In this document: piece after piece, positions 1-64,000 of the stretch
How the letters are laid out: each line of letters starts with the position of its first letter
How positions within the stretch are numbered: position 1 is the first letter of the stretch
Assembly: GCF_900111485.1 (NCBI RefSeq)
Contig: NZ_FOIC01000014.1
Location: 1-64,000 of the forward strand
Direction of reading: 5' to 3'
DNA from: Natrinema hispanicum
Lineage (GTDB): Archaea > Halobacteriota > Halobacteria > Halobacteriales > Natrialbaceae
Length of the DNA stretch: 64,000 nt
The notes under the pieces: model-generated
Told to the model about the DNA's origin: nothing
Databases searched by the model: none
Seen by the model: only the letters and a program-made list of their open reading frames with translations
Position numbers and translations under genes: made by a program

Positions 1-18
1 TCGCTAGTTGTCCACTCT
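1..18. repeat. left terminal inverted repeat of the ISH3-like element
   Basis: The sequence tcgctagttgtccactct is an exact inverted copy of 1494-1511. It starts at the window edge and may be longer on the left. Confidence 0.85.
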
Positions 19-214
19 CTCGATAGCGGCGGCAGCAAGAGGCTGGTCTGATATGGTGAGAACGCCGAAATGAGACGAAGGACACTTTTGGCACTACGGA
101 GACTGGAAGATGAGTCAAAGATCTGGTTACTTGCCGCTGTGGCCATCGCTCAAACCGCTCTCAGAAGACAGCTGTTGCTCCCCGCCAGCCTCGCTTCGAC
201 CGAAGCGAGGCGGC

Positions 215-1405
215 TCACCCGAGTCCGTGCTCGTATCCTGGTGGCAGTCCTTCCCCGTTCGTCCGATGCTTGGTCTTCCAGCCGAGCTCGTCGTCCAACA
301 CCCGTTCGATCCCATGGAGAAACGCATCACTGAACGTGAACTCTACCGGGAGTGCTCGCCCGCCACGCCGTGGCCGGGCGAGCACTGCCCACTGCACCAC
401 CAGCCACAACTGCTCTAACAGGAACCCTACACCCACGTAGAAGAGCCGAATTGTCGTCGATGGCGTCGTCGTAAGGGCCCGCGCTTCCCTGAACTTCTCG
501 TAGCTCTTCTCGATCCGTGAGCGGTTGTTGTAGATCCGTGCCACTTGCCGCGGCGTGCGGTCTTCCAGACCGTACGCCGCGTATCCAGTCTGTTTGAGTC
601 CTGACTTCCCGCGATCACCGTTCTGGTAGGTCACGTTCACCGCCAGCGGAAACGTCTGTTCGTGCTCTTTGCCTTCACAGATCGTCTCTTCGGTCATGTA
701 CGACGCTGTCGCTGAAAGTTTCTTCCGGAGCGAGTCTTTCCCGGTCTTGACCGGGAAGACTGGCGGCGCTGTCGCCCGGAGCACGCCAATCACCTCGCCG
801 ACGTAGGCTGCTCGATCCATGAGAATCTGGTCGAGCTCGAACGAATATAGTTCGACGCGGGCGAGCACGCGCTCGACCGCGTCGGCTGCGCTATCGTCGC
901 CAGCAACCGGTTCAACCGCCAGCGTCAGCGGCTTTCCCTGCGCGAGCACGAACGCCGTGCAGTACCGATGGCACTTCGTCGTGCCATCACGCGCTTGCAT
1001 TCGCCTGAACTCGTCTTCGTCCGCTGGGTGCCCGTGAAACGGGTTGTCCATGAAGTCGATACAGACGGTTCTCGACCGCGACCGGTCGAGAACCGCCATT
1101 GCCATTGTCGCGAGAATATCGTTGACAGCGTCCAGCATCGGCTCTTTGTCGAGAGTATGGAGCCAGTCCATGACAGGTTCTCTGTTGGGTGTCTCGTCTG
1201 TGTTGGTCGTGACGCCGTTGACCGAGGTTGTCCCGACAGCTGCACGGAGCACGACTTCCATGATATCGCCGGAATCGAGGGGCGAGCCCTCGATTCCTGG
1301 CATCGGAATCAACTCAAGCACCTCCAGAGCAAGAGTCTTGAGTTGGCTATTCGTAATGAACTCGTCCGGATCTGTAAGCACCTGCTTGAGTTGTGGAAGG
1401 TTCAT
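215..1405 (-). CDS. ISH3-family DDE transposase
   Basis: This 396-residue DDE transposase catalyses cut-and-paste movement of the element at 1-1511. The expected acidic triad is visible: Asp in CIDFMDNPFHG, Asp in DQILMDRAAY, and Glu in the RSRIEKSYEKFREAR helix, which has the Y-(2)-R-(3)-E-(6)-K-like layout of IS4-related enzymes. Length matches ISH3-family transposases at about 390-400 residues. The frame is intact and bounded by the terminal inverted repeats, so the element may be active. Family-level naming rests on overall resemblance and could shift to a neighbouring IS4-like group. Confidence 0.85.
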   Translation of the reverse strand: MNLPQLKQVLTDPDEFITNSQLKTLALEVLELIPMPGIEGSPLDSGDIMEVVLRAAVGTTSVNGVTTNTDETPNREPVMDWLHTLDKEPMLDAVNDILATMAMAVLDRSRSRTVCIDFMDNPFHGHPADEDEFRRMQARDGTTKCHRYCTAFVLAQGKPLTLAVEPVAGDDSAADAVERVLARVELYSFELDQILMDRAAYVGEVIGVLRATAPPVFPVKTGKDSLRKKLSATASYMTEETICEGKEHEQTFPLAVNVTYQNGDRGKSGLKQTGYAAYGLEDRTPRQVARIYNNRSRIEKSYEKFREARALTTTPSTTIRLFYVGVGFLLEQLWLVVQWAVLARPRRGGRALPVEFTFSDAFLHGIERVLDDELGWKTKHRTNGEGLPPGYEHGLG

Positions 1406-1493
1406 CAGGTGCGTATCCGGACAGCGGATGAATCAGGGACCTGATTCACCCGCTTCACTCAGTACTACGTATCAGCTGCTGGAGTCCTGAGCC

Positions 1494-1511
1494 AGAGTGG
1501 ACAACTAGCGA
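1494..1511. repeat. right terminal inverted repeat of the ISH3-like element
   Basis: The sequence agagtggacaactagcga is the exact reverse complement of 1-18 and marks the right boundary of the element. Coding potential of the interrupted gene resumes directly after it. Confidence 0.85.
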
Positions 1512-1512
1512 C

Positions 1513-1929
1513 TATGCTGACGGCTCTACGTACGGCGAGAAGACCATCGAACGAGCGGTTGCGAGTATCTCTGAGTTCTACGATCCGGACACTCGAGAGA
1601 CGGCAACCGAATCTGCTCCCAGAACGAGCGAGCCGTCGACCACTGCTAGCCGTGACAAATCGGATCGGAAGCAGAATCGTGCGTATCTGATTGAGAAGAA
1701 CCGACTGTTGACTGGCCGTGTCGACGAACTCGAGGCCACGCTCGAACAGAAAAATGAGCGCATCGATCTCCTCGAGGCAACGATCGAGGATCTCAAAACC
1801 GAACTTGCAGAGCGTAACCGAGAGATCAAGCAGACTCGAGAAGAACAAGTCGACACAGCGTCTGACTGTGACACCGCTTCAGAGACATCCTCTTTGTGGG
1901 GACGATTATTCGGCGAGAGCTCCAAGTAA
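1513..1929 (+). pseudogene. 3' fragment of a coiled-coil protein cut by the IS
   Basis: An open frame without its own start enters directly from the right end of the IS and reaches TAA at 1927-1929, giving about 138 residues. It begins YADGSTYGEKTIERAVASI, which resembles a small helical DNA-binding module. A Ser/Thr/Asp-rich linker follows, then a long heptad-like coiled coil (LTGRVDELEATLEQKNERID and onward), and the tail ends SSLWGRLFGESSK. The 5' part should lie left of the window. An internal ATG at 1708 could give a 73-residue product but looks accidental. I do not recognise the family. Confidence 0.6.
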
Positions 1930-2020
1930 CAGTCGTTGCGAGGATCGTTTCTTCAATTCAGAGTAAGGCACTCAACTCGGTAAGTAAGTCTGCGAATCTA
2001 TCGGCAGAATAGGTTCACGG

Positions 2021-2428
2021 TTAGCATTCGATGTCGGCGACCTGAGCCAACTGCGGTTGCTCGTCGCTTGGATGCGAGTACCAGAAATGGAATTGGAGAC
2101 AGTAGTTCTCGTCGAGATCATCAACACCCAAGATATCGACGCTCCCTGCGAAATCCTCAACGACTCCGTGTAACGCGACCGGGGAGACGTCTTCATCCGG
2201 AGCCATTGTCACTATCTCGTCGACGCCCGCGTCGACACGGTGTGACCCCCAGTCTAGCATGCCAGCTTCGGTTTCGAGCGCGAGGTGGAACGTCCGCGCT
2301 CCATCGTCCGCATTCCGGAGTTCGACACTCACCTCTCTGAGGGATCCGCTAGACGTGAACGGGGCGATACAGCCGGAGAACCCGGACAACACGGCCGTCG
2401 CGGAGAGGAGGGCGTGGCGGCGTTGCAC
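2021..2428 (-). CDS. small secreted lipoprotein
   Basis: A 135-residue protein starts at GTG 2428 with a short positively charged end (MQRRH), a hydrophobic stretch and a lipobox, LSGFSGC, so it should be lipid-anchored outside the cell membrane. The mature part has no family that I recognise; it is acidic and beta-rich in appearance. A longer in-frame start at 2728 exists, but the extra N-terminus is arginine-rich and has no signal sequence, so the lipobox decides the start. It is a lone gene with no operon partner. Confidence 0.65.
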   Translation of the reverse strand: MQRRHALLSATAVLSGFSGCIAPFTSSGSLREVSVELRNADDGARTFHLALETEAGMLDWGSHRVDAGVDEIVTMAPDEDVSPVALHGVVEDFAGSVDILGVDDLDENYCLQFHFWYSHPSDEQPQLAQVADIEC

Positions 2429-2601
2429 ATATCCGACTACATTCGGCCGAAGTAAGTATGTTATTTGTACTGACCGCGAGTTTCGTGAGCCGTTCAGAAT
2501 AAAGAAACAGACAACGGCCCACCGATACCCTCGTGACTGTGAGGTCGTGTTTTTCGTCCCTGGGAAGGGTGCGGGGCGATCGAACTGCCCCGAGATAGCG
2601 T

Positions 2602-3030
2602 ATGACTTCTGAGCGACAGCACCCGCGAGACCGTGGTATTGATCGAGCACCAACCCACCGACAGCCCACTGAACCACCCTGGTCCGGCCTCGAGTTACGG
2701 GTTCCGAACGACCGGAGTCGAGAGTCACTCATTTCGTTCGTCGAGTGTGTTCTCGTTGAACTCACGCATGCAGACGTCGGTGCCGAGTATCGATCGTCGA
2801 ACGTCTGGGGAGTCAAACGAACCCAGTACATCGCCGCCGAGACGACTGGCCATCTCTTCAGGAAGCGTCATTACGACGAACGGCTCGGCTGGCACGAACA
2901 GACGATGTCTCGGCAGGACGTGCGTGATGAACTGATCAACCGCCTCGCACGGCCCACGTCACTGGCGACGAATCAGAGTCATCCCCACCCTGTTGAAGAA
3001 CCAGATACGTTCCAGGTGAAGCCAACGTGA
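2602..3030 (+). CDS. hypothetical protein, possibly a decayed gene
   Basis: An open frame of 142 residues with no recognised domain. Its last third lies inside the 149-bp direct repeat whose other copy is at 3993-4141. In the second copy the same frame runs 15 codons further (to KPTWQLRTGRRTSKR), so a stop codon in this copy has probably shortened the protein. That suggests both copies carry the tail of one ancestral gene. It may no longer be functional. Confidence 0.35.
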   Translation: MTSERQHPRDRGIDRAPTHRQPTEPPWSGLELRVPNDRSRESLISFVECVLVELTHADVGAEYRSSNVWGVKRTQYIAAETTGHLFRKRHYDERLGWHEQTMSRQDVRDELINRLARPTSLATNQSHPHPVEEPDTFQVKPT

Positions 3031-3064
3031 CAACTGCGAACAGGTCGACGGACCAGCAAGAGGT
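2916..3064. repeat. 149-bp direct repeat, copy 1
   Basis: This stretch reappears in the same orientation at 3993-4141 with scattered substitutions and no visible length change. The two copies flank the TumE/TumA-like pair. Copy 1 carries the 3' end of the frame that stops at 3030. Confidence 0.85.
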
Positions 3065-3137
3065 GAACTCGTTCTCAATGTCTCTGAATCTGGTTGGTCA
3101 AGCGGCTCATGCTCTTGCAAAGAAGCAAACCACACAC

Positions 3138-3176
3138 CTATGTTATGAAGTCCATAGGTTTATGCCTATGGAGGTA
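3138..3176 (+). promoter_or_regulatory. operator-like palindrome and Shine-Dalgarno before tumE
   Basis: A perfect inverted repeat ccatagg-(6)-cctatgg lies at 3153-3172, with a further half site cctatg at 3138-3143. Its right arm runs into ggaggt at 3171-3176, a strong ribosome-binding site ahead of the ATG at 3194. The layout fits autorepression of the toxin-antitoxin pair by the downstream DNA-binding protein; that is inference. Confidence 0.6.
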
Positions 3177-3193
3177 ATCACATAAGATGACGG

Positions 3194-3499
3194 ATGGCGT
3201 CCTACACTACCATCGAAGATTGGCAGGATGTCGAAGATGGGTACGTCATCGATGTGACCATCCGGCAGACGGAGGATAAGAAGTACCCGTGTGGATGGGA
3301 CTACAGCCTACACCACGGGGAAGTCGGCGGCGACACCATCCTTCGATACGACAACGCCCATGAACTGACGAAAGGCCATGAGCGCCACACCCGAAACGAT
3401 GTTGAAATCATCGAATTCCCCGGGATGTTGACGCTCTACGATCGCTTTCAACGCGAAACCGAGGAGATGTCGCCTGTCTCATGGAACTGGTCGGAGTAG
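3194..3499 (+). CDS. TumE-like toxin (DUF6516)
   Basis: A 101-residue protein with the pattern of the DUF6516/TumE family: N-terminal strands, a WDYSLHHGE segment, then LRYDNAHELTKGHERHTR, where the conserved Tyr-Asp-Asn and His residues of this family lie. Family members act as the toxin half of a toxin-antitoxin pair. The start is the ATG at 3194 behind a ggaggt site inside an operator-like palindrome. The next gene, 23 bp downstream, encodes the typical HVO_A0114-type DNA-binding partner, which strongly supports the call. The molecular target is not evident from sequence. Confidence 0.75.
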   Translation: MASYTTIEDWQDVEDGYVIDVTIRQTEDKKYPCGWDYSLHHGEVGGDTILRYDNAHELTKGHERHTRNDVEIIEFPGMLTLYDRFQRETEEMSPVSWNWSE

Positions 3500-3522
3500 G
3501 ACGTCTCCAGGAGGTATACACC

Positions 3523-3927
3523 ATGCCCACGCTCAAAGTCACCGTCGGTGAACGTGATCGCCTCAACCAGCGCACGCGTAGCCGCATCAAGGCTGCCCAA
3601 GAGGGTGAAGACCTTGACGATGCCCAGCCGGTGTTGAACTTCGGATCGTATACAGAGCTCAGTCGCCTTCTTAGCCCAAAGAATCTAGAGTTGTTGGAAG
3701 CAATCTCTAAACACCAGCCCGAGAGCATCCGCGAAGCCGCTGACCTGGTGGAGCGAGACTACAAACAGGTCCATCGGAACCTTTCCGAACTCGAAGACAT
3801 CGGCGTCATTGAGTTTGAAAATGGCGGGCCTGGTCAGGCAAAGAAGCCGAAACTGGCCTACGACGGTCTTGAAATTGATATCCCGTTTGCAGGATCGAAT
3901 GGGAGTGTCGGTGCAGCAGCACCCTGA
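3523..3927 (+). CDS. TumA-like antitoxin (HVO_A0114-type DNA-binding protein)
   Basis: A 134-residue winged-helix protein. An N-terminal arm (MPTLKVTVGERD) leads to a helix-turn-helix centred on IREAADLVERDYKQVHRNLSELEDIGVIEFE, the MarR-like signature of the HVO_A0114 family, whose members pair with DUF6516 toxins. The ATG at 3523 is preferred to the in-frame upstream ATG at 3481 because it follows ccaggaggtat, while the upstream start overlaps the toxin gene and adds residues unlike the family. It probably neutralises the preceding toxin and binds the palindrome at 3153-3172. Confidence 0.75.
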   Translation: MPTLKVTVGERDRLNQRTRSRIKAAQEGEDLDDAQPVLNFGSYTELSRLLSPKNLELLEAISKHQPESIREAADLVERDYKQVHRNLSELEDIGVIEFENGGPGQAKKPKLAYDGLEIDIPFAGSNGSVGAAAP

Positions 3928-3992
3928 AAGATCCTGTTCTTGGCCATCTAGAAACGACCCTTCGCTCTCTGTTCTCGCTACACGTGGTCGAC

Positions 3993-4141
3993 GGACGTAC
4001 GTGATGAACTGATCAACCGCCTCGCACAGCCTGCGTCACTGGCGACGAATCAGAGTCATACCCATCCTGTTGAGGAGCCAGATACGTTCAGGGTGAAGCC
4101 GACGTGGCAACTGCGAACAGGTCGCCGGACCAGCAAGAGGT
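3993..4141. repeat. 149-bp direct repeat, copy 2
   Basis: Second copy of 2916-3064. It keeps an open frame across the whole unit that is interrupted by TGA in copy 1, but lacks the upstream part of the gene. The remainder of the gap 3928-4301 shows no gene. Confidence 0.85.
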
Positions 4142-4301
4142 AATCACCAGCCGTCAGTACTCCAGCCCGCTGTTGAATATCGATCACTGACTCCATACGC
4201 ATCACGCAGTGTCTTCGACTTGACTGTACTTCCAGCATTGGAATACAAAATAATCCTGACCGACACTAAACTATTAGTTCGAAGAGGTCATAAAGAGAGC
4301 A

Positions 4302-4856
4302 ATGAGCGACCGATCACAGGTGTGGCCAGAAGAGATGGACAGTGCAGACCGTGTCAGGCATGTCGCCTTGACGCGAACGACACCACGGAATGCTGGTTGG
4401 ATCGCCGAAGAGGCGGATGTCTCGAGAGATACGGCTGTTAAATACCTTGATCGAATGGCTGATCAAGGAGAGCTCGAGGCCATTGAAACAGCTGACGGCA
4501 CATGCTACAAGCCCGATGAGATTACGCACTTCCTCCGTGAAGTTCGTTCCCTTGCTGAAGAGCAGTCAGTAGACGAACTCACTAATGAACTGCGTGCGAT
4601 TGGTGAGGAAATCGACTCGTGGAAGTCAACGTATAATGTTGAATCTCTCGAAAAACTTCGACAGAGCATTGGACGTGAGGATCTGTCGGCTGACGATCGA
4701 CGCGAGCGCCTCGAAGTGATCGAAGAATGGGAATACAACATTCAGGTACGTGAAGCACTTCAGCTTGCGATCAGCCTTCAGAGTTCACTAACGCGACTTG
4801 ATGCAGATCCGCGTCTCGCAAATCGTGGTTCAGATACGCTTCCCCAAGAGGGCTAG
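4302..4856 (+). CDS. haloarchaeal HTH protein (DUF7342-like), candidate antitoxin/repressor
   Basis: A 184-residue protein with a winged helix near residues 25-70 (NAGWIAEEADVSRDTAVKYLDRMADQGELE) followed by a helical, charged dimerisation-like part. The same architecture recurs at 8698-9231, where KTARKYLGWFSDLGIV is the equivalent recognition helix region. Each copy is followed within 9 bp by a small partner of a shared family, which suggests a two-gene regulatory or toxin-antitoxin unit. The DUF7342 name is given from resemblance only. Confidence 0.65.
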   Translation: MSDRSQVWPEEMDSADRVRHVALTRTTPRNAGWIAEEADVSRDTAVKYLDRMADQGELEAIETADGTCYKPDEITHFLREVRSLAEEQSVDELTNELRAIGEEIDSWKSTYNVESLEKLRQSIGREDLSADDRRERLEVIEEWEYNIQVREALQLAISLQSSLTRLDADPRLANRGSDTLPQEG

Positions 4857-4862
4857 GGAAAG

Positions 4863-5306
4863 ATGGTACTCTTTCTTGCTGGTGGCCGAGGATTCACTCG
4901 GCGCGAAGGACTTCGTCGCCTCAAAGAACGACTCGAAAAAGAACCGGGGTTTTCCGATGTTTGGTATCGACCATCTCGACTCCGGCCTCGATCTGTCGTT
5001 GCTGACGTCGAGACTGAGATATTCTTAGGCGAAGAATTCCCACGGCAGCAGGCCACCTTTGAGGTCACATGGCGGCCACGTGCCGACATTGATGTTCAGC
5101 GTGTTCAGTGGGCTGATGACGTAGTCAGCTTGGGATGGCACAAAGACGATGATCATGAAGACCTTGGGACAACCCATTTCCAGATCGAGACCGATAAGGA
5201 ATTAACCCACGAACCAGGACATCTCGAAGCAGAAGCGCCGCTAAGCTTTCTGGAAACCTGTCTTCAGCGACTTCCTCCAAAACTCGAGGAGACGATTCCA
5301 GAGTGA
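4863..5306 (+). CDS. partner of the HTH protein, candidate toxin
   Basis: A 147-residue protein starting 6 bp after the HTH gene. It shares a core with the 9240-9674 product: a strand segment ending in a W at FEVTWRP (here) or LTVRWYT (copy), a W-rich turn (GWHKDDDHE or RWDRHPNPH), an HFQ/HFH motif, and a C-terminal helix of about 15 residues. This layout recalls DUF6516/TumE-type toxins, where aromatic and His residues are also spaced this way. Toxicity is inference from gene order; it could also be a co-regulator. Confidence 0.6.
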   Translation: MVLFLAGGRGFTRREGLRRLKERLEKEPGFSDVWYRPSRLRPRSVVADVETEIFLGEEFPRQQATFEVTWRPRADIDVQRVQWADDVVSLGWHKDDDHEDLGTTHFQIETDKELTHEPGHLEAEAPLSFLETCLQRLPPKLEETIPE

Positions 5307-5397
5307 ACCCGGTTACTCCTAATTGAACGGTTGCTTGATCTCTGTATTCTCCTTCTGATACGGTCCCTCTGACCGTACTTCCAGCAGTGAATTTTTG

Positions 5398-5418
5398 GCG
5401 CCATGAGGCACGAGGCGC
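5398..5418 (+). promoter_or_regulatory. hairpin before the 5437 gene
   Basis: A run of T is followed by gcgcc-(11)-ggcgc. It lies 18 bp before the start codon and resembles, more weakly, the three stronger hairpins at 21103, 25300 and 31107. Confidence 0.4.
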
Positions 5419-5436
5419 GCTCAACAGTGAGCCGTC

Positions 5437-5739
5437 ATGGAATTTCCAATGACTGATCCAAATCCGATTGACGACACTGCAGACGATTACAGCCGGTTCG
5501 AGGCCAGACTCGTTGCCCGTGATCAGGATGCAACTCGCGTTGTAACAGCAGATCTCGGCGAGACAACCGCCCGACAGCTCGTTACGGAACTCATCGATAC
5601 CGGTGTGGTGACGCCGGTCCCTGGCAAGCGGGTGTTCATCCACGAGCCAAGTGGGACCGCTTTTGACTCGAGCACTCAGCTTGCTGTTTTCCATCAAGGC
5701 TGGACGGCGGCCCGCAACGCCGACAAGGAGGGTGAGTGA
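5437..5739 (+). CDS. small acidic protein of unknown function
   Basis: A 100-residue acidic protein with a compact alpha/beta appearance (DATRVVTADLGETTARQLVTELIDTGVVTPV). I recognise no catalytic motif. ATG codons at 5437 and 5449 are both possible; the downstream one (MTDPNPIDD) looks more like a haloarchaeal N-terminus. Its TGA overlaps the ATG of the next gene (TGATG), so the two are translated together. A hairpin lies at 5398-5418. Confidence 0.6.
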   Translation: MEFPMTDPNPIDDTADDYSRFEARLVARDQDATRVVTADLGETTARQLVTELIDTGVVTPVPGKRVFIHEPSGTAFDSSTQLAVFHQGWTAARNADKEGE

Positions 5740-6065
5740 TGCAGCAGACGCTCGCTGGCTGTGCCTTCTGCGACGCCTTGCCCGGCACCGAGGCCGGTGA
5801 GGCACATACCTGGGGAAAAGACAAGCGAGTCTCTCACCCTATCTGTGTCGACTGCGCTATCCAGACGGAGCCGGACCCTGACGAGTTCGATCACTGCACC
5901 TGCGATGGCTGCGGACTCATCGTCGACGCGCTCGCGGCGCTCACGCGGTTCCGCGTCGAACTCGGCCATCTCGAGGACTCGCTACAGCGGTGTGCAAGGT
6001 GTAGTCCCGGTGGGCCAGCCACCTACTGGACGCGCGACCTCGAGAAGCATATTGTATCTGACTGA
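5739..6065 (+). CDS. zinc-binding small protein (DUF7558-like)
   Basis: A 108-residue protein carrying cysteine pairs: CAFC near residue 8, CVDC near 39, CTCDGC near 53 and CARC near 85, enough for two treble-clef or ribbon-type zinc sites. Such proteins are frequent on haloarchaeal plasmids and are presumed to bind nucleic acid or protein. The start is the ATG that overlaps the stop of the preceding gene. No enzymatic signature is seen. Confidence 0.65.
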   Translation: MQQTLAGCAFCDALPGTEAGEAHTWGKDKRVSHPICVDCAIQTEPDPDEFDHCTCDGCGLIVDALAALTRFRVELGHLEDSLQRCARCSPGGPATYWTRDLEKHIVSD

Positions 6066-6098
6066 CGATCGGCCGACCGGTCGTCGACGTGAGGGGAA

Positions 6099-6155
6099 CG
6101 TGGCTCACATCGTACACACGATAACTGCTAAGTGAACTGGCTCACAATGTACACA
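6099..6155 (+). promoter_or_regulatory. tandem operator sites of the first RHH/PIN pair
   Basis: Two 18-bp direct repeats, tggctcacatcgtacaca at 6099-6116 and tggctcacaatgtacaca at 6138-6155, differ at two bases and end 2 bp before the antitoxin ATG. Tandem sites like these are typical for ribbon-helix-helix repressors that control their own operon. Confidence 0.65.
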
Positions 6156-6157
6156 TA

Positions 6158-6460
6158 ATGAGTAGCGACAAAAAGCGCGTCCAGTTCCGGGCGCCCCACC
6201 GACTCATCGACCGGACCGACGCCCTCGCAGACGTCCTCGGGGAAGACCGGACGGATATCCTCGTGACTGCGCTGCGAGAGTACCTCCAAGAGGCGGCCCA
6301 TGACGACGCGCTCACGCAGGAAATCGCAGCTGCCTACTACGACGACGAGATTTCCTTCGAGCAACTCAAAGCGCTCGTCGGTGCCGAAGAGGCAGCGAAC
6401 CTCCGGGTGTTGAAACAGCAGCTGGACGAGGACTTCATCGACGAGGTCGCCGACGCATAA
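6158..6460 (+). CDS. RHH antitoxin (VapB/CopG-like)
   Basis: A 100-residue protein with an N-terminal ribbon-helix-helix: the strand KKRVQFRAPHRLI followed by helices through DRTDILVTALREYL. The acidic C-terminus (EEISFEQLKALVG region) would wrap the toxin. It is expected to inhibit the PIN nuclease encoded immediately downstream and to repress the operon through the repeats at 6099-6155. It is clearly paralogous to the product of 7151-7519. Confidence 0.8.
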   Translation: MSSDKKRVQFRAPHRLIDRTDALADVLGEDRTDILVTALREYLQEAAHDDALTQEIAAAYYDDEISFEQLKALVGAEEAANLRVLKQQLDEDFIDEVADA

Positions 6461-6973
6461 ATGTCGACGCTCGTCGCTGACGCCTCTGCCCTCGTGAGTC
6501 TCGGGGTCGTTGCTGACGACGACCCCGATCCACTCGGGCTCTGTCTGTCCTGCTACGAGGTTATCGTCCCAACAGTGGTCATCGAGGAACTCCGAGAGAT
6601 TGCTTCGTATGATGATGTACACGGTCGGGCTGCAACGACCGTCCTCGACCGAACTAAGACGCTCGAGGTACGATCGGTCGATCTCGACGCCGAATTTCCG
6701 CTTGATGACGGCGAAAACGCTGCTGTCACCCTCGCGAATGACCTCGACGCCACACTATTGCTCTGTGATGAGTTCAATCAACTCGGCCTGGTCCACGCCT
6801 CGCTCGCCGATACCCGGCTCGTCACGACGCCAACGCTGCTCTCAGTACTCGTTCGCACCGAACAGCTGTCAGCTGCCGATGCTCGTGCTATTCTCGACGA
6901 GATCAGCGATGCCCGCAGCTGGGACGCAAACAGCTACGTGCAACGTGCCCGGTCACTGCTCGAGGAGCCCTGA
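6461..6973 (+). CDS. PIN-domain toxin (VapC-like)
   Basis: A 170-residue PIN-type ribonuclease. Acidic metal-binding residues fit the family: the Asp of LVADASALVSLG at the N-terminus, Glu in VVIEELREI, Asp/Glu in LDDGENAAVTLA, and Asp in LLLCDEFNQLG. It starts directly after the antitoxin stop codon. PIN toxins cleave tRNA or rRNA; the target here is unknown. It is a paralogue of 7516-8085, with matching order of motifs and a shared WxxNSYVxR-like tail. Confidence 0.8.
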   Translation: MSTLVADASALVSLGVVADDDPDPLGLCLSCYEVIVPTVVIEELREIASYDDVHGRAATTVLDRTKTLEVRSVDLDAEFPLDDGENAAVTLANDLDATLLLCDEFNQLGLVHASLADTRLVTTPTLLSVLVRTEQLSAADARAILDEISDARSWDANSYVQRARSLLEEP

Positions 6974-7125
6974 AACCGACGCTGTCGCCCATCGGTTCTC
7001 ATACTGTTGAAGGTGGTGGGGTAGAAGTCTTCACAGACTCTGTACGTGCCGATCTTGGAGTGTCCGATTCCTGACTCTGAGACTTTAATGTGCATGCTCT
7101 GTGCATACGCCGAAACCGTTATCAC

Positions 7126-7150
7126 TCTATGTGCAGAACTTGCACATAGA
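7126..7150 (+). promoter_or_regulatory. palindromic operator of the second RHH/PIN pair
   Basis: A perfect 10-bp inverted repeat, tctatgtgca-(5)-tgcacataga, ends immediately before the ATG at 7151. Two further atgtgcat/tgtgcat half sites lie at 7089-7106. The site differs in sequence from the operator of the paralogous pair upstream, so cross-regulation is unlikely. Confidence 0.7.
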
Positions 7151-7519
7151 ATGAGCACGAGCGACGATCCACGACGAGTTCATTTCCAGTCACCGGAGTA
7201 TCTCGTCAACCGACTCGATGCGATCGCCGATCTCTTTGACAAGGACCGGACGGATCTCCTTGTCGAGGCCATCCGGGAGTACATCGAAGACACTGCCGAC
7301 AGCGAGACGTTCCAGGAACTCGTCGCGACGAAGTACTACGACGACCAGCTCGAGTTCGAGACGGTCAAGCAGTTGGTCGGTGCTGAGACGGCCCAGCGGC
7401 TCCGCCTCCTCAAAGCGGACCTCGAAGACGAGCCACTCGATCTCGCTGCCCCCGACGACGTCGACGTCTATGAGGGCGATGTGACGACGGTCGACACCGC
7501 GGCAGACGACGATCGATGA
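7151..7519 (+). CDS. RHH antitoxin, second copy
   Basis: A 122-residue ribbon-helix-helix protein, aligned with the 6158 product through RRVHFQSPEYLVNRLDAI and DRTDLLVEAIREYI. The ATG at 7151 is chosen because it follows the operator palindrome directly and begins at the conserved N-terminus; an in-frame ATG at 7046 would put the operator inside the gene. Its TGA overlaps the start of the toxin gene by 4 bp. Confidence 0.8.
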   Translation: MSTSDDPRRVHFQSPEYLVNRLDAIADLFDKDRTDLLVEAIREYIEDTADSETFQELVATKYYDDQLEFETVKQLVGAETAQRLRLLKADLEDEPLDLAAPDDVDVYEGDVTTVDTAADDDR

Positions 7520-8085
7520 GCGGTCCACGACTGCGAACGGTCGTCGCCGACACCAGTGCACTCGTCAGTCTTGCCGTGCCCCGTGCTGACGCTGCCGTTG
7601 ACACCGGCGCTCTGGACCCACTCCAGTACCTTCTCACCTCTTGTGACGTGTTTGTGCCACCGGAAGTGATCGAAGAACTCTGCGACATCACACAGTATCA
7701 GGATATCCACGCCGCGGCTGCGAGTAACGTCCTCGCGGCCCGCAACCACTACACGGTCGAGGATCCCTACGAACGCGACGATACCCCGGACTCTCGGCCG
7801 ACGTTCGGCCTCGATGACGGCGAAACTGATGGTATCGTCCTCGCGAACGCACTCGCCGTCGACGGCTTTCTCACCGACGAGTTCGGCGGAACGAACTTTC
7901 CACTCATCCACGCCGTGCTTCAGGGGCCGCGGATCGTCCCGACGCCGCGGCTCATCTGCGACTACTCCCGGAACGGGAATATGACCAAGGAGGAAGCGAG
8001 AATACTGATCACAACGATTAGCCCACACCGGAGCTGGGAGAACAGTCCCTACGTCACGCAATTGCTCCAGCGCCTCAAAGGGTAG
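7516..8085 (+). CDS. PIN-domain toxin, second copy
   Basis: A 189-residue PIN protein paralogous to 6461-6973. The motifs VVADTSALVSL, EVIEELCDIT, LDDGETDGIVLANAL and FLTDEFGG occur in the same order and keep the acidic residues. ATGA overlap with the antitoxin gene couples translation. The pair probably arose by duplication of the adjacent module followed by divergence, since protein similarity is moderate and the operators differ. Target RNA unknown. Confidence 0.8.
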   Translation: MSGPRLRTVVADTSALVSLAVPRADAAVDTGALDPLQYLLTSCDVFVPPEVIEELCDITQYQDIHAAAASNVLAARNHYTVEDPYERDDTPDSRPTFGLDDGETDGIVLANALAVDGFLTDEFGGTNFPLIHAVLQGPRIVPTPRLICDYSRNGNMTKEEARILITTISPHRSWENSPYVTQLLQRLKG

Positions 8086-8311
8086 TCCGTCCTGCGATCA
8101 GCACGTTCCGAGTGGTGCGTCAAAAGTGGCCGAGCGAGTGAGGCAGGGGCGAAACTTTCCCTTCACACAGGAACAGTCACCACCACTTCGGAATGCCCTG
8201 TGGTTGTAACATGTTGTGTCCCTTGGAAATCGCTGGGGATAGTGAAAAGGACATTTCTGTGGTGCCAGTTGGCCCCGGAAAATTCATCAGTCAATATACT
8301 CACATTCAGAT

Positions 8312-8605
8312 ATGTACGATCTCACCAAATTCCAGCGTGATATCTTGTACGTGATCGCCGGCCAAGACGAGCCGCATGGCCTCGCGATCAAAGACGAACT
8401 CGAGGAGTACTACGAGAACGAGATCCACCACGGGCGGCTGTATCCGAATCTCGATACGGTCGTCGACAAAGGGCTCGTCGAGAAAGGCGAGGTCGACAAA
8501 CGAACGAACTACTACACGATCACAGCGCGTGGTCGGCGCGAACTCGAGGCCCGTCGAGAGTGGGAAAATCAGTACGTTGGAGATGTCTTCTCGAGTTCGG
8601 AGTGA
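8312..8605 (+). CDS. PadR-like transcriptional regulator, copy 1
   Basis: A 97-residue winged-helix regulator with the PadR pattern: LTKFQRDILYVIAGQDEPHGLAIKDELEEYY, then HHGRLYPNLDTVVDKGLVEKGEVDKRTNYYTIT. PadR proteins without the C-terminal dimerisation helix of the classic family are common in haloarchaea. Two related copies follow at 9715-9996 (broken) and 10185-10457. The regulated gene is unknown. The 226-bp gap before it shows no gene. Confidence 0.8.
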   Translation: MYDLTKFQRDILYVIAGQDEPHGLAIKDELEEYYENEIHHGRLYPNLDTVVDKGLVEKGEVDKRTNYYTITARGRRELEARREWENQYVGDVFSSSE

Positions 8606-8697
8606 GACGGTCGCGGCCGCTGAGCGTGCGTGTTGGATCGAATCGGGAAACTATTCCTCGAAGTAAGAATTATATCGGTAGCCGCGCAAGATCGAGT

Positions 8698-9231
8698 ATG
8701 TCCAATACAGAGTCTCCAGACGGCCCCCCATCCTTTGAGGATGCGTTTCGTGACGATGATGTTGAACAGCGTATCTACGGGACAATCCTTCAGACCCGCG
8801 AGCCTGCAACGGCGAGCGCTATCGCAGAGCAGGCCGAATGCGACCCGAAGACAGCCCGAAAATATCTGGGCTGGTTCAGCGACCTCGGGATCGTCACGCG
8901 CCACGATGGCCATCCGACGACCTACGAGCGTAATGATGCATACTTCCAGTGGCGGCGCATCAACCAACTTGCTGCCGAGCACACCGTCGACGAACTCCAA
9001 GAGCACGTCCGCACGCTCACGACACGGATTACCGATTACGAAGACACGTACGATGCCACAACGCCGGCAGCCGTCGACGCTGTCGATGCTGCAGAGACGA
9101 GCGACGAACGGACGATCGACGATGTGTATAGCGACCTTGCCGACTGGGCGACCGCTCGAGATGAGCGCAAGCGCTACGAACGCGCCCGTCAGCAACGTGC
9201 TGGCGCTGAGACCGACCAAGCATCCGGGTAA
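8698..9231 (+). CDS. haloarchaeal HTH protein (DUF7342-like), second copy
   Basis: A 177-residue paralogue of the 4302 product. A winged helix spans roughly residues 28-65 (ATASAIAEQAECDPKTARKYLGWF), followed by a charged helical tail. The ATG at 8698 is chosen over an upstream in-frame start at 8560, which would overlap the PadR gene and add an unrelated arginine-rich stretch. The partner gene begins 8 bp after the stop. The role, repressor or antitoxin, is inferred from the repeated two-gene layout. Confidence 0.65.
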   Translation: MSNTESPDGPPSFEDAFRDDDVEQRIYGTILQTREPATASAIAEQAECDPKTARKYLGWFSDLGIVTRHDGHPTTYERNDAYFQWRRINQLAAEHTVDELQEHVRTLTTRITDYEDTYDATTPAAVDAVDAAETSDERTIDDVYSDLADWATARDERKRYERARQQRAGAETDQASG

Positions 9232-9239
9232 TCCCATCG

Positions 9240-9674
9240 ATGACGCCGCCTGCAGGAGATGGACGTAGCCCCGCGCCTATCGACCGCCCAGTGCTCGAGT
9301 TTCTTCAGACACGCCTCCAAGCCACTGCTCAGGTCGCTCGAGCGACGATCACGGATTCGAGCGGGCATCTTGAACTCTATGTAACACTCGCACCATCGTA
9401 CTATCCTGAAACCGTGGAGGAGGCGAGTCTCACTGTTCGCTGGTACACGAACGACGACTTCAAAATCCATTACCGAGAGGTGCATCCAGACCACGCCTGG
9501 GAGTGCCGGTGGGACCGGCATCCGAACCCTCACAATACGCGAGACCACTTTCATCCTCCGCCCACTGCCCCGACACCCGGTGAGGACAGTTCGTGGCCAA
9601 GCGATCATCGGGATGTACTGCGGGTCGTCCTTGACAAGATCGAAGAACGAATTACCAGGTTGTGGGACGAGTAA
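9240..9674 (+). CDS. partner of the second HTH protein, candidate toxin
   Basis: A 144-residue protein homologous to 4863-5306: LTVRWYTNDDFKIHYREVH, then WECRWDRHPNPHNTRDHFHPP, then a C-terminal helix VLRVVLDKIEERIT. The histidine-rich centre could be a metal or catalytic site. It is always found behind the HTH gene in this window. Function is not established; a TumE/DUF6516-like toxin is the leading idea. Confidence 0.6.
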   Translation: MTPPAGDGRSPAPIDRPVLEFLQTRLQATAQVARATITDSSGHLELYVTLAPSYYPETVEEASLTVRWYTNDDFKIHYREVHPDHAWECRWDRHPNPHNTRDHFHPPPTAPTPGEDSSWPSDHRDVLRVVLDKIEERITRLWDE

Positions 9675-9714
9675 GCCACAGTGGTGGCAGTTTTTCTGCG
9701 CCAAAGTGGATTCA

Positions 9715-9996
9715 TCCGCTTCCAACGTTGACATCTTGTGCGTGATCGCCGGCCAAGACGATTCTCAGGGCCTCTCGATCAAAGGCGAACTCGAGGAGTA
9801 CTACGAGAACGAGATCCACCATGGGCGGCTGTATCCGAATTTCGATACGGTCGTCGACAAAGAGCTCGTCTACAAAGGCAAGGCCGACAAGCGAACGAAC
9901 TACTACACGATCACAGCGCGTGGCCGACGCGAACTCGAGGACCGTCGGGAGTGGGAAGATCAGTACGTCGGTGAATTACCTTCGAGTTCGGAGTGA
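9715..9996 (+). pseudogene. decayed PadR-like copy 2
   Basis: This stretch aligns closely with the PadR gene at 8312-8605 at the DNA level from about ttccagcg onward, and the similarity continues past the stop codon (gagttcggagtgagacggt). The first 13 or so codons are replaced and no good start codon remains before the conserved helix. The frame runs into unrelated upstream sequence that overlaps the 9240 gene. It is best seen as a 5'-truncated duplicate. Confidence 0.7.
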
Positions 9997-10184
9997 GACG
10001 GTTACGATCGCTGATCGTGCATACTGATTGGATCCTTTGAATGTCGTTCCATTACGGTCACAGTCACAGGATGTCGTGAATGGAACGAGAGTCAGCTAGT
10101 GGTATAAAGAACCGACTAGTTGGATTAGCTTACATCTACGTACGTGTGGAATAACAAATATCATCTCGCCTGAATGGCTGGGCC

Positions 10185-10457
10185 ATGGACGACCTCACAG
10201 GATTCCAACGAGACTTGCTGTACGTGATCGCGGGCGCTGACCAGCCATCTGGACAGGACGTCAAAGACGAGATCGAGCAGTACTATAGTTCAGAAATCAA
10301 TCACGGGCGGCTGTATCCCAATCTCGATACGGTTGTGAATAAGGACCTTGTCGAAAAAGGACAGCTCGATAGGCGCACAAACTATTACGCGATTACAGAC
10401 GAGGGAGAACAAGCGATCGAGGATCGCCGTGAGTGGGTATTACAGTACATCGACTAA
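10185..10457 (+). CDS. PadR-like transcriptional regulator, copy 3
   Basis: A 90-residue winged-helix protein, LTGFQRDLLYVIAGADQPSGQDVKDEIEQYY followed by INHGRLYPNLDTVVNKDLVEKGQ. It is more diverged from copy 1 than the broken copy 2, so it represents an older duplication. The ATG at 10185 gives the family's usual N-terminus. Its target is unknown. Confidence 0.75.
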   Translation: MDDLTGFQRDLLYVIAGADQPSGQDVKDEIEQYYSSEINHGRLYPNLDTVVNKDLVEKGQLDRRTNYYAITDEGEQAIEDRREWVLQYID

Positions 10458-10913
10458 TCGAGATCGGAAGCCATCTGGATCATTGCTTTGCCCTCTTGAA
10501 TCGGTAAGTACAGGGGGCTTAGAGGGCTGTTTGTGTGAATTGGTGAGGTGCCGTTATTTTCGCGCTGTGTATCCCGCACGCCTCAGAGCATCAGTTCTGC
10601 AATGCAATTCCCTTATTTCATCACGAAGAAGATAGGACAAACGTTCGGTAGTTGTACATCATAAATACCAGACATTCTTCCGTGCATTCCGTTCAGAGGC
10701 TTCTGAAGCTGTGTTGCTAAACGCCTAGACGTATGATGATTATTCTAGGCTAACAATAAATCGGTTTTCGCTGGAAAATAATCCGCTGCTGCCCGTGTAC
10801 TCGCGGATACTCGCCCGGTGCGGGACCGTTAGGACTGGAGAACGATTCGTAGGTGGAAAGTACGGGCTGGTAGAACGTTCATTCTAAACTACTATCATCT
10901 GTTCCGGAGAGAC
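10458..10913. other. gene-free interval, 456 bp
   Basis: No convincing frame is present on either strand. The sequence is more AT-rich than its surroundings in the middle, around ctaggctaacaataaatcgg. It presumably holds the promoter of the exported protein at 10914, but I cannot point to a clear TATA box. Confidence 0.5.
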
Positions 10914-13700
10914 ATGGACCGACGCAAATTCCTCTACGGCTCCGGCACCGCCGTCGGCGGTGGATTGCTCGGCACCTACGGATTGACGAGCGAGGCATCG
11001 GCACAAGAGACAGCGACAGACGCGCAAACACAGGCCCAGGCACAGCTCCAGCAACTCGAGGGCGAGTGGCCGAAGTTCCGCTACGACCTGGCGAACACGG
11101 GCCACGCCGTCCCGGAAACCGGACCCGGCCAGCCGGTTTCGATCCGCTGGACCTACACGACGGGCGACGCACTCGGCAGCTCCTCGCCGGCGGTAGTCGA
11201 CGGAACAGTCTACTTCGGGAGCCGTGACGGCAATCTGCGCGCCATTGACGCCGAGACCGGTGCACTTGAATGGCGCAGGCTCCTTGTCGACGATCCTATT
11301 GGTATCGTCTTTTCCTCGCCCGCAGTGGCCGATGGAACCATCTACATCGGCAATTCGAACCTGTTCGCTCTCGATGCAGAGACCGGGTCGATCCAGTGGA
11401 CCTTCGACCCCATGGAAGGGCTCGGTGAGGAGATTCCCCACAATGTGTTCTCCCCCACAGTCGCTGATGGGACGGTCTACTTCGGGACCACTTACAGGGT
11501 TTATGAGGCAGGTTGGATGATTCAGATGGGCAACCTGATCGCCCTCGACGCCGATACCGGCGAGGAACTGTGGCGGTTCACCCCAGCGGGCCCCATCTCG
11601 AACGTCCCGGCGGTGGTCGACGGAACGGTCTATACCGGCACCAGCGGCCTCTACAGGTCCCGATGGGACGAGATCGAGGGAGAGATCATTGAGCCGATCG
11701 CCATCGGGCAGATGTACGCCATCGACGCTGAGACGGGCAGCGTCGAGTCGAGTATTCCGACCAGGGTCAGCACTTCACCCGTGGTCACCGACGACAGTAT
11801 TTACTACGCTCATCAGGATACCGTTACAGCCTTGGACCGGGTGACCAGTGCGGTCCAGTGGTCCCTCGTGCGATCGCCGATGATGGCAATGTCGGACCTG
11901 GCGGTGACCGACGATATGGTGTTCAGCGCCGCGTGGGGATTCGAGCCACGGGAGGACCCGGCCGACCGCCTGCGGGACTACTGGATCCTCTCGGGCATCG
12001 ACGCCGACGACGGGACCGAGATCTGGCGACACGACGCACGGACAGAGTTCGCCCCAAACGAGAGCGGACGAATCTTTTCCTCACCGGGCGTGGCCGACGG
12101 CACCGTCTACGTTGGTTCAGCGGACGAACTCGTCCCTGAGACTGATCCATGGACCCTGCAGGGTCGACTCCACGCCTTCGACGCGGCGACCGGCGAAGCG
12201 GAGTGGCGTGGCGAAACCGGCGACTGGGTGTGGTCCTCGCCAGCCATCGCCGGCGGAACGGCCTACATCGGTAGCAACGACCGGAAGATGTACGCCTTCG
12301 AGGGCTCACCGGTCGAGGAGCCGTCAGCCTCAATCACATTCGCGGACCAGGACTCGGATGGCCTCTCGGTCGTGGTCCAAGAGGTCACGCTCTCGAACGG
12401 CGGGTACATCGAGATTACCGATACCGACGGCGTGGTCCGCGGGCAATCAGACAACCTCGAGGCCGGCACTCACGAGGACGTCGAGATCACCCTGGCCCCG
12501 CAGGTGACCGAGACCCAGACGCTCACTGTAACGGTATTCATGCCGACCGGCGAGCCGTACCTGGTCGATGACGCCCCGGTCTCGGCAGCCGCCACCATCA
12601 CTATCCCGCCGGAGCCGCCGACGCCCGAGGCGACGATTACTTTCGCCGATCAGGAATCGGACGGGCGGTCCGTGGTAGTCCAGCAGGTCCAGCTATCCCA
12701 CGGCGGATTCATCGAGATCACTGATCCGAACGGACGCGTCGTCGGCCGGTCCGAGCCCCTCGAACCCGAGAGGCTGTACGAGGATTTGGAGGTGGCGATC
12801 ACGCTCTTCGAACCGAACGGTGCGGCTTCTCCGGCGGTCGACCCGCAGGCAGCGACGGCAACACAACAAGAGACCGGGGGGGATCCTGAGGAGGCGAACC
12901 TGGACGAGCCGATGATTATCGAGCTGACAGCAACGGTGTACCGGGATATCGATGTCCCGTACCTCTTCGATAATGAGCCAGTCACTGCCACCGCCTTGGT
13001 CACGGTTCTCGACCCGGTCGAGCGGACGGCCACAATCACCTTTGCGGATCAGGAGTCCAACAGTGAATCGGTCGTCGTGAACAACGTGGACCTCTCCCAC
13101 GGGGGCTACGTCAAGGTCACCGACGCTGAGGGTACTGTCAGGGGCCAGTCGGCCATCCTACCGCCCGGCCCCCACCAGTCGGTCACCATCCACCTCTCGC
13201 CTGTCCTCGATGCGACCCAAGAACTCACCGCCACGGTCTTCACGCCCGGAGGGGAGGCGTATCTCGTGGACGGCGAGCCGGTCAGCGCCACGGCGCTGAT
13301 CACGCTCGTCGAGCCCGAGGGGCCGAAGGCATCGCTCACGTTCAAGGGCCAGAAATCCGACGGGTCCTCGGTGGTGATTCGGGAGATTGACCTCTCTCAC
13401 GGGGGCTTCGTCGAAATTACTGACGCTGAAGGCGTGCGGCGTGGTATCACTCCGATGCTCGACGCCGGTCGCTACACGGACTTCGAGGTGGTGCTGACCT
13501 CACCGCTGACGAAGTCCCAGGAACTCACCGCTACGGCCTATCGCGACGTCGATGTGCCGTACCTCGAGGACGGTGAACCCGTCAGCGACACCGCCTGGAT
13601 CATCGTCTATCCTGACGAGAAGAAGAAGAAAAAGGACAAGAAAAATATAGATTTTCTATGTAGTTTCCGATTATTTCTTCGGAAGATTTTTTCGTTCTGA
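10914..13700 (+). CDS. Tat-exported PQQ-like beta-propeller protein with DUF7282 repeats
   Basis: A 928-residue protein beginning MDRRKFLYGSG followed by a hydrophobic stretch and ASAQE, a twin-arginine signal, so it is exported folded. Residues of roughly 45-455 form PQQ-type propeller blades, seen as repeated AVVDGTVYFGS / ALDAETGEELW units. Residues of about 470-905 contain four DUF7282-like domains, each opening with ITFADQ(E/D)S(D/N) and ending near PYL.D..PVS.TA. No PQQ-enzyme catalytic site is evident, so a surface binding or scaffold role is more likely. The last 27 residues change abruptly to Lys-rich then Phe/Leu-rich sequence, where DNA becomes AT-rich near 13640; the native 3' end may have been lost by recombination. 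Confidence 0.8.
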   Translation: MDRRKFLYGSGTAVGGGLLGTYGLTSEASAQETATDAQTQAQAQLQQLEGEWPKFRYDLANTGHAVPETGPGQPVSIRWTYTTGDALGSSSPAVVDGTVYFGSRDGNLRAIDAETGALEWRRLLVDDPIGIVFSSPAVADGTIYIGNSNLFALDAETGSIQWTFDPMEGLGEEIPHNVFSPTVADGTVYFGTTYRVYEAGWMIQMGNLIALDADTGEELWRFTPAGPISNVPAVVDGTVYTGTSGLYRSRWDEIEGEIIEPIAIGQMYAIDAETGSVESSIPTRVSTSPVVTDDSIYYAHQDTVTALDRVTSAVQWSLVRSPMMAMSDLAVTDDMVFSAAWGFEPREDPADRLRDYWILSGIDADDGTEIWRHDARTEFAPNESGRIFSSPGVADGTVYVGSADELVPETDPWTLQGRLHAFDAATGEAEWRGETGDWVWSSPAIAGGTAYIGSNDRKMYAFEGSPVEEPSASITFADQDSDGLSVVVQEVTLSNGGYIEITDTDGVVRGQSDNLEAGTHEDVEITLAPQVTETQTLTVTVFMPTGEPYLVDDAPVSAAATITIPPEPPTPEATITFADQESDGRSVVVQQVQLSHGGFIEITDPNGRVVGRSEPLEPERLYEDLEVAITLFEPNGAASPAVDPQAATATQQETGGDPEEANLDEPMIIELTATVYRDIDVPYLFDNEPVTATALVTVLDPVERTATITFADQESNSESVVVNNVDLSHGGYVKVTDAEGTVRGQSAILPPGPHQSVTIHLSPVLDATQELTATVFTPGGEAYLVDGEPVSATALITLVEPEGPKASLTFKGQKSDGSSVVIREIDLSHGGFVEITDAEGVRRGITPMLDAGRYTDFEVVLTSPLTKSQELTATAYRDVDVPYLEDGEPVSDTAWIIVYPDEKKKKKDKKNIDFLCSFRLFLRKIFSF

Positions 13701-14739
13701 GAAGTAGTATAATACTACAACAAATCCAGCTGCAGGTACTATTACGCCCGATCAGTACATTTCTGGATTTTTGGGATTGAGCCGTCTTGCGTCAATACAC
13801 ATCAAAATACCTGTTGAGAATTGTATAATAAGCATCCCACATAGTAACACTATAACTAAATTAGTCATGGTTAGTATTCTAATGTTGCAGTATTTCCATC
13901 ATCTAACAAATCTACTCCAGCAGCGACAAGTTCGCACGTGTAGTGTACGGGTGGACCACTAAAGCAACTGTGATAGGGTAGATTTCAGTGAACGGCTTGC
14001 AATCACTGTTTTCGATAATGGGTGAAAGCCCCTGGCGCGCTCGAGTCCCGCGCCTGGCGAGACGCACGCGTCTTGCTGCTCTTCGCTCGTTTCACTCGCG
14101 AAGACCTCGCTGCGCTCCTCACAAGTTGCGGTGCTTGCGTCGGCGGGGTTCCTCGAGCGCGCCAGCCCCTTTCAGACCCACCCACGTGGACTGATCGGGA
14201 TGCTGTTGCGTTGGTTGCCCGCTCTTGGTATTCGGCCCGCCCCGCTCGCCGCGTGCCGCCCTCTGCGTCGCACACGGCTCACTCCGTTCGCCGTTTCGCG
14301 ACCGACCATTCCGGGCTGCGGTTCGCTCCTGACGTCGCTCACCGTTCCGGGCTAAAATGAATCTGGTCTCGACGCCAGCATTAAGCGCGTTTTCGGTTGC
14401 GCCCCTCGCGGGCTTTCGCGTTCCAGCGCTTGGTACCGTTGCGCGCGCCGAGCCACGATGCGGCTCGCCGTGCTCACGACAGTCGCGCTGGACACGGACC
14501 CGCAGTCCGGGCCGGACACGAGAAACGGCTTAAAGCTGGCCGCTCGCTCCGGGCGGGTCGCCGAGGCGCTCACACCGCTCGCGCCTCGAGTCCTGCCTCG
14601 CTTCGCTCGGCAGGACGCCGCGCGGTGCTGGTTGGAACACCGCATTCAGGCGCGCTCTCGCTCGCGCCCCACAGGGTCGCTCGCGAAGGCGCGAGCGCGA
14701 GCGCGCAGATAGATCTAGTTGGTCGGTGTCGTCGGAAAA
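13701..14739. other. long gene-free tract, AT-rich then very GC-rich
   Basis: About 270 bp of AT-rich DNA with no gene is followed by about 770 bp (from 14000) of very GC-rich, repetitive-looking sequence with many tcgctc / gcgag runs and local hairpins such as cttcgc-(10)-gcgaag. Open frames exist in several phases on both strands but all have arginine- and alanine-rich products without haloarchaeal acidity, so I regard them as artefacts. Candidates are a long structured RNA, a replication or segregation site, or inert spacer. Confidence 0.6.
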
Positions 14740-14799
14740 CCGCGATGTAGTGGCATCGCGGTGGCAGGCGCGTGAACGCCTTCGGAACTAGTGAGTTCC
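14740..14799 (+). promoter_or_regulatory. three tandem stem-loops before the ssDNA-binding gene
   Basis: Three hairpins fill the 60 nt before the ATG at 14801: ccgcgatg-(6)-catcgcgg at 14740-14761, aggcg-(6)-cgcct at 14766-14781, and ggaact-(4)-agttcc at 14784-14799. All stems are perfect. The last one ends one base before the start codon. It could be a structured leader that controls translation or the 3' part of a non-coding RNA. The function is unknown. Confidence 0.6.
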
Positions 14800-14800
14800 A

Positions 14801-15697
14801 ATGTCTAGTAACAACTCAAGTAGCAAGGTCGTTACGGTCGATGAACAGGCACTCAAACAGGCGGACGAGCAGGCGGTCGATGAAGACGGTTTCCCGGTCG
14901 TCGACGAGACGCCGGAATTCGAGGCAACGGTCGAGCAAGAGGTCCAAGCAAAGGTGGATGCAAACCACCCAGACGGGGTCGTCGATACAAGCGATGAGCG
15001 AATTTACGGTGCCACCCTCGAGCAGGAAGAGCGCATTCGAGCACGAGAGGACGAACTCGAGCGAATCAGTGCCCAGGCCGAGATAGGAACGCAGGAGGGT
15101 CGTGAGAGACGGACACGAACGATCGCTACGAACCAGAACGAAGCGCGGCGTGTGGAATTCCAGAAACGGGCGGCGAGCGTGGACCCAATGGCAGACCCGG
15201 AACGAGCAGATCCCCAGACAGAACTCTCTCGAGAGCAGTTGGCGGCCGTGAACAAGCAGTCGATGCGACTCGCAAAGCAGTTGGATGGCTGGTCTCGAGC
15301 AGCGATCAGCCGGCGGTTGAGTGAAGCCGTCGTCGGTGGCCAAGACCTGACGAGTGCGGTCGTCAACGTGTTCGAGAAACTGCAGACGGCGCCCGGACAC
15401 GTCATCCCCATTGGGAAACTCGAGGAGGTCTCTCGGAAGGAGGTGAGCATCGAAGGGCGTGTCGAAACCCTGTGGGATCCTTCGCATCCGAGTATCGCAC
15501 AGGTCGGGCTCATCGCGGATGACAGTGGCCAGACGCGTGTGACCATCTGGAAGTCATCAGACGCACCGTGGATCGAGGAAGGCGAGCAGGTGCGCATTCA
15601 CAAGGCTGCCCGGAACTGGCACGAAGGCCGTGTCTCACTGGCCGTGACCGGGTGGTCGACGATTCACTTCCCCGAGCGCGGTCGCTGGTGGGAATAG
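14801..15697 (+). CDS. OB-fold single-stranded DNA-binding protein (RPA-like)
   Basis: A 298-residue protein. Residues 1-110 are highly charged and probably disordered or coiled. Residues of about 150-185 are helical, and about 190-290 form an OB fold of the replication protein A type, seen in IPIGKLEEVSRKEVSIEGRVETLW, GLIADDSGQTRVTIWKSS and IHKAARNWHEGRVSLAV. Such proteins occur on haloarchaeal plasmids and are presumed to bind ssDNA during replication or repair. It stands alone behind three stem-loops. Confidence 0.75.
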   Translation: MSSNNSSSKVVTVDEQALKQADEQAVDEDGFPVVDETPEFEATVEQEVQAKVDANHPDGVVDTSDERIYGATLEQEERIRAREDELERISAQAEIGTQEGRERRTRTIATNQNEARRVEFQKRAASVDPMADPERADPQTELSREQLAAVNKQSMRLAKQLDGWSRAAISRRLSEAVVGGQDLTSAVVNVFEKLQTAPGHVIPIGKLEEVSRKEVSIEGRVETLWDPSHPSIAQVGLIADDSGQTRVTIWKSSDAPWIEEGEQVRIHKAARNWHEGRVSLAVTGWSTIHFPERGRWWE

Positions 15698-15969
15698 CCA
15701 GGCCTGAGCCCCTTTTTTGCTGGTGTGAACGCAGTCACCGCCACCTCCCACCACCTCCACGGTCCGGGCTGCTCACGGCCGGTGGCCGTTGCGCTGCCGG
15801 GCTTTCGCCACAGCATGAATCAGTTCCACGACTTCTTCATTCACAAATATGCCAGAAACTGAGTAGAGCAATTTAGGAACTACATCTGCGGATTGATTGT
15901 TTGCTGTTCCACGAACTTTCCTAAAATCATCCGACATTCATATGTGTGCATAAATAAAACGCGTGAATA

Positions 15970-16212
15970 ATGCCCGCGATATCCCTGTTAGGTATTGTAT
16001 TGTTTGTCCTCCAAGCTGGTGTTGGATACCATCTCTATCGTTCACTTGCTAGTAGTGGAAACGGCTCTGGGATGCTGATTGGGGCTATGGTCACAGGTGT
16101 GGGGATCGCATCCCTGTTTATATTTGGTATGATTCCGACTCTTGCGCTTGATTTCGTGCTTTTATTGATATCTGCGTTAGTATCCCGTCAATCAAATAAT
16201 GTTACGTCCTGA
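15970..16212 (+). CDS. small membrane protein
   Basis: An 80-residue protein with three likely membrane segments: ISLLGIVLFVLQAGVGYHLY, MLIGAMVTGVGIASLFIF and MIPTLALDFVLLLISALV. It has AT-rich codon use compared with its neighbours. No family is recognised. The interval 15698-15969 before it shows no gene. Confidence 0.5.
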   Translation: MPAISLLGIVLFVLQAGVGYHLYRSLASSGNGSGMLIGAMVTGVGIASLFIFGMIPTLALDFVLLLISALVSRQSNNVTS

Positions 16213-16385
16213 ATTGATCCTTGTCTCATGACCTCCGCGATACATGGGGCCTCTGTACTGACCACGATTTTCACAAAGAAATCTGAATAAAGAAACTCTG
16301 CTACTGCCTCCTGATAGAGCGGTTTCTGTGCCCCACGAGTGGGGTGAGGGGCGGTCGGAGTTGCTCATTGCCCTTCGTGAACATT

Positions 16386-16586
16386 ATGGCTTTCAGAGAG
16401 GTTTACGAGACAATATTCGACGAAGATGTCCAGCCCAACTCGAGCGCCAGTCCGTGCCCCAAATGCAACGGACGGGTGACCACCAACGCAGTCGAAACGC
16501 GTTGTGAGGACTGTGGACGCCTTATTGAACCGCAACAATACCAGGCCCAGAAAAGAGCCAATCACACTCAGATAGAACGCTCTTGA
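16386..16586 (+). CDS. orphan TFIIB-type zinc ribbon
   Basis: A 66-residue protein that matches only the N-terminal part of haloarchaeal transcription factor B: an acidic start (REVYETIFDEDVQ), then CPKCNGRVTTNAVETRCEDCGRLIE, the zinc ribbon that contacts RNA polymerase. The cyclin folds that bind TBP and DNA are missing, and the sequence runs to a stop after QIERS. The ATG at 16386 fits the TFB N-terminus; an earlier in-frame start at 16344 has no similarity. It may be a truncated tfb or a small polymerase-binding decoy. Confidence 0.65.
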   Translation: MAFREVYETIFDEDVQPNSSASPCPKCNGRVTTNAVETRCEDCGRLIEPQQYQAQKRANHTQIERS

Positions 16587-16646
16587 TGAAAATAACACAA
16601 GTATTGGAACAAGATATTTACTGGAGTAACAACATAGGTTTGGATA

Positions 16647-16784
16647 ATGCCAGAATGTGATGGCTGTGGCTCTCATGTCACAGAGAACTACTACCGGGTT
16701 TTCGCTGTTGATGGTGATTTGCCAGCGTGTATTCATTGTGCCAGCAACCGTGAAGCTCGAGAAGCAGGACTCCGCCAGCAATAG
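16647..16784 (+). CDS. 45-residue zinc-finger protein (DUF7563-like)
   Basis: A very short gene, MPECDGCGSHVTENYYRVF then ACIHCASNREAR, with a CxxC...CxxC zinc site. Proteins of this size and pattern (DUF7563) are common in haloarchaeal accessory DNA. Start and stop give exactly 45 codons. The role is unknown; nucleic-acid or protein binding is likely. Confidence 0.65.
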   Translation: MPECDGCGSHVTENYYRVFAVDGDLPACIHCASNREAREAGLRQQ

Positions 16785-16868
16785 CGTCGCAGTGATCTCA
16801 TTTCCAGATTTTCTCTCCTGAACTGGACCTGATCAAGACGTGAAACCATACAACCCACTACCCAATCA

Positions 16869-17753
16869 ATGACTGATCGCGATTCTAACTTTGAAGAGCT
16901 TCGTCCGACCGGCGAAGCGTCGCATATTCCAGATGAGACACTCAGCGAGGATGATGACGGTGAACCTGATCGACAGCGTGCTGAGACGGCGACGGCTGGA
17001 TATCCGGGTACTCCAACAGAAACAGATACCGAGTGTCGGTCCTGTGGGGCATCGATTCCAGCCGACCGAACCAAATGCCTGTTCTGTCTCACTAACAATC
17101 TCGAAGACTGCTCTTCTGAGACAGACACACCAGCAACAGAGTGGACACTCCTCGGCGTCGTCCACATGCTTGTCGAGTCGTCGACGTTCTACGGCGCTGT
17201 CGCGAAAGGCGCAGCCGCTGCGACACTTCTTGCCTCGAGTGCGACGGAATCGATTGTTGACGACTGCACGATCATCTACGATCTCGAGGACGAGCCTGCA
17301 GCCCAATTGACCGATCGGTGGCCTGTACTACCCGCTGCAGTACGGATCTCATCTCCTGACGGTGAGCAGCTTTTCGCAGCGGCCCATGATCGAACATCGT
17401 GGACTGACCAATCAGCGGTGGATAGCGACTGCGAATCAACAACCTATCTCTACGACGAAGGTGGGATTGCTATTCGCAACGAGCAGCGACTTGCGACGCT
17501 GCTCGACAATGCCAGCGATGATGCGTGGCTAGTCCCCGCAATTGCTCTCCAGCAGACACCTGACGAGTGTGAACCCGAGTGTCAGGACAGAGTTATTCCG
17601 ACCAAAGAACGCCTCGAGTGTCACCAGTGCGGACGCACAACCGAGCATCGATTCAGCGATCATGAATCAGTTCCCGACGAAACCTGGACCGGCAACGCAA
17701 TCTGGGAGTGCCAGGTCTGCGGGACGCCACGCTATGGGCCAAGTCCAGAATGA
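16869..17753 (+). CDS. zinc-ribbon protein of unknown function
   Basis: A 294-residue acidic protein with a zinc site near residues 57-77 (CRSCGAS...CLFC), a central globular part containing LLGVVHMLVESSTFYGAVAKGAAAA, and a C-terminal zinc ribbon (CHQCGRTTEH...WECQVCGTPRYGP). Two separate zinc sites flanking one domain suggest a nucleic-acid-associated adaptor. I do not recognise the central domain. It is a single gene with the 16386 and 16647 zinc proteins just upstream, so three zinc proteins lie in a row. Confidence 0.6.
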   Translation: MTDRDSNFEELRPTGEASHIPDETLSEDDDGEPDRQRAETATAGYPGTPTETDTECRSCGASIPADRTKCLFCLTNNLEDCSSETDTPATEWTLLGVVHMLVESSTFYGAVAKGAAAATLLASSATESIVDDCTIIYDLEDEPAAQLTDRWPVLPAAVRISSPDGEQLFAAAHDRTSWTDQSAVDSDCESTTYLYDEGGIAIRNEQRLATLLDNASDDAWLVPAIALQQTPDECEPECQDRVIPTKERLECHQCGRTTEHRFSDHESVPDETWTGNAIWECQVCGTPRYGPSPE

Positions 17754-17776
17754 AACTGAGAGACAGATATACCAAG

Positions 17777-18130
17777 TTAAACCGTGTCAAACGAGCTGAT
17801 CACGTCACTCGTCGAATACGTCTCGACTAGGTTCTGTTCGTCGAAGTCAGAATCGTCACTCCAGATAGCAGCATCACTGGCAATCGCACACGCGAGGTAC
17901 AACACATCGTCAGGATCAGTATCTCCGATTTCCGCTTCTGCTGTTTCGATAGCCGGATAGAAGTCGTCGGCAGGAACGACCTCAATGTACTGGAACAAGA
18001 GGTCGATGAGTTGTGCTACTCGCTCCGGCTTCATTCCGGATTTCTCTACGATCAGTTCTTCATAATTCCTGATTTCGTCATAAACAAAGGCGGGTGTCAA
18101 GAGCTCTGGTAGTTGGATAGCGTGACTATA
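17777..18130 (-). pseudogene. 3' fragment of a PIN-domain gene
   Basis: The frame encodes the C-terminal two thirds of a PIN domain: LLTPAFVYDEIRNYEELI, then GDTDPDDVLYLACAIASDAAIWSDDSDF, the acidic metal-binding half. The N-terminal strand with the first catalytic Asp is absent, because the frame enters the IS66 remnant at about 18130, where the reading continues only by chance to 18178. Probably inactive. Confidence 0.7.
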
Positions 18131-19608
18131 ATTCACTACTCGGTGATGCCTCTCTCCCTGAGCTGAGTTCTTCTCCACCGAGAATAGACTGGAGCTGTTC
18201 GGGCGGATCTAGTCCTCGCCGTTTCCACGTGGCCAACATGGTCGTGATCGTCTCGTGAATCTGGACCCCTTCGGCTGAGCGGAGGGTCCGGAACATCTTC
18301 CGCAGCACAACTTGCTCGCGCAGAGCGCGCTCTGCGCGATTATTCGTCGACTCGACGTCTGGCTCTGTAACGAACGTCAGCCAGTGCCCTAACCCGTTCC
18401 TGATCTTCTCGATCAGCTTCTTGACCTCCTGTGCCTCGTAGTCTTCCCTGATCAGCCCTTCCAGATGTAACGACGCCTCCGCCCGCTTTTGCTCGCGGGC
18501 GGAGGCGGACGGATCCTCCTCGTCGAACGCCGTTAAATCGTCGTGGAGAGCGTGTAACTCCGCAGACAATCTCTCTGCTTCCTCGTACCGCTCAGCAACG
18601 TACTCCGCCTCCCGCAACAGATGTGCCCAACACCGCTGGAGCTTCGTGTGATAGCTCGGATACGCTGACCAACCGTCACAGCTGAGCGTCGAGTCCTCGG
18701 CGAAGTCCTCGCCGAGGACGTCCTCTAACACCTGGCTTCCACGACTCTCATCAACCCAGAACAGCACTTCTTCGTCAGTAACGAACGTCCACGCCCAGTG
18801 TTGCTCTCCGTCAACAGGAAAGCCCGTTTCATCGCAGTAGACGACGTCACTTTCCTGAATACGGGCTTTGACATCGTCATACGCGGGTCGCAGCCGGTCT
18901 GCGACCCCTTGGTCAGGTTGTAGATCGTCCGATGAGAGATGGGTGTATCGAGCTCCCAGTCAAACAGCTCCGCCTGTTTGCGGTTCGGCAGTCGCTGATG
19001 GAATCTGCCGAGGGCGGTTTGGGCCATGATATTTGGCCCAAACCGCCCGGTTTCCGGGCAGTCAGGATGTTCAGCAACGACTTCGTTTCCACAGGAACAG
19101 CGGTGTTTGCCGAGTTCGTACTCGACGACAGTGGTTGGAATAGGGAGGGGGATGTCGATATCGTCCGTGAGACGTAGCTGTCCGGGTTAGAGAGGATTTG
19201 CTCACAGTCTGGGCAATATCCCTGATCGGCTCGAATAGTCTCCTCTGGTTCCGGAAGCAGTCGAGTTGTTCCTTCGTGACCTTCGTCACGTTCTAGAGGG
19301 GAGTCGCTGGCGGCGACGCTGACGCCGCCAGCGTCGTCCCCTTGGTCTTCGTCCTCTTCCTCGTCGCTGTCATCGTTGCCAGGTGTTCCAGCTGTACCAC
19401 CCTGCTTACTGGGTGGTGTGTTTGGGTTTTCGTACCGCTTGAGGCGAGTCTCAAGTACCTCTATCTGCTGTTGCTGTGCAGCGAGTTGGCGATGGAGAAG
19501 ACGGTTCTCGAGCTTTTGAATTACGAGTTGCTGGCGGAGATGCGTACTGTCCTCGGTGCGGATCGCGGAATCTATCGATTCCGGCGATCCGCCAATCCCC
19601 AGCGACAC
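18126..19608 (-). pseudogene. IS66-type transposase with two frameshifts
   Basis: Three consecutive frames on the minus strand add up to one IS66-family transposase. The N-terminal part has a leucine-zipper-like helix and PPSKQGG (19608 to about 19180). The middle zinc-ribbon part (HRCSCGNEV) with GRFGPNIMAQTALGRFH follows in another frame to about 18905. The catalytic C-terminus (LSCDGWSAYPSY, ERALREQVVLRK) returns in a third frame. At least two indels separate them, near 19175 and 18905, so it is dead. I found no terminal inverted repeats, and both flanking genes are truncated, which points to deletion around the element. Confidence 0.8.
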
Positions 19609-19614
19609 ACTTGG

Positions 19615-19815
19615 TTCACCATTGAGAGACCATTCATGAGACTACTACGAAATCGGTCTGACGGCAAATCGCTATCCAACTACAACAAAGATACGCCCAA
19701 GGACGTAATCAGCGACCGTATGGACGTGAGTAGAGAAGTGCTGGATAAGCACTACAATAAACAGTCCAAGGATGAACAAATGAAGACGCGACGGAGGCTC
19801 CTCGAAGATCTGTAG
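19615..19815 (+). pseudogene. 3' remnant of a tyrosine integrase
   Basis: The last about 60 codons (KDVISDRMDVSREVLDKHY, then RRRLLEDL) resemble the C-terminal tail of haloarchaeal XerC/D-type integrases, where the catalytic Tyr of xxxHYxx lies. The rest of the gene is lost at the IS66 junction. It marks a former integrative element or plasmid. A short independent start at 19636 is possible but unlikely to be functional. Confidence 0.6.
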
Positions 19816-19864
19816 ACTACTAAAATCCGATAGATGCATATACCATAAAATAACTTATCAATCC

Positions 19865-20212
19865 ATGGAAGACTATACAGTCTCTGGGATTGCTCTGGTT
19901 ATTGTTGGGGTGTTACTTATTGTCATTGGAGGAGGCACTGCATTTGCCGGAATGAACAAAATGGATGCCGAAGAGGATTGGGAGAAATCAAACACTGAAT
20001 CGCATTGCTATACGTATGTGAATTCAGACATCGATGTGGAAAACGATTCAGAAGAAGAGATAGAACAGAAGATGCGGGAAGGCAGGGAACGGGAATGTTT
20101 TGAATTACAACCTCAAGAGAATCCCTATTCCGGTGGAGAACAGGATATTACTATCGGAATTGGTATCGCAATTATCGGCGGGGTATCAACGTACTTCGGG
20201 AACAAAAGATAG
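19865..20212 (+). CDS. small membrane protein with extracytoplasmic loop
   Basis: A 115-residue protein with a membrane segment near residues 7-30 (IALVIVGVLLIVIGGGTAF) and one near 95-112 (ITIGIGIAIIGGVSTYF), joined by an acidic loop with two cysteines. AT-rich codon use differs from the surrounding genes. No family is recognised. Confidence 0.55.
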   Translation: MEDYTVSGIALVIVGVLLIVIGGGTAFAGMNKMDAEEDWEKSNTESHCYTYVNSDIDVENDSEEEIEQKMREGRERECFELQPQENPYSGGEQDITIGIGIAIIGGVSTYFGNKR

Positions 20213-20253
20213 GATATTACTACAAATAATATTATCCATACTTTCTGTTTCAG

Positions 20254-20529
20254 CTAACCCGTCTGAGCAAACGAAACCGAGTGTCCACCGACTTCTTCGT
20301 AGAAGTTCACGCCAGTAACCGTTTGTTCCCCCTCATACTCGAGGAGTTCCGTCTCACAGGCTTCGCAATGGATCTCAACACGATCTCCACCCCTTTTCTT
20401 TTTCAGGGAACGACGTTCACCACACTCTGGACACTTCCCACGGATAGATTCGACTTCTAACTCATCTTCAGAGAAGAATTGTTCAGGTACTCCGGTACCC
20501 TTACCAGTTCCATCTACACCAAAGAGCAT
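20254..20529 (-). CDS. zinc-ribbon small protein
   Basis: A 91-residue protein with CPECGERRSLKKKRGG and HCEACETELLEYEGE, a typical zinc ribbon. It starts at ATG 20529. Its function is unknown; it is isolated between two small membrane-protein genes on the other strand. Confidence 0.6.
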   Translation of the reverse strand: MLFGVDGTGKGTGVPEQFFSEDELEVESIRGKCPECGERRSLKKKRGGDRVEIHCEACETELLEYEGEQTVTGVNFYEEVGGHSVSFAQTG

Positions 20530-20661
20530 ATCATAGAATCGGTCACCGCTTTATTGGACTCCGTAGTGAGTGGTCAGTACAGAGCGTGCGTGTATCAGTT
20601 GGCACTCGTCAGAGCCTTGGTTTACAGAATGATTATAATTCAGGATACCTAACCAAACAGT

Positions 20662-20859
20662 ATGTCCGCGCTTCGATCTGCCCTTTTCGATTGGAACCTG
20701 AATCGAGTGGTGAGAGTTGCTGTGAGCGGTATCGCAGTCTTCCTCGCAATTCGACTCACGGATGGGTTACTGGTCGGACTCGGAGTAGCAGTCGCACTGG
20801 CTCTGGTACTTGATGTTCCGTGGTGGATGTACGACCGATACGCGCAGTCAGACAAGTGA
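20662..20859 (+). CDS. small membrane protein
   Basis: A 65-residue protein with one or two membrane segments (VRVAVSGIAVFLAIRLTDGLLVGLGVAVALALVLDV), an N-terminal basic amphipathic start and a charged C-terminus. No family is recognised. Confidence 0.5.
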   Translation: MSALRSALFDWNLNRVVRVAVSGIAVFLAIRLTDGLLVGLGVAVALALVLDVPWWMYDRYAQSDK

Positions 20860-21183
20860 TGTATTCGCACACCTACTGACCGGCTGATTCAATCAAAGGG
20901 AGTTGAAGCAAATCACCTGCGAATCTTTCTATAACACTCTCCCAACCAGTAACTCCACTCGAGGCAGAGGTGCGAGTCTCCGAAGGCACTCGCGGTCTTT
21001 CGAAGCCATCGACGAGTCGAGCGACCTGATGACCGCTGTCGATGCTACTACCGGTCCGGATCGTTCTCCTCCGTGAGACAGGTGCGTTCCAGCAGTGATT
21101 TTGTGCGCCGGTAATGGGTGCCGGCGCACTGGGTAAGACCAGGCGAACACTGATCAGAGCGTCGGCGCAGTGAGGTATCCGAG
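20860..21183. other. gene-free interval with a hairpin
   Basis: No supported gene is seen in these 324 bp. Near the right end lies the hairpin at 21103-21129 that recurs before two other genes in the window. Confidence 0.5.
21103..21129 (+). promoter_or_regulatory. recurrent GTGCGCCGG hairpin, copy A
   Basis: After a short T-run comes gtgcgccgg-(7)-tgccggcgcac with loop taatggg. Nearly the same element is at 25300-25326 and a variant is at 31107-31131; each precedes a plus-strand gene. Here the start codon is 55 bp downstream. Confidence 0.65.
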
Positions 21184-21684
21184 ATGCATATGTTAATTTA
21201 CGCACTGGTAGAGGCATCGACAGCAGAAGAGGCACTGTCAACCGGAAAGACCGTGTTCGATCGACTGGTTGGCGCAGAGCCGCATTCCTGTGCGGTGTTC
21301 GACTACTACGTCACCTTCGACGAAGAGGAGACAACAGTGGCTGGAAAAGCACGGTGGGGCGATCTACCGACAGCTGCACCCGTTACGTCCGACGAAGGTG
21401 AAGAACTCCTCGAGCGGGCCTGGAAGACTACAACGGAAACGTTCCAACGAAATCTGGACCGGGTGAAGCAAGCACTCGAGGAACGCAACGACGACGAGAT
21501 CATGCGCGACGAGGGCCTTGCTCGGCACGCTTTCCAGCAGGTCGGTGCCTCCCGTGGCCCGTCGATCTGCTTGTATGATCAGCACGCGGCAGGCATCCGT
21601 CATCGCAGACACCTCGATCGCCTCCTCGAGGAGACTGACGAGCGCGAGACGTGCTGGATCGTGCCGGCAGACGTCCATTTCTGA
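21184..21684 (+). CDS. haloarchaeal plasmid-type protein of unknown function
   Basis: A 166-residue protein, alpha/beta at the N-terminus (MLIYALVEASTAEEALSTGKTVFDRL) and charged toward the end. ATGs at 21184 and 21190 are both possible. The next gene follows 6 bp after its stop, so the two form an operon. Both lie behind the recurrent hairpin at 21103. I recognise no catalytic motif. Confidence 0.6.
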   Translation: MHMLIYALVEASTAEEALSTGKTVFDRLVGAEPHSCAVFDYYVTFDEEETTVAGKARWGDLPTAAPVTSDEGEELLERAWKTTTETFQRNLDRVKQALEERNDDEIMRDEGLARHAFQQVGASRGPSICLYDQHAAGIRHRRHLDRLLEETDERETCWIVPADVHF

Positions 21685-21690
21685 GTAATC

Positions 21691-22056
21691 ATGCCTCGAA
21701 TCACGAACTGGACACGAGAGAGTCGAACACCCACGCTAGCATATCGAAACACAGTGACTGAAGCGCGAGCCATCCTGCATCGTGCCCCGGACTCCTACGC
21801 GTACAAGTGGCGGGCAGCGATCCTCGTCGACGGCTATCCAGTGTGGTCGCAAGGCTTCGAGACAAAAGAAGCAACGAGCGTTCGGGATGCACTTCGGGAC
21901 AGACCAGCCCCCGAACTCGCTTGTCCGGAGTGTCCGAACGACGACGTCATCGTCGGCCAGAAATCTGCGGATGGTGCGAAGGTCAAACGATGGTTCGACT
22001 GTCCTGACTGTGGCTACGAAGCTCCCTCGAAAATCGTCTATGGCGCAGAACGCTAA
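21691..22056 (+). CDS. zinc-ribbon protein, second gene of the operon
   Basis: A 121-residue protein with a C-terminal zinc ribbon (ELACPECPNDDVIV and WFDCPDCGYEAPS) behind a small N-terminal domain (YKWRAAILVDGYPVWSQGFETKEA). The ribbon resembles those of transcription-elongation or polymerase-associated factors, but the N-terminal domain is unfamiliar. It is co-transcribed with the 21184 gene. Confidence 0.6.
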   Translation: MPRITNWTRESRTPTLAYRNTVTEARAILHRAPDSYAYKWRAAILVDGYPVWSQGFETKEATSVRDALRDRPAPELACPECPNDDVIVGQKSADGAKVKRWFDCPDCGYEAPSKIVYGAER

Positions 22057-22139
22057 CAGCTGGTGAGAGCGAGAGAGCAAGCTAATCGTTCAGAGCAATC
22101 ATGTGTCTCGAGGAGCAGTCGCAGTTCAATTAGTCGTCG

Positions 22140-22427
22140 TTACTTCGCGTCTTCGATCAACTGTTCGAAACCCCCTACCCTCCTGTACTCGTCTCTATGA
22201 GCGAGTGCGGCTTGCCCCTTTGGTGTGATTTCGTATAGCCCAGACCGTTCTTTGGGTCCGATCTTGCGTACGAGACCATAATCTGCAAGCACCGGTAGCC
22301 GAGTATTGATGTTCTGCCGACTCTTCCCCGTGTGCGACTCGAGATTCGATGCAACGTTGCGTCCCGTCTCCTCGAGTGCCTCGAGGATCAAGAAGTCTGT
22401 TGGGCGTCGAAGTCTCATTATCGCCAT
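22140..22427 (-). CDS. winged-helix transcriptional regulator
   Basis: A protein of about 95 residues with a haloarchaeal ArsR/MarR-like winged helix: MRLRRPTDFLILEALEETGRN, then SRQNINTRLPVLADYGLVRKIG and a wing ending SGLYEIT. Family members begin near MRLRRPTD, so the ATG at 22427 or 22418 is preferred to the TTG at 22451. It is a stand-alone gene; the target is unknown. Confidence 0.7.
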   Translation of the reverse strand: MAIMRLRRPTDFLILEALEETGRNVASNLESHTGKSRQNINTRLPVLADYGLVRKIGPKERSGLYEITPKGQAALAHRDEYRRVGGFEQLIEDAK

Positions 22428-22644
22428 TCCCCATCCATTGTTGGTGATCAATATCGTGATTTTATATTAATAATGGCCATTCTCTGACAGTATTCAAGAC
22501 AGGTGCTTTCACGACTGAGAAAGATCCTACGAGGATGTTCGCTGTTGATCCTACTCAGCGTGAAACAATACAGTCACTACACATGCATATTGAACAGATG
22601 TTAGTCACCGCACATTTATGCAGTCACACCGAAAAGGGTCAAAT

Positions 22645-22737
22645 ATGACTAAACAACAGAAGGAACAACTTGGGATTATAGCAGGGATTCTCGGCATCCT
22701 CGGGTCGTTATTAGTTATTTATCTCGGTATCGTGTGA
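22645..22737 (+). CDS. 30-residue single-span membrane peptide
   Basis: MTKQQKEQ is followed by LGIIAGILGILGSLLVIYL, one membrane segment, then TGA. The basic, soluble start and the clear hydrophobic helix make it plausible as a real mini-protein, but codon evidence is weak at this length. Confidence 0.4.
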   Translation: MTKQQKEQLGIIAGILGILGSLLVIYLGIV

Positions 22738-22862
22738 TAACCTCTCGCTGATTCTCCGCCTGTTAGAAGTCCGGTAACTCGGTATCTGTATACCCTGTAC
22801 TTACCGTAGCAAGTGGTCATCTCTCACTTGCGGAAAAAGCTATAGAGCAATACAGTTTTTCA

Positions 22863-22884
22863 TGCCTCAACAGGGGTAGAGGCA
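22863..22884 (+). promoter_or_regulatory. hairpin around a G-rich SD-like loop, copy 1
   Basis: The arms tgcctc and gaggca (6 bp, perfect) enclose aacaggggta, and the ATG is 7 bp downstream at 22892. The same layout occurs at 30587-30610. The right arm holds the only purine-rich SD-like sequence, so folding could hide it from ribosomes. Confidence 0.55.
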
Positions 22885-22891
22885 ACATCCA

Positions 22892-23119
22892 ATGGGCGAC
22901 ACGCCAGAATACTCCCAAGACTCGAGCGACCTCTCACCAGCACAGCGGCTCGAAGCACCGAACACACGGCTCATCGACGCCAGCATCGCGACGATCAACG
23001 ATATGGACACGCTGCGAGCCTGCATCGCCTACGAAAACCAACACCAACAACGTGTCCCGATCCTCCGCCAACTCGAGAAGCGGGCTATCGAACTCCGCTC
23101 ACAGGACGATGATGACTAA
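22892..23119 (+). CDS. small haloarchaeal protein of unknown function
   Basis: A 75-residue acidic helical protein (PAQRLEAPNTRLIDASIA, then LRACIAYENQHQQRVPILRQLEKR). Similar short proteins occur on haloarchaeal plasmids. Its start is set by the ATG behind the hairpin at 22863-22884. No function can be assigned. Confidence 0.6.
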   Translation: MGDTPEYSQDSSDLSPAQRLEAPNTRLIDASIATINDMDTLRACIAYENQHQQRVPILRQLEKRAIELRSQDDDD

Positions 23120-23210
23120 TTCGACACTGCCAGTATCAGATTGCAGAACGACCGGGAGGAACCCTGCCAATTCCTTGCTCTGCACGTGGTGCCACAAAAG
23201 CCGTTAGCAG

Positions 23211-23624
23211 TCATCCCTGTACTTCTGTCCCTGCTCGGAAACTCGTGAGGTCGTCGATACGCTCTTCGAGTGCCTCGATCTCCTGTCGCAGTTCCTTAGC
23301 CTCTGCCTCCTCGCTGGCAGCAAGTCGGTCCTTCAAGCCCTGGAGGCGCGACTCCTTGACGTCGTCGTCAACCTCCGCCTTTCGAACGTACTCGCTCTCA
23401 TCGATCTCGTAGACATCGGACTCGGTGAGCGTCGTCACGTCGAGTGCTTCGTCGACCTTCTGGCGATCAACACTCATGACGCGCTCATGGTCGATCCCTT
23501 CCGCCTCGAGCATCGAGAGGACTTTCTCGTCGTCTTTGAGCGAGCGATTACGACGACTCGTGCGCTGGACTGAGCCGTACTGGCCGGCAACAGGCCGGTC
23601 GTGATGAAGCCGTGAGAGAAGCAC
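23211..23624 (-). CDS. coiled-coil protein, downstream gene of a pair
   Basis: A 137-residue protein ending in a clear coiled coil (LKDRLAASEEAEAKELRQEI and onward). A possible small alpha/beta domain precedes it (VLSMLEAEGIDHERVMSVD). The start is GTG 23624, with aggaggt 9 bp upstream; that ribosome site overlaps the stop codon of the previous gene, so the pair is translationally coupled. No family is recognised. Confidence 0.6.
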   Translation of the reverse strand: MLLSRLHHDRPVAGQYGSVQRTSRRNRSLKDDEKVLSMLEAEGIDHERVMSVDRQKVDEALDVTTLTESDVYEIDESEYVRKAEVDDDVKESRLQGLKDRLAASEEAEAKELRQEIEALEERIDDLTSFRAGTEVQG

Positions 23625-23636
23625 ATCGGCGACCTC

Positions 23637-24188
23637 CTAGCGAAAGTCGTTAGCATCACGCTGGACATCCGACAGCAGCGTGTAGAGATTTACGAGGGTG
23701 GCCGTCTCCAAGTCAGGGAGATCGGTTACGTCGTGGCGCTCGAGTGCATCGATCAGCAGCAAGGCATCCGAGTAGACGTCCAGACCGTCAGGTTCGGTGC
23801 GGTCGTCGTCATTGCTGTCTGGTTCGTGTGCTGTGTCGGCCAGTTGGGTCGTCGTCGGCCCGTCTGTCTCAGCGATCACACCCGCATCCTCGTCAATCTC
23901 GAAGCGGGGATGGACGCTCAACACCGCTGGATACGGGTCAGCATCTGGCGGGAGCCGGTCGAGATCGAACCCATCGTTCGCGGTCTGTATCTGATGGTAG
24001 AGTGTCTCAAATTGATCGCGCTGGAGCGGACGCTTCTCGTTGGATTCGTCAAACTGGACGATAACGCGGTGTTCCTGGATATCTGTGATGTGGATGCGGG
24101 AGTGCGACAACGGTGTGATCAGTGTCGCGTCCGCCGGCAGCTCATCCAGATGCTCGAGAAGCGTGTGCCAACTGACGCTGAATGGCAT
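23637..24188 (-). CDS. haloarchaeal protein of unknown function, upstream gene of a pair
   Basis: A 183-residue acidic protein. The N-terminal half (SWHTLLEHLDELPADATLITPL, HRVIVQFDE) looks like a compact beta-rich domain; the C-terminal part is helical (LLLIDALERHDVTDLPDLET). I see no catalytic motif. It is coupled to the 23211 gene. Confidence 0.6.
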   Translation of the reverse strand: MPFSVSWHTLLEHLDELPADATLITPLSHSRIHITDIQEHRVIVQFDESNEKRPLQRDQFETLYHQIQTANDGFDLDRLPPDADPYPAVLSVHPRFEIDEDAGVIAETDGPTTTQLADTAHEPDSNDDDRTEPDGLDVYSDALLLIDALERHDVTDLPDLETATLVNLYTLLSDVQRDANDFR

Positions 24189-24332
24189 ACAGAGAAGTTA
24201 CGCGCCGTCCCGACTAAACCTTGCTCTCGACGGGTATCAGAGAACTCTCCCACTGGTTTGATCCATCTGTTTTCACAGAGAGTTTGACTGTAATTGTATC
24301 TAGGGAACGAACCATCTAACAGTCCGTGCGAC

Positions 24333-25073
24333 TCAGAATGGAGTCCGGATTCCGACCCCGTTCGAAATCTCCCACTCGAGTTGCTGCTCCTCTGCGCTCG
24401 TGAACGATACCTTACAAGCACCGAGGAGTGTCACGGTACCGGCATGAAAACCCTCCCAGCGGGATCGGTAACGGACATTATCTGCGAGCCCTGCGTTGTA
24501 ATACCCATCCGGAATTGTTACCACTTCACCCGCCACGTCAACGTGACCTCCACTCGTCGAGATTGAGCGGTTCGTTGAGAGGTTGTCATTATGCTTCACT
24601 GAGATCCCCTGCTCAAGCCGCGTGAACGCTAGCTCTTTTTTATAATGGCCCCACGGATCGACCTCATAGTTCTTCTTGAGGAGTCGACCAGCGCTCCAGA
24701 GCCGTAGACGGTAACGTGTTTCGTCAAGACGGTGAACAAGAATGGCAGCATCCTGGACGGCGAATCGACGATCCGGAACGATCACCTCCTGACGTGTGTA
24801 GGCGCCCACAAAGTCTCCAGCGAGCGATTTGGTCTCCAGCCCCGGGATCGCAACCTCATCGTAGGCCTCTCGCATTCGGTTGACGTACGTGGTGAACTGG
24901 TTTGGGGGGACAAAGACGTCATCATCGGGCGAAGAGAGATCGATCGTATTGGACCAACCACCGCCAACTTTAGTGCGAACGGACCCAGCGCCCAGACAGC
25001 CAGACATCGCCGCTAGTGATACGGTTGTGGCTGTTGCACCAATTCGACGAAGGAAGCGCCGTCGGGAGGGCAT
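24333..25073 (-). CDS. Tat-dependent lipoprotein
   Basis: A 246-residue protein starting MPSRRRFLRRIGATATT, a twin-arginine signal, followed by a hydrophobic stretch and lipobox AAMSGC. It should therefore be exported folded and lipid-anchored. The mature part is beta-rich without a recognised family. It is a lone gene; 24189-24332 downstream holds no gene. Confidence 0.75.
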   Translation of the reverse strand: MPSRRRFLRRIGATATTVSLAAMSGCLGAGSVRTKVGGGWSNTIDLSSPDDDVFVPPNQFTTYVNRMREAYDEVAIPGLETKSLAGDFVGAYTRQEVIVPDRRFAVQDAAILVHRLDETRYRLRLWSAGRLLKKNYEVDPWGHYKKELAFTRLEQGISVKHNDNLSTNRSISTSGGHVDVAGEVVTIPDGYYNAGLADNVRYRSRWEGFHAGTVTLLGACKVSFTSAEEQQLEWEISNGVGIRTPF

Positions 25074-25299
25074 ATTTTAGACTGATCTTACGCAATTATA
25101 TAATCTTTCTATACTTGTCATTCTGCATATTTTAGTATAGCAAGTAGGTGATCAACCTGACGACTTTCTCTAAGGATAGAACGTCTCGAGCAGGGTAAGC
25201 CCAACACCATGGACGAACTCGTAGACGTATCCAACCTGGTACGGAGAGTCGAGGTAGCCGTACTTAGACGCCAGAGCACCCCATCCGCAGGAGTTGTTT

Positions 25300-25326
25300 G
25301 TGCGCCGGTGATGGGCGCCGGCGCAC
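25300..25326 (+). promoter_or_regulatory. recurrent GTGCGCCGG hairpin, copy B
   Basis: After a T-rich stretch comes gtgcgccgg-(7)-cgccggcgcac with loop tgatggg, 22 bp before the ATG at 25349. It differs from copy A at only a few positions. Confidence 0.65.
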
Positions 25327-25348
25327 TCGCGCCGGAGAGGAGAGATCG

Positions 25349-25906
25349 ATGTCAACCCGAAGTCAACTCCGATTTGTCCACCGAAACGAGTCTGCAGCAG
25401 AACAGGATTCAACCAACCGCATCGCACAGGTCTACCGGCATTCCGACGGTTATCCTGAGAGTGTCCTCCAAGACCTCGCTCGACTCAAACAACTGCTCGA
25501 AAAGACACGAACGGAACGTGGTCCCAGCTACGCCGCCGCGCAGTTCATCTTCCTCGGGACCCTCTCGAGTATGAGCCTCTACGTGAACGAAGGGCGTGAG
25601 CGAAGCATTCGCGCTGATCAACCGGGTGATTTGCTGGACCCGTCGAACATGGCGCATCTCGAGCAACCGTTATTCCTGCTTGGCCACGGCGTTGAGAATC
25701 CTGCCACTGGCATTCACGGTGACGAAGAGTATCTCTACATCGTCGAACTGCCAACGCGAACCCCATTCGATGAACCGGCAGAGTGGACCGTCAAGGTGAG
25801 CGACCACGCCGGCTTTCCGCGGTGGGACGGGCCGACAGACAGCGCGTTCGAGCAAACCTCATGGCAGTTTCATGGACTGCTGGAAACAGCTCTCGAGAAA
25901 CTGTAG
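25349..25906 (+). CDS. haloarchaeal plasmid-type protein of unknown function
   Basis: A 185-residue protein. The ATG at 25349 (MSTRSQLRFVHRNESAAE) follows a gagagga site and the recurrent hairpin; an earlier in-frame start at 25298 lies inside that hairpin. Two helices (YPESVLQDLARLKQLLE, PSYAAAQFIFLGTLSSMSL) precede a beta-rich C-terminal part (EEYLYIVELPTRTPF). I recognise no family. It resembles the 21184 protein only in context. Confidence 0.6.
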   Translation: MSTRSQLRFVHRNESAAEQDSTNRIAQVYRHSDGYPESVLQDLARLKQLLEKTRTERGPSYAAAQFIFLGTLSSMSLYVNEGRERSIRADQPGDLLDPSNMAHLEQPLFLLGHGVENPATGIHGDEEYLYIVELPTRTPFDEPAEWTVKVSDHAGFPRWDGPTDSAFEQTSWQFHGLLETALEKL

Positions 25907-26084
25907 GCCGAATTTGCGGAACGATTGTTGGCTCAGCTCACGCCACTGACAACGAGGAGCCCAATGATTAACGACTCTCCAACTGCTCGAGTCTGGAGTC
26001 TTTTGTGAGCCCCACTGAGGGGTGGAGGTCTTCTCGAGTTCAGTTCGATTCGGTTCGATTCGACTCGGGAAGCAGTGATCGAAT

Positions 26085-27020
26085 ATGGCTACGAGCAACA
26101 GCTCCCGGGAAACGTTCGACGATTCGGACACCCGGAACGACGAGATGCACAGTACGATCGAGGCGTGGATCCAGGACCTCGTCGACGAAGTCGATGACGC
26201 CGTCTCGAGCGAGCAGTTCACAGAGTGGTTAGATGTTCAGAGTCGGTTCCACGACTACTCGCACCGAAACACGCTGTTGATCAAACTCCAGTGTCCGCAT
26301 GCAACGCGCGTTGCTGGCTACCGAACGTGGCAAAACGAGTTTGACCGACACGTCAAAGAAGGGGAGACAGCGATCTGGATCTGGGCACCGATCATTGCAA
26401 AGCAGTGCCCTGACTGCGGAAACTCGCCGTCGTACCACGAGCGCAGTGACTGTGAGTACAACGAGACACCGCCGGATAGCTGGGGGAAAGGACTCGTAGG
26501 CTTTCGACCAGCGCCTGTCTTCGATATTTCGCAGACTGACGGCGAGCCACTGCCCGACCTCGAGACAGAAGCAAAGGGGCAGGCTGACGAGTTGGTTCCC
26601 GCACTCCTCGAGGCAACAGATCCCCTCGAGGTGGACGTAGAGGTCGTGCCACCCCAGGACTGGTCGCATGGGAGTGCCAAGGGCGTCTGCCAGTATCGGC
26701 CAGCGAAACGGCCACGCGCCGCCGTCCGTGATCGTGAGAACGAGGCTGATCTCGCTGTCACGCTCGTTCACGAGTACGCACATGCGCTGTTGCACAGCGG
26801 CGTCGATGATGAAGCAGAGCGGTCGAAACGTGAACTCGAGGCCGAAGCGGTCGGCTACATCGTTGGACGCTACTTCGAGTTGGATACCAGTGGGTCAGCG
26901 TTCTACCTTGCCGCGTGGCACGGTGACGAGCCCGAAACGATCCTCGACCGGCTTGAGCGAATCAGTTCGACCGCCCAGGAGATCATCGACGTCATCAGTG
27001 CGGTGATCGGTGATAAGTGA
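26085..27020 (+). CDS. ArdC-like antirestriction protein with metallopeptidase motif
   Basis: A 311-residue two-domain protein. Residues of about 20-135 match the ArdC N-terminal ssDNA-binding domain (FHDYSHRNTLLIKLQCPHATRVAGYRTWQ, EGETAIWIWAPI), with a cysteine pair inserted (CPDCG). Residues of about 190-280 carry HEYAH near 228-232 and a downstream Glu-rich helix (ELEAEAVGYIVG), a zincin-type site. ArdC proteins protect incoming plasmid DNA from host restriction. The protein is typical of conjugative or mobile plasmids, which supports a plasmid origin for this region. Catalytic activity is inferred from the motif. Confidence 0.75.
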   Translation: MATSNSSRETFDDSDTRNDEMHSTIEAWIQDLVDEVDDAVSSEQFTEWLDVQSRFHDYSHRNTLLIKLQCPHATRVAGYRTWQNEFDRHVKEGETAIWIWAPIIAKQCPDCGNSPSYHERSDCEYNETPPDSWGKGLVGFRPAPVFDISQTDGEPLPDLETEAKGQADELVPALLEATDPLEVDVEVVPPQDWSHGSAKGVCQYRPAKRPRAAVRDRENEADLAVTLVHEYAHALLHSGVDDEAERSKRELEAEAVGYIVGRYFELDTSGSAFYLAAWHGDEPETILDRLERISSTAQEIIDVISAVIGDK

Positions 27021-27070
27021 TCGACCGCTTCTGCTCGAGATTCGGTTCTTGATTTGTGAGTAGTAGTTAA

Positions 27071-27604
27071 TTAGTTATCAATAAACTCAGCTGCAGTCAT
27101 TTGCTCTAGATACGATTCACTCGAATACCAGTACTCAATCTGATCTGGGAAGCCGTATTCAGGAAGCAAGGTTTCTGCGGCTCGTCCAGCAGGCTTGTCT
27201 GTTGTCAATAATATCACCTTCTCAGCTTCACCGCTATCAAGAAGTTGAGCTGCAAGACCAACAAGCGCTGTATCCGTTTTTTCAATACTATCTTCGGGTC
27301 TATTTGTCTCATTCGCGATAAACCGTCTCGAAGCGTCCATAATTCCAGAAACGAGTGGGTTTGCGTACTCGAGTTCTTCAGCTACGAGAATCCATCCTTC
27401 CTCGATACCTTCTTGCCATGGAATCTGGCTTGAAGAATAAGACACATCGTTCGGCTTACCACCTAATTCGAGATGCACTCGTCGAGGAATGAGCAGTTCG
27501 ACATCTGCCTGTCGGACTGCACGGCGCAATCGCTGATATTTGTCAGCGTTTGGGCCACCACACCGGACAAAAACACCAGTGTCTGCGATATATTCAATCT
27601 TCAT
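27071..27604 (-). CDS. PIN-like toxin
   Basis: A 177-residue protein with the order of PIN-fold acidic residues: YIADTGVFVRCGG at the start, a central RRVHLELGG helix, EKTDTALVGLAAQLL, and VILLTTDKPAGRAA. It overlaps the upstream HTH gene by 4 bp, as in a toxin-antitoxin operon with antitoxin first. RNA cleavage is the expected activity. The family is more diverged than the VapC-like toxins at 6461 and 7516. Confidence 0.65.
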   Translation of the reverse strand: MKIEYIADTGVFVRCGGPNADKYQRLRRAVRQADVELLIPRRVHLELGGKPNDVSYSSSQIPWQEGIEEGWILVAEELEYANPLVSGIMDASRRFIANETNRPEDSIEKTDTALVGLAAQLLDSGEAEKVILLTTDKPAGRAAETLLPEYGFPDQIEYWYSSESYLEQMTAAEFIDN

Positions 27605-28131
27605 TCGTCACGATACTCAAGAACAACCGATTCGAGTGCCTGGAGAATGATTTCAGCTTCCAGCGGAGAGATATCAACTTCACGGGCCATAATTCGATGG
27701 TTGACCGTTCCGTCGACGTACTCATGAGCATACTCAAGAGCCGTCGCAAGGCCATCGACTCCGTGACGATCAAGATAAACATCAATATCCTGATCCGCCT
27801 CACGACGACCGACTGCGTCGACGAGTTCGGCTGTGATCGTTCGTTCTTCACCGTCTGTCGTGAGCGTGATTGAGAGTGGTTCCGCTGCAAATTCGTACGG
27901 CCGCTCTTTACGTGCTTTTGTTATCAAACCCGCATCCTCGAGTCGACCGACATAATCATAGGCAGTCCCCTGTGGGATATCAAGTTCAGAGATGAGATCC
28001 TCGACAGTCGCACCCTCAGTTCGCAACACATGAGTGTAAATTCGAGCGAGCGTTGGATTCTCTAAAAGGTCAACGAGCGTCCGAAGTTGCTGAATTGGTG
28101 GCGTCTCACCCGGTGTCGTAGATTGAGACAT
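27601..28131 (-). CDS. HTH antitoxin/regulator of the PIN pair (DUF7437-like)
   Basis: A 176-residue protein with a winged helix (ARIYTHVLRTEGATVEDLISELDIPQGTAYDYVGRLEDAGLI) and a C-terminal domain (YLDRHGVDGLATALEYAHEYV) that probably binds the toxin. The ATG at 28131 is chosen; a longer frame to 28242 would overlap the divergent ATPase gene. It sits first in the operon and overlaps the PIN gene. Confidence 0.65.
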   Translation of the reverse strand: MSQSTTPGETPPIQQLRTLVDLLENPTLARIYTHVLRTEGATVEDLISELDIPQGTAYDYVGRLEDAGLITKARKERPYEFAAEPLSITLTTDGEERTITAELVDAVGRREADQDIDVYLDRHGVDGLATALEYAHEYVDGTVNHRIMAREVDISPLEAEIILQALESVVLEYRDE

Positions 28132-28240
28132 CGTATTATGAGTTATGCATAGTTCGTAATAACACTTCCGCAGGTCGCTTTGCGTTTGAGAGTATCCGAC
28201 AGCCCGGTGCGGTTTCTGTGGTGCCACATGGGTGGACACC

Positions 28241-29983
28241 ATGACAGATCATCCGACGCTCTCGGAGTTCGCGACAAACGAGACAACCGACTCGAGGCCG
28301 GCCAGTCAGCCATCGACTGACGAGACCGTGACGATGACGGCTGACGAGCGGGTTGCAACGTACCTTATCGAAGATCAGATGGCGGATCTTACAGACGCAA
28401 TCCGCGAAGCCGTCCAAAACGGCATCGACAGTCCGGGATCAACTCGGGTTCTGGTCAGTATCTCGCCTGAGCGGTCGCTCATCCTCGATGATGGCGCTGG
28501 TGTCAATCTCGAGTCGACCGAAGGGCGGCGCAACCTCTCAGTACTCGGCGCGGGAAGCAAGCAACGATCGGACGACGAGACAATCGGTGAGTGGGGCATC
28601 GGCAAGGGTGCGATCATCGCGAAAGGTGCCGTTCGTATCTGGAGTCACGACACCGCACTGTGTTTCGACTACCGAGACCGACGCGACTCGGATCTGTGGG
28701 AAGACATCAGCGGTCGCGACGGCCAACTCGTGGACGCTGAGCATCATCTCGAGGGGATGCTCGTCGAGATCGATCACTACGAAGACGAAGTTCCGGATCC
28801 GGACAGCTACCGGTGGCGGCGCTACGTTCGTAATCTTCGCAAGCGCTTCGCGTACGTGCAGTCACGAACCGGTGTCTCAGTCGTAATCAACGGCGAGTCG
28901 GTCGACAAGGGCGATCCACTCGAAGCAGTGGCGGACTCTCCACATCCGTCACTCACACGCGAAACTGACGATGCGATTCTCGCACTCGAGTACACGCCCC
29001 ACGAGGGACTCGATATCTACAGTAACGGGTTGTACGTGACGACGAAACGCGAGTACGGACTCGGCGGAGTCGTCGTCTCGAAGGGGAACTTGACGCTGAA
29101 CTTTGCCCGTAACGATATCCAGTCGGGCTGTGACTGCTGGCAGCGGATCGACGACGCACTCGAGCAAGCACGTGACGATCTATATGCTGAGGTCTCGGAC
29201 GATCGGCTGACTGCCGAGAGTCGGGAGGTGATGGTTGAAGCGATGGCGTCCGACAGCAGTGATGCATCGGACGAGCAGTGGGCCGAGCGCAAGCTGTTCC
29301 AGTTGGCAACCGAGTCCCGTATCAGCCTCGAGGAGATCCAAGCGACCCGAAAGATTGGATGGGTCGATGGAGCCCAGAAAGGGGCGGACAAGCTCGTCGA
29401 GCGTGGCTACGTCGTCCTCGATACGAGCGATGCAGCAACCCAACGGCTTCGCGATCTCGCCAATGACGAAGATACATCGATAGCGGTGCCGGAGACGTTT
29501 GACGTTGGCGAGCAAGCAGAGTCGGAGGGCGTCTGGACTGGCTATCATCGCGTCGAGGATGAATCGCAGTTGAACGCTGATCAGCAGCGCTATCTCCGCT
29601 TCGCTCGAGTGCTCGCAAGCGAACTTGGGATTGACCGAGATGTGTACTACGGTGAGGCAAGTGCCGATGCCTGGACCGACGGCAGGACGTACATCGTGAT
29701 CACTGACTCCGCTGTGACGAGCCGCCAGCGTGCAGTCTGGATGCACGACCTGTATCTCGTGGTGTTGCACGAAGCCGCTCACGAAACCTCAAGTCGGGAT
29801 CGGCCTTCTCATGGGCATCACTTCGAGAGTGCGTTTCGGTCGCTCGTGGAGGCTCCAGGTAATCGAAGTTCGTTCGCGAAGCTTGTTCAGCAGGTCGTCG
29901 ATGAAGGATTTGAGTCCGTGTTCGAAGAGTATGAGGTAGATCTCCAGCGGAGCGAAGGCGTCTCCTCTGGCCAATTTCGATAA
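28241..29983 (+). CDS. GHKL ATPase fused to an HEXXH domain
   Basis: A 580-residue protein. Residues of about 45-220 carry the Bergerat ATP-binding fold: N box EAVQNGID (56-63), DDGAG (83-87) and GEWGIGKGA (about 118-126), as in Hsp90, MutL or MORC-type ATPases. The middle contains a transducer-like part and a helical segment with CDCWQ. The C-terminal domain holds HEAAH near 510-514 with HGHHFESAF downstream, a zinc-metallopeptidase-type site. The start is ATG 28241, 9 bp after an in-frame GTG. Fusion of a GHKL motor with a zincin-like end is unusual. GHKL ATPases occur in several defence systems; a role here is inference. Confidence 0.7.
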   Translation: MTDHPTLSEFATNETTDSRPASQPSTDETVTMTADERVATYLIEDQMADLTDAIREAVQNGIDSPGSTRVLVSISPERSLILDDGAGVNLESTEGRRNLSVLGAGSKQRSDDETIGEWGIGKGAIIAKGAVRIWSHDTALCFDYRDRRDSDLWEDISGRDGQLVDAEHHLEGMLVEIDHYEDEVPDPDSYRWRRYVRNLRKRFAYVQSRTGVSVVINGESVDKGDPLEAVADSPHPSLTRETDDAILALEYTPHEGLDIYSNGLYVTTKREYGLGGVVVSKGNLTLNFARNDIQSGCDCWQRIDDALEQARDDLYAEVSDDRLTAESREVMVEAMASDSSDASDEQWAERKLFQLATESRISLEEIQATRKIGWVDGAQKGADKLVERGYVVLDTSDAATQRLRDLANDEDTSIAVPETFDVGEQAESEGVWTGYHRVEDESQLNADQQRYLRFARVLASELGIDRDVYYGEASADAWTDGRTYIVITDSAVTSRQRAVWMHDLYLVVLHEAAHETSSRDRPSHGHHFESAFRSLVEAPGNRSSFAKLVQQVVDEGFESVFEEYEVDLQRSEGVSSGQFR

Positions 29984-30085
29984 TGGGGCGGCGAGGTGGA
30001 AGACCGACTCGAGTCGAGTGCAGTGGCTCGAGCTCGGCATAGTGCGTTGATCTATCGATACGCAGGATAGCTCTTCGAAGAGCCG

Positions 30086-30358
30086 TCAACACTGCTCTTC
30101 TGGTGATGTGATCCGAAGTTCGTTCTCGACTTCGTAGAAGTAGCCCCGTTCAAGGAGCCGCGTAAGTGCGTGCTCGACGTCCCGTTGCTCGAGTGCTAAC
30201 TCTGAATCGGCGACTAGGATGTCGGTGGCATCGTCGTAGTCGATCAGCGGAACACTGTCCTCTCCATGGTCTGGCCGACATGCCTGCGTACACAGCCGGT
30301 CGTAGCACTCGAGAATCCACTCCGGAAGTGGTGGCCGTGGATCTGTGACGCGAGCCAT
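30086..30358 (-). CDS. small haloarchaeal helical protein
   Basis: A 90-residue acidic protein with a winged-helix-like end (VEHALTRLLERGYFYEVENELRI) and an N-terminal CYDRLC segment. It starts at ATG 30358. Proteins of this type occur beside plasmid genes in haloarchaea. The function is unknown. Confidence 0.55.
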   Translation of the reverse strand: MARVTDPRPPLPEWILECYDRLCTQACRPDHGEDSVPLIDYDDATDILVADSELALEQRDVEHALTRLLERGYFYEVENELRITSPEEQC

Positions 30359-30586
30359 TGCAGTTCTGTATGGTGGTTTCGACAGTCATCCGCTTAACAG
30401 TACCCGTCAAATCTGTTTCTCTCGCAGGTACAGACTGATCCCCTGTCAGATTAGAGTGACCGCTCGAGAATCACATACGGTTTCTCATCAACCGGTTTTC
30501 GTTCGAGAGACAATCCACCACAACCTGTGAATCGGCTACAGGTGTCCTCGTTCATTGGGTCAGTGAGCGATGTGATGCGATTTTCT

Positions 30587-30610
30587 ATCGCCCATAGGGG
30601 TGGAGGCGAT
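30587..30610 (+). promoter_or_regulatory. hairpin around a G-rich SD-like loop, copy 2
   Basis: The arms atcgcc and ggcgat enclose cataggggtgga; the ATG is 5 bp downstream at 30616. The loop and layout match the hairpin at 22863-22884. The loop-to-arm junction gtggagg is the best SD candidate. Confidence 0.6.
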
Positions 30611-30615
30611 TCTAA

Positions 30616-30918
30616 ATGGAAAATTCAATTCAAGTGATAAGAGAAGACGGAACTACGAAAGAAATTGTAGGCGTTGATCGAGATGACTGGGATGGACTCA
30701 GTGATCCCTGCCCAGTCTGTGGGTGTTGTGAATTTGACCATTTTGCTACTACTGGTGGGCATTTTGGCCGGCAAGGCACTGCAGTCATCGAGCGGACCGA
30801 TTACTGGGACGCCAAGCGTCAGTTATTCACCCGGTGTCGTGGTTGCGATGAAGTGTTGTACAAACACCCTGCCTTTGACCTCCTCTTTGAATACAGTGGC
30901 AATTGCCCCGCTGAGTGA
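30616..30918 (+). CDS. zinc-binding small protein
   Basis: A 100-residue protein with CPVCGCCEFDHF near residues 32-43 and TRCRGCDEVL near 72-81, giving one or two zinc sites, and a conserved-looking aromatic patch (TDYWDAKRQLF). The start is fixed by the hairpin just upstream. Its function is unknown. Confidence 0.6.
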   Translation: MENSIQVIREDGTTKEIVGVDRDDWDGLSDPCPVCGCCEFDHFATTGGHFGRQGTAVIERTDYWDAKRQLFTRCRGCDEVLYKHPAFDLLFEYSGNCPAE

Positions 30919-31106
30919 CATCCTCGCCCGGCGTGAACGACGGGATTCTCTCGCTGCTCAAAGATAGCGGCGATCGAGTCTGAACACCGCTGCAGACAGA
31001 CTGGTTCATGGCTTCTCAACGCTGATCCTCAACTCGATTCGCAGAGTTCACTCTCAGAGGGTGCTAGTCAACAAAGCAGAATATCCCCGTCGTAGGGCGT
31101 CTTTTT

Positions 31107-31131
31107 TGCGCCAGCGATGGGTGCAGGCGCA
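31107..31131 (+). promoter_or_regulatory. recurrent GCGCC hairpin, copy C
   Basis: After cttttt comes tgcgcc-(13)-ggcgca with atggg in the loop. It is a diverged copy of the elements at 21103 and 25300 and lies 32 bp before the ATG at 31164. Confidence 0.55.
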
Positions 31132-31163
31132 GTTCAGAACGCAACGCGCCTGTGGATGCTACG

Positions 31164-32318
31164 ATGAAAGACCCAGAGACAGCTACGATCTTTGCAGGCC
31201 TTGATGGACGTACCGACACAAAACTTCCTGAGTGGTATGCCGACCGACACGGCGTCACCGACCCACTCAGCTTCAGTAAAGCCGTTCGAGATCTGCCACG
31301 GGCAATCGATACGGCAGTCGCATACCGGAATCCCCACACTGACGAGTGGGTCGAGACAGAGCGGTTTAATGCAATCGTCGAGCCATCGCGGCTACAAGCA
31401 GAAGAGGGTGATGCGGAGGAAGAGTCGTTATTCCATATTCCCACGGACAGTTACGCGATCATCAACCCGGTCGATGTCTACGGCCCGTTGGAGGAGGTCC
31501 TCCGCGAGGAGACCATCGACGGGACGCCGCTGGGTGACGTGATGTTCGGCGAGATCCGACGCTACCGGGGTGGTGGCGAGGTCCACATGGACATCATGTT
31601 CGACGGCCTCGAGGTCCGGTTGCCCGGGCGGGTGGATCCAATCACGATGGGTGTGACCTCCGGCTACGACTTCTTCGGCGAACACGCCGTCTACGTGGAG
31701 GGATTCGCCCAGGATGGCCACTGCTCGAACTCGATGCGGTCGCTCACCGACAAAGAGGTCATCAAGCACGTCGGCGATGTCCAGAGCTTTCGGACGTGGT
31801 GGGAAGAGATTCTCGCACAGGTCGAACTCGTCGCCGACGACCTCTTCGAGTTTATCAGAGATGCTCGGGAGATCGACCTCGACTTCTCTGAGCTCCCATT
31901 CACCGTGACAGAGTTCTACAGCCTGCTCGGCTTCCCAGACTACCTGGCCGAACGTGCTGCAAGCGATGCAGAGGCCAACGCCGCCTCACCCATCGAGATC
32001 GACATGTGGACGCTGCACTCTGGCGCGACGTACGCTCTGACCCATTTCTTCCAGGGAAAGGAAGGCGCGTCCCTCGATGGCTACGTCCGCACAGCAAACG
32101 ACATCCTGTTCAACCCCGAGGGGACAATCAAGCGCGTCGAACAGGCGTATGAACAGCAGTTGGAGGGGGACGACGACGACGGATCGCAGGCGTCACTCGC
32201 CGGCGAGCGAGCCCTCGCCAGCATCGAACGCGTCAGCTCTGACATACAGGAAAAAGTCAACCAGTTCGAAGAGCGCGAGGAAGCGCTTCGCGAGCGATTC
32301 CAAGAGGTGATGAGTTAA
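31164..32318 (+). CDS. DUF932-like phage/plasmid protein
   Basis: A 384-residue protein that resembles phage/plasmid DUF932 proteins: an early segment on wild-type template (YRNPHTDEWVETERFNAIVEP), a core (DSYAIINPVDVYGPLEEVL, RRYRGGGEVHMDIMFD, SGYDFFGEHAVYVEGF) and a long C-terminal coiled coil (EKVNQFEEREEALRERF). Such proteins are widespread on haloarchaeal plasmids; their role is unknown. The ATG at 31164 is preferred to GTG at 31152. The 245 bp before it hold only the hairpin at 31107. Confidence 0.65.
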   Translation: MKDPETATIFAGLDGRTDTKLPEWYADRHGVTDPLSFSKAVRDLPRAIDTAVAYRNPHTDEWVETERFNAIVEPSRLQAEEGDAEEESLFHIPTDSYAIINPVDVYGPLEEVLREETIDGTPLGDVMFGEIRRYRGGGEVHMDIMFDGLEVRLPGRVDPITMGVTSGYDFFGEHAVYVEGFAQDGHCSNSMRSLTDKEVIKHVGDVQSFRTWWEEILAQVELVADDLFEFIRDAREIDLDFSELPFTVTEFYSLLGFPDYLAERAASDAEANAASPIEIDMWTLHSGATYALTHFFQGKEGASLDGYVRTANDILFNPEGTIKRVEQAYEQQLEGDDDDGSQASLAGERALASIERVSSDIQEKVNQFEEREEALRERFQEVMS

Positions 32319-32345
32319 CGACTCAGTTCGCAATCGAGTAGAAGC

Positions 32346-32516
32346 TCACCCTTTCAGATCTTCCTCGAGCGTTTCCTGATAGAGTTCGTCGATACGTTCG
32401 ACCAAATCGTGGTTCGATACGATGTGCTCGTCGACGGCAGTCGCTATCGCAGCGACGTAGCCAGTGAATAAGTCGCCATGTTCCTCGAGGTCACGCTCGA
32501 AGATGTCTGCCGAGAT
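32346..32516 (-). pseudogene. 3' remnant of a haloarchaeal gene
   Basis: A frame of about 56 codons, bounded upstream by TAA and without a good start, reads like real haloarchaeal protein (LEEHGDLFTGYVAAIATAVDEHI, then ELYQETLEEDLKG). It looks like the tail of a gene lost when the defence cluster was inserted. It marks the left edge of that cluster. Confidence 0.4.
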
Positions 32517-32588
32517 TTAGTCAGCAACATTTTTCATCATTGTTCTATCTCAAGTTCGAATCTATTAACACGACTGAGTTAAATCTCT

Positions 32589-34331
32589 ATGACGAATATG
32601 GGGAGCAATCTCGAGATATCTGCCTCTGAGGCCGATATTCAACATATCCTAAAAAAGAGTTACCGGTTTACTGTTCCAGATTACCAGCGCCTCTACTCAT
32701 GGAAAGAGGCACAATGGACGGAATTTTGGAACGATCTGAACAATATTAGCGATGAAGATACGCACTTTCTCGGTTCGATCGTCGTAATCCAGTATAGAAA
32801 ATCGATTGATGAACTAGACGAGATGGAGGTTGTAGATGGTCAGCAACGGCTCACAACGATCTCCCTTCTGCTCCGGGCGATGCAACAGTATTATGAAGAC
32901 ATAGGGGAACCGATTGCTGAGCAAATCCGAGAGACCTATCTCCATGAAGCAGATTTCGACATCAACGAGTATCCGAAACTAGAACTCAGTCGGTTCGACA
33001 ACGATCGGTATCAGGAGATTCTCGATGGAGATCCGATGAACGTTCCGGAAGAAGAACAACTTCGGAAAGCCTACGACTTTTTCGCTGACAAGATAGAGGG
33101 CCTCGAGAAATCCGAGGTTGATCAACTCCGAAAACACCTCCTCGGTTCGATGACGCTCGTCGTTGTCGAATGTGATAGTGCCGGTTCTGCGTTCCGGTTG
33201 TTCGAGACACTGAATAACAGAGGACTGGAACTGTCCGCAGTCGATCTGATGAAGAACGCACTGCTCCAGGTCGCCTCCGAGAAGTATCCCGGTGGTGACG
33301 AGAGCGAAGAGTATGAGCAGATCCGCGACCAGTGGGAAAAGGTCCTCGAAAAGGTCGTTCACGAGATCAGCGAACCGGATCGATTCTTCCGGCACTATAT
33401 CATGTCTCGACCAGTGCCGGATATCAATGGAAGTGTTACCTCTAGACAGCTGTATGAAACGTTCCGTAATATCATAGAGGAACGGCTTCCCACCGAAGGC
33501 GTCACCCTCGTCGACTACGTTGACGGGATGGTAGACCACGCCGATCTCTATGTTGGATTAACCGACGCAAACATCGATGAGTTTAGCTCGCGGCCTCAAA
33601 AGAAGATCAATCGCCGAATCAGGAACTTAAACGATATCCAGGCGTCACATGCACGGACAATCCTCCTCCGGGCATTTGACGAATTTGAGGAGTACGAGGA
33701 TATCCTCAGTCTCCTTCGATTACTTGAGGTGTTCATGATCCGGTGGCGCGTTGCCGGGTATCAGACCGGGTCGAACCTCGATAAGGTATTCTCCGAGCTT
33801 TGTTCGGACGCGTTCGATGACAGCGATCCGCTCAAGACAATTCGACTTCGACTGGCCGAAGAAGCACCAAGTGACGATGAATTCCGATCCCGTCTCACAA
33901 ACAGTGACTTCAGGCGAAACGCGCAGACCAAATACATGCTCGATACGATCGAGCGGCGGTACTATATGCAATCTGGAGAAGGGAAAGAATACGATAGAGC
34001 AACAGTCGACTTAGAACACATCGCACCGCAGCGGACGTACTCCGCGAAAAAGTACAGTCCATGGCGAGATGTGATCGGTGTCGGTGAGGCCAAATTCGAT
34101 CAATATCGTAATCGCCTAGGGAACCTCACGCTTCTGGAGGAACGGCTAAACGAGAGTGCAAGCGACAACCCATTCCAGCAGAAGAAGGACCAGTATAAAC
34201 TCTCCGACTTCGAAATGACACAGGCGGTCCGTGAAGAGTACGATGAGTGGCAGATCGATCAGATTGAACACCGATCAGAGAAATTAGCCGAAATTGGGGT
34301 TGACATCTGGGACTTCGGTCGGTTCAAGTAG
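32589..34331 (+). CDS. DUF262-DUF1524 nuclease (GmrSD/SspE-like)
   Basis: A 580-residue protein. The N-terminal DUF262 domain shows VPDYQRLYSW (29-38) and VVDGQQR (81-87), the ParB/Srx-like NTP-binding motifs. The C-terminal DUF1524 domain has an HNH-type centre: DLEHIAPQ near 475 and NRLGNLTLLEERLN near 510. This fused layout is found in GmrSD, which cuts modified DNA, and SspE, which senses phosphorothioate. Whether it recognises a modification here is unknown; no modification genes lie nearby. It is the only plus-strand gene of the island, convergent with the 34339 gene at 7 bp. Confidence 0.8.
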   Translation: MTNMGSNLEISASEADIQHILKKSYRFTVPDYQRLYSWKEAQWTEFWNDLNNISDEDTHFLGSIVVIQYRKSIDELDEMEVVDGQQRLTTISLLLRAMQQYYEDIGEPIAEQIRETYLHEADFDINEYPKLELSRFDNDRYQEILDGDPMNVPEEEQLRKAYDFFADKIEGLEKSEVDQLRKHLLGSMTLVVVECDSAGSAFRLFETLNNRGLELSAVDLMKNALLQVASEKYPGGDESEEYEQIRDQWEKVLEKVVHEISEPDRFFRHYIMSRPVPDINGSVTSRQLYETFRNIIEERLPTEGVTLVDYVDGMVDHADLYVGLTDANIDEFSSRPQKKINRRIRNLNDIQASHARTILLRAFDEFEEYEDILSLLRLLEVFMIRWRVAGYQTGSNLDKVFSELCSDAFDDSDPLKTIRLRLAEEAPSDDEFRSRLTNSDFRRNAQTKYMLDTIERRYYMQSGEGKEYDRATVDLEHIAPQRTYSAKKYSPWRDVIGVGEAKFDQYRNRLGNLTLLEERLNESASDNPFQQKKDQYKLSDFEMTQAVREEYDEWQIDQIEHRSEKLAEIGVDIWDFGRFK

Positions 34332-34338
34332 TACCAAT

Positions 34339-35526
34339 TTATCCTAATTGGAATTCCCGCGGATACCAGAAATCGGTCTCGGGTTCCAGCGCTGACATCG
34401 GTTCGATCACTGGAGAACCTTTGTCCAGCACGCCGATACTTTTGAACTGGCTCGCAGTATTCGAGATGAATTGGCTGTGAACGATCTGCTTCAGGTAGTC
34501 CGGATCCTCATAAATCTCGTCACCTCGCCCCTGTTCGATCAGGTACGGCGCATCTCCACCGTCGGAATCCGTATACACCAGATTCAGGAATGTACTCGGG
34601 TAGTTGTCAATCAACATCGCACATAACTCCTGAATGGAGAGTCGGTCACCGCCTCGTCGACGCAGTACCTCAAACAGGGTTCGGAAGTCGGGGTTCGAGA
34701 CAAACCGATTTCGGAGGTACGTTGCGATCGGCGGGTGATTCTGGTAGAGCGGACCGCGTTCTTTCAGCGTTTTCAGATCAGCAACTGACTCGATGCCGTA
34801 TCCCTGTAGCAGGGTCCACCCCATCGTTCCCTGCTGAGTCAGGCAATACTTCTCGTCCCCCTCGTGAACCATTCCGAGATACTCCGCGAGACGGATCATT
34901 CGTTTGTACGCGCTCTGATACGGGTAGTCCGCTGCTTCCACGAGGTCTTCGATCTCGTCAGTGGTGGTTCGATCGTGGCCAGCGACTGCGACCACGGGCA
35001 TAAGCTGATTTAATGGATCGGCGTAGTTCGGCAGTCGCCGTGACTGCTGATTCGCAGTGAGATACATGCTCTCGAGCTGGTGGCGCGTGTTGTAGAGCAA
35101 GTCCTTCATTTCTGACGCGTAGGGATGTTTCTCCACGACATCCCGGGCGTCACGATCAACTTCGAAGACACCGATGCCCTTGCTCAGTGCAAGATCGTGG
35201 ACGCGTTGCAATTTCGTCTGATCGGCGGCCAAGTACGCGTGGTCGACACCTCGTTGGTAACTAATCGCCTGGCCGAGCCCCTTCCGGAGATTCTCAGTTC
35301 CTTTCACCTCGATCGCAAAGACGCGATTTGAGGGAGTGTACCCTAACACGTCGGGTTTGTACGGGCCGATAGACACGGAGTGTGACGAATACTGGTTATA
35401 GAGTCGGGAATATCCTTCGTGAGACTGATGCGCATCTGGGACATGGACAAAGAAGTCATATCCACGACTGTCGAGCCAGTCAGCGAGAGACAAGAAGATC
35501 TCGGCCTCTGCCGTCGAATTTCCCAT
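34339..35526 (-). CDS. PD-(D/E)XK nuclease with winged-helix domains
   Basis: A 395-residue protein. Residues of about 5-105 form a restriction-like nuclease core: KPDV (57-60), AIEVKG with E73 and K75, and QAISYQRGVDHAYLA. The centre and C-terminus hold winged-helix-like parts (TTDEIEDLVEAADYPYQSAYKRMIRLAEYLGMV; LSIQELCAMLIDNYPSTFLNLV) that could read DNA or a partner. A 221-bp gene-free gap separates it from the genes upstream, so it may have its own promoter. It is a plausible effector of the cluster. The family is not recognised beyond the nuclease core. Confidence 0.7.
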   Translation of the reverse strand: MGNSTAEAEIFLSLADWLDSRGYDFFVHVPDAHQSHEGYSRLYNQYSSHSVSIGPYKPDVLGYTPSNRVFAIEVKGTENLRKGLGQAISYQRGVDHAYLAADQTKLQRVHDLALSKGIGVFEVDRDARDVVEKHPYASEMKDLLYNTRHQLESMYLTANQQSRRLPNYADPLNQLMPVVAVAGHDRTTTDEIEDLVEAADYPYQSAYKRMIRLAEYLGMVHEGDEKYCLTQQGTMGWTLLQGYGIESVADLKTLKERGPLYQNHPPIATYLRNRFVSNPDFRTLFEVLRRRGGDRLSIQELCAMLIDNYPSTFLNLVYTDSDGGDAPYLIEQGRGDEIYEDPDYLKQIVHSQFISNTASQFKSIGVLDKGSPVIEPMSALEPETDFWYPREFQLG

Positions 35527-35747
35527 GTCGAATACGAAAGAATGGTTTGGTAAGAATGTTCCTTTGGCTGATTATTATCATCTCGCTATAATTGGTCCCA
35601 TATGTAGTGGATTAGATAGTAAGATTTCTATTCGATATTATATGCTTGACCGAAGAAAATGTTAAGTTGCCGTGTCAGCTCTATCAGCCACTGAAATTAG
35701 GCGTATTGCCTTGTTCCCTTTATTTTTGAATATGCGATTCCTTATTG

Positions 35748-36422
35748 TCACTCCCCTTCCAATGACAATGTCAGGTATGGCCCGAGCTGTGACTCTCTAA
35801 GTGCGGTTATCTCCTCTCGCTGCGGTTGAGTGAGGTACAATGTATCTCCTTGTAATAAGGACCGGACCTGTTCTTCGATATCGCTTCCACGGAATCCCTC
35901 AAAGAGATCACTCTCGACAGTCTCGAGTTCTTGAACGAATGCTCTGGCATCCTCTCGAACCCCATTCTCTAATCGTTCGAACTCTTGCTCTTCATTGATT
36001 GGGACATCGTCGAGACTGTCTACTGCGTCGAACAGTTTGTTGATTCGGCCCTCCTCAACTTCGCTAATGCGCTTGTTCAGTGAACGGAAACCACTAATGC
36101 GATCTTCGATACCGTGGAGTTCGATCTGGAGTTTCTCGCGCGCATTGTCCCGCTCCGCCTCCAATTGATCAAGCACGGCCTCAATTTTGGACTCGATCAT
36201 GTCGAACTCGCTGTTCTGGACGTGGGAGCGGAGGGTGTCGACGTCATCGCGAATTGATTGGTCAGGAGTGATCGTCTCATCGAACACTTCGTCGTAGACC
36301 GCACAGAGCAGGAGTGTCTCTCGCATGAGATCTGCCGCCTGACCGATTTTGGAGGTAAGTTGGCTCTGGCGCTTCTGCTCGTAGTAGTTCTTCAGTTCTG
36401 TCTCGAATTCACTTGCCGGCAT
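35748..36422 (-). CDS. coiled-coil protein, DpdI-position gene
   Basis: A 224-residue, mostly helical protein (MESKIEAVLDQLEAER-type heptads in its centre; IEDRISGFRSLNKRISEVEEGRI). The ATG at 36422 lies 1 bp after the stop of the ATPase gene, so the two are tightly coupled; an earlier in-frame start would overlap. It follows the DpdH-like ATPase as a small subunit would. No catalytic motif. The 35527-35747 gap behind it holds no gene. Confidence 0.6.
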   Translation of the reverse strand: MPASEFETELKNYYEQKRQSQLTSKIGQAADLMRETLLLCAVYDEVFDETITPDQSIRDDVDTLRSHVQNSEFDMIESKIEAVLDQLEAERDNAREKLQIELHGIEDRISGFRSLNKRISEVEEGRINKLFDAVDSLDDVPINEEQEFERLENGVREDARAFVQELETVESDLFEGFRGSDIEEQVRSLLQGDTLYLTQPQREEITALRESQLGPYLTLSLEGE

Positions 36423-36423
36423 A

Positions 36424-39330
36424 TTATAGCCCCTCCGTGTAATGACCACTCAGTTTCACGAACTCAGACATATCGTCACCTGTAGTTTCACCCGTGAACT
36501 CGATTTGTGTGAGTATTCCCGTGAGTTCGTGTTCGTAAATCTTCAGCCCGGTCAGCGTTCCGTGAATCGACGCATGAGTGCCCTTTTGCACCCACAGCTC
36601 GTCTTGGAGCATGCACGCGCTCAGAACTTTGTCAATTTCCTCTTGTGAGTAGGTAACGAACTTGCCGAGAATTTCCTTCGTATCTGGACTCACGTCGTCA
36701 TAGGTCCTGATACTCTCGATATATTCCTCAACGTTCGATACGTTTATTCCACGCAGTTGGTGATTGACGAACCCAGCAGCGGCCGGTGCATCATCGTCAC
36801 CCGCAACTGAGCTGAGCGCGTCAAACAGGTTGTATCCTGCGAACGCAATGTCCTTCACCGATGTACTACTGTCGAAGCGGAGTTCTGAAGGCAAATTCTG
36901 AATCCCACCCTTCTTGAGGTCATCCAGCACTTCCACTGGAGGGGCCTTAGAGAGCCGCTCTCTGATTTGCTGGATGTCAAGAACGTTATCACTTGCTGCA
37001 AAGTATTCGCCCACAAGCCTCTGAATCTGTTTCGTTTCGCTCATGAACGCAGCGATGTCGTCCTGTTTCTCCTGCACGAGTCGGTCGCCGAGAATGTTCT
37101 TCAGGTCAGCGTCTAGTGAGAGATCATCGGCCGAATACGCTTCTTGAATCCGCTCAGCTGTAACCTCTTTCCAGGGATCGTCCAACATTGCGGCAACACC
37201 ACAGAGAGCGATAACGAGGTCTTCGAACTCTCTATTTTGAGCAGCCTGAACGAAGAAATTCGGATTAGACTCGAGATACTCCGATCGAATCGTTGATCGC
37301 CACTCACGAGCGTAGCCAGTGAGTTGAGTGCCGACTGCACCGAACAACTCCGCCTCGTCGGCCTGTCGAGGACTCATCTCACGGTAAACACCATATCTAA
37401 GAAGTGCTAGTAGATCGGATGTCGTGAAATCTGCTGGATCAATCCTGATTTGGTCTCTACTCGGCACACCCTGCCCCTCGAGAACGAACGGATCATTGTT
37501 CCCGCCGACAAGATACTCGAGTTCGCCATCGGGTCGAAGCACAAATCCTTCTGTGAGGTGGTCCAACGCAGCCTTGAAGGCCGTCCGCATGTAGACGTCG
37601 AGATCTGCTGCGGCACTTGCATCGGGGTTCTCGCGCCACGTATCGAGGTACCCTTTGACTTCCTCGATCTTCTCTTCTTCCGGATCCGGCTTCGGTTCCC
37701 GTCGTTTCTTCTGCTTCTGTTTTTTTTGCTTCTGTTTCTTCTTCCGTTGCTTTGTCTTCGGGATGACCCACGCCTCGCGAGGCCCTCCATGATCAGTGGA
37801 AACGGCCTCCCGTTCGATTGGCAAGTCCTCTAACAACTCTTCATCGAATCCGAACGCTTTCGGAAACCGCGCGTCGACGACCAGAGCATCCGAATCCTCG
37901 CCTTCTTCCCCGTACCACTTTGCGAGTTGCCGAACAGACTCCTCACTGTAGATGTCATCGTGTACGGTGCGGGAATTGTGGAGGTCGTTCAACTCGTCAG
38001 AACTTGCGGGTGAGTCGACAAACTCCTCGAGGTAATCCTCGAGGACGTTGAACACCTTTTGGACGTACTGTCGCGGTCGCTGGTCACCATCGTCGAGACC
38101 GCGATAGATTCGTCGCAAGAAGCCCTCGTTAAACGGGAAGAGATCCCGAAACGTGTTATTGCAGAAGCCACACTGCATACATGTGCTGCTGGATGCCGGT
38201 GAATCGATGTCGACAATTGCGTTGGTTTCGTCACGCTCGTACGAGACGCTCCCGTCGCTGTGCTTAATGTATCCCAGATACGGGCGGATAAAGTCAACAC
38301 ACGAGTCTTCGTTCAAGAAGAGGACGCTGCTCGAATTCGGGCGGTTCGTCCGGTAGAACTCGTGACGTTCTAACCCGGTTTGGGTGTGAAGGATCTCGGT
38401 TGAATCTTGTGTTCCCGCGATAATGAAGTCCCAGTTGTTCTCCGTACTGTCGTCCTCCATGAAGTCACGGAGCTTCGCTGCGTCAAGAGCCGAGATAGAA
38501 AAGTCTTCAAACACGAGCACCGGACGGTCCTCACCGAAATCCTGACCAACGCGTTTCAGGAGTTGATCCAACGACGGCGTGTCATATTCGTCTCTAACGG
38601 CCTCCCAGATTGCATCGTTCCATGCTTCTGCTGCGTCTTCCAGTGACTTCTGTTCGAAGACATTTAGATAGGAGAAGTTCTCGATCTCGCCCGGATCAAC
38701 GAAACTCACCTTTGTCGCGAGATTGCCACGCTGGCTGATCGCAGTCAATTTGTCACGGACGAACTCTTCGAGTTGATCTCGTTCGCTAACTGTGAAATCA
38801 ACGTTGGTGTCGTCCAGGTCCGAGATGTTGAGGGCGGCTTTTGCAACGACGAGACTGGCGACCGTATCTCGATTCTGACGAACATGTTTCTGGAGTCGTT
38901 CAACATTGCTCGCTCCGGGGAGTTCTCCTCCGATGTGCTCTCGATAAAAGTCAGGGATCTCCTCGGCCATGATCGTGAGGAGATCGGCGTTCTTATCGAT
39001 GTGGAGGACCGGTCGCCCGTCATCTTGAAGTCGATGAGAAAGATACGCACAGAGTTCAGACTTTCCCGTCCCGACGTTGCCCTCAATGACCGTGACGAAG
39101 TTCTTCGAACGGTGTCTATCGAACTGTTCGTATATCTCTTCTTCAGAAATCTCCACTTCTCCCTCAGCGAGAGCATCGAAAACAGTGATTCGATGATGGG
39201 TGAAATCGAAGAGGTCCTTGTCCTCTGATCTGACCTTGGCGACCTTGCTGGAGAGTTGACTCAGGAACTCTTCGTCGATATCGAGGTAGTGCGGACACAG
39301 TGATCCGTTGGGTTGCTGGATTGAACTCAT
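36424..39330 (-). CDS. large P-loop ATPase (DpdH-like)
   Basis: A 968-residue protein. The Walker A motif GNVGTGKS lies at 84-91 in FVTVIEGNVGTGKSELCAYL, and Walker B is in RPVLVFEDFSISALDA near 270. A sensor-like FIIAGTQ follows. A CMQCGFCNN cluster near 395 may bind zinc or Fe-S. A lysine/glutamine-rich spacer lies near 525-555, then a long helical C-terminus. The overall plan, and a wHTH gene overlapping upstream, resemble the DpdG-DpdH pair of 7-deazaguanine DNA-modification islands; that relation is inferred, not tested. It starts with a 4-bp overlap with the upstream gene. Confidence 0.65.
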   Translation of the reverse strand: MSSIQQPNGSLCPHYLDIDEEFLSQLSSKVAKVRSEDKDLFDFTHHRITVFDALAEGEVEISEEEIYEQFDRHRSKNFVTVIEGNVGTGKSELCAYLSHRLQDDGRPVLHIDKNADLLTIMAEEIPDFYREHIGGELPGASNVERLQKHVRQNRDTVASLVVAKAALNISDLDDTNVDFTVSERDQLEEFVRDKLTAISQRGNLATKVSFVDPGEIENFSYLNVFEQKSLEDAAEAWNDAIWEAVRDEYDTPSLDQLLKRVGQDFGEDRPVLVFEDFSISALDAAKLRDFMEDDSTENNWDFIIAGTQDSTEILHTQTGLERHEFYRTNRPNSSSVLFLNEDSCVDFIRPYLGYIKHSDGSVSYERDETNAIVDIDSPASSSTCMQCGFCNNTFRDLFPFNEGFLRRIYRGLDDGDQRPRQYVQKVFNVLEDYLEEFVDSPASSDELNDLHNSRTVHDDIYSEESVRQLAKWYGEEGEDSDALVVDARFPKAFGFDEELLEDLPIEREAVSTDHGGPREAWVIPKTKQRKKKQKQKKQKQKKRREPKPDPEEEKIEEVKGYLDTWRENPDASAAADLDVYMRTAFKAALDHLTEGFVLRPDGELEYLVGGNNDPFVLEGQGVPSRDQIRIDPADFTTSDLLALLRYGVYREMSPRQADEAELFGAVGTQLTGYAREWRSTIRSEYLESNPNFFVQAAQNREFEDLVIALCGVAAMLDDPWKEVTAERIQEAYSADDLSLDADLKNILGDRLVQEKQDDIAAFMSETKQIQRLVGEYFAASDNVLDIQQIRERLSKAPPVEVLDDLKKGGIQNLPSELRFDSSTSVKDIAFAGYNLFDALSSVAGDDDAPAAAGFVNHQLRGINVSNVEEYIESIRTYDDVSPDTKEILGKFVTYSQEEIDKVLSACMLQDELWVQKGTHASIHGTLTGLKIYEHELTGILTQIEFTGETTGDDMSEFVKLSGHYTEGL

Positions 39331-40187
39331 GCGTTCACCGTGATGTAGTTCGCGTTCTTCGCAATGCCGTCGTTCGAATCGATCGCTACTCCGTCGAATC
39401 CGACCTGTGCTTGGTCACCGTGTTTGACGAAGGCGATTCGTTTGTTTTTCGCGAGCCGATACAGGGTACTTGCGAATGGCTTCGTAAACTCGCCCTCCGT
39501 CGTCAATGGCACTCGGAGCAGATTCTGATTGAGCCAATCGACGTATTGCTGCGCCTCGAGTCCCTCGCCGTCCCCCTCTTCTTTACAGGCGGCGTACACT
39601 GACGCCTCGACGAGATCGGGGTCCGGTGCAACGGTGTAGTTGCTTGACCGTCCTTTCGTAGGATGAATGAGACCCAGATACTCAGCTTGGTTTCGCCAGT
39701 GGTTGAACTTCTCCGGATTGAGTTTCATCCGTTTGCCGTTATTGTTCCGCGGCTCGTATCCGATATCTCGATGCCAGCGATCGATCTTGTCCCGAAGTTC
39801 GCTGCTCGTCCCGTTGAAGTACTGTTTATTCTCGAGGAGCCACTCGTAATTGAGAACGACAACCGACTGCTTACCCCAATCGGATTCCGTGGCTTCATTC
39901 GTGACATTGTGCAGCATCGTCATCCGGAAGTTTAGTCCCCAATCGTCAGTGTCGAACGCGAGAGGTTCAGGGAGATACTTATACTCAGATTTCCGGGCCA
40001 ATCCAAAGGTCAGGAGGCCTTTTATCGCCTGTTCAAGTGTTCCATTCCCATCATCCTCGGATTCGAGTCCCGTCTTGGCTACAATCTCTTCCTTTTCCGT
40101 ATAACCCGCTTGAATGGCTCGATAGGCGATGTCGAGGAGTTTTGGGTTCTGGACAACGTTGAGTACGTATTGTTCACTCGTTATCAT
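39327..40187 (-). CDS. winged-helix protein coupled to the ATPase (DpdG-like)
   Basis: A 286-residue protein with repeated winged-helix-like segments: LLDIAYRAIQAGYTEKEEIVAKTGL, LNPEKFNHWRNQAEYLGLIHPTKGRSSNYTV, and a C-terminal FASTLYRLAKNKRIAFV. It probably acts as an adaptor or DNA-reading subunit for the ATPase it overlaps by 4 bp. No enzyme motif. The DpdG comparison rests on size, fold type and gene order. Confidence 0.6.
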   Translation of the reverse strand: MITSEQYVLNVVQNPKLLDIAYRAIQAGYTEKEEIVAKTGLESEDDGNGTLEQAIKGLLTFGLARKSEYKYLPEPLAFDTDDWGLNFRMTMLHNVTNEATESDWGKQSVVVLNYEWLLENKQYFNGTSSELRDKIDRWHRDIGYEPRNNNGKRMKLNPEKFNHWRNQAEYLGLIHPTKGRSSNYTVAPDPDLVEASVYAACKEEGDGEGLEAQQYVDWLNQNLLRVPLTTEGEFTKPFASTLYRLAKNKRIAFVKHGDQAQVGFDGVAIDSNDGIAKNANYITVNA

Positions 40188-40208
40188 GGTTAATTGGCAG
40201 TCGGTTGG

Positions 40209-41120
40209 TCACAGTGCGTTCGACAGCCAGGTGTGATATCGCTCATGTATCGGATTCTCTTCTGGAGTCAGTTCGCGGCGTGCGGTCCGTGCATCGTTTA
40301 TATTCGGCATTCGAGTCCGACTTGCCTTGTCGAACAACTGCTCGTGGTCAATGGCATAGTCGTTGATCGTTCGTGCGACGGAGAGAGCCTCGTTGTAGTC
40401 CAGCTCGATCCGGCGCCGAAGCCACTTGCCGAACGCCTCAATGGCTTCCGTCGATTCCAGCGGTTCGCTCCCGTACGCCGAATTGGATGCAAATATGGAG
40501 GAGAAGCCGCCGAGGATTGGCAAGTACGGTGCATCTGGGAGTACGTCGATCAGTTCCTCCACCGAGGTGAGTCTGGTTCCGGTGGCTAACTCGTACAGAT
40601 TCGCGTTGTCGTGCAGGAAGAGATTCTGCGTCTCTTGTAGTGGTAGTTCCATACCGTAGTCTTTGTAGTACTGCTCGTAGGCGGCATACACCTCCTGGTA
40701 GTTCATCGCTCTATCTACGACGGGATCCTCTCGGAACGGACGGACGGTCCCAGATAGTTCGAAATTTTCACTGTCGCCGATAACAACAATCCGTTGATCA
40801 GAAACAGAATATCTGTTGACCAGACTCTGAAGGCTGTAGACTGGTAGGTTATCTTCATAGTATTGCGTTGTGGCAGCTATGAGATCTACCTGTAACTCAT
40901 TGACGTCTTGCAAGAGGTGCCAACTGTACTCATACGCGGAGTGCCGAGATGGATCTTCGAGTTGGAGCCAGGATTTCGGACACGTGACGTCATCGAAGCC
41001 GCTATACAGCACGGCGGGGAGCGCTCGTAGGAGTCCCTCAACGTGCCCGTTTTTTACCGGGTCCGAGATGAACACCACCGAATTGTCCGAGATCAGTGCC
41101 TCAAACTTACGCCACTGCAT
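40209..41120 (-). CDS. conserved-looking 303-residue protein, unknown
   Basis: A 303-residue protein with an alpha/beta N-terminal domain of Rossmann-like look (SVVFISDPVKNGHVEGLLRAL; QRIVVIGDSENFEL) and a helical C-terminal half. I find no HKD motif, so it is not the phospholipase-D-like DpdK or DrmC. It lies 21 bp before the DpdG-like gene and 55 bp after the giant helicase, so it is probably part of the same transcript. The function is unknown. Confidence 0.6.
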   Translation of the reverse strand: MQWRKFEALISDNSVVFISDPVKNGHVEGLLRALPAVLYSGFDDVTCPKSWLQLEDPSRHSAYEYSWHLLQDVNELQVDLIAATTQYYEDNLPVYSLQSLVNRYSVSDQRIVVIGDSENFELSGTVRPFREDPVVDRAMNYQEVYAAYEQYYKDYGMELPLQETQNLFLHDNANLYELATGTRLTSVEELIDVLPDAPYLPILGGFSSIFASNSAYGSEPLESTEAIEAFGKWLRRRIELDYNEALSVARTINDYAIDHEQLFDKASRTRMPNINDARTARRELTPEENPIHERYHTWLSNAL

Positions 41121-41175
41121 CCATTTCTCCTATCATACGTTTCTCTTTTAAACTGGAAATGCAATACATCATCAA

Positions 41176-44100
41176 TCAGTCTCCAGAGGCGGTCTCTATT
41201 TCTGCTGAGTCAGCTAGATGGGTACCATCACCGATGACGGCCCGTAGCGCAAATTTGTCGAGCAGGTCCTTTTCTAGATAGAACGCTGGTGTCCGCGCAA
41301 GCAACAGGCACTGGTCACAGTATCCAGAGCACTCCTGACAGCCAGCAACCTCATGGATCCGCCTTTGAAGTGCAGCCCCTTCGCGAAGGGCCTCGAGCAC
41401 CTGCCAGGTAACACCATTGCCACCCTCTCGACTATCCACCACGAACACGTCAAGTACATCTCCCGTATCGGCGACCTTTACCCGGAAGTCATCTCGGTCA
41501 CACTCGGCGATAATTGCAATGGCTTTCTCGAGAGACTGTTCGAGGCTCACAAGCGCAGCAGGCCACGATGCATCCGGTGTCGTCTGTGCATATTCGTCGA
41601 ACCGAGTTCGAACCGCTGAGCGTTCGAACTGGAATCGGAGGCCACGCGTATGATACTGCTGACCCACCGGTCGGTAGGTCGTATCGTCAACCTCGTCAAG
41701 CAGTTCGTCTAACGAGGCATCAGCATCGTCAACGTTCGAGTCTCCGCCAGCATCCACCACTGCTTCGGATTGAAGTGTTTTCTTCTCACTTCGCCGAGAG
41801 TGAAACTGCTCGAACGCGTAAATGAAGTCAACGACATCGAAGTCACCAGCCGAAAGTTCGCATTCTAACCCGAACAGATCGACGGTCTCCGTTTCGTGGG
41901 TATCCGTCTGGTCGATGTGGACAGTTGATATCGGACGTGTCGAGTACCCTTTCTGTCCACCAGATGCCTTCTTGCAGGTCACCGACGCGACTGGATGGAT
42001 TGCGGTTTCGTGAAGAGAGGAGCCACAATGCGGACACACCTCGTGTTCGAGTTCGTGGCTTTCGAACGGGCGTTCACAATCCTCGTTTCGGCAAATTCCG
42101 GTCTTTGTGATTTCGTCAGGGCTTCCATGGACGTCCGTGACGATGTACTTGGTCCCTTGAAGACGGAATACGGCTCCGGTGTCGTTCTCGGGGCCAGGGA
42201 ACACCTCGAACAACCTACCCGATGTCTCGAACCGAATGTCGTCATTTCCTCTGTTGCTGACTTTGATCGGGAACTGCGACCCAAACCCTCGATAATTCGC
42301 AAGATACCCTAAGAGGCCTGCCCACTGGTCGAGACGACGGTAGCGCTCTGTTAGCGACGTTACTGCCTGGACAGATCCGTCGACGTTGGTGAGTGTCTGG
42401 AATGTTCGCTTCCCGCGACGCTGGAGGTTCAGAGGACTCTCTTCAAAGAAGATTGTCTCGAATATCTCGACGCCGCGCGGTCCGAAGACGTTCCGAAGGT
42501 GGCGTTCGACACTTGTCCGCTGTGGATCATCGCTGACGAACTTCTCCAAGATGCGGAAGCGCTTGCGGACCTCTTGCTGGTAGCTTGCGAGATCGAGCGC
42601 CGATTCGTTGAGTGAGTAGATCTGATCCATCACCTGCTTCGGGTCCGGGTTCCGGAGGAGATACGCAAGTGTCTCGGTGAAGACATGTCCGGCCATTACC
42701 TCATCGTAGTTCTCCGGATCGGGAACCCGAACAGGTTCGAACCCAGAGAAGAACGCCTCGAGATTGGCGTAGTAATGGTTGTCGACGGGATGTTCGCCTC
42801 GAATAACGGTCGAGACAAGCGAGGAACTGCCACGCGAGCGCCCTGTTCGGCCACTCCGCTGAACGTAGTTGGTCAGCGTCGGCGGCACACCCACCTGTGT
42901 GACACTATCGAGCGTCCCAATATCGACACCGAGTTCCATTGTGGGCGTAGCGCTGACGATGTTGACATCGGGGTCTGACTTTCGGAACGCCTCCTCGATT
43001 GCGCCGCGGAGCGAGGCTGGGACATCTCCTTTGTGAATGCCGACAGAAATGGACTCTATCGAATCAGCGGCCGCTGGTTGTGCGATATCACTCCCCCAGT
43101 GATCGACGTTCCACTCCCAGTCACTCTCGACATCAGCTACCCCAGTTCCAGCGTATCCGTTGTCAGTACTGGTGAACCGTTCGTACGTCTCTACATCGTG
43201 CTCACACTGCGGACAGACGTTGAGGGTCTCATTCTCGGGAGCCGGATAAGCGGCGTAACAGTTCGTACAGTAGGTAACGCGCTCGACCAACCGAAGGACG
43301 GAGTCATCTTCCTTGAGGTCTCTTTGGAAGACACCGCTCTTAACCGAGTGGTCGAAGTCAGCGAGTCCACTGAGACGATCCCGCTCGTCTTCGAGATAGG
43401 TGAGCGTACCGTCAGTGTTGTCGACCGATTCGCCACTATCATGAACTTGCTGGGTCAGTTCGTCCCACGGCGGTTGGTGAACGAATCCTGCTTCGTCGAG
43501 TCGTGCCAAGATATCTGGAAGGTATCGGTCGAGTTCCTCGTCGCTAAACCGCAGTCCGTTTGAGACCTTATTCCGCAGCCGGTCGTAGGTGAGTCCCTTG
43601 ATCGGGATACGGTTGCGTTGGAAGGAGACATTTGGGTCTTGAGCGAAGATATCGAACACCTCATGTCCGATCGCGAGCGCACGGGGTTCCGAGAGATCGG
43701 AGAGATAGTCCGATGTTACGAGCGCCGCTGGTGTGAGGTGACGACAGTTCTGGAGGGACGCTTTCCGCTGGATCTGCTGGCGCATATCTTCGAGGATTTC
43801 GTAGGTCGCCCCCTCTTCGTCGATTGCGTTCTCCTTGAGTGGTTTCCAGTACTCCTCTTTCAGTCGGTCACTGACATTGAAGTAGATCTCGGATGCCTCC
43901 TTCGAGCCACCGGCGTCAAGGAGTTCCTCGATATAGAGCGACTCTGCCACTAATCCGTATTCGGTGTCTATAATCTCTCCGCCGACTGTCTCAGCGGAAC
44001 TCCGGGAATCGTTGAAGACGAGAGTCTTCTTCGACGGTGTTAGCCTGCAGAGTTCGGTCAGCATGAACGACAATAACGTCGACGTGGGAACGTTGATGTC

Positions 44101-45942
44101 CTGAAGGGATGGGTTCTCTCCACACCCCGGACAACGGTCCATCTCCGGTGCGTTCAGCGGAACGAACTCCGTCTCGTCCCCTCGGTCCTCACCGACGTAT
44201 GGATGATGGCAGCGACGACAGAACTGGAGTTCTGGGATCTCGGTTCCACATTCACGACAACTGTTATGCCGGGAGACTATTGCACATTCGCTGCACCAGT
44301 ACGCCTTCGACGGCGGTTTCAGGAACGTATGATACTTGTCGGTGAGAATCCGACCGAGTCGACCGAAGAGCATCACCGTCGAAAGCACGCCTTCGGGGTC
44401 ATCGACGGATTCGGCATCGACCGCATTTAATAGATCATCGTAATGCCGGAATCGGACACTCCCGGTCCCCTCTTCGAAGAGTTCGGCGAGCGCTCCGACT
44501 TCAGGAATGTTCTTGGCGGCGAACCGCTTCCAGTTGCTCCCGATGTTTTCGGAGTCGAGGACTCGGTTGACGATTCGTTCCACTCCTTCTTCCGATGCTG
44601 CGACATCGAGGGGGTCATCGTATTTGTCCGTCTTGACCAACGAGTCGATCGTCGACTCGATGGGAGGGAGAAGCCACTGCTCTACTGACGGACGTACACG
44701 CAACTGGTTGCCACCGGCTAAGATACCGATCTCGCGAAGCGTCGAAATCGCGTTCCCCAGTTCAGGATATCGTTCTCTCAGATCAGACGCCGACGTCGTC
44801 TCTTGCGTGGCGTGAATGAGAACTCGGACGATCTCTTCTAGCGAACACGGCTCTATCCGTCCGAAGTCCGGCTTGCCGTCAACTGGAACTGGTTCGGGAG
44901 TGAACGTTACCTCGTTCACATTTGACTCTTCGCTGCCGGTCAGCGAAGCTGCGAGTTCAGCCGGGTTGTCTACGGTCGCGGATACCATCGTGACCTGTGG
45001 ATCTCTCGCACTGTAGAACGATTTCAGTCGGCGCGAGAGCAGGGAGACGGATGCGCCGCTGATACCGGACCAGACATGAGCCTCGTCGTACACGATGTGT
45101 TCCACAGGATGTTCGCTCGGTTCCTCACCGATCAAGCCTCGCGTCTTCGACTTATCATTGACGAAGATGTAATCTAAGGCCTCCGGGTTGGTCAAGAGGA
45201 TGTCAGCTCCGCTCCGGATGCCCTTTCTGGTGACGCGTATCCACGGATAGTCGTGATCGTCGGTTCCGACATTGAAATTCGACTTCACGCGGAGTTTGTC
45301 ACCCGTTCGGGGACACTCCAGTCCGCGGATGTACGATCCTGACTGGATCTGGAAATCTTGGCTGCCGACGGACTCCTCGGTATCGCCGTCCCAGATACCG
45401 ATCTTGATCTTCTCACCTTTGAGGTCCTGATTGACACGGTCGAGATAACGAATGAAGCGGTTTAGCTGGTCCACCTCCAGAGTTTTCATCGGGTATATGA
45501 CGATCGACTTCAGCCCGGACTCGTCGGTCTGAAGGCAGTGATTCAAAATCGGAAGGAAGAACGACTCCGTCTTTCCGGTCGCAGTCGGGACCGCGAGTAT
45601 ATTGTCGTTCGTGTCACTTTCGATAGCATCGACCGTCTCTGCTTGATGTTGATACAGCGGCAGAGAGTCATCGCCGTCGAACAAGACATCTATTGCGGCC
45701 TCTGAAACGAGATCATGGTAGCCGTGTGAATCGAGGAACTCAGAGATAGAGACGTTGTGTGCCTTCGGGGTACGGACGTACTCGACATATGGCCCCTTTG
45801 ACTCGATAAGTTCGTCTCGGACGAACGACTCGGCATTGTCGATATTCTCCTGTTGGTTTAATTTCGTAAGCGATCTGTTCCACCAGATGATCTCGGAAGC
45901 TCGATTAACGGCACCATCCAGTGCTTCCTGTGGTGAGTCCAT
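41176..45942 (-). CDS. giant SF2 helicase with DUF1998 end (DruE/DpdJ/MrfA-type)
   Basis: A 1588-residue helicase. Q motif LPLYQHQ (94-100), motif I AVPTATGKTE (117-126), DEAH (286-289), SATVDN and QRSGRTGRSRG (motif VI) are all intact. A block of zinc-binding cysteines lies between the helicase halves (CSECAIVSRHNSCRECGTEI, CRRCHHPY, CPGCGENPS), with more near CTNCYAAYPAP. The C-terminus has the DUF1998 pattern, GGNGVTWQVLEAL followed by CQECSGYCDQCLLL. Relatives are YprA/MrfA repair helicases, Druantia DruE and DpdJ. The ATG at 45942 is chosen because the longer frame has a hydrophobic, non-haloarchaeal extension. It probably translocates on DNA as the motor of the system. Confidence 0.8.
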   Translation of the reverse strand: MDSPQEALDGAVNRASEIIWWNRSLTKLNQQENIDNAESFVRDELIESKGPYVEYVRTPKAHNVSISEFLDSHGYHDLVSEAAIDVLFDGDDSLPLYQHQAETVDAIESDTNDNILAVPTATGKTESFFLPILNHCLQTDESGLKSIVIYPMKTLEVDQLNRFIRYLDRVNQDLKGEKIKIGIWDGDTEESVGSQDFQIQSGSYIRGLECPRTGDKLRVKSNFNVGTDDHDYPWIRVTRKGIRSGADILLTNPEALDYIFVNDKSKTRGLIGEEPSEHPVEHIVYDEAHVWSGISGASVSLLSRRLKSFYSARDPQVTMVSATVDNPAELAASLTGSEESNVNEVTFTPEPVPVDGKPDFGRIEPCSLEEIVRVLIHATQETTSASDLRERYPELGNAISTLREIGILAGGNQLRVRPSVEQWLLPPIESTIDSLVKTDKYDDPLDVAASEEGVERIVNRVLDSENIGSNWKRFAAKNIPEVGALAELFEEGTGSVRFRHYDDLLNAVDAESVDDPEGVLSTVMLFGRLGRILTDKYHTFLKPPSKAYWCSECAIVSRHNSCRECGTEIPELQFCRRCHHPYVGEDRGDETEFVPLNAPEMDRCPGCGENPSLQDINVPTSTLLSFMLTELCRLTPSKKTLVFNDSRSSAETVGGEIIDTEYGLVAESLYIEELLDAGGSKEASEIYFNVSDRLKEEYWKPLKENAIDEEGATYEILEDMRQQIQRKASLQNCRHLTPAALVTSDYLSDLSEPRALAIGHEVFDIFAQDPNVSFQRNRIPIKGLTYDRLRNKVSNGLRFSDEELDRYLPDILARLDEAGFVHQPPWDELTQQVHDSGESVDNTDGTLTYLEDERDRLSGLADFDHSVKSGVFQRDLKEDDSVLRLVERVTYCTNCYAAYPAPENETLNVCPQCEHDVETYERFTSTDNGYAGTGVADVESDWEWNVDHWGSDIAQPAAADSIESISVGIHKGDVPASLRGAIEEAFRKSDPDVNIVSATPTMELGVDIGTLDSVTQVGVPPTLTNYVQRSGRTGRSRGSSSLVSTVIRGEHPVDNHYYANLEAFFSGFEPVRVPDPENYDEVMAGHVFTETLAYLLRNPDPKQVMDQIYSLNESALDLASYQQEVRKRFRILEKFVSDDPQRTSVERHLRNVFGPRGVEIFETIFFEESPLNLQRRGKRTFQTLTNVDGSVQAVTSLTERYRRLDQWAGLLGYLANYRGFGSQFPIKVSNRGNDDIRFETSGRLFEVFPGPENDTGAVFRLQGTKYIVTDVHGSPDEITKTGICRNEDCERPFESHELEHEVCPHCGSSLHETAIHPVASVTCKKASGGQKGYSTRPISTVHIDQTDTHETETVDLFGLECELSAGDFDVVDFIYAFEQFHSRRSEKKTLQSEAVVDAGGDSNVDDADASLDELLDEVDDTTYRPVGQQYHTRGLRFQFERSAVRTRFDEYAQTTPDASWPAALVSLEQSLEKAIAIIAECDRDDFRVKVADTGDVLDVFVVDSREGGNGVTWQVLEALREGAALQRRIHEVAGCQECSGYCDQCLLLARTPAFYLEKDLLDKFALRAVIGDGTHLADSAEIETASGD

Positions 45943-46062
45943 ATTCAAAGTCGTGCATCTATAGCTCTGCACCTTCCAAATAACTATTGGTACCTCAATA
46001 CCAGATAAAATAAATCCTATACAGGAGACCACACATTTATTTAACAGATGCTTAGAATAGCG

Positions 46063-49000
46063 TCAGTTCCCTGTATTTGCGTACGGAGTTGCTTCTGCGA
46101 TTAGACGTTGGAACAGGTCTTTTGTCTGTAATGTTTCTCCGTTCCCAACGAGGACCACATCTTTCGCGCACGAGAAAAGCCGATAGAGTACTTCGGGATC
46201 GTCAAGTGGCGGACGAACGATACGAGCATCGTTGGCCGTCCCGAAGCTTACGATGGCTCGGTCCGCAACGTCTCCGTCGAGGTTCTCGGGCAAAGACACT
46301 GTTGCATCGACGTTTTCATCAGCGAGTCGCCGTTCGATCGCGTTTGCATGAGCCGCAAATGGGGTTACTATCAGGTCGATATCCTCGGCTGAGGCAACTT
46401 GCGTAACGATCTGTTCCGCGATGCGATTGCGGAGCAGGGCACTACTGAATTGAGAGAGTTCGAGTGCGTCGGCACGGATGCTGACCTCATGGTACTCCGG
46501 GTTGTCTCCGTCGATCTGGCCCTTCCTCGCCAAGTAGAAGCTCTCCTCGTTGATCACGACGATGCTCTCTTCGCGTAGACTTGTCACGTCGAGATTGTGC
46601 CGGTCAGTGAAAATTTCCTGTGCCTCCAATGGATCAATCGGTGTATCAGTAACATCAAACACAAGCCGGCGCCCAGGGCCGTTCTCGGCGCGGACTGTCG
46701 CGTGTAACTCGATCGCCTCGACGGCGCTCGCTTCGCCACCTTCGATGTTCAGGAACCGGATCTGGCCTTCTATGTCGTCCCAAGGACCGGACGGATAGAG
46801 TTGTCGCAGCGCTGGCGGTGCTGACCCACTCATCTGAAGACTGACCGCAGTCTCGCTCTCGAACGAACTGTAGTGTTCGAACGCCTGTTCGAAGTAGGAC
46901 ACCTCGAGATCGGCATCGCGAGCGCTCCGACTCACCATCGACGGCCCGCTCGCACGCGTGTCGCCGACGAGGGCAGCCCTGTCAGCGACGTCCGCGAGGA
47001 ACCGATATTCCGGCTCTGTGAGCGCCTCGGCACCGAGTACAACTAGATGGTCGAAGAATTTGTCAGAGTGATCACGAGCTCCGAAAGACCCCTCCTCAAG
47101 TCTATGGAAGAACTGACCGACCCCACCCGGACCGTTTTCGCTCGTTGCAGCTTCTACCGACGACACCAACGAGTTCGACTCCAAGAGTCGCTGCTGTAAT
47201 TCGTGATACCCGTCAATGTCACGGAGTGCATGATGTTCGTCGCTTCCAGTCATACCATCCACCCGATAGTGGGCTCCCTCTGGCTGCGCGTCGGCAGCGA
47301 TATCCACCATCTTCGGAGTGGTTCCGAGTACGAGTACACGACGCGCCGCATCTGGAACATTTTCGCCTTCATTATTGGGATGCGGGAGTGATGCGGTCAA
47401 GATTTCCCGGACGAGTCGTTCGAGTTTCGCTCGCCGATCAGTCCCGATTGGGAGATCAATAAACACCTCCTCGGTATCGAGATAGTCGGTGACCCTCTCG
47501 GGGACGATATCCCTCGTTGCCGTGCTAGTCGTCGTGTTCCCTCCCTGAATTCCGAGGCTAACTCCGCGTCGCTGTGCGAAGTCGAGGTATGGAAGATACC
47601 GGTGGGTGATCGAACGCGTGCTGAACGCGTACAACGCTTCAAAGGGGCCGTCTTCGCTCAAGAACGCACGTGCAGAACCTGAGACGAGTTTGAACCGATG
47701 CGTGTCCGAACGTTGACCGAGATAAATGGCCTCCTGATCCACGCTTTCGGTTCGCGTCCGAAGTCTGACGGTGGATCCGGGTGAAAACGCCGGGACCGTA
47801 GGTTCCCGGGCCTCGAATAGCACCACGGCACCTGACGAAGCCATGCCCGAGAGCGTGAGTTCATCGAGTAGGTAACCCGTGTCGCGCTGAACGCTCCGGT
47901 CAAGTCGTTCGAGTGCTCGGCGAGCGCTGTTTCTGGCTCTCTTCTCGTCATTAAACGCTGCACGGGTCGATTCGTACCGATCGATGGTAGCCGGTGTGCG
48001 GTATTCGTGGCGTTGTTCACAGCGGTCGAAGAGCGAGCAATCGGACGTCACACTTCCGTCTTCGAATTCGTAACACGGCCACCGACGTTCGTTCTGGCAA
48101 TGATAGGTACAAGCCGGGGGAAGGGCGTCATTCGGTCCGTTGATCCACTCCTCTGAAGCAAACGCGCAGTCTTCGCAGTCGCGATTGTAAGTTGACGGCG
48201 GGGCAAAAGATTCAGCGGACTTCGTCGCGTCGTTACGGACTTGCAAGAACTCGATTACGTCGGACCACGTGAGTTCGACCGGAACAAAGCGGACATCTTC
48301 CGCGTCTACGTTCGGATAGATTAGGTAAGCAGTCTGCCCCTCTGCAATCACCTTTCGTACTGACTGCCCGTTCTCTAAATTCTCGAATAGTAGTGAAGTC
48401 AGATAGAGCTTCAACTGATAGCTATGCTTATCGATCGTCTCGTCGTTTGGATTGCGTGTAGTCTTGATGTCGTACGGTGTCTCGTCGAGTAAGAGATCGA
48501 CTTGGCCGGCGAATCCGAGATCCTGATCAAGGAACCATTCGACCTCGACACTGTCGGCTTCAGTGAGTCTATCTCGGAGTTCCTCGTCAGTGAAGAGACG
48601 CGTCGTAATCTCAACGATGTGGTCTCGTTCGTCGAGCCCTGCCCCTGATAAAACGAGCAGAGCCTGTTCGAATCCGAGTCCATCGTCGAGAAACTCAGTA
48701 CAGTACGTTTCGACGGATTCGGGCGTCCATTCGTCGTTCAAAAATCGATCCAGATGCTCTTCGAACGCTTTCTCCGCGATTTCGTGGACCGCATTTCCGC
48801 GGAAGATCGAACTACGCTGGTAGTTTTCACGGTTGTATCGACCTCCTGTGTAGGCGTTCTTGACGTACCGAAGGTAGTATTCCCGTGAACACCGCTCTTG
48901 GACTCTGAGTTTCGCTTTGCTTACCAGCGTCTCCGGTGACCGGATAACGACCGAAGTGACGTTGAGATAGAGATCAGCCTCTCCCTCGCCCGGGCGATAG

Positions 49001-49329
49001 TTGGGCACCGCACGGACGATCAATTCCTCGTCCTGTCGAAGGCCCATTCCCTCGAGGCCCTCATTTATATCGTTCGAGACCAGAATATCGAGGGTCGACA
49101 GGAGAGAGGAGTCAGTGGCCCGAATGCCGTCAGGTGACGGCGAGTCTGCCCAAAACGATAGCGCGGCCACGCCGGCCTCTCGTTCTACCGGATCGTCGAC
49201 GAGATAGACGATTTTCTCACCGCCGGCCTCTCCCGGCATGGCGTCACTACGAACGCGACACCGAATCATCATCTCTTCACCGATACCATCGGGTGGGTTC
49301 TTGAGCAGCGTCGATAACTCGTGAATCAT
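46063..49329 (-). CDS. Dna2/Cas4-like Fe-S nuclease with degenerate SF1 helicase
   Basis: A 1088-residue protein. Residues of about 140-440 are a RecB/Cas4-type nuclease: C147, H182 in GNAVHEIAEKAF, D278 in FAGQVDLL, D287/K289 in PYDIKTT, and YQLKLY at 304-309. C385, C388, C407 and C411 or C419 can complete a 4Fe-4S cluster with C147, as in Cas4, AddB and Dna2. The C-terminal half follows the order of an Upf1/Dna2 SF1 helicase but its Walker A position reads IDLPIGTDRRAKL, its Walker B reads LVVLGAEAL instead of a DE pair, and the QGxE motif reads NLDGDVAD. So the nuclease looks active and the helicase looks dead. It overlaps the upstream gene by 4 bp. Confidence 0.8.
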   Translation of the reverse strand: MIHELSTLLKNPPDGIGEEMMIRCRVRSDAMPGEAGGEKIVYLVDDPVEREAGVAALSFWADSPSPDGIRATDSSLLSTLDILVSNDINEGLEGMGLRQDEELIVRAVPNYRPGEGEADLYLNVTSVVIRSPETLVSKAKLRVQERCSREYYLRYVKNAYTGGRYNRENYQRSSIFRGNAVHEIAEKAFEEHLDRFLNDEWTPESVETYCTEFLDDGLGFEQALLVLSGAGLDERDHIVEITTRLFTDEELRDRLTEADSVEVEWFLDQDLGFAGQVDLLLDETPYDIKTTRNPNDETIDKHSYQLKLYLTSLLFENLENGQSVRKVIAEGQTAYLIYPNVDAEDVRFVPVELTWSDVIEFLQVRNDATKSAESFAPPSTYNRDCEDCAFASEEWINGPNDALPPACTYHCQNERRWPCYEFEDGSVTSDCSLFDRCEQRHEYRTPATIDRYESTRAAFNDEKRARNSARRALERLDRSVQRDTGYLLDELTLSGMASSGAVVLFEAREPTVPAFSPGSTVRLRTRTESVDQEAIYLGQRSDTHRFKLVSGSARAFLSEDGPFEALYAFSTRSITHRYLPYLDFAQRRGVSLGIQGGNTTTSTATRDIVPERVTDYLDTEEVFIDLPIGTDRRAKLERLVREILTASLPHPNNEGENVPDAARRVLVLGTTPKMVDIAADAQPEGAHYRVDGMTGSDEHHALRDIDGYHELQQRLLESNSLVSSVEAATSENGPGGVGQFFHRLEEGSFGARDHSDKFFDHLVVLGAEALTEPEYRFLADVADRAALVGDTRASGPSMVSRSARDADLEVSYFEQAFEHYSSFESETAVSLQMSGSAPPALRQLYPSGPWDDIEGQIRFLNIEGGEASAVEAIELHATVRAENGPGRRLVFDVTDTPIDPLEAQEIFTDRHNLDVTSLREESIVVINEESFYLARKGQIDGDNPEYHEVSIRADALELSQFSSALLRNRIAEQIVTQVASAEDIDLIVTPFAAHANAIERRLADENVDATVSLPENLDGDVADRAIVSFGTANDARIVRPPLDDPEVLYRLFSCAKDVVLVGNGETLQTKDLFQRLIAEATPYANTGN

Positions 49330-51386
49330 CTATCAAACACCTCCGTCAGCAATCGCCGGTTGAGTGTCGTCCCCTGGTGCCCGGTCGCTTTCAGACAACG
49401 ACTTCGCTCTGTCTGCAGACAGTCTGGGCAAGCGGTGAGACATCCCACCGTCAACTCTTCGAGCCGTTCCTCTAACTCGGCGATATCTTTTCGGCCGGTT
49501 TCGCTCGCGAATCGTTCGTACGTCGCCTGGATGCTGGGATCCTCGAAGACGTGCCGGTCCAAGAACAGTGCCAGATCGGCGGTCCGCGGTGTGCGTCCGA
49601 GTTCGGTCGTCAGTTCCTCCAGTCTGGCGGCCAAGTAAGAGTAAAACCTGGCGAGTTCACGCGTCTCAAACAATCGTCGAACCCGCGCCGTAACGAGCGA
49701 TCGCAGGTCGTCTTTGCTGAACGCATCTGTATCCGAGATCTGTCGGTCGAGGGTTTCGTCGACCAGTTCGTCGAAATATTCTCGGTTTGTTTGCTGGATA
49801 TCGTACAGTGATCCGTCGGGGTGATCCGCCAGAAGACGAATGGCGGCGCGGTCGGCGGTCGCCGAATGACACTGTCCTTGAGTGGCTAGTCCGCCGTCAA
49901 TACCGAGACTCTCGTCGGTATCAAAGAGTTCAGCGACCTCCTTGGCGATACCGGCTCCGCCTTCGATAGCGTCATAGATGCTGATTCGGGCGTGTGAGTC
50001 GTCGCTGGCCTGGAAGTTGAGATCGTACCAGAGTTCGAACGAAGTTCCACTCCCGGTTGACTCGGTCGCCCACGTCGCGAGCGCATGTTCGGCCGAGTGA
50101 ACGAGGACATCCTCAGCGAACTCCGCGACGAGGTCATCGTTCCGACATCGAGCAAGGAGTTCGGCGAGGGTTCCCGTCTCGTACCGGACTGTCTGAAGCG
50201 CGAGCGACGAATCAGGTCCCTCGTGTCCGAGAAGTCGGAGTCGCGTTGGAGAATCAGTCGGCAATAATTCTTCGACTGTTTGGACTAAGGCTGGCCCTGA
50301 GAGACTGAACACACCGTACTCGTCTTCTTCGACTGTCCGGCGCCAGAAGTCGGCACCGATCAGGTGTTCCATCAGCGGCTGCACCGCGAACTCGTGTTCG
50401 ATCGCCTCCTCATCGAAGAACAACCGCTCCCACAACTGCTGGTGCAGATACGCGAATTTCACGTCGCGTTTCAGCCGAGGATTGTCAGCGAATGCTGCAT
50501 CGATCCGTGACCGTAGTTCCTTCCGGTCGAGTTCGATCGAGAGGACTTGGCTCCGCTCACGTGTCCCGACGAACGCAGTTGTATCGTCGTCTTCGACGCT
50601 GTACGTAATGAGTCCAGATCTCGTGTGGGTTGTCCCCTCGGGATACAGCGTGAGCAAGGACGCGTAATAACACCGGACGAACTCGTGGTCCTCCTCGAAC
50701 GCCACCCCCGTGACTACGTCACTATCCGCGATTGCAGATACATCATCGGTCTCGCTGAACGGTTCTGCTGTGTGTTTGAACCACAGGTAGTTCGTCGTCG
50801 GATCCGACGAGAGCGGCGTACTCGACATCGGCGGTCTTCCCGTCCAGACGATGTTCTCGTCGTCGAGCCAGACGTAATCCGGATCGACTAAATCGTCGAC
50901 GCGGATGGTCCGAGGAACGTAGACGCGAACGTCTTCTGGATCGAACGAAAGTTCGGTGTAGTTAACCGATGAAACATCTCCGAGGAGTTCTGTGAGTGGG
51001 TACGAATGGGCCCAATCGAACATCGGACCGATATCTGCAACACCGGAATCGGAACCCAGTTCCCAGGCGCCGCGCCAGAGTCGGAACTTCTTCCAGCGCT
51101 TCTTGTACCCGCCTGGGAGGAAGTTGCTCAACACTTGATTCGCATTCTCTTGTCCGAGAACCTCTTCGCTCTCGTCTTCGATAACCGTGAGCGATCCGCC
51201 CACCTCCTCGGATATAAATGTCTCAGGAATGATGTACGGCGGGTTTGCCGCCGGATCGGCGTTGAAGATGCCCGCGAGGTCGAGATACGAGAAATCAGAT
51301 TCGTCTACCTGCTTACGGATTCCCTGCAGACGGCCGATTCGATCGCTACGGCTCAGCCCAGAATTCTCTCGCGATTCGCGGCTCAT
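49326..51386 (-). CDS. DrmB-like DUF1998 protein
   Basis: A 686-residue protein without its own helicase motor. The C-terminal part shows the DUF1998 signature: LVHSAEHALATWA, then YDAIEGGAGIAKEV, and a cysteine cluster GCLTACPDCLQTERSRC near the end. It starts at 51386, overlapping the stop of the helicase gene by 4 bp; a longer frame to 51677 lies antisense-free but inside the helicase gene and reads arginine-rich, so it is rejected. In DISARM, DrmB binds the DrmA helicase; the split pair here has the same order. It also overlaps the nuclease gene by 4 bp. Confidence 0.75.
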   Translation of the reverse strand: MSRESRENSGLSRSDRIGRLQGIRKQVDESDFSYLDLAGIFNADPAANPPYIIPETFISEEVGGSLTVIEDESEEVLGQENANQVLSNFLPGGYKKRWKKFRLWRGAWELGSDSGVADIGPMFDWAHSYPLTELLGDVSSVNYTELSFDPEDVRVYVPRTIRVDDLVDPDYVWLDDENIVWTGRPPMSSTPLSSDPTTNYLWFKHTAEPFSETDDVSAIADSDVVTGVAFEEDHEFVRCYYASLLTLYPEGTTHTRSGLITYSVEDDDTTAFVGTRERSQVLSIELDRKELRSRIDAAFADNPRLKRDVKFAYLHQQLWERLFFDEEAIEHEFAVQPLMEHLIGADFWRRTVEEDEYGVFSLSGPALVQTVEELLPTDSPTRLRLLGHEGPDSSLALQTVRYETGTLAELLARCRNDDLVAEFAEDVLVHSAEHALATWATESTGSGTSFELWYDLNFQASDDSHARISIYDAIEGGAGIAKEVAELFDTDESLGIDGGLATQGQCHSATADRAAIRLLADHPDGSLYDIQQTNREYFDELVDETLDRQISDTDAFSKDDLRSLVTARVRRLFETRELARFYSYLAARLEELTTELGRTPRTADLALFLDRHVFEDPSIQATYERFASETGRKDIAELEERLEELTVGCLTACPDCLQTERSRCLKATGHQGTTLNRRLLTEVFDR

Positions 51387-54118
51387 TCTATCTCCTCCTC
51401 GCGTAGGGCGTCGATGAGTTGATCGATCGGGCCCGTCGTCTGGCGGTTGTCCATCGCTCGTTCGAAGAACTCCCAATAGGGTGTATCGTCCGTTCCAGGT
51501 GCGACTTCCTCGAACAGGGATACGACGTATTGGTCGAACTCCTGGAGAACTCGGTCGATTTCTTCGGCGGATGCCTCGAACGCCGAGTCGAGCCAGTCGC
51601 GGATGTCGGGTTCGTGCGCTTCGAATTGGTCTCGTAAGTACGGGACATCCGGACCGACACCGGAACCAGATGTCCACTGTCCCCGGAATAATCGCTTTGC
51701 GTCGGTCGTGTCTGTGACGTTGAAGTAGTCGACAATGGCAGCAGTCATGTGTTCCGCGCGGACGAAGCGGTTGTCCGCGTCCAATGGGATATCCAGGTGT
51801 TCATCACGAGGGTCACTCAGGTAGTTCGAGTGGTGGAAGTAGTACGAATCGGTCGGCGACGATCCGAGGACGACGACCGTGATCGGCTCGTCTTCCGCGT
51901 CACGTCCGCCACGCCCTTTCCGTTGTACAAAACCGGGGACGTTTCGCGGTGCTCGGTACTGGAAGGTGCCGATGATACTTGGGTGGTCGAACCCGACTTC
52001 GAGAGCGCTCGTCGAAATGAGCTGATCCCAATCGTCTTCAACCGTCGCTCCGGTTCCGGCATGCTGTGTGCGACCACTCTTGTGGATGGCAACTTCCATC
52101 GCCTGTAGATCGAGACGCCTGTCCTGCATCGTCCACCAGCATTCTCCGTCCTCGTAGACCGGACAAGCGTTCAGATTCGGGTTTGGCGGAAGTGATTCAC
52201 ACACTGCACCCTCGTCGAAAGTGTCGTCGGTCGCACCTCGGAACTGCTCTCGAGGACAGTCCGGATTGTTTCCTCGTTCGCCGAGTACGGCATCGGGAGT
52301 CCGCAGCCGGAAGAGCCCTTCTTCTTCAGTCTCTTGCACGAAACCGCCGAGCCGACTCACCGAATCGATCGAGTCGACGAACCCAAGGATTCGGTCCTTG
52401 TTGTCGGTGAGCCCCGGGCGATCCCCGGCCTGTTCTTTCCGCATCGTATGATAGAACGCGAACGCGATCTGGATCATACACGAGAGGTTCGTCGCGGTCG
52501 TCGGCGCGGTCTCGGTCCACTCGGATCGAGGTTTAAACTGCGAGTCTCCGACCGGGACGATGACTTCACGCGGATCGGTTGCTTTGACGAATACGAAGTG
52601 TTCGCGGCCAAGCGTATCCTTTTCGTCTTCACTGGGTGAAAGGTGCCTAACGGACGACTCTTCGATCCCGAAGATTCGGCCAGTGAACTCCGTCGCATTG
52701 TTGATTGTGGCACTCGATGCGATGAAGCGTGGTTCTTGATTACGAGCACGCCGCTGCATCGCTTGTTTGAACCGCCGAACGACGTTCGCCACGTTCATCC
52801 CCGCCTGATCGGTGTAAACGTGTACCTCATCGAGAACGAGGAACTTCGGTGGGTAGGGTTCGGACCAGAGGGCCGCGTTCCCGTACTTGTCCATCAGACG
52901 GCGATGGAGTGAGTCACCGGTCGTGATGAGGAAGTCGGCGGACGCACCCCGATCAGTGGTTGCATAGCGGACGACGTGATCGGAGTCTTGCTGGCACTCG
53001 AAGTGCGCGTCGTCTTTTCGTTCGAGTGTCCCGTCCACTTCGTCATCGCAGTGGGGACACGGGAGTTCGACGTCTCCTCGACCACCGTGCTGAATGCTGA
53101 GTGTGAGCGGGGCGTCGCTGAACGATGCATCGATCGAACCCTGAAGTTCGTTGATCGTAGTTATATACGAGAACAGTCGTTCGAACTGGTTATTGCAGAG
53201 ATCACGCCGCGGATACGTCAGTACGGCCTTCGTTCCGTCGATTCCCGCTTCGTTTGCTAACAGCGAATACGCGAGTGTCGGGAAGAGGAACGCTTCCGTC
53301 TTTCCTCCGCCCGTACTCGCCGTTACCACGTTCGCATCGCGGGCCTCTGATCCGCCTTGAGTGACCGAATCGACGAATACGTTCTCGAACGCACGGGCCT
53401 GATAGGCGGCGAGTGAGTCGAATTCTTCAGGGAGACCAGTTTGGAAGAACTCACCCATCAGTTCCAGAGTATCCGAGACGGCCATGCGCCAGTCGCTGCC
53501 GAGTGAATCTTCAAACTCCCAAGCGGGTTCCGCGTCTTCGATCTGTTCGTTGATGCGGCGCAGAGGCTGTTGGAATCGCCGCGCTTTCTCGCGGTTTTTC
53601 CCCATAATCGGCTGCTCGCGGTCAGCCGAGGCTATTTTGACCATTTTCACGAGGTTCGGCGAAAACGAATAGTCCGTGTCGCTCGATAGACGCTGCCTGA
53701 TGAGCGCAAAATATCGCGCCATTTCGGCGACGTGACTCCGCACTTGCTGGCGGTTGTAAACGTACAGGAGATCGCCGTTATCGACGAGTTCTTCGATCAA
53801 TTGCTGGAAGATGATTTGTGCGACCTGTTCGTGGCCCCGTTCGAGGACTTCCACGATGAGTGCGTCCGATTCCAGCACATCGGTCACGAACGGAGCGTCA
53901 TCCGCGCAATGTTCGTCGACGAACGCCTCGAATACATTTTGCATGGAGGCAGTCGCATCGTAATTACCTGCATTTATTCCACTGGCACACGCGTCGGTTA
54001 CGGTATCGAGGATATCATTTTTCACCGACCGGTACACCTCCTCTTCGGATGTAAACGTCTCCCATGCCGTCTCGATGGTCTGCTCGTCGACCGGTGCAGA
54101 GATGGAGTCAGAACTCAT
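51383..54118 (-). CDS. DrmA-like SF2 helicase
   Basis: A 911-residue helicase. About 240 residues of helical N-terminal extension precede motif I TASTGGGKTE (266-275). Then follow a zinc pair (LPCPHCDDE, FECQQDSDH), motif II LVLDEVHVYTD, motif III SSATINN, STSALEVGFDHP and motif VI QRKGRGGRD. All core motifs are intact. It lacks a DUF1998 end; the partner gene directly downstream supplies it, as in the DrmA-DrmB pair of DISARM. It overlaps both neighbours by 4 bp, so this is the tightly coupled core of the cluster. Confidence 0.8.
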   Translation of the reverse strand: MSSDSISAPVDEQTIETAWETFTSEEEVYRSVKNDILDTVTDACASGINAGNYDATASMQNVFEAFVDEHCADDAPFVTDVLESDALIVEVLERGHEQVAQIIFQQLIEELVDNGDLLYVYNRQQVRSHVAEMARYFALIRQRLSSDTDYSFSPNLVKMVKIASADREQPIMGKNREKARRFQQPLRRINEQIEDAEPAWEFEDSLGSDWRMAVSDTLELMGEFFQTGLPEEFDSLAAYQARAFENVFVDSVTQGGSEARDANVVTASTGGGKTEAFLFPTLAYSLLANEAGIDGTKAVLTYPRRDLCNNQFERLFSYITTINELQGSIDASFSDAPLTLSIQHGGRGDVELPCPHCDDEVDGTLERKDDAHFECQQDSDHVVRYATTDRGASADFLITTGDSLHRRLMDKYGNAALWSEPYPPKFLVLDEVHVYTDQAGMNVANVVRRFKQAMQRRARNQEPRFIASSATINNATEFTGRIFGIEESSVRHLSPSEDEKDTLGREHFVFVKATDPREVIVPVGDSQFKPRSEWTETAPTTATNLSCMIQIAFAFYHTMRKEQAGDRPGLTDNKDRILGFVDSIDSVSRLGGFVQETEEEGLFRLRTPDAVLGERGNNPDCPREQFRGATDDTFDEGAVCESLPPNPNLNACPVYEDGECWWTMQDRRLDLQAMEVAIHKSGRTQHAGTGATVEDDWDQLISTSALEVGFDHPSIIGTFQYRAPRNVPGFVQRKGRGGRDAEDEPITVVVLGSSPTDSYYFHHSNYLSDPRDEHLDIPLDADNRFVRAEHMTAAIVDYFNVTDTTDAKRLFRGQWTSGSGVGPDVPYLRDQFEAHEPDIRDWLDSAFEASAEEIDRVLQEFDQYVVSLFEEVAPGTDDTPYWEFFERAMDNRQTTGPIDQLIDALREEEIE

Positions 54119-55188
54119 TCGAACGTGACCTCCACGTCGGCGATTTCGTTGTCATCGTACATCGTCTGGAGCGTCTCGAGTATCTCGCTAAACGCAAATT
54201 CGGTCGCTGCTGCTGTTCGGTTAACGCTGCCATTATGCTCTTCGAGGAGGCGCCGAAGACGAGCCCCCTTCGATCGAGTTACTTCTGTTCTGATGACCGA
54301 TATCAACTCACTTAGCAGTACATCAACGTCACCGCGAGCGGCACTCTCCTCATAATCTAACTCGATATCGAGGCCCTGATTGCGAATGAGTTCAGCTAAC
54401 GTTTCTGCGAAGTCTTGATTAGCAACTGCCCTACTCACAGAGTAGTGATGGATAAGTGCCCCTTCGAGAGCTATGCGGACCACTTCGACCGCCGCATCCA
54501 GATCCGTTTCATGCTTCTCTTTGGCATCTGAGCGGCGTTTTTTAACTTCCCCGAGTGAGTCCGCGAATGACGACTTTTCCGCATTCTCATCGGCAAGCGA
54601 GCCGAGTCCGTCGTGAATTATGGGGAGCAAATCATCGATGATCGAAAGACAAGCATCGGTATACTCGCTGGCATCTACTTCCTCTAAGAGATTCCCGTCG
54701 AGTTCGCGAAGAGTCCGATCTACAGCCTCTGGGGAGAATTTGTCGTTGGTTCGGACCTTCTCGTGTCGATTCTTGGTTATCAACTGCTCCATCATCCCAC
54801 AGATCCGCTCCACCTCTGAACACCGACTACGCGTCGAATTAGAGATCTCGCGTTGTCGCGTTAACCGATCGTAGCCGTCAAACCACAATCGGAGGCGATC
54901 GACATCGGCTTCGATGATGGCCCGCTCTCGATCGCGAACAGTCGCAAGAACGGACTGTAGTAGTTCTGCGCGATCGGCGGCGTCCTCCGCTCGACGAAGT
55001 TCCTGTTCGGAAACGCGAATTACGTCCTCGAGGTCTTCGAGTTCCCGATCGAGTTCGTTGAGGGATTCCACCAGTTCGCTCGGAACTGCATCGAAGTCCT
55101 CGACCGAACGGTATTCCGAACGTGCCGTGTCCAGATAGTTCCGCGCGGAGCGGAGTGTTGCTTCGTAATTTTCTGACGTTGCTTCCAT
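54115..55188 (-). CDS. coiled-coil protein with C-terminal winged helix
   Basis: A 357-residue protein. The N-terminal third is a long coiled coil (LDRELEDLEDVIRVSEQELRRAEDA); a helical central domain follows. The end looks like a helix-turn-helix (ARLRRLLEEHNGSVNRTAAATEFAFSEILETLQTMYDDNEI). It overlaps the DrmA-like gene by 4 bp and probably forms a regulatory or DNA-binding subunit. A 295-bp gap upstream (55189-55483) holds no gene and could carry a promoter. Confidence 0.6.
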   Translation of the reverse strand: MEATSENYEATLRSARNYLDTARSEYRSVEDFDAVPSELVESLNELDRELEDLEDVIRVSEQELRRAEDAADRAELLQSVLATVRDRERAIIEADVDRLRLWFDGYDRLTRQREISNSTRSRCSEVERICGMMEQLITKNRHEKVRTNDKFSPEAVDRTLRELDGNLLEEVDASEYTDACLSIIDDLLPIIHDGLGSLADENAEKSSFADSLGEVKKRRSDAKEKHETDLDAAVEVVRIALEGALIHHYSVSRAVANQDFAETLAELIRNQGLDIELDYEESAARGDVDVLLSELISVIRTEVTRSKGARLRRLLEEHNGSVNRTAAATEFAFSEILETLQTMYDDNEIADVEVTFE

Positions 55189-55483
55189 CTCTCTAGCTAG
55201 GATACGAGGTCAAAAGCAGGCAGGGGTGTTAAGATTACTGACTGATAGAAAAGAAATCGAAGTACGGCCTCCGTCAGACACCTGTTTTATTCTAAATACG
55301 GGTGTTGTGTTTTTAGACTCGAATTCGGAATTTGGCGCGTTAGAGAGTCTTTGCGCATATTGATGTCATTTCCGCTGTTTTCAACGAAACCGGTTTGGAA
55401 TACCCAGTTGATGCAAGCGATCAGATGAGGGAAGATATCGACATCTACAGTCAGTTCCATCTCTTGAGTGGATCGAATCGCCG

Positions 55484-58400
55484 TTAGGAGTTCTTGAGAC
55501 GTTCTTTCTTTTGACGGCGTTCTCTGAATCCACTGAAATTAGTCTCGTCTTCTTTTCCTTCCTCATCGGAAGGGGTCAAGTTCTCTTGGTCATCGTTCGC
55601 TTCTTCTTCTTCCTGGTAAGTAAACGTCTGCTGGCGACCCGAAGTGGACTGTTTTTCCGAATCAGCTCGAGTCGCTTCGACGCCGTCAGCGTGCTCTCGA
55701 ACCACCTCAAGAGTCGGTTCCTCAGTGAGTCCTGCGAGTGCGACAGCCGCTTCCCAAGCTCCGAACCGATTGATCACCGTAGCTGAGGACATTTCGCCGT
55801 GTTCGTTGAGATCAGTTGCCTCTGGAGGCCGCTCGAGTTTGTCGGCAACAGCGGCTATCGAATCGAGGATATCGGTTCTGGAATACGTTCTCCGGCTTCG
55901 TGAACCGACGGGTTCAAGATTCGCCTCGTTCAGGGCCTCGTTCCACGAACCGAACGTCTCTTCGTACTCGTCTACCGGATAGATCCCGTAAGTGCGAACG
56001 AATTCAGGTGAGGGGGATTCATCGAAGATTATGGCTAACTCTTTCAGGTACGCTAGCAGTTCATCATGACTGACCATCGGTCGGTCGATCCCCTTCGAAG
56101 AGAGTTCACCGCCAACCTCGTCGACACGTGTCTGCATTTCCTCGATTTCATCCCAACAGTCCCTCTCGCTTGGAACGCGTCCGTTTTCAAGCGTCGATCT
56201 CGCTTCCTCGACTGCTTCTCTAGCAGCCTGGTAGCTATTGTAGGCTGCCCCGTCATCCCCTATGTCGAGATACTGATCAACCTTCTCGAGTTCCCGGCTT
56301 GCACGGTCGACCTGCGATGTTGCTGTCGTACAGCGTGTTTCCCAATCTTCGTCGCGTTGTTCCACTGCAAGCACTCGCGCTGATTCGATCTGCTCGATCC
56401 GTCGTTCGAGTTCCCATGCTTCGGAGTATCCGGCATCACGTGCGACTTCGAGTGCTTCTTCGAGTTTCTCCTGTGCATCGGTATACGCTCTTACAGCCTC
56501 CGTGTACTCGTCCTGAGTGTCTGCTTTGACGGCGTTATCGACAGTCGTTTCGATCTCTTGGAGTCGATCTTCGAAGGTTTCTCGACGCCGTGCTCGCAAA
56601 ATTCTCGTAGTGAGTTTCTCGAGTCGCTTTCCACGGGACTCGATCTGGTCTGAGACGTCGTTATCGAGTTCACTTAAGAGCTTTTTTGCCTCGTCTAATT
56701 GCTGCCGAATCGGCCCGGTATAGCCGATTGCTCGGTCGTATTCCCCGCGGTCAGCTGCAGCCTCGAGTTGTTCGAGCAGGTCATCGACCCTCGAAATGGA
56801 CTCCTCGAACTCTCGCTGTGCTTTCTCGGCCTGAACTCGACTTCGGAGTTCTCTCAGGCACTCCTCGATTGGCGAAAGTTCCTCCGCAAACGCTTGTTCG
56901 CTTTCGATAGAACTGTCGTCGAGTGCGGTTTCGACACGATCGAGGTGCTCGGTAGCCGTCGGGAGGTCAGTAGGCATGGCGGCTTCAGCAGCATCCAGTG
57001 CTTCGGTCGTCGTTTCGACGAGTTCGGCGACCTGCTCTTCCGTGCTGGGGGGCAATGCCGCTCGCTTTTCCTCCACGCGCTCCTGTTGCTGACGGAGGTA
57101 GTTCTCTAGTAGTCTCTGTCGTGCTTCGATAAGGGACTCTGCTGTCGTTTCGCCAATTCCCTTTACTTCGGTGAGCTTTTCCACTTCCGTTAGGTCGCTT
57201 GGCGATTCGACACCGATACGCTCAAGTCGGCCAGCACGTCCCGTTCCAATACCGTCGACTGCAGTCAGGTCTGGCTTAGAAAGATCCGTCTCTTCGAGTA
57301 TCGCCACGTCATAGTCGCTTTCAGTCGCTAATTGTGCGGCACGTCCATAGTACGAGACCGCCTCGTCGTATGCCGCCTCTACCGACCTCAGAGATTTCAG
57401 ATCGGTCTCCATTTCTCGGTCACCCTTCTTTTCATAGGTGACAGCAGCGTCGACCACAGCCCGTAAGCCAAGTTCTTCTAAGGTAGCTTTCGTGTTACGA
57501 ACACGAGTTACCAATTCCTCGCCAGCAGGGTGTTCAGTCGGAATTTTTTCGACGATTGGCGTTTTTTCCTCACGTACAGATTCCATGTACGCTTCAGCAG
57601 CAGTCTCCTGCGCATCGTTTTCGAGTGCTCGTTTTATCTGCTCGAGAATTTGCTGGTCTGACTTGATACGAGAGTAGAGTGTCTCGAGTTGAGTCTGATT
57701 CCCGCTAACCGTCTCGAGTTGCGTAATGAGACTCTGGATCGATCTGTTGGAGTACTCGACTTCTTCTTCGGGTTTTTTCTCCTCTGGAGTCAGTTCTTCT
57801 CGTTTTTTCTCGACACGTTCTCGCTGTTGGCGAAGGTAATCTTCTAATAGTTTTTCCCGGGCTTCGATGAGAGATGCCGCTCTCGTTTCGCCAATGCCTC
57901 TCGCTTCAGTAAGTCGTTTTTTATCTCTTAACTCACTCGGCGATTCGATACCGATACGCTCGAGTTTTCGAGCACGGCTTGAACCAATGCCGTCGACTGC
58001 CGTCAGATCTGGTTTGGAAAGCGCTGTTCTCTCGAGAGCTACCACTTCGATATCAGTCTTGCTCGCTAATTGTGCAGCACCGTCATAGTATGAGGCTGCC
58101 TCCGTGTACGCCGCTTCGGCTGCATTCGGATCGGATTCGGCTTCTTGATTGCCTCTCTCTTCATAAGTGACGGCAGCATCGACTATAGCCCGAAAACCGA
58201 GCTCGTCGCGAAGTGTTTTCATTTCGTGTACCCGGCCTGCCAATTCCTTGCCAGCAGGATGCCCGCTCGAGATTTCTTCAGGGATTGGCGTTCGTTCTTC
58301 GCGTACGGATTCCACAAATGCCTCTGCGGCAGTTACTGGTGTTCCCTCTTCGAGGGCCCATTTCACTTCATCGAGAGCTTGCTGCTCTGATTCAAGACGT

Positions 58401-58969
58401 GTCTTGAGCGCCCCAAGTTGGGCTTGATTCACACCGGCATTCTCGAGTCGCTCGACGAGACTCTGAATCGACTCGTCTGAGAACGCTGGTGGCTCTTTGG
58501 GGTCCAATATGTTAGACACTTTCTCAGTTGGCCAGTCATAATTCTCCGGTCGGTCTAAGTATCTTCTAACATCTACAATACTGCGATAAAGGCGGCACAG
58601 TTTCGTATCATCACAGGTTCCATCGAAATCACCTCCCTGGAGAGACTCGATATCGCGTTGTAGAGACTGTACTTCCGTTATCGCAGCGCTTTTTTCCCCT
58701 TCCCAGACGAGACTTCTGGCGGTCTCAAGACGTTCTACAGTGTATTGTTCAACTCTGTCTGCTATTTGCTCACTACTATATCTAGATTTTTTATAAATAT
58801 ATACACAAACTATTGCGGTTAGAATACCGATTACAGCCAACTCCGGGACAAAAAGAGACGTAATCACCGCTACTAGAAACCCAAAGATTGCAATTTTTCG
58901 TCGGCGTTTGTATGTGCTATTGAATTTTCGCAGGTCAAGTCGATCTAATAGTTCCTCGTCTACTGCCAT
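55484..58969 (-). CDS. membrane-anchored HhH/HNR protein with internal duplication
   Basis: A 1161-residue protein. Two membrane segments lie near residues 25-60 (IAIFGFLVAVITSLF; AVIGILTAIVCVYIY). Residues 164-390 and 407-633 are tandem repeats of one unit that ends in a DNA-binding helix-hairpin-helix pair (VDGIGSSRARKLERIGIESP; RGIGETRAASLIEAR). Long coiled coils follow to about 960. Near 985-1095 come two homing-endonuclease-associated (HNR) repeats (EYEETFGSWNEALNEANLE; NRFGAWEAAVALAGL), which bind DNA in haloarchaeal regulators. It may hold DNA at the membrane. It lies 50 bp after the first helicase gene. Confidence 0.7.
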   Translation of the reverse strand: MAVDEELLDRLDLRKFNSTYKRRRKIAIFGFLVAVITSLFVPELAVIGILTAIVCVYIYKKSRYSSEQIADRVEQYTVERLETARSLVWEGEKSAAITEVQSLQRDIESLQGGDFDGTCDDTKLCRLYRSIVDVRRYLDRPENYDWPTEKVSNILDPKEPPAFSDESIQSLVERLENAGVNQAQLGALKTRLESEQQALDEVKWALEEGTPVTAAEAFVESVREERTPIPEEISSGHPAGKELAGRVHEMKTLRDELGFRAIVDAAVTYEERGNQEAESDPNAAEAAYTEAASYYDGAAQLASKTDIEVVALERTALSKPDLTAVDGIGSSRARKLERIGIESPSELRDKKRLTEARGIGETRAASLIEAREKLLEDYLRQQRERVEKKREELTPEEKKPEEEVEYSNRSIQSLITQLETVSGNQTQLETLYSRIKSDQQILEQIKRALENDAQETAAEAYMESVREEKTPIVEKIPTEHPAGEELVTRVRNTKATLEELGLRAVVDAAVTYEKKGDREMETDLKSLRSVEAAYDEAVSYYGRAAQLATESDYDVAILEETDLSKPDLTAVDGIGTGRAGRLERIGVESPSDLTEVEKLTEVKGIGETTAESLIEARQRLLENYLRQQQERVEEKRAALPPSTEEQVAELVETTTEALDAAEAAMPTDLPTATEHLDRVETALDDSSIESEQAFAEELSPIEECLRELRSRVQAEKAQREFEESISRVDDLLEQLEAAADRGEYDRAIGYTGPIRQQLDEAKKLLSELDNDVSDQIESRGKRLEKLTTRILRARRRETFEDRLQEIETTVDNAVKADTQDEYTEAVRAYTDAQEKLEEALEVARDAGYSEAWELERRIEQIESARVLAVEQRDEDWETRCTTATSQVDRASRELEKVDQYLDIGDDGAAYNSYQAAREAVEEARSTLENGRVPSERDCWDEIEEMQTRVDEVGGELSSKGIDRPMVSHDELLAYLKELAIIFDESPSPEFVRTYGIYPVDEYEETFGSWNEALNEANLEPVGSRSRRTYSRTDILDSIAAVADKLERPPEATDLNEHGEMSSATVINRFGAWEAAVALAGLTEEPTLEVVREHADGVEATRADSEKQSTSGRQQTFTYQEEEEANDDQENLTPSDEEGKEDETNFSGFRERRQKKERLKNS

Positions 58970-59019
58970 GATTTTGCACCCCCACAGTGCCAGATATTAT
59001 TCAACGTTGGTTCGCTCAT

Positions 59020-61518
59020 TCAGACCGCCTCTCGATCGCATGCCCATTCAATTGCCCACTCAACTATCTGCCCCTTCTCAACGCCTTTGTCTTCCGCCAC
59101 CGTTCGAACTATGCCGTCAAGAACAGGATTCAACTCGACAGTTATGGTAGATGGGTCCCGCACAGAATCGTCTACCTTGGGTTCCTCGACCTCCGAAAGT
59201 GCCGTTCGAAGCGCAATAGCGACCTCCTCCTCCTCTTTAGACTCTTTGTTCGACTTTTCTAACATCGATAATACATTTTTGCTAATTTCAATAGGCTGGT
59301 TGAGGTTGCCGGCAACGATCTGGCCACGTTTAGTTTCGGAATCTGGCTCGTCCTGCTTATCGAACGCGTCTCCTTCAAGCGAGAGCAACAGTGATCCATC
59401 CTCTGGGTCAAACTTCTCACAGAGCGACCGGAGCTGCGCCTCAACTTTATCATCTTCCGGCCACTCGTAGTGGTCTGGCGCGAGTTCTCGAATTCCACGC
59501 ACACCTTCGCGTTCCAGTGTTGCAAGCGCGTCTACTACTGTGTTTTTTTCCGCATTGAACCACGGGTGTGCGTCAAACGACTCTCCCCAGACGATGAACC
59601 GGCTTGCGGTCTCCAGTAGGTCCATCCCGTCTTCGCGAGCGAACATCGCCTCTGCATTCGTCGGGACACCCATCACGTGATAGAACGTCGCTTTCCCCTT
59701 CCCATCGGGATTACGGAGGATACGTCCGATACGTTGTACCAGCGAACGATTGGCTTGACCGCTTGCTCTGTTGATTCCGACGTCTGCTGTTTTGATATCG
59801 ACCCCTTCACCGAGCGTCGTCCCAGTTCCAATGAGTGCACCCGAATCATACTCCTCATCGAATCGCTCGGCGGCCTCGAGTGGATCATCGTCTCCAGTTG
59901 CGACGATCTCGACCAACTCTTCGAACGTTTCATCGTCAATTTTCTGCCGTAGATATCCCTTGACAGTCTCGATTTCGTCACCCGACTCGAGGAGGACGAC
60001 GCATTTGTTGTCTTCAATGTGCTCAAGGGTGAGTGACGCGATACGAGTAAGGGCAGGAGAAATATTCGATTTCGTTAGACTTCGAGATTTAATCCCCGAC
60101 GAAAAGGATCGAAATTCTTCGCTTTGCTCCATCACGGACCGTGCAGCACTCGTGTGAACGACCGATCGGGCTTCTCGGAGGGTCTCGAACGATACGTCTT
60201 CCTCGGACACGCCGGAAACATCGTCTGCAGCGCTCCCATCCTGATACTGCTCGAATCCCCTCTGACAACGCTGGGTCACTTCTTTCAGTCTCCCTTGTCC
60301 CTCATATGGCACGAGTTCCACGTTCCACGTACATTGTGGAATGATCCCAACTTCCTGTCCGTCTTCGAGTGTAAATTCGAATATTTCCGGAATATTCCGT
60401 CGCTCGAGGGATTTTGCATTCCTCTCATCGATAGATCCCGACAAGGCGAGTACATCGTTGTCGATATCATCGAGAATGGATCCGAAGCCACTACTGCCGA
60501 GATAGTGGTGTGCTTCGTCGAGAATTACCAAATCTGTATTCGGAATATCGTTCTCGAGCAATCGTTTCGGTGTCCAGAAGTGAACCGTTCCCCATGAGTA
60601 TCTCGCTGTGTGCGCTCCTTCCTGTGCCGACGCGTCTTCAGGAATGTTAAGGTGTCTGTCAAATTCTCGCTTCCATTGATCAAGAATTATACCCCGGTGA
60701 GCGACGATTACCACCGTTGGGTTCGTACTGGGAGGGGTAATCGATTTGTCTGTGAGATCTTGGTCTTCGGGATGCAAACGACCGAAGTGGTGGGCGATAG
60801 CGGAGAGGCCGAGAAATGTCTTTCCGGTTGCGGTTGCCATGTCGACGAAACCCCGGCATCCAGCATCAAGCCATTTGGAGAACGCTTTCCTCTGGTGTTC
60901 CCAGAGCGGCGTTACCATCCGTGGTTCTTCGAGGAGTTCAAGGAGACTTTTCCCTGATTTCAGACTCGTATTGGCGAGTTCGTTCAGCGTCCTGACGAAT
61001 GCCGTACTTCGTGGTCGACAGAGCAGTTCAGACATGAGATCGCTAATGCTCGCTTGTTCTGGTAATCGGATCGTCTCGAAATCTCGAATCGAAACGTCCT
61101 CCGCGGCGGCTGCCTCGAGCATCGTCTTGTTAATAACCGCCTCCAAGGCACGACTTGTCGACCGATAGTTCGCGCTGTTAGAAGTCCGAATATCGGTTTG
61201 GAGACGTTTGAGTGCCCAAGCGATTTTCCCGACATCTCGCGAATCCATCGATCCAATGGGCAGACTCGTCTTCTTCAGATTGATATCCGACGAATCTGCG
61301 AGACCACGCCGATAGTATCGGCCCACTTCACCGCCGAAATCGGCTGTCGAGAGATCGGTCTCACCGATCGCGATACCCTGCATCACGAGATACGCTGTAT
61401 CGTCGATATAGGGCGGCCACTGTGATCTGAGCAAGTCATCCAACCACTGGTCTCTGAACCGTTCTCCCGGCGAAGAAATATCGGTAAATCCGTCCGCTAT
61501 TTTGTGTATATCACTCAT
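59020..61518 (-). CDS. SF2 DEAH helicase, first gene of the cluster
   Basis: An 832-residue helicase: MATATGKT (226-233), VIVAHRGIILDQW, LVILDEAHHYLG (DEAH 333-336), SGSID, GTGTTLGEGVDIK and RSLVQRIGRILRNPDGKG are intact. The plan resembles restriction-type and XPB-like SF2 helicases. The C-terminal about 50 residues (DPSTITVELNPVLDGIVRTVAED) look like a ribbon-helix-helix or small DNA-binding end. The ATG at 61518 has a purine-rich ggtggtg site just upstream; the longer frame to 61536 is less likely. The gene is divergent from mre11. Confidence 0.8.
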   Translation of the reverse strand: MSDIHKIADGFTDISSPGERFRDQWLDDLLRSQWPPYIDDTAYLVMQGIAIGETDLSTADFGGEVGRYYRRGLADSSDINLKKTSLPIGSMDSRDVGKIAWALKRLQTDIRTSNSANYRSTSRALEAVINKTMLEAAAAEDVSIRDFETIRLPEQASISDLMSELLCRPRSTAFVRTLNELANTSLKSGKSLLELLEEPRMVTPLWEHQRKAFSKWLDAGCRGFVDMATATGKTFLGLSAIAHHFGRLHPEDQDLTDKSITPPSTNPTVVIVAHRGIILDQWKREFDRHLNIPEDASAQEGAHTARYSWGTVHFWTPKRLLENDIPNTDLVILDEAHHYLGSSGFGSILDDIDNDVLALSGSIDERNAKSLERRNIPEIFEFTLEDGQEVGIIPQCTWNVELVPYEGQGRLKEVTQRCQRGFEQYQDGSAADDVSGVSEEDVSFETLREARSVVHTSAARSVMEQSEEFRSFSSGIKSRSLTKSNISPALTRIASLTLEHIEDNKCVVLLESGDEIETVKGYLRQKIDDETFEELVEIVATGDDDPLEAAERFDEEYDSGALIGTGTTLGEGVDIKTADVGINRASGQANRSLVQRIGRILRNPDGKGKATFYHVMGVPTNAEAMFAREDGMDLLETASRFIVWGESFDAHPWFNAEKNTVVDALATLEREGVRGIRELAPDHYEWPEDDKVEAQLRSLCEKFDPEDGSLLLSLEGDAFDKQDEPDSETKRGQIVAGNLNQPIEISKNVLSMLEKSNKESKEEEEVAIALRTALSEVEEPKVDDSVRDPSTITVELNPVLDGIVRTVAEDKGVEKGQIVEWAIEWACDREAV

Positions 61519-61726
61519 ATCACACCACCCTTCCAACCATTCTGTGCTTCTTCTCGTATTTCAAGGGCAAACGCTTACTGCTAGTTGGCACCTAACATTG
61601 CTATAACAAATATGTTGTTGCCAAGAACTTCTTCCAAATATAATATAAATATAGTTATGATTAATTCTCTGAAACTGCCCGCTCACATCGGATAGTCGAG
61701 GTCACTACTAGCCGAACCATTTCTCA

Positions 61727-61734
61727 TTTATATA
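61727..61734 (+). promoter_or_regulatory. TATA box for mre11
   Basis: tttatata is centred 28 bp before the GTG at 61759, the archaeal TATA distance. It predicts transcription starting at or next to the start codon, a leaderless mRNA, which is the usual haloarchaeal mode. Confidence 0.6.
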
Positions 61735-61758
61735 CCATAATTTGTCTGTATAGTTAAC

Positions 61759-62955
61759 GTGCCTGAAACACGACTCTTACATATCAGCGATACCCACCTT
61801 GGGAAGCGTCAATACGGTTCAGATGTCCGACGCGACGACTTTGCAGACACCTTCGATCAGGCAATCAATCTCGCGGCCGAGCGTGATGTTGACGCCGTAA
61901 TCCATACCGGGGACTTATTCGATGATCCTGTGCCGTCTCTCCCAACGGTTATGCGTTGTGCTGACGCACTTGAACCACTTGAGGAACGCGGAATTCCGTT
62001 CTACGGGATTGTAGGAAATCACGAACGGAAGAACGATGATCAGTGGCTCGACCTCCTTCGGCGTACGAACGCCGTGACTCGGCTCGATCGAGAGCCTACA
62101 GTCGTCGGTGATGTGGCGCTCTATGGTATCGATGCGGTCCGCCCGAGTGTCTGGGACACAGCCGACTTCGGCCTCGAAGCGTCACCGGAAGACGCCGAGT
62201 GTTCGATCCTTTGTATGCACGAACTGCTCGAGCCACCTGCAGAAGAAATCGTCGCCAATCATTCCGTAGAGGATGTCCTCGAGCGCGTCAACGTCGAACT
62301 TGACGGCCTTGCACTCGGCGACCTCCACCAACCGAAGAGCGCACACGTCGACGGGACGGATGTCTGGTACGCGAGCGCGACCGAGCGCTGTGCGAAGGAT
62401 CAATTGGAGACTGGCCTCGTCCAGTTGCTCGAAATCGACGACGGAGAGCTCACTCGCCGGCAACTGGAACTTGAGACGCGCCCGTGGTCGGTGTTCCATA
62501 TTGCGTTCAGTGAGGACGACGGCGCGGACCACGTCCGAGACGTGCTCGACCGACGTGATCTCGAGAACGCTGTTGCAAAGGTCGAGTTGACCGGCGAGCG
62601 CGGTGCCGTCACCGCAAATGAAGTGATCCAAATGGCCCGCGACGCCGGCGCCGCCGTTGTGAGCGTCGACGACAACCGTGGGCGTGTCGATATCGACGTC
62701 GACTCGATCGAGGCGATGTCGCTCCAGGGACTTGACAGTGCTATCGAAGAGCGGCTGGCAGACGAGGACCTCTCAGAGGTGGCGCTCGACATCGACGGTC
62801 GGGTTCGCGAAGGGGACGGGCTCAACGACACTGTCGGCGGAGCAGCGGACGACCTCGAACCCGATCTTCGAGACGCACAGCAAGCGGCCTTTGACGACAT
62901 CGGAGAGCCGAACGAGAACCACGACACAACTGTGACAACGGAGGGAGACGAATGA
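61759..62955 (+). CDS. mre11: Mre11-like exo/endonuclease
   Basis: A 398-residue calcineurin-like phosphoesterase. The Mre11 metal motifs are intact: ISDTHLG (D11, H13), HTGDLF (D52), GNHE (86-89), CMHELLEP and a GDLH segment. It starts with GTG after a TATA box and overlaps rad50 by 4 bp. Mre11-Rad50 processes double-strand ends. The N-terminus (LLHISDTHLGKRQYG) differs from the housekeeping haloarchaeal type as I remember it, so this may be a second, accessory copy. The C-terminal region is acidic. Confidence 0.85.
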   Translation: MPETRLLHISDTHLGKRQYGSDVRRDDFADTFDQAINLAAERDVDAVIHTGDLFDDPVPSLPTVMRCADALEPLEERGIPFYGIVGNHERKNDDQWLDLLRRTNAVTRLDREPTVVGDVALYGIDAVRPSVWDTADFGLEASPEDAECSILCMHELLEPPAEEIVANHSVEDVLERVNVELDGLALGDLHQPKSAHVDGTDVWYASATERCAKDQLETGLVQLLEIDDGELTRRQLELETRPWSVFHIAFSEDDGADHVRDVLDRRDLENAVAKVELTGERGAVTANEVIQMARDAGAAVVSVDDNRGRVDIDVDSIEAMSLQGLDSAIEERLADEDLSEVALDIDGRVREGDGLNDTVGGAADDLEPDLRDAQQAAFDDIGEPNENHDTTVTTEGDE

Positions 62956-64000
62956 AAATCACGGAACTGCGGCTACGGAACATCCGGAGCTACAGCGACG
63001 AAACGATCGAATTCCCGGACGGAACGGTCCTCGTTCGTGGCGACAACGGTGCAGGCAAGACGACGTTGTTGATGTCGATCTTCGGCGGTCTGTTCCTTTC
63101 GAAGATCCGTAACGTCGGCTCGAACGATTTCAACCTCGACGATATCGTTCGTCGAGGGACGGAAGAGGGTGAAATCGAACTCACCTTCGAGGTCGAGAAC
63201 GTTCCGTATACGGTCACGTGGACGATCAATACGACCAGACAGAACAGCGCTGAGATCGCGTCTTCAGCGCTTGAGGAACCGAAATCCGGGATCCGAAACG
63301 TTCGATCGGAGGTCATCGATGTCGTCGGTATGGACGAGGACAGCTTCTCCCGCTCGGTGTACGTCCAGCAGGGCGAGGTCGACCGTCTGTTCGACGACAA
63401 CGCCCGTGCAGAGCTCATCGACGATCTACTCGGACTCGATCGGATCGACCGCTACCGCTACCGGATGAAAGGCGCACGTCGCGCAGCGAACCGCCTCGTC
63501 ACCGAGAACGAGCAGGCGGTGGAAAACCACCGCGAGACTATCGACGAGGAGTTCGACTACGACATCGAGGGGTACGAATCCGAACTCGCAAAGAAGCAAG
63601 CAGTGATTGCGGAGACGGAATCCGAGCTGGAAGAGATCAACGAGTACCTCGAGGAACTCCAGGACGCAAAACGGGAACTCCAGGACGCAATTGAGGACCA
63701 CGACGAGCTGGAAACGGACCTCGGTGAGGCGAAAGAGAGGCGTGAAGAGCTCCTCGAGGAACGGGCTACCAAACAACAAGATATCGAGGAGGCAGACGCA
63801 GTGATTGAAGCCGCCGAGGACGAAATCGAGAATCTCCAAGACCGAATCGAGGAGAAAACGAACGCCCTCGTGGAGTTCGAGACGCCTGCGACGACCGACC
63901 CGATCGAGGTCGATCTCGCTACAGAATCTAACGCCGAAAAGACCCTCGAGGCCGCACGAAATGCCGTCGAGACGGCGAAAGTCGAGCGACAGGACCGAGA
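62952..64000 (+). CDS. rad50: Rad50-like ATPase, partial
   Basis: The first 349 codons of a Rad50/SMC-type ATPase, running off the window. Walker A is GDNGAGKTT (30-38), the Q loop is SVYVQQGEVD, and a long coiled coil begins near residue 185 (ESELEEINEYLEELQDAKRE). It overlaps mre11 by 4 bp. The Walker A is GDNGAGKTT rather than the GxNGSGKS I expect in canonical Rad50, which supports an accessory type. The hook, second coiled coil and Walker B lie beyond 64000. Confidence 0.85.
   Translation, partial: MKITELRLRNIRSYSDETIEFPDGTVLVRGDNGAGKTTLLMSIFGGLFLSKIRNVGSNDFNLDDIVRRGTEEGEIELTFEVENVPYTVTWTINTTRQNSAEIASSALEEPKSGIRNVRSEVIDVVGMDEDSFSRSVYVQQGEVDRLFDDNARAELIDDLLGLDRIDRYRYRMKGARRAANRLVTENEQAVENHRETIDEEFDYDIEGYESELAKKQAVIAETESELEEINEYLEELQDAKRELQDAIEDHDELETDLGEAKERREELLEERATKQQDIEEADAVIEAAEDEIENLQDRIEEKTNALVEFETPATTDPIEVDLATESNAEKTLEAARNAVETAKVERQDR

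What the first reader, a model, noticed from the sequence alone, without database searches (positions are those of the whole stretch)
46063..49329. Dna2-like nuclease whose helicase half has lost its ATPase motifs
Seen: the Cas4/RecB core and four-cysteine pattern are complete (C147, H182, D278, D287, K289, C385, C388, C407/C411/C419). The SF1 half reads IDLPIGTDRRAKL for Walker A, LVVLGAEAL for Walker B and DGDVAD for the QGxE motif. Known: Dna2 needs both activities for end processing. Inference: a pseudo-helicase that clamps DNA or a partner helicase while the Fe-S nuclease cuts.
Basis: partly seen in the sequence, partly recalled or inferred. Interest (0 to 1): 0.78.

Follow-up and report, generated by a model that had tools for sequence, protein, structure and literature searches.

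The report
Dead-helicase Dna2 nuclease in archaeal defence
A DNA-cutting enzyme of salt-loving archaea, built like the repair enzyme Dna2 but with a motor that can no longer burn ATP, is always found beside a separate working motor in a virus-defence gene cluster, so one machine seems to have split its 'drive' and 'cut' jobs between two proteins.

Summary
ORF 46063-49329(-) encodes an OB-nuclease-SF1B protein collinear with Dna2. The AlphaFold model (pLDDT 82.6) matches Dna2 over 808 residues, Z 17.7. In 20 of 20 homologues, down to 22% identity and in a second archaeal class, the Walker A glycines and lysine, the Walker B glutamate, the motif V glutamine and the motif VI arginines are gone. 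The nuclease residues and eight cysteines are invariant. Eight intact haloarchaeal Dna2 paralogues, one from this genome, keep GPPGTGKT and DEA(S/A/G)Q, so this is a decayed SF1B motor. dN/dS of about 0.11-0.17 shows it is still under selection. The gene ends a translationally coupled set: coiled-coil protein, SF2 YprA/DpdJ-type motor with intact motifs, DUF1998 subunit, pseudo-Dna2. Motor and pseudo-Dna2 occur in the same 13 of 392 genomes; DpdA-family (7-deazaguanine DNA modification) genes occur in all 16 carriers examined. It sits where bacterial Dpd systems place the PLD nuclease DpdK. Most likely it is the nuclease of a Dpd/BRIGADE-type restriction module: the SF2 motor moves DNA while the dead SF1B fold docks or guides it, as AddB does beside AddA. 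That division of labour is inferred, not shown.

The parts
46063..49329 (-). Pseudo-Dna2: OB-like N domain, Cas4/RecB-type nuclease with 8 invariant Cys, inactivated SF1B helicase (1088 aa)
48937..49329 (-). Residues 1-131, OB-like beta domain (as at the N terminus of Dna2)
   Evidence: secondary structure; Dna2 alignment from residue 2 of the model
47995..48936 (-). Residues 132-445, PD-(D/E)XK nuclease (PF12705, E=5e-14) with H182, D278, D/E287, K289, Q305, Y309
48019..48177 (-). Residues 385-437, invariant cysteines C385, C388, C407, C411, C419, C431, C437 (with C147 at 48889-48891): predicted Fe-S cluster plus a possible second metal site
46066..47994 (-). Residues 446-1088, SF1B helicase fold (1B barrel, RecA1, RecA2) without ATPase motifs
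47428..47469 (-). Former Walker A (motif I), FIDLPIGTDRRAKL, residues 621-634; Lys replaced by Arg in 17/20
47011..47055 (-). Former Walker B (motif II), residues 759-773, FDHLVVLGAEALTEP; catalytic Glu replaced by Gly in 20/20
46942..46968 (-). Former motif III, residues 788-796, VGDTRASGP (GDxxQLPP in intact relatives)
46264..46290 (-). Former motif V, residues 1014-1022, PENLDGDVA (DRFQGSSKE in intact relatives)
46144..46191 (-). Former motif VI, residues 1047-1062, arginine finger lost
49326..51386 (-). DUF1998/MZB subunit, about 686 aa (likely start ATG 51386, not the GTG at 51677); overlaps the pseudo-Dna2 start as ATGA
   Evidence: PF09369 E=1e-5; start; conserved neighbour
51383..54118 (-). 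SF2 motor, helicase half of a split DpdJ/YprA-type protein (911 aa), Walker A TGGGKT and DEVH intact
   Evidence: ATGA overlap
54115..55188 (-). 357-aa coiled-coil-like protein, conserved first gene of the cassette in the closer haloarchaeal loci (24-36% identity)
   Evidence: ATGA overlap
41176..46032 (-). Second YprA-family helicase, 1618 aa, DruE/ARMADA-like, directly downstream; absent from 15 other carrier genomes
36424..39330 (-). 968-aa AAA ATPase with weak DpdH similarity (E=3.5e-7), same strand

Best explanation
The protein is a Dna2-type helicase-nuclease whose SF1B helicase lost ATPase activity in the ancestor of the family. It now serves as the nuclease subunit of an archaeal Dpd/BRIGADE-type restriction module. 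SHOWN BY SEQUENCE AND MODEL: Dna2 architecture; complete nuclease; ATPase motifs missing in every member; helicase half conserved and under purifying selection; fixed coupling to a separately encoded, intact SF2 YprA/DpdJ-type motor and its DUF1998 canopy subunit; linkage to DpdA-family DNA transglycosylases. INFERRED: (1) the host marks its own DNA with a 7-deazaguanine base; (2) the SF2 motor plus DUF1998 subunit loads on unmarked DNA and translocates; (3) the pseudo-helicase docks the nuclease on that motor and guides the emerging strand, as the dead SF1 domain of AddB does beside AddA; (4) the nuclease cuts the strand. The module would thus use two proteins for what Dna2 does with one.
For: Motif loss in 20/20 homologues while 8/8 intact paralogues keep the motifs. 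Profile match to intact haloarchaeal Dna2: 99.7% probability, E 2e-25. Dna2 is the top fold match, E 1.7e-29, Z 17.7 over 808 residues; a model built without intact relatives also puts Dna2 first. dN/dS 0.11-0.17 in the helicase half. Same 13/392 genomes carry motor and pseudo-Dna2. The order helicase, DUF1998, pseudo-Dna2 holds in the window and all 13 other loci examined, with ATGA overlaps in the window. Motor motifs intact in 14/14. DpdA-family hits in 16/16 carriers, 15 above the curated cut-off. A Deinococcus Dpd locus has the order DpdJ helicase, DpdJ C half, DpdK PLD nuclease. AddB precedent: PMC4824097.
Against: No complex, ATPase or nuclease activity has been measured. The residues kept in the dead fold look structural rather than DNA-contacting, so DNA guiding is less supported than docking. 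The fourth Fe-S ligand cannot be assigned among C407, C411 and C419. The window locus also carries a second YprA helicase and a DpdH-like ATPase, so the partner could be another protein. Anti-viral activity of this module has not been tested anywhere that I found.
Confidence: 0.62

Rival explanations
1. The dead SF1B fold is a sensor: it scans the strand fed by the SF2 motor for 7-deazaguanine marks and licenses or blocks the nuclease, as the AddB/RecC dead helicases read Chi.
For: Dead SF1 helicases act as ssDNA scanners in AddB and RecC (PMC4824097). The module is tied to DpdA in 16/16 genomes. The helicase half is conserved.
Against: No conserved base-reading pocket was identified. In Dpd systems other subunits could read the mark.
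Confidence: 0.15
2. The pseudo-helicase is purely structural: an assembly platform for DUF1998, motor and nuclease that does not touch DNA.
For: The invariant residues of the helicase half are mostly Gly, Pro and hydrophobic or otherwise probably structural positions. Gene order is fixed.
Against: The whole SF1B channel architecture is kept, more than a docking surface needs.
Confidence: 0.16
3. It is a standalone repair nuclease that happens to sit in a defence island.
For: Dna2-like fold; Mre11, Rad50, NurA and HerA homologues lie nearby.
Against: Perfect co-occurrence with the split DpdJ-type helicase, DpdA linkage, patchy distribution, plasmid copies, and an intact Dna2 in the same genome (L055).
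Confidence: 0.03
4. Residual ATP binding or hydrolysis persists through non-canonical residues.
For: Arg replaces the Walker A Lys in 17/20; one member (L073) keeps the Walker B Asp.
Against: The first P-loop glycine and the catalytic Glu are absent in 20/20; the motif VI arginines are lost.
Confidence: 0.04

Closest known systems
Dna2 (eukaryotic) and Bad (bacterial Dna2-like)
   Same: OB-like N domain, iron-staple-type nuclease, C-terminal SF1B fold, collinear with Dna2 over the whole length
   Different: ATPase motifs gone; eight conserved cysteines instead of four; encoded with a separate SF2 motor in a defence module
AddB / RecC
   Same: Inactivated SF1 helicase fused to a RecB-family domain (Fe-S nuclease in AddB) beside an active motor
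   Different: SF1B (UPF1/Dna2 type) instead of SF1A (UvrD type); domain order reversed; motor is SF2 YprA-type; inactivated independently
BRIGADE Type I (Bell et al. 2025 preprint, PMC12458937)
   Same: Halophilic archaea, 7-deazaguanine genes, Dpd-type plus ARMADA-like YprA helicases, PD-(D/E)XK nuclease
   Different: The second YprA helicase is missing in 15 of 16 carriers; the cassette also occurs in another archaeal class; the text read does not describe a dead helicase on the nuclease
Dpd (DpdA-K)
   Same: DpdA; split DpdJ-type helicase followed by a nuclease gene
   Different: Pseudo-Dna2 where DpdK (PLD) stands in Deinococcus; DpdJ similarity far below the equivalog cut-off
Cas4-like nuclease linked to COG1205/YprA (Phylogenomics of Cas4, 2017, PMC5704561)
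   Same: Cas4-like nuclease linked to YprA/DUF1998 helicases in mesophilic archaea, proposed defence
   Different: No dead SF1B helicase or DpdA link in the passages read

Membership tests
Dna2 helicase-nuclease | OB - RecB/Cas4 nuclease - SF1B architecture | tested here: met
   residues 2..1088 aligned with Dna2 37..1053, Z 17.7, rmsd 5.1, 808 residues
Dna2 helicase-nuclease | Walker A/B and SF1 motifs for ATP-driven 5'-3' translocation | tested here: not met
   lost in 20/20
Dna2 helicase-nuclease | Four-cysteine Fe-S nuclease signature | tested here: met
   C147, C385, C388 plus one of C407/C411/C419, all invariant, at wider spacing than in intact relatives; the cluster itself is not testable here
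AddB | N-terminal inactivated SF1A helicase, C-terminal Fe-S nuclease | tested here: not met
   order is nuclease then helicase; the helicase half aligns with SF1B helicases in sequence and fold
AddB | Works beside an ATPase-competent partner motor | tested here: inconclusive
   intact SF2 motor adjacent and co-occurring; complex not testable here
BRIGADE Type I | 7-deazaguanine modification genes | tested here: met
   DpdA 275 bits against cut-off 200 on the same contig, second TGT, queuosine-precursor transporter
BRIGADE Type I | Two YprA helicases, one ARMADA-like and one Dpd-branch | tested here: inconclusive
   both present in the window by HMM, ARMADA-like one absent in 15/16 carriers; no tree built
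BRIGADE Type I | PLD or PD-(D/E)XK nuclease in the neighbourhood | tested here: met
Dpd | DpdJ equivalog (NF041067) | tested here: not met
   187 bits against cut-off 800
Dpd | DpdK PLD nuclease | tested here: not met
   no PLDc_2 hit on the window's contig C40

The most novel reading that the evidence does not exclude
An archaeal restriction complex in which a dead Dna2 helicase reads base modification: DNA moved by a YprA-type SF2 motor is threaded through the inactive SF1B channel, which checks for 7-deazaguanine and switches its own Fe-S nuclease. This would be an independent SF1B counterpart of Chi scanning by AddB/RecC, used for self/non-self discrimination.
Probability: 0.15. Interest if true: 0.85.

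Novelty: new variant of a known kind. Interest (0 to 1): 0.6.

Why it matters
It appears to be a family-wide inactivated Dna2, separate in origin from the dead SF1A helicases AddB and RecC. It shows helicase-nucleases handing their motor function to a partner a second time. It names the probable nuclease of an uncharacterised archaeal 7-deazaguanine restriction module and gives a defined three-protein set on which motor, reader and cutter can be tested separately.

Tried and rejected
Intact-motif orthologues: sought in the order, the phylum, three families and a second class (overlapping sets of genomes). None was found in the family; the intact proteins that surfaced are a separate, housekeeping-like Dna2 paralogue. 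Viral contigs: no match. phmmer of the single sequence against the PDB: nothing, resolved by profile and fold searches. The first structure model from 11 sequences was weak (pLDDT 63.5) but already ranked Dna2 first. The second model used intact Dna2 rows, which could bias it toward Dna2, so both are quoted. BRIGADE as a full label was rejected for the family because the second YprA helicase is not conserved. PLD nuclease in the DpdK slot: none on the window's contig; G262 has one about 4 kb from its helicase, so co-existence elsewhere is possible. A literature search for 'pseudohelicase' gave nothing. Supplementary files of the BRIGADE preprint could not be read, so its authors may have listed this nuclease. 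Organisms of the three distant homologues are unnamed in the tool.

Full report
WHAT IS THERE. The ORF at 46063-49329 on the minus strand is real and 1088 aa long. Pfam finds a PD-(D/E)XK nuclease at residues 137-391 (PF12705, E=5e-14) and a weak Dna2 match. NCBIfam gives only a weak IGHMBP2-family (SF1B) hit at 970-1078. A single-sequence search of the PDB found nothing, but a profile of homologues finds UPF1/NAM7 (E=0.0014), IGHMBP2/SMUBP-2 and Dna2. The host is a haloarchaeon; residues 1-390 are identical in Natrinema hispanicum DSM 18328, whose contig ends there.

ARE THE MOTIFS LOST IN ALL HOMOLOGUES? Yes. Searches of the order, the phylum, three families and one further archaeal class gave an alignment of 20 full-length proteins, the query included, the others at 22-53% identity to it. 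Against eight intact haloarchaeal Dna2-like proteins, one of them from the same genome (L055), the motifs align one by one. Counts over the 20: first Walker A glycine 0/20; Walker A lysine 0/20 (Arg in 17, Asp/Glu in 3); Walker B Asp 1/20 (L073, one of the three distant members); Walker B Glu 0/20 (Gly in all); motif V Gln 0/20; both motif VI arginines 0/20. The framework remains: P627, F759-D760, P773, G789, T989-P990, S1028 and G1062 are invariant. LVDEASQLTEP has become VVLGAEALTEP with the LTEP tail kept, which is decay of a true SF1B motor rather than an unrelated fold. HHalign of the two families: 99.7% probability, E=2e-25.

THE NUCLEASE IS INTACT. H182, D278, D/E287, K289, Q305, Y309 and eight cysteines (147, 385, 388, 407, 411, 419, 431, 437) are conserved in all 20. 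The canonical iron-staple nuclease has four cysteines (PMC7430649). The extra four suggest a second metal site; this was not tested.

FOLD. A model from 11 family members alone was weak (pLDDT 63.5), yet Dna2 was its top Foldseek match (E=3.4e-19). A model from 28 sequences, including intact Dna2 relatives, reached pLDDT 82.6 and pTM 0.83. It matches Dna2 first (E=1.7e-29), with residues 2-1088 on Dna2 37-1053, Z 17.7, rmsd 5.1, 808 residues. IGHMBP2 and UPF1 match the C-terminal half only. The fold is therefore OB - nuclease - SF1B, as in Dna2.

SELECTION. In close pairs dN/dS of the helicase-like half is about 0.11-0.17, against about 0.08-0.11 for the nuclease. The dead half is maintained.

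SURROUNDINGS. Directly upstream, joined by ATGA overlaps, are a 357-aa coiled-coil-like protein, a 911-aa SF2 helicase (DpdJ-like) and a DUF1998/MZB protein. Homologues of the helicase, DUF1998 protein and pseudo-Dna2 lie in this order in the window and in all 13 other loci inspected, including the three distant ones. The helicase keeps its SF2 motifs in 14/14. The two full-length genes occur in the same 13 of 392 genomes; chance overlap of two sets of 13 would be about 1e-24, though joint transfer of a cassette explains this without implying a complex. DpdA-family proteins occur in 16/16 carriers, 15 over the curated cut-off, mostly on the same contig. In Halorientalis litorea the plasmid locus has two TGT-family genes and folE, queE, queC and a queD-like gene. 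In Deinococcus taeanensis a Dpd locus reads dpdE, dpdF, dpdH, DpdJ helicase, DpdJ C-terminal half, DpdK PLD nuclease. The archaeal pseudo-Dna2 stands in the DpdK position, and the window's contig has no PLD nuclease hit.

HOW IT MOST LIKELY WORKS. Dna2 pulls DNA with its own SF1B motor and cuts it. Here the motor part is dead and a separate SF2 motor is always supplied next door. The closest mechanistic parallel is AddAB: AddB carries a dead SF1 domain that binds ssDNA and an Fe-S nuclease, while AddA moves the DNA (PMC4824097; AddB Fe-S nuclease, PMC7430649). I infer that the SF2 helicase plus DUF1998 subunit translocates on unmodified DNA and that the pseudo-helicase docks the nuclease and guides the strand. 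Whether it also reads the modification is open.

WHAT IS KNOWN. Cas4-like nucleases linked to YprA/DUF1998 helicases in mesophilic archaea were noted in 2017 as likely defence (PMC5704561). BRIGADE, reported only in halophilic archaea, has Dpd-like and ARMADA-like helicases with PLD or PD-(D/E)XK nucleases (PMC12458937). Its main text does not contain the words Dna2 or Cas4, and the passages on inactivated domains do not describe a dead helicase on the nuclease; its supplements were not readable. The window locus meets the BRIGADE Type I description at the HMM level, but the second YprA helicase is absent from 15 of 16 carriers, so the conserved unit is smaller than BRIGADE as defined, and it reaches another archaeal class.

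VERDICT. Observation confirmed; pseudo-helicase confirmed as far as sequence and models can; setting corrected from DNA-end processing to a DpdA-linked defence module; mechanism inferred.

Noticed in passing
window 32589-34331 (+): GmrSD-type (Type IV, modified-DNA-targeting) restriction endonuclease near the module (PF03235/PF07510).
   Followed up: no
window 61759-62955 (+) and, beyond the window, G000:C40 62952-69423: Mre11-, Rad50-, NurA- and HerA-like genes in one run beside the module; the HerA, NurA and Rad50 homologues also directly follow the pseudo-Dna2 in L046.
   Followed up: partly
window 55484-58969 (-): 1161-aa protein with helix-hairpin-helix and two homing-endonuclease-associated repeats (PF18780), same strand as the cassette.
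   Followed up: no
window 59020-61536 (-): 838-aa SF2 (ResIII/DEAD) helicase, a further motor in the same gene run.
   Followed up: no
L073:8380-11595 (-): One distant family member keeps the Walker B aspartate (ADGAEQL) while the Glu is Gly, a possible trace of the decay path.
   Followed up: partly
window 26085-27020 (+): ArdC-like N-terminal domain with an M78/IrrE-like peptidase region, typical of mobile elements.
   Followed up: no
L045 and L046 (genome G115): One genome holds two divergent copies of the whole helicase-DUF1998-pseudo-Dna2 cassette on the same contig.
   Followed up: no
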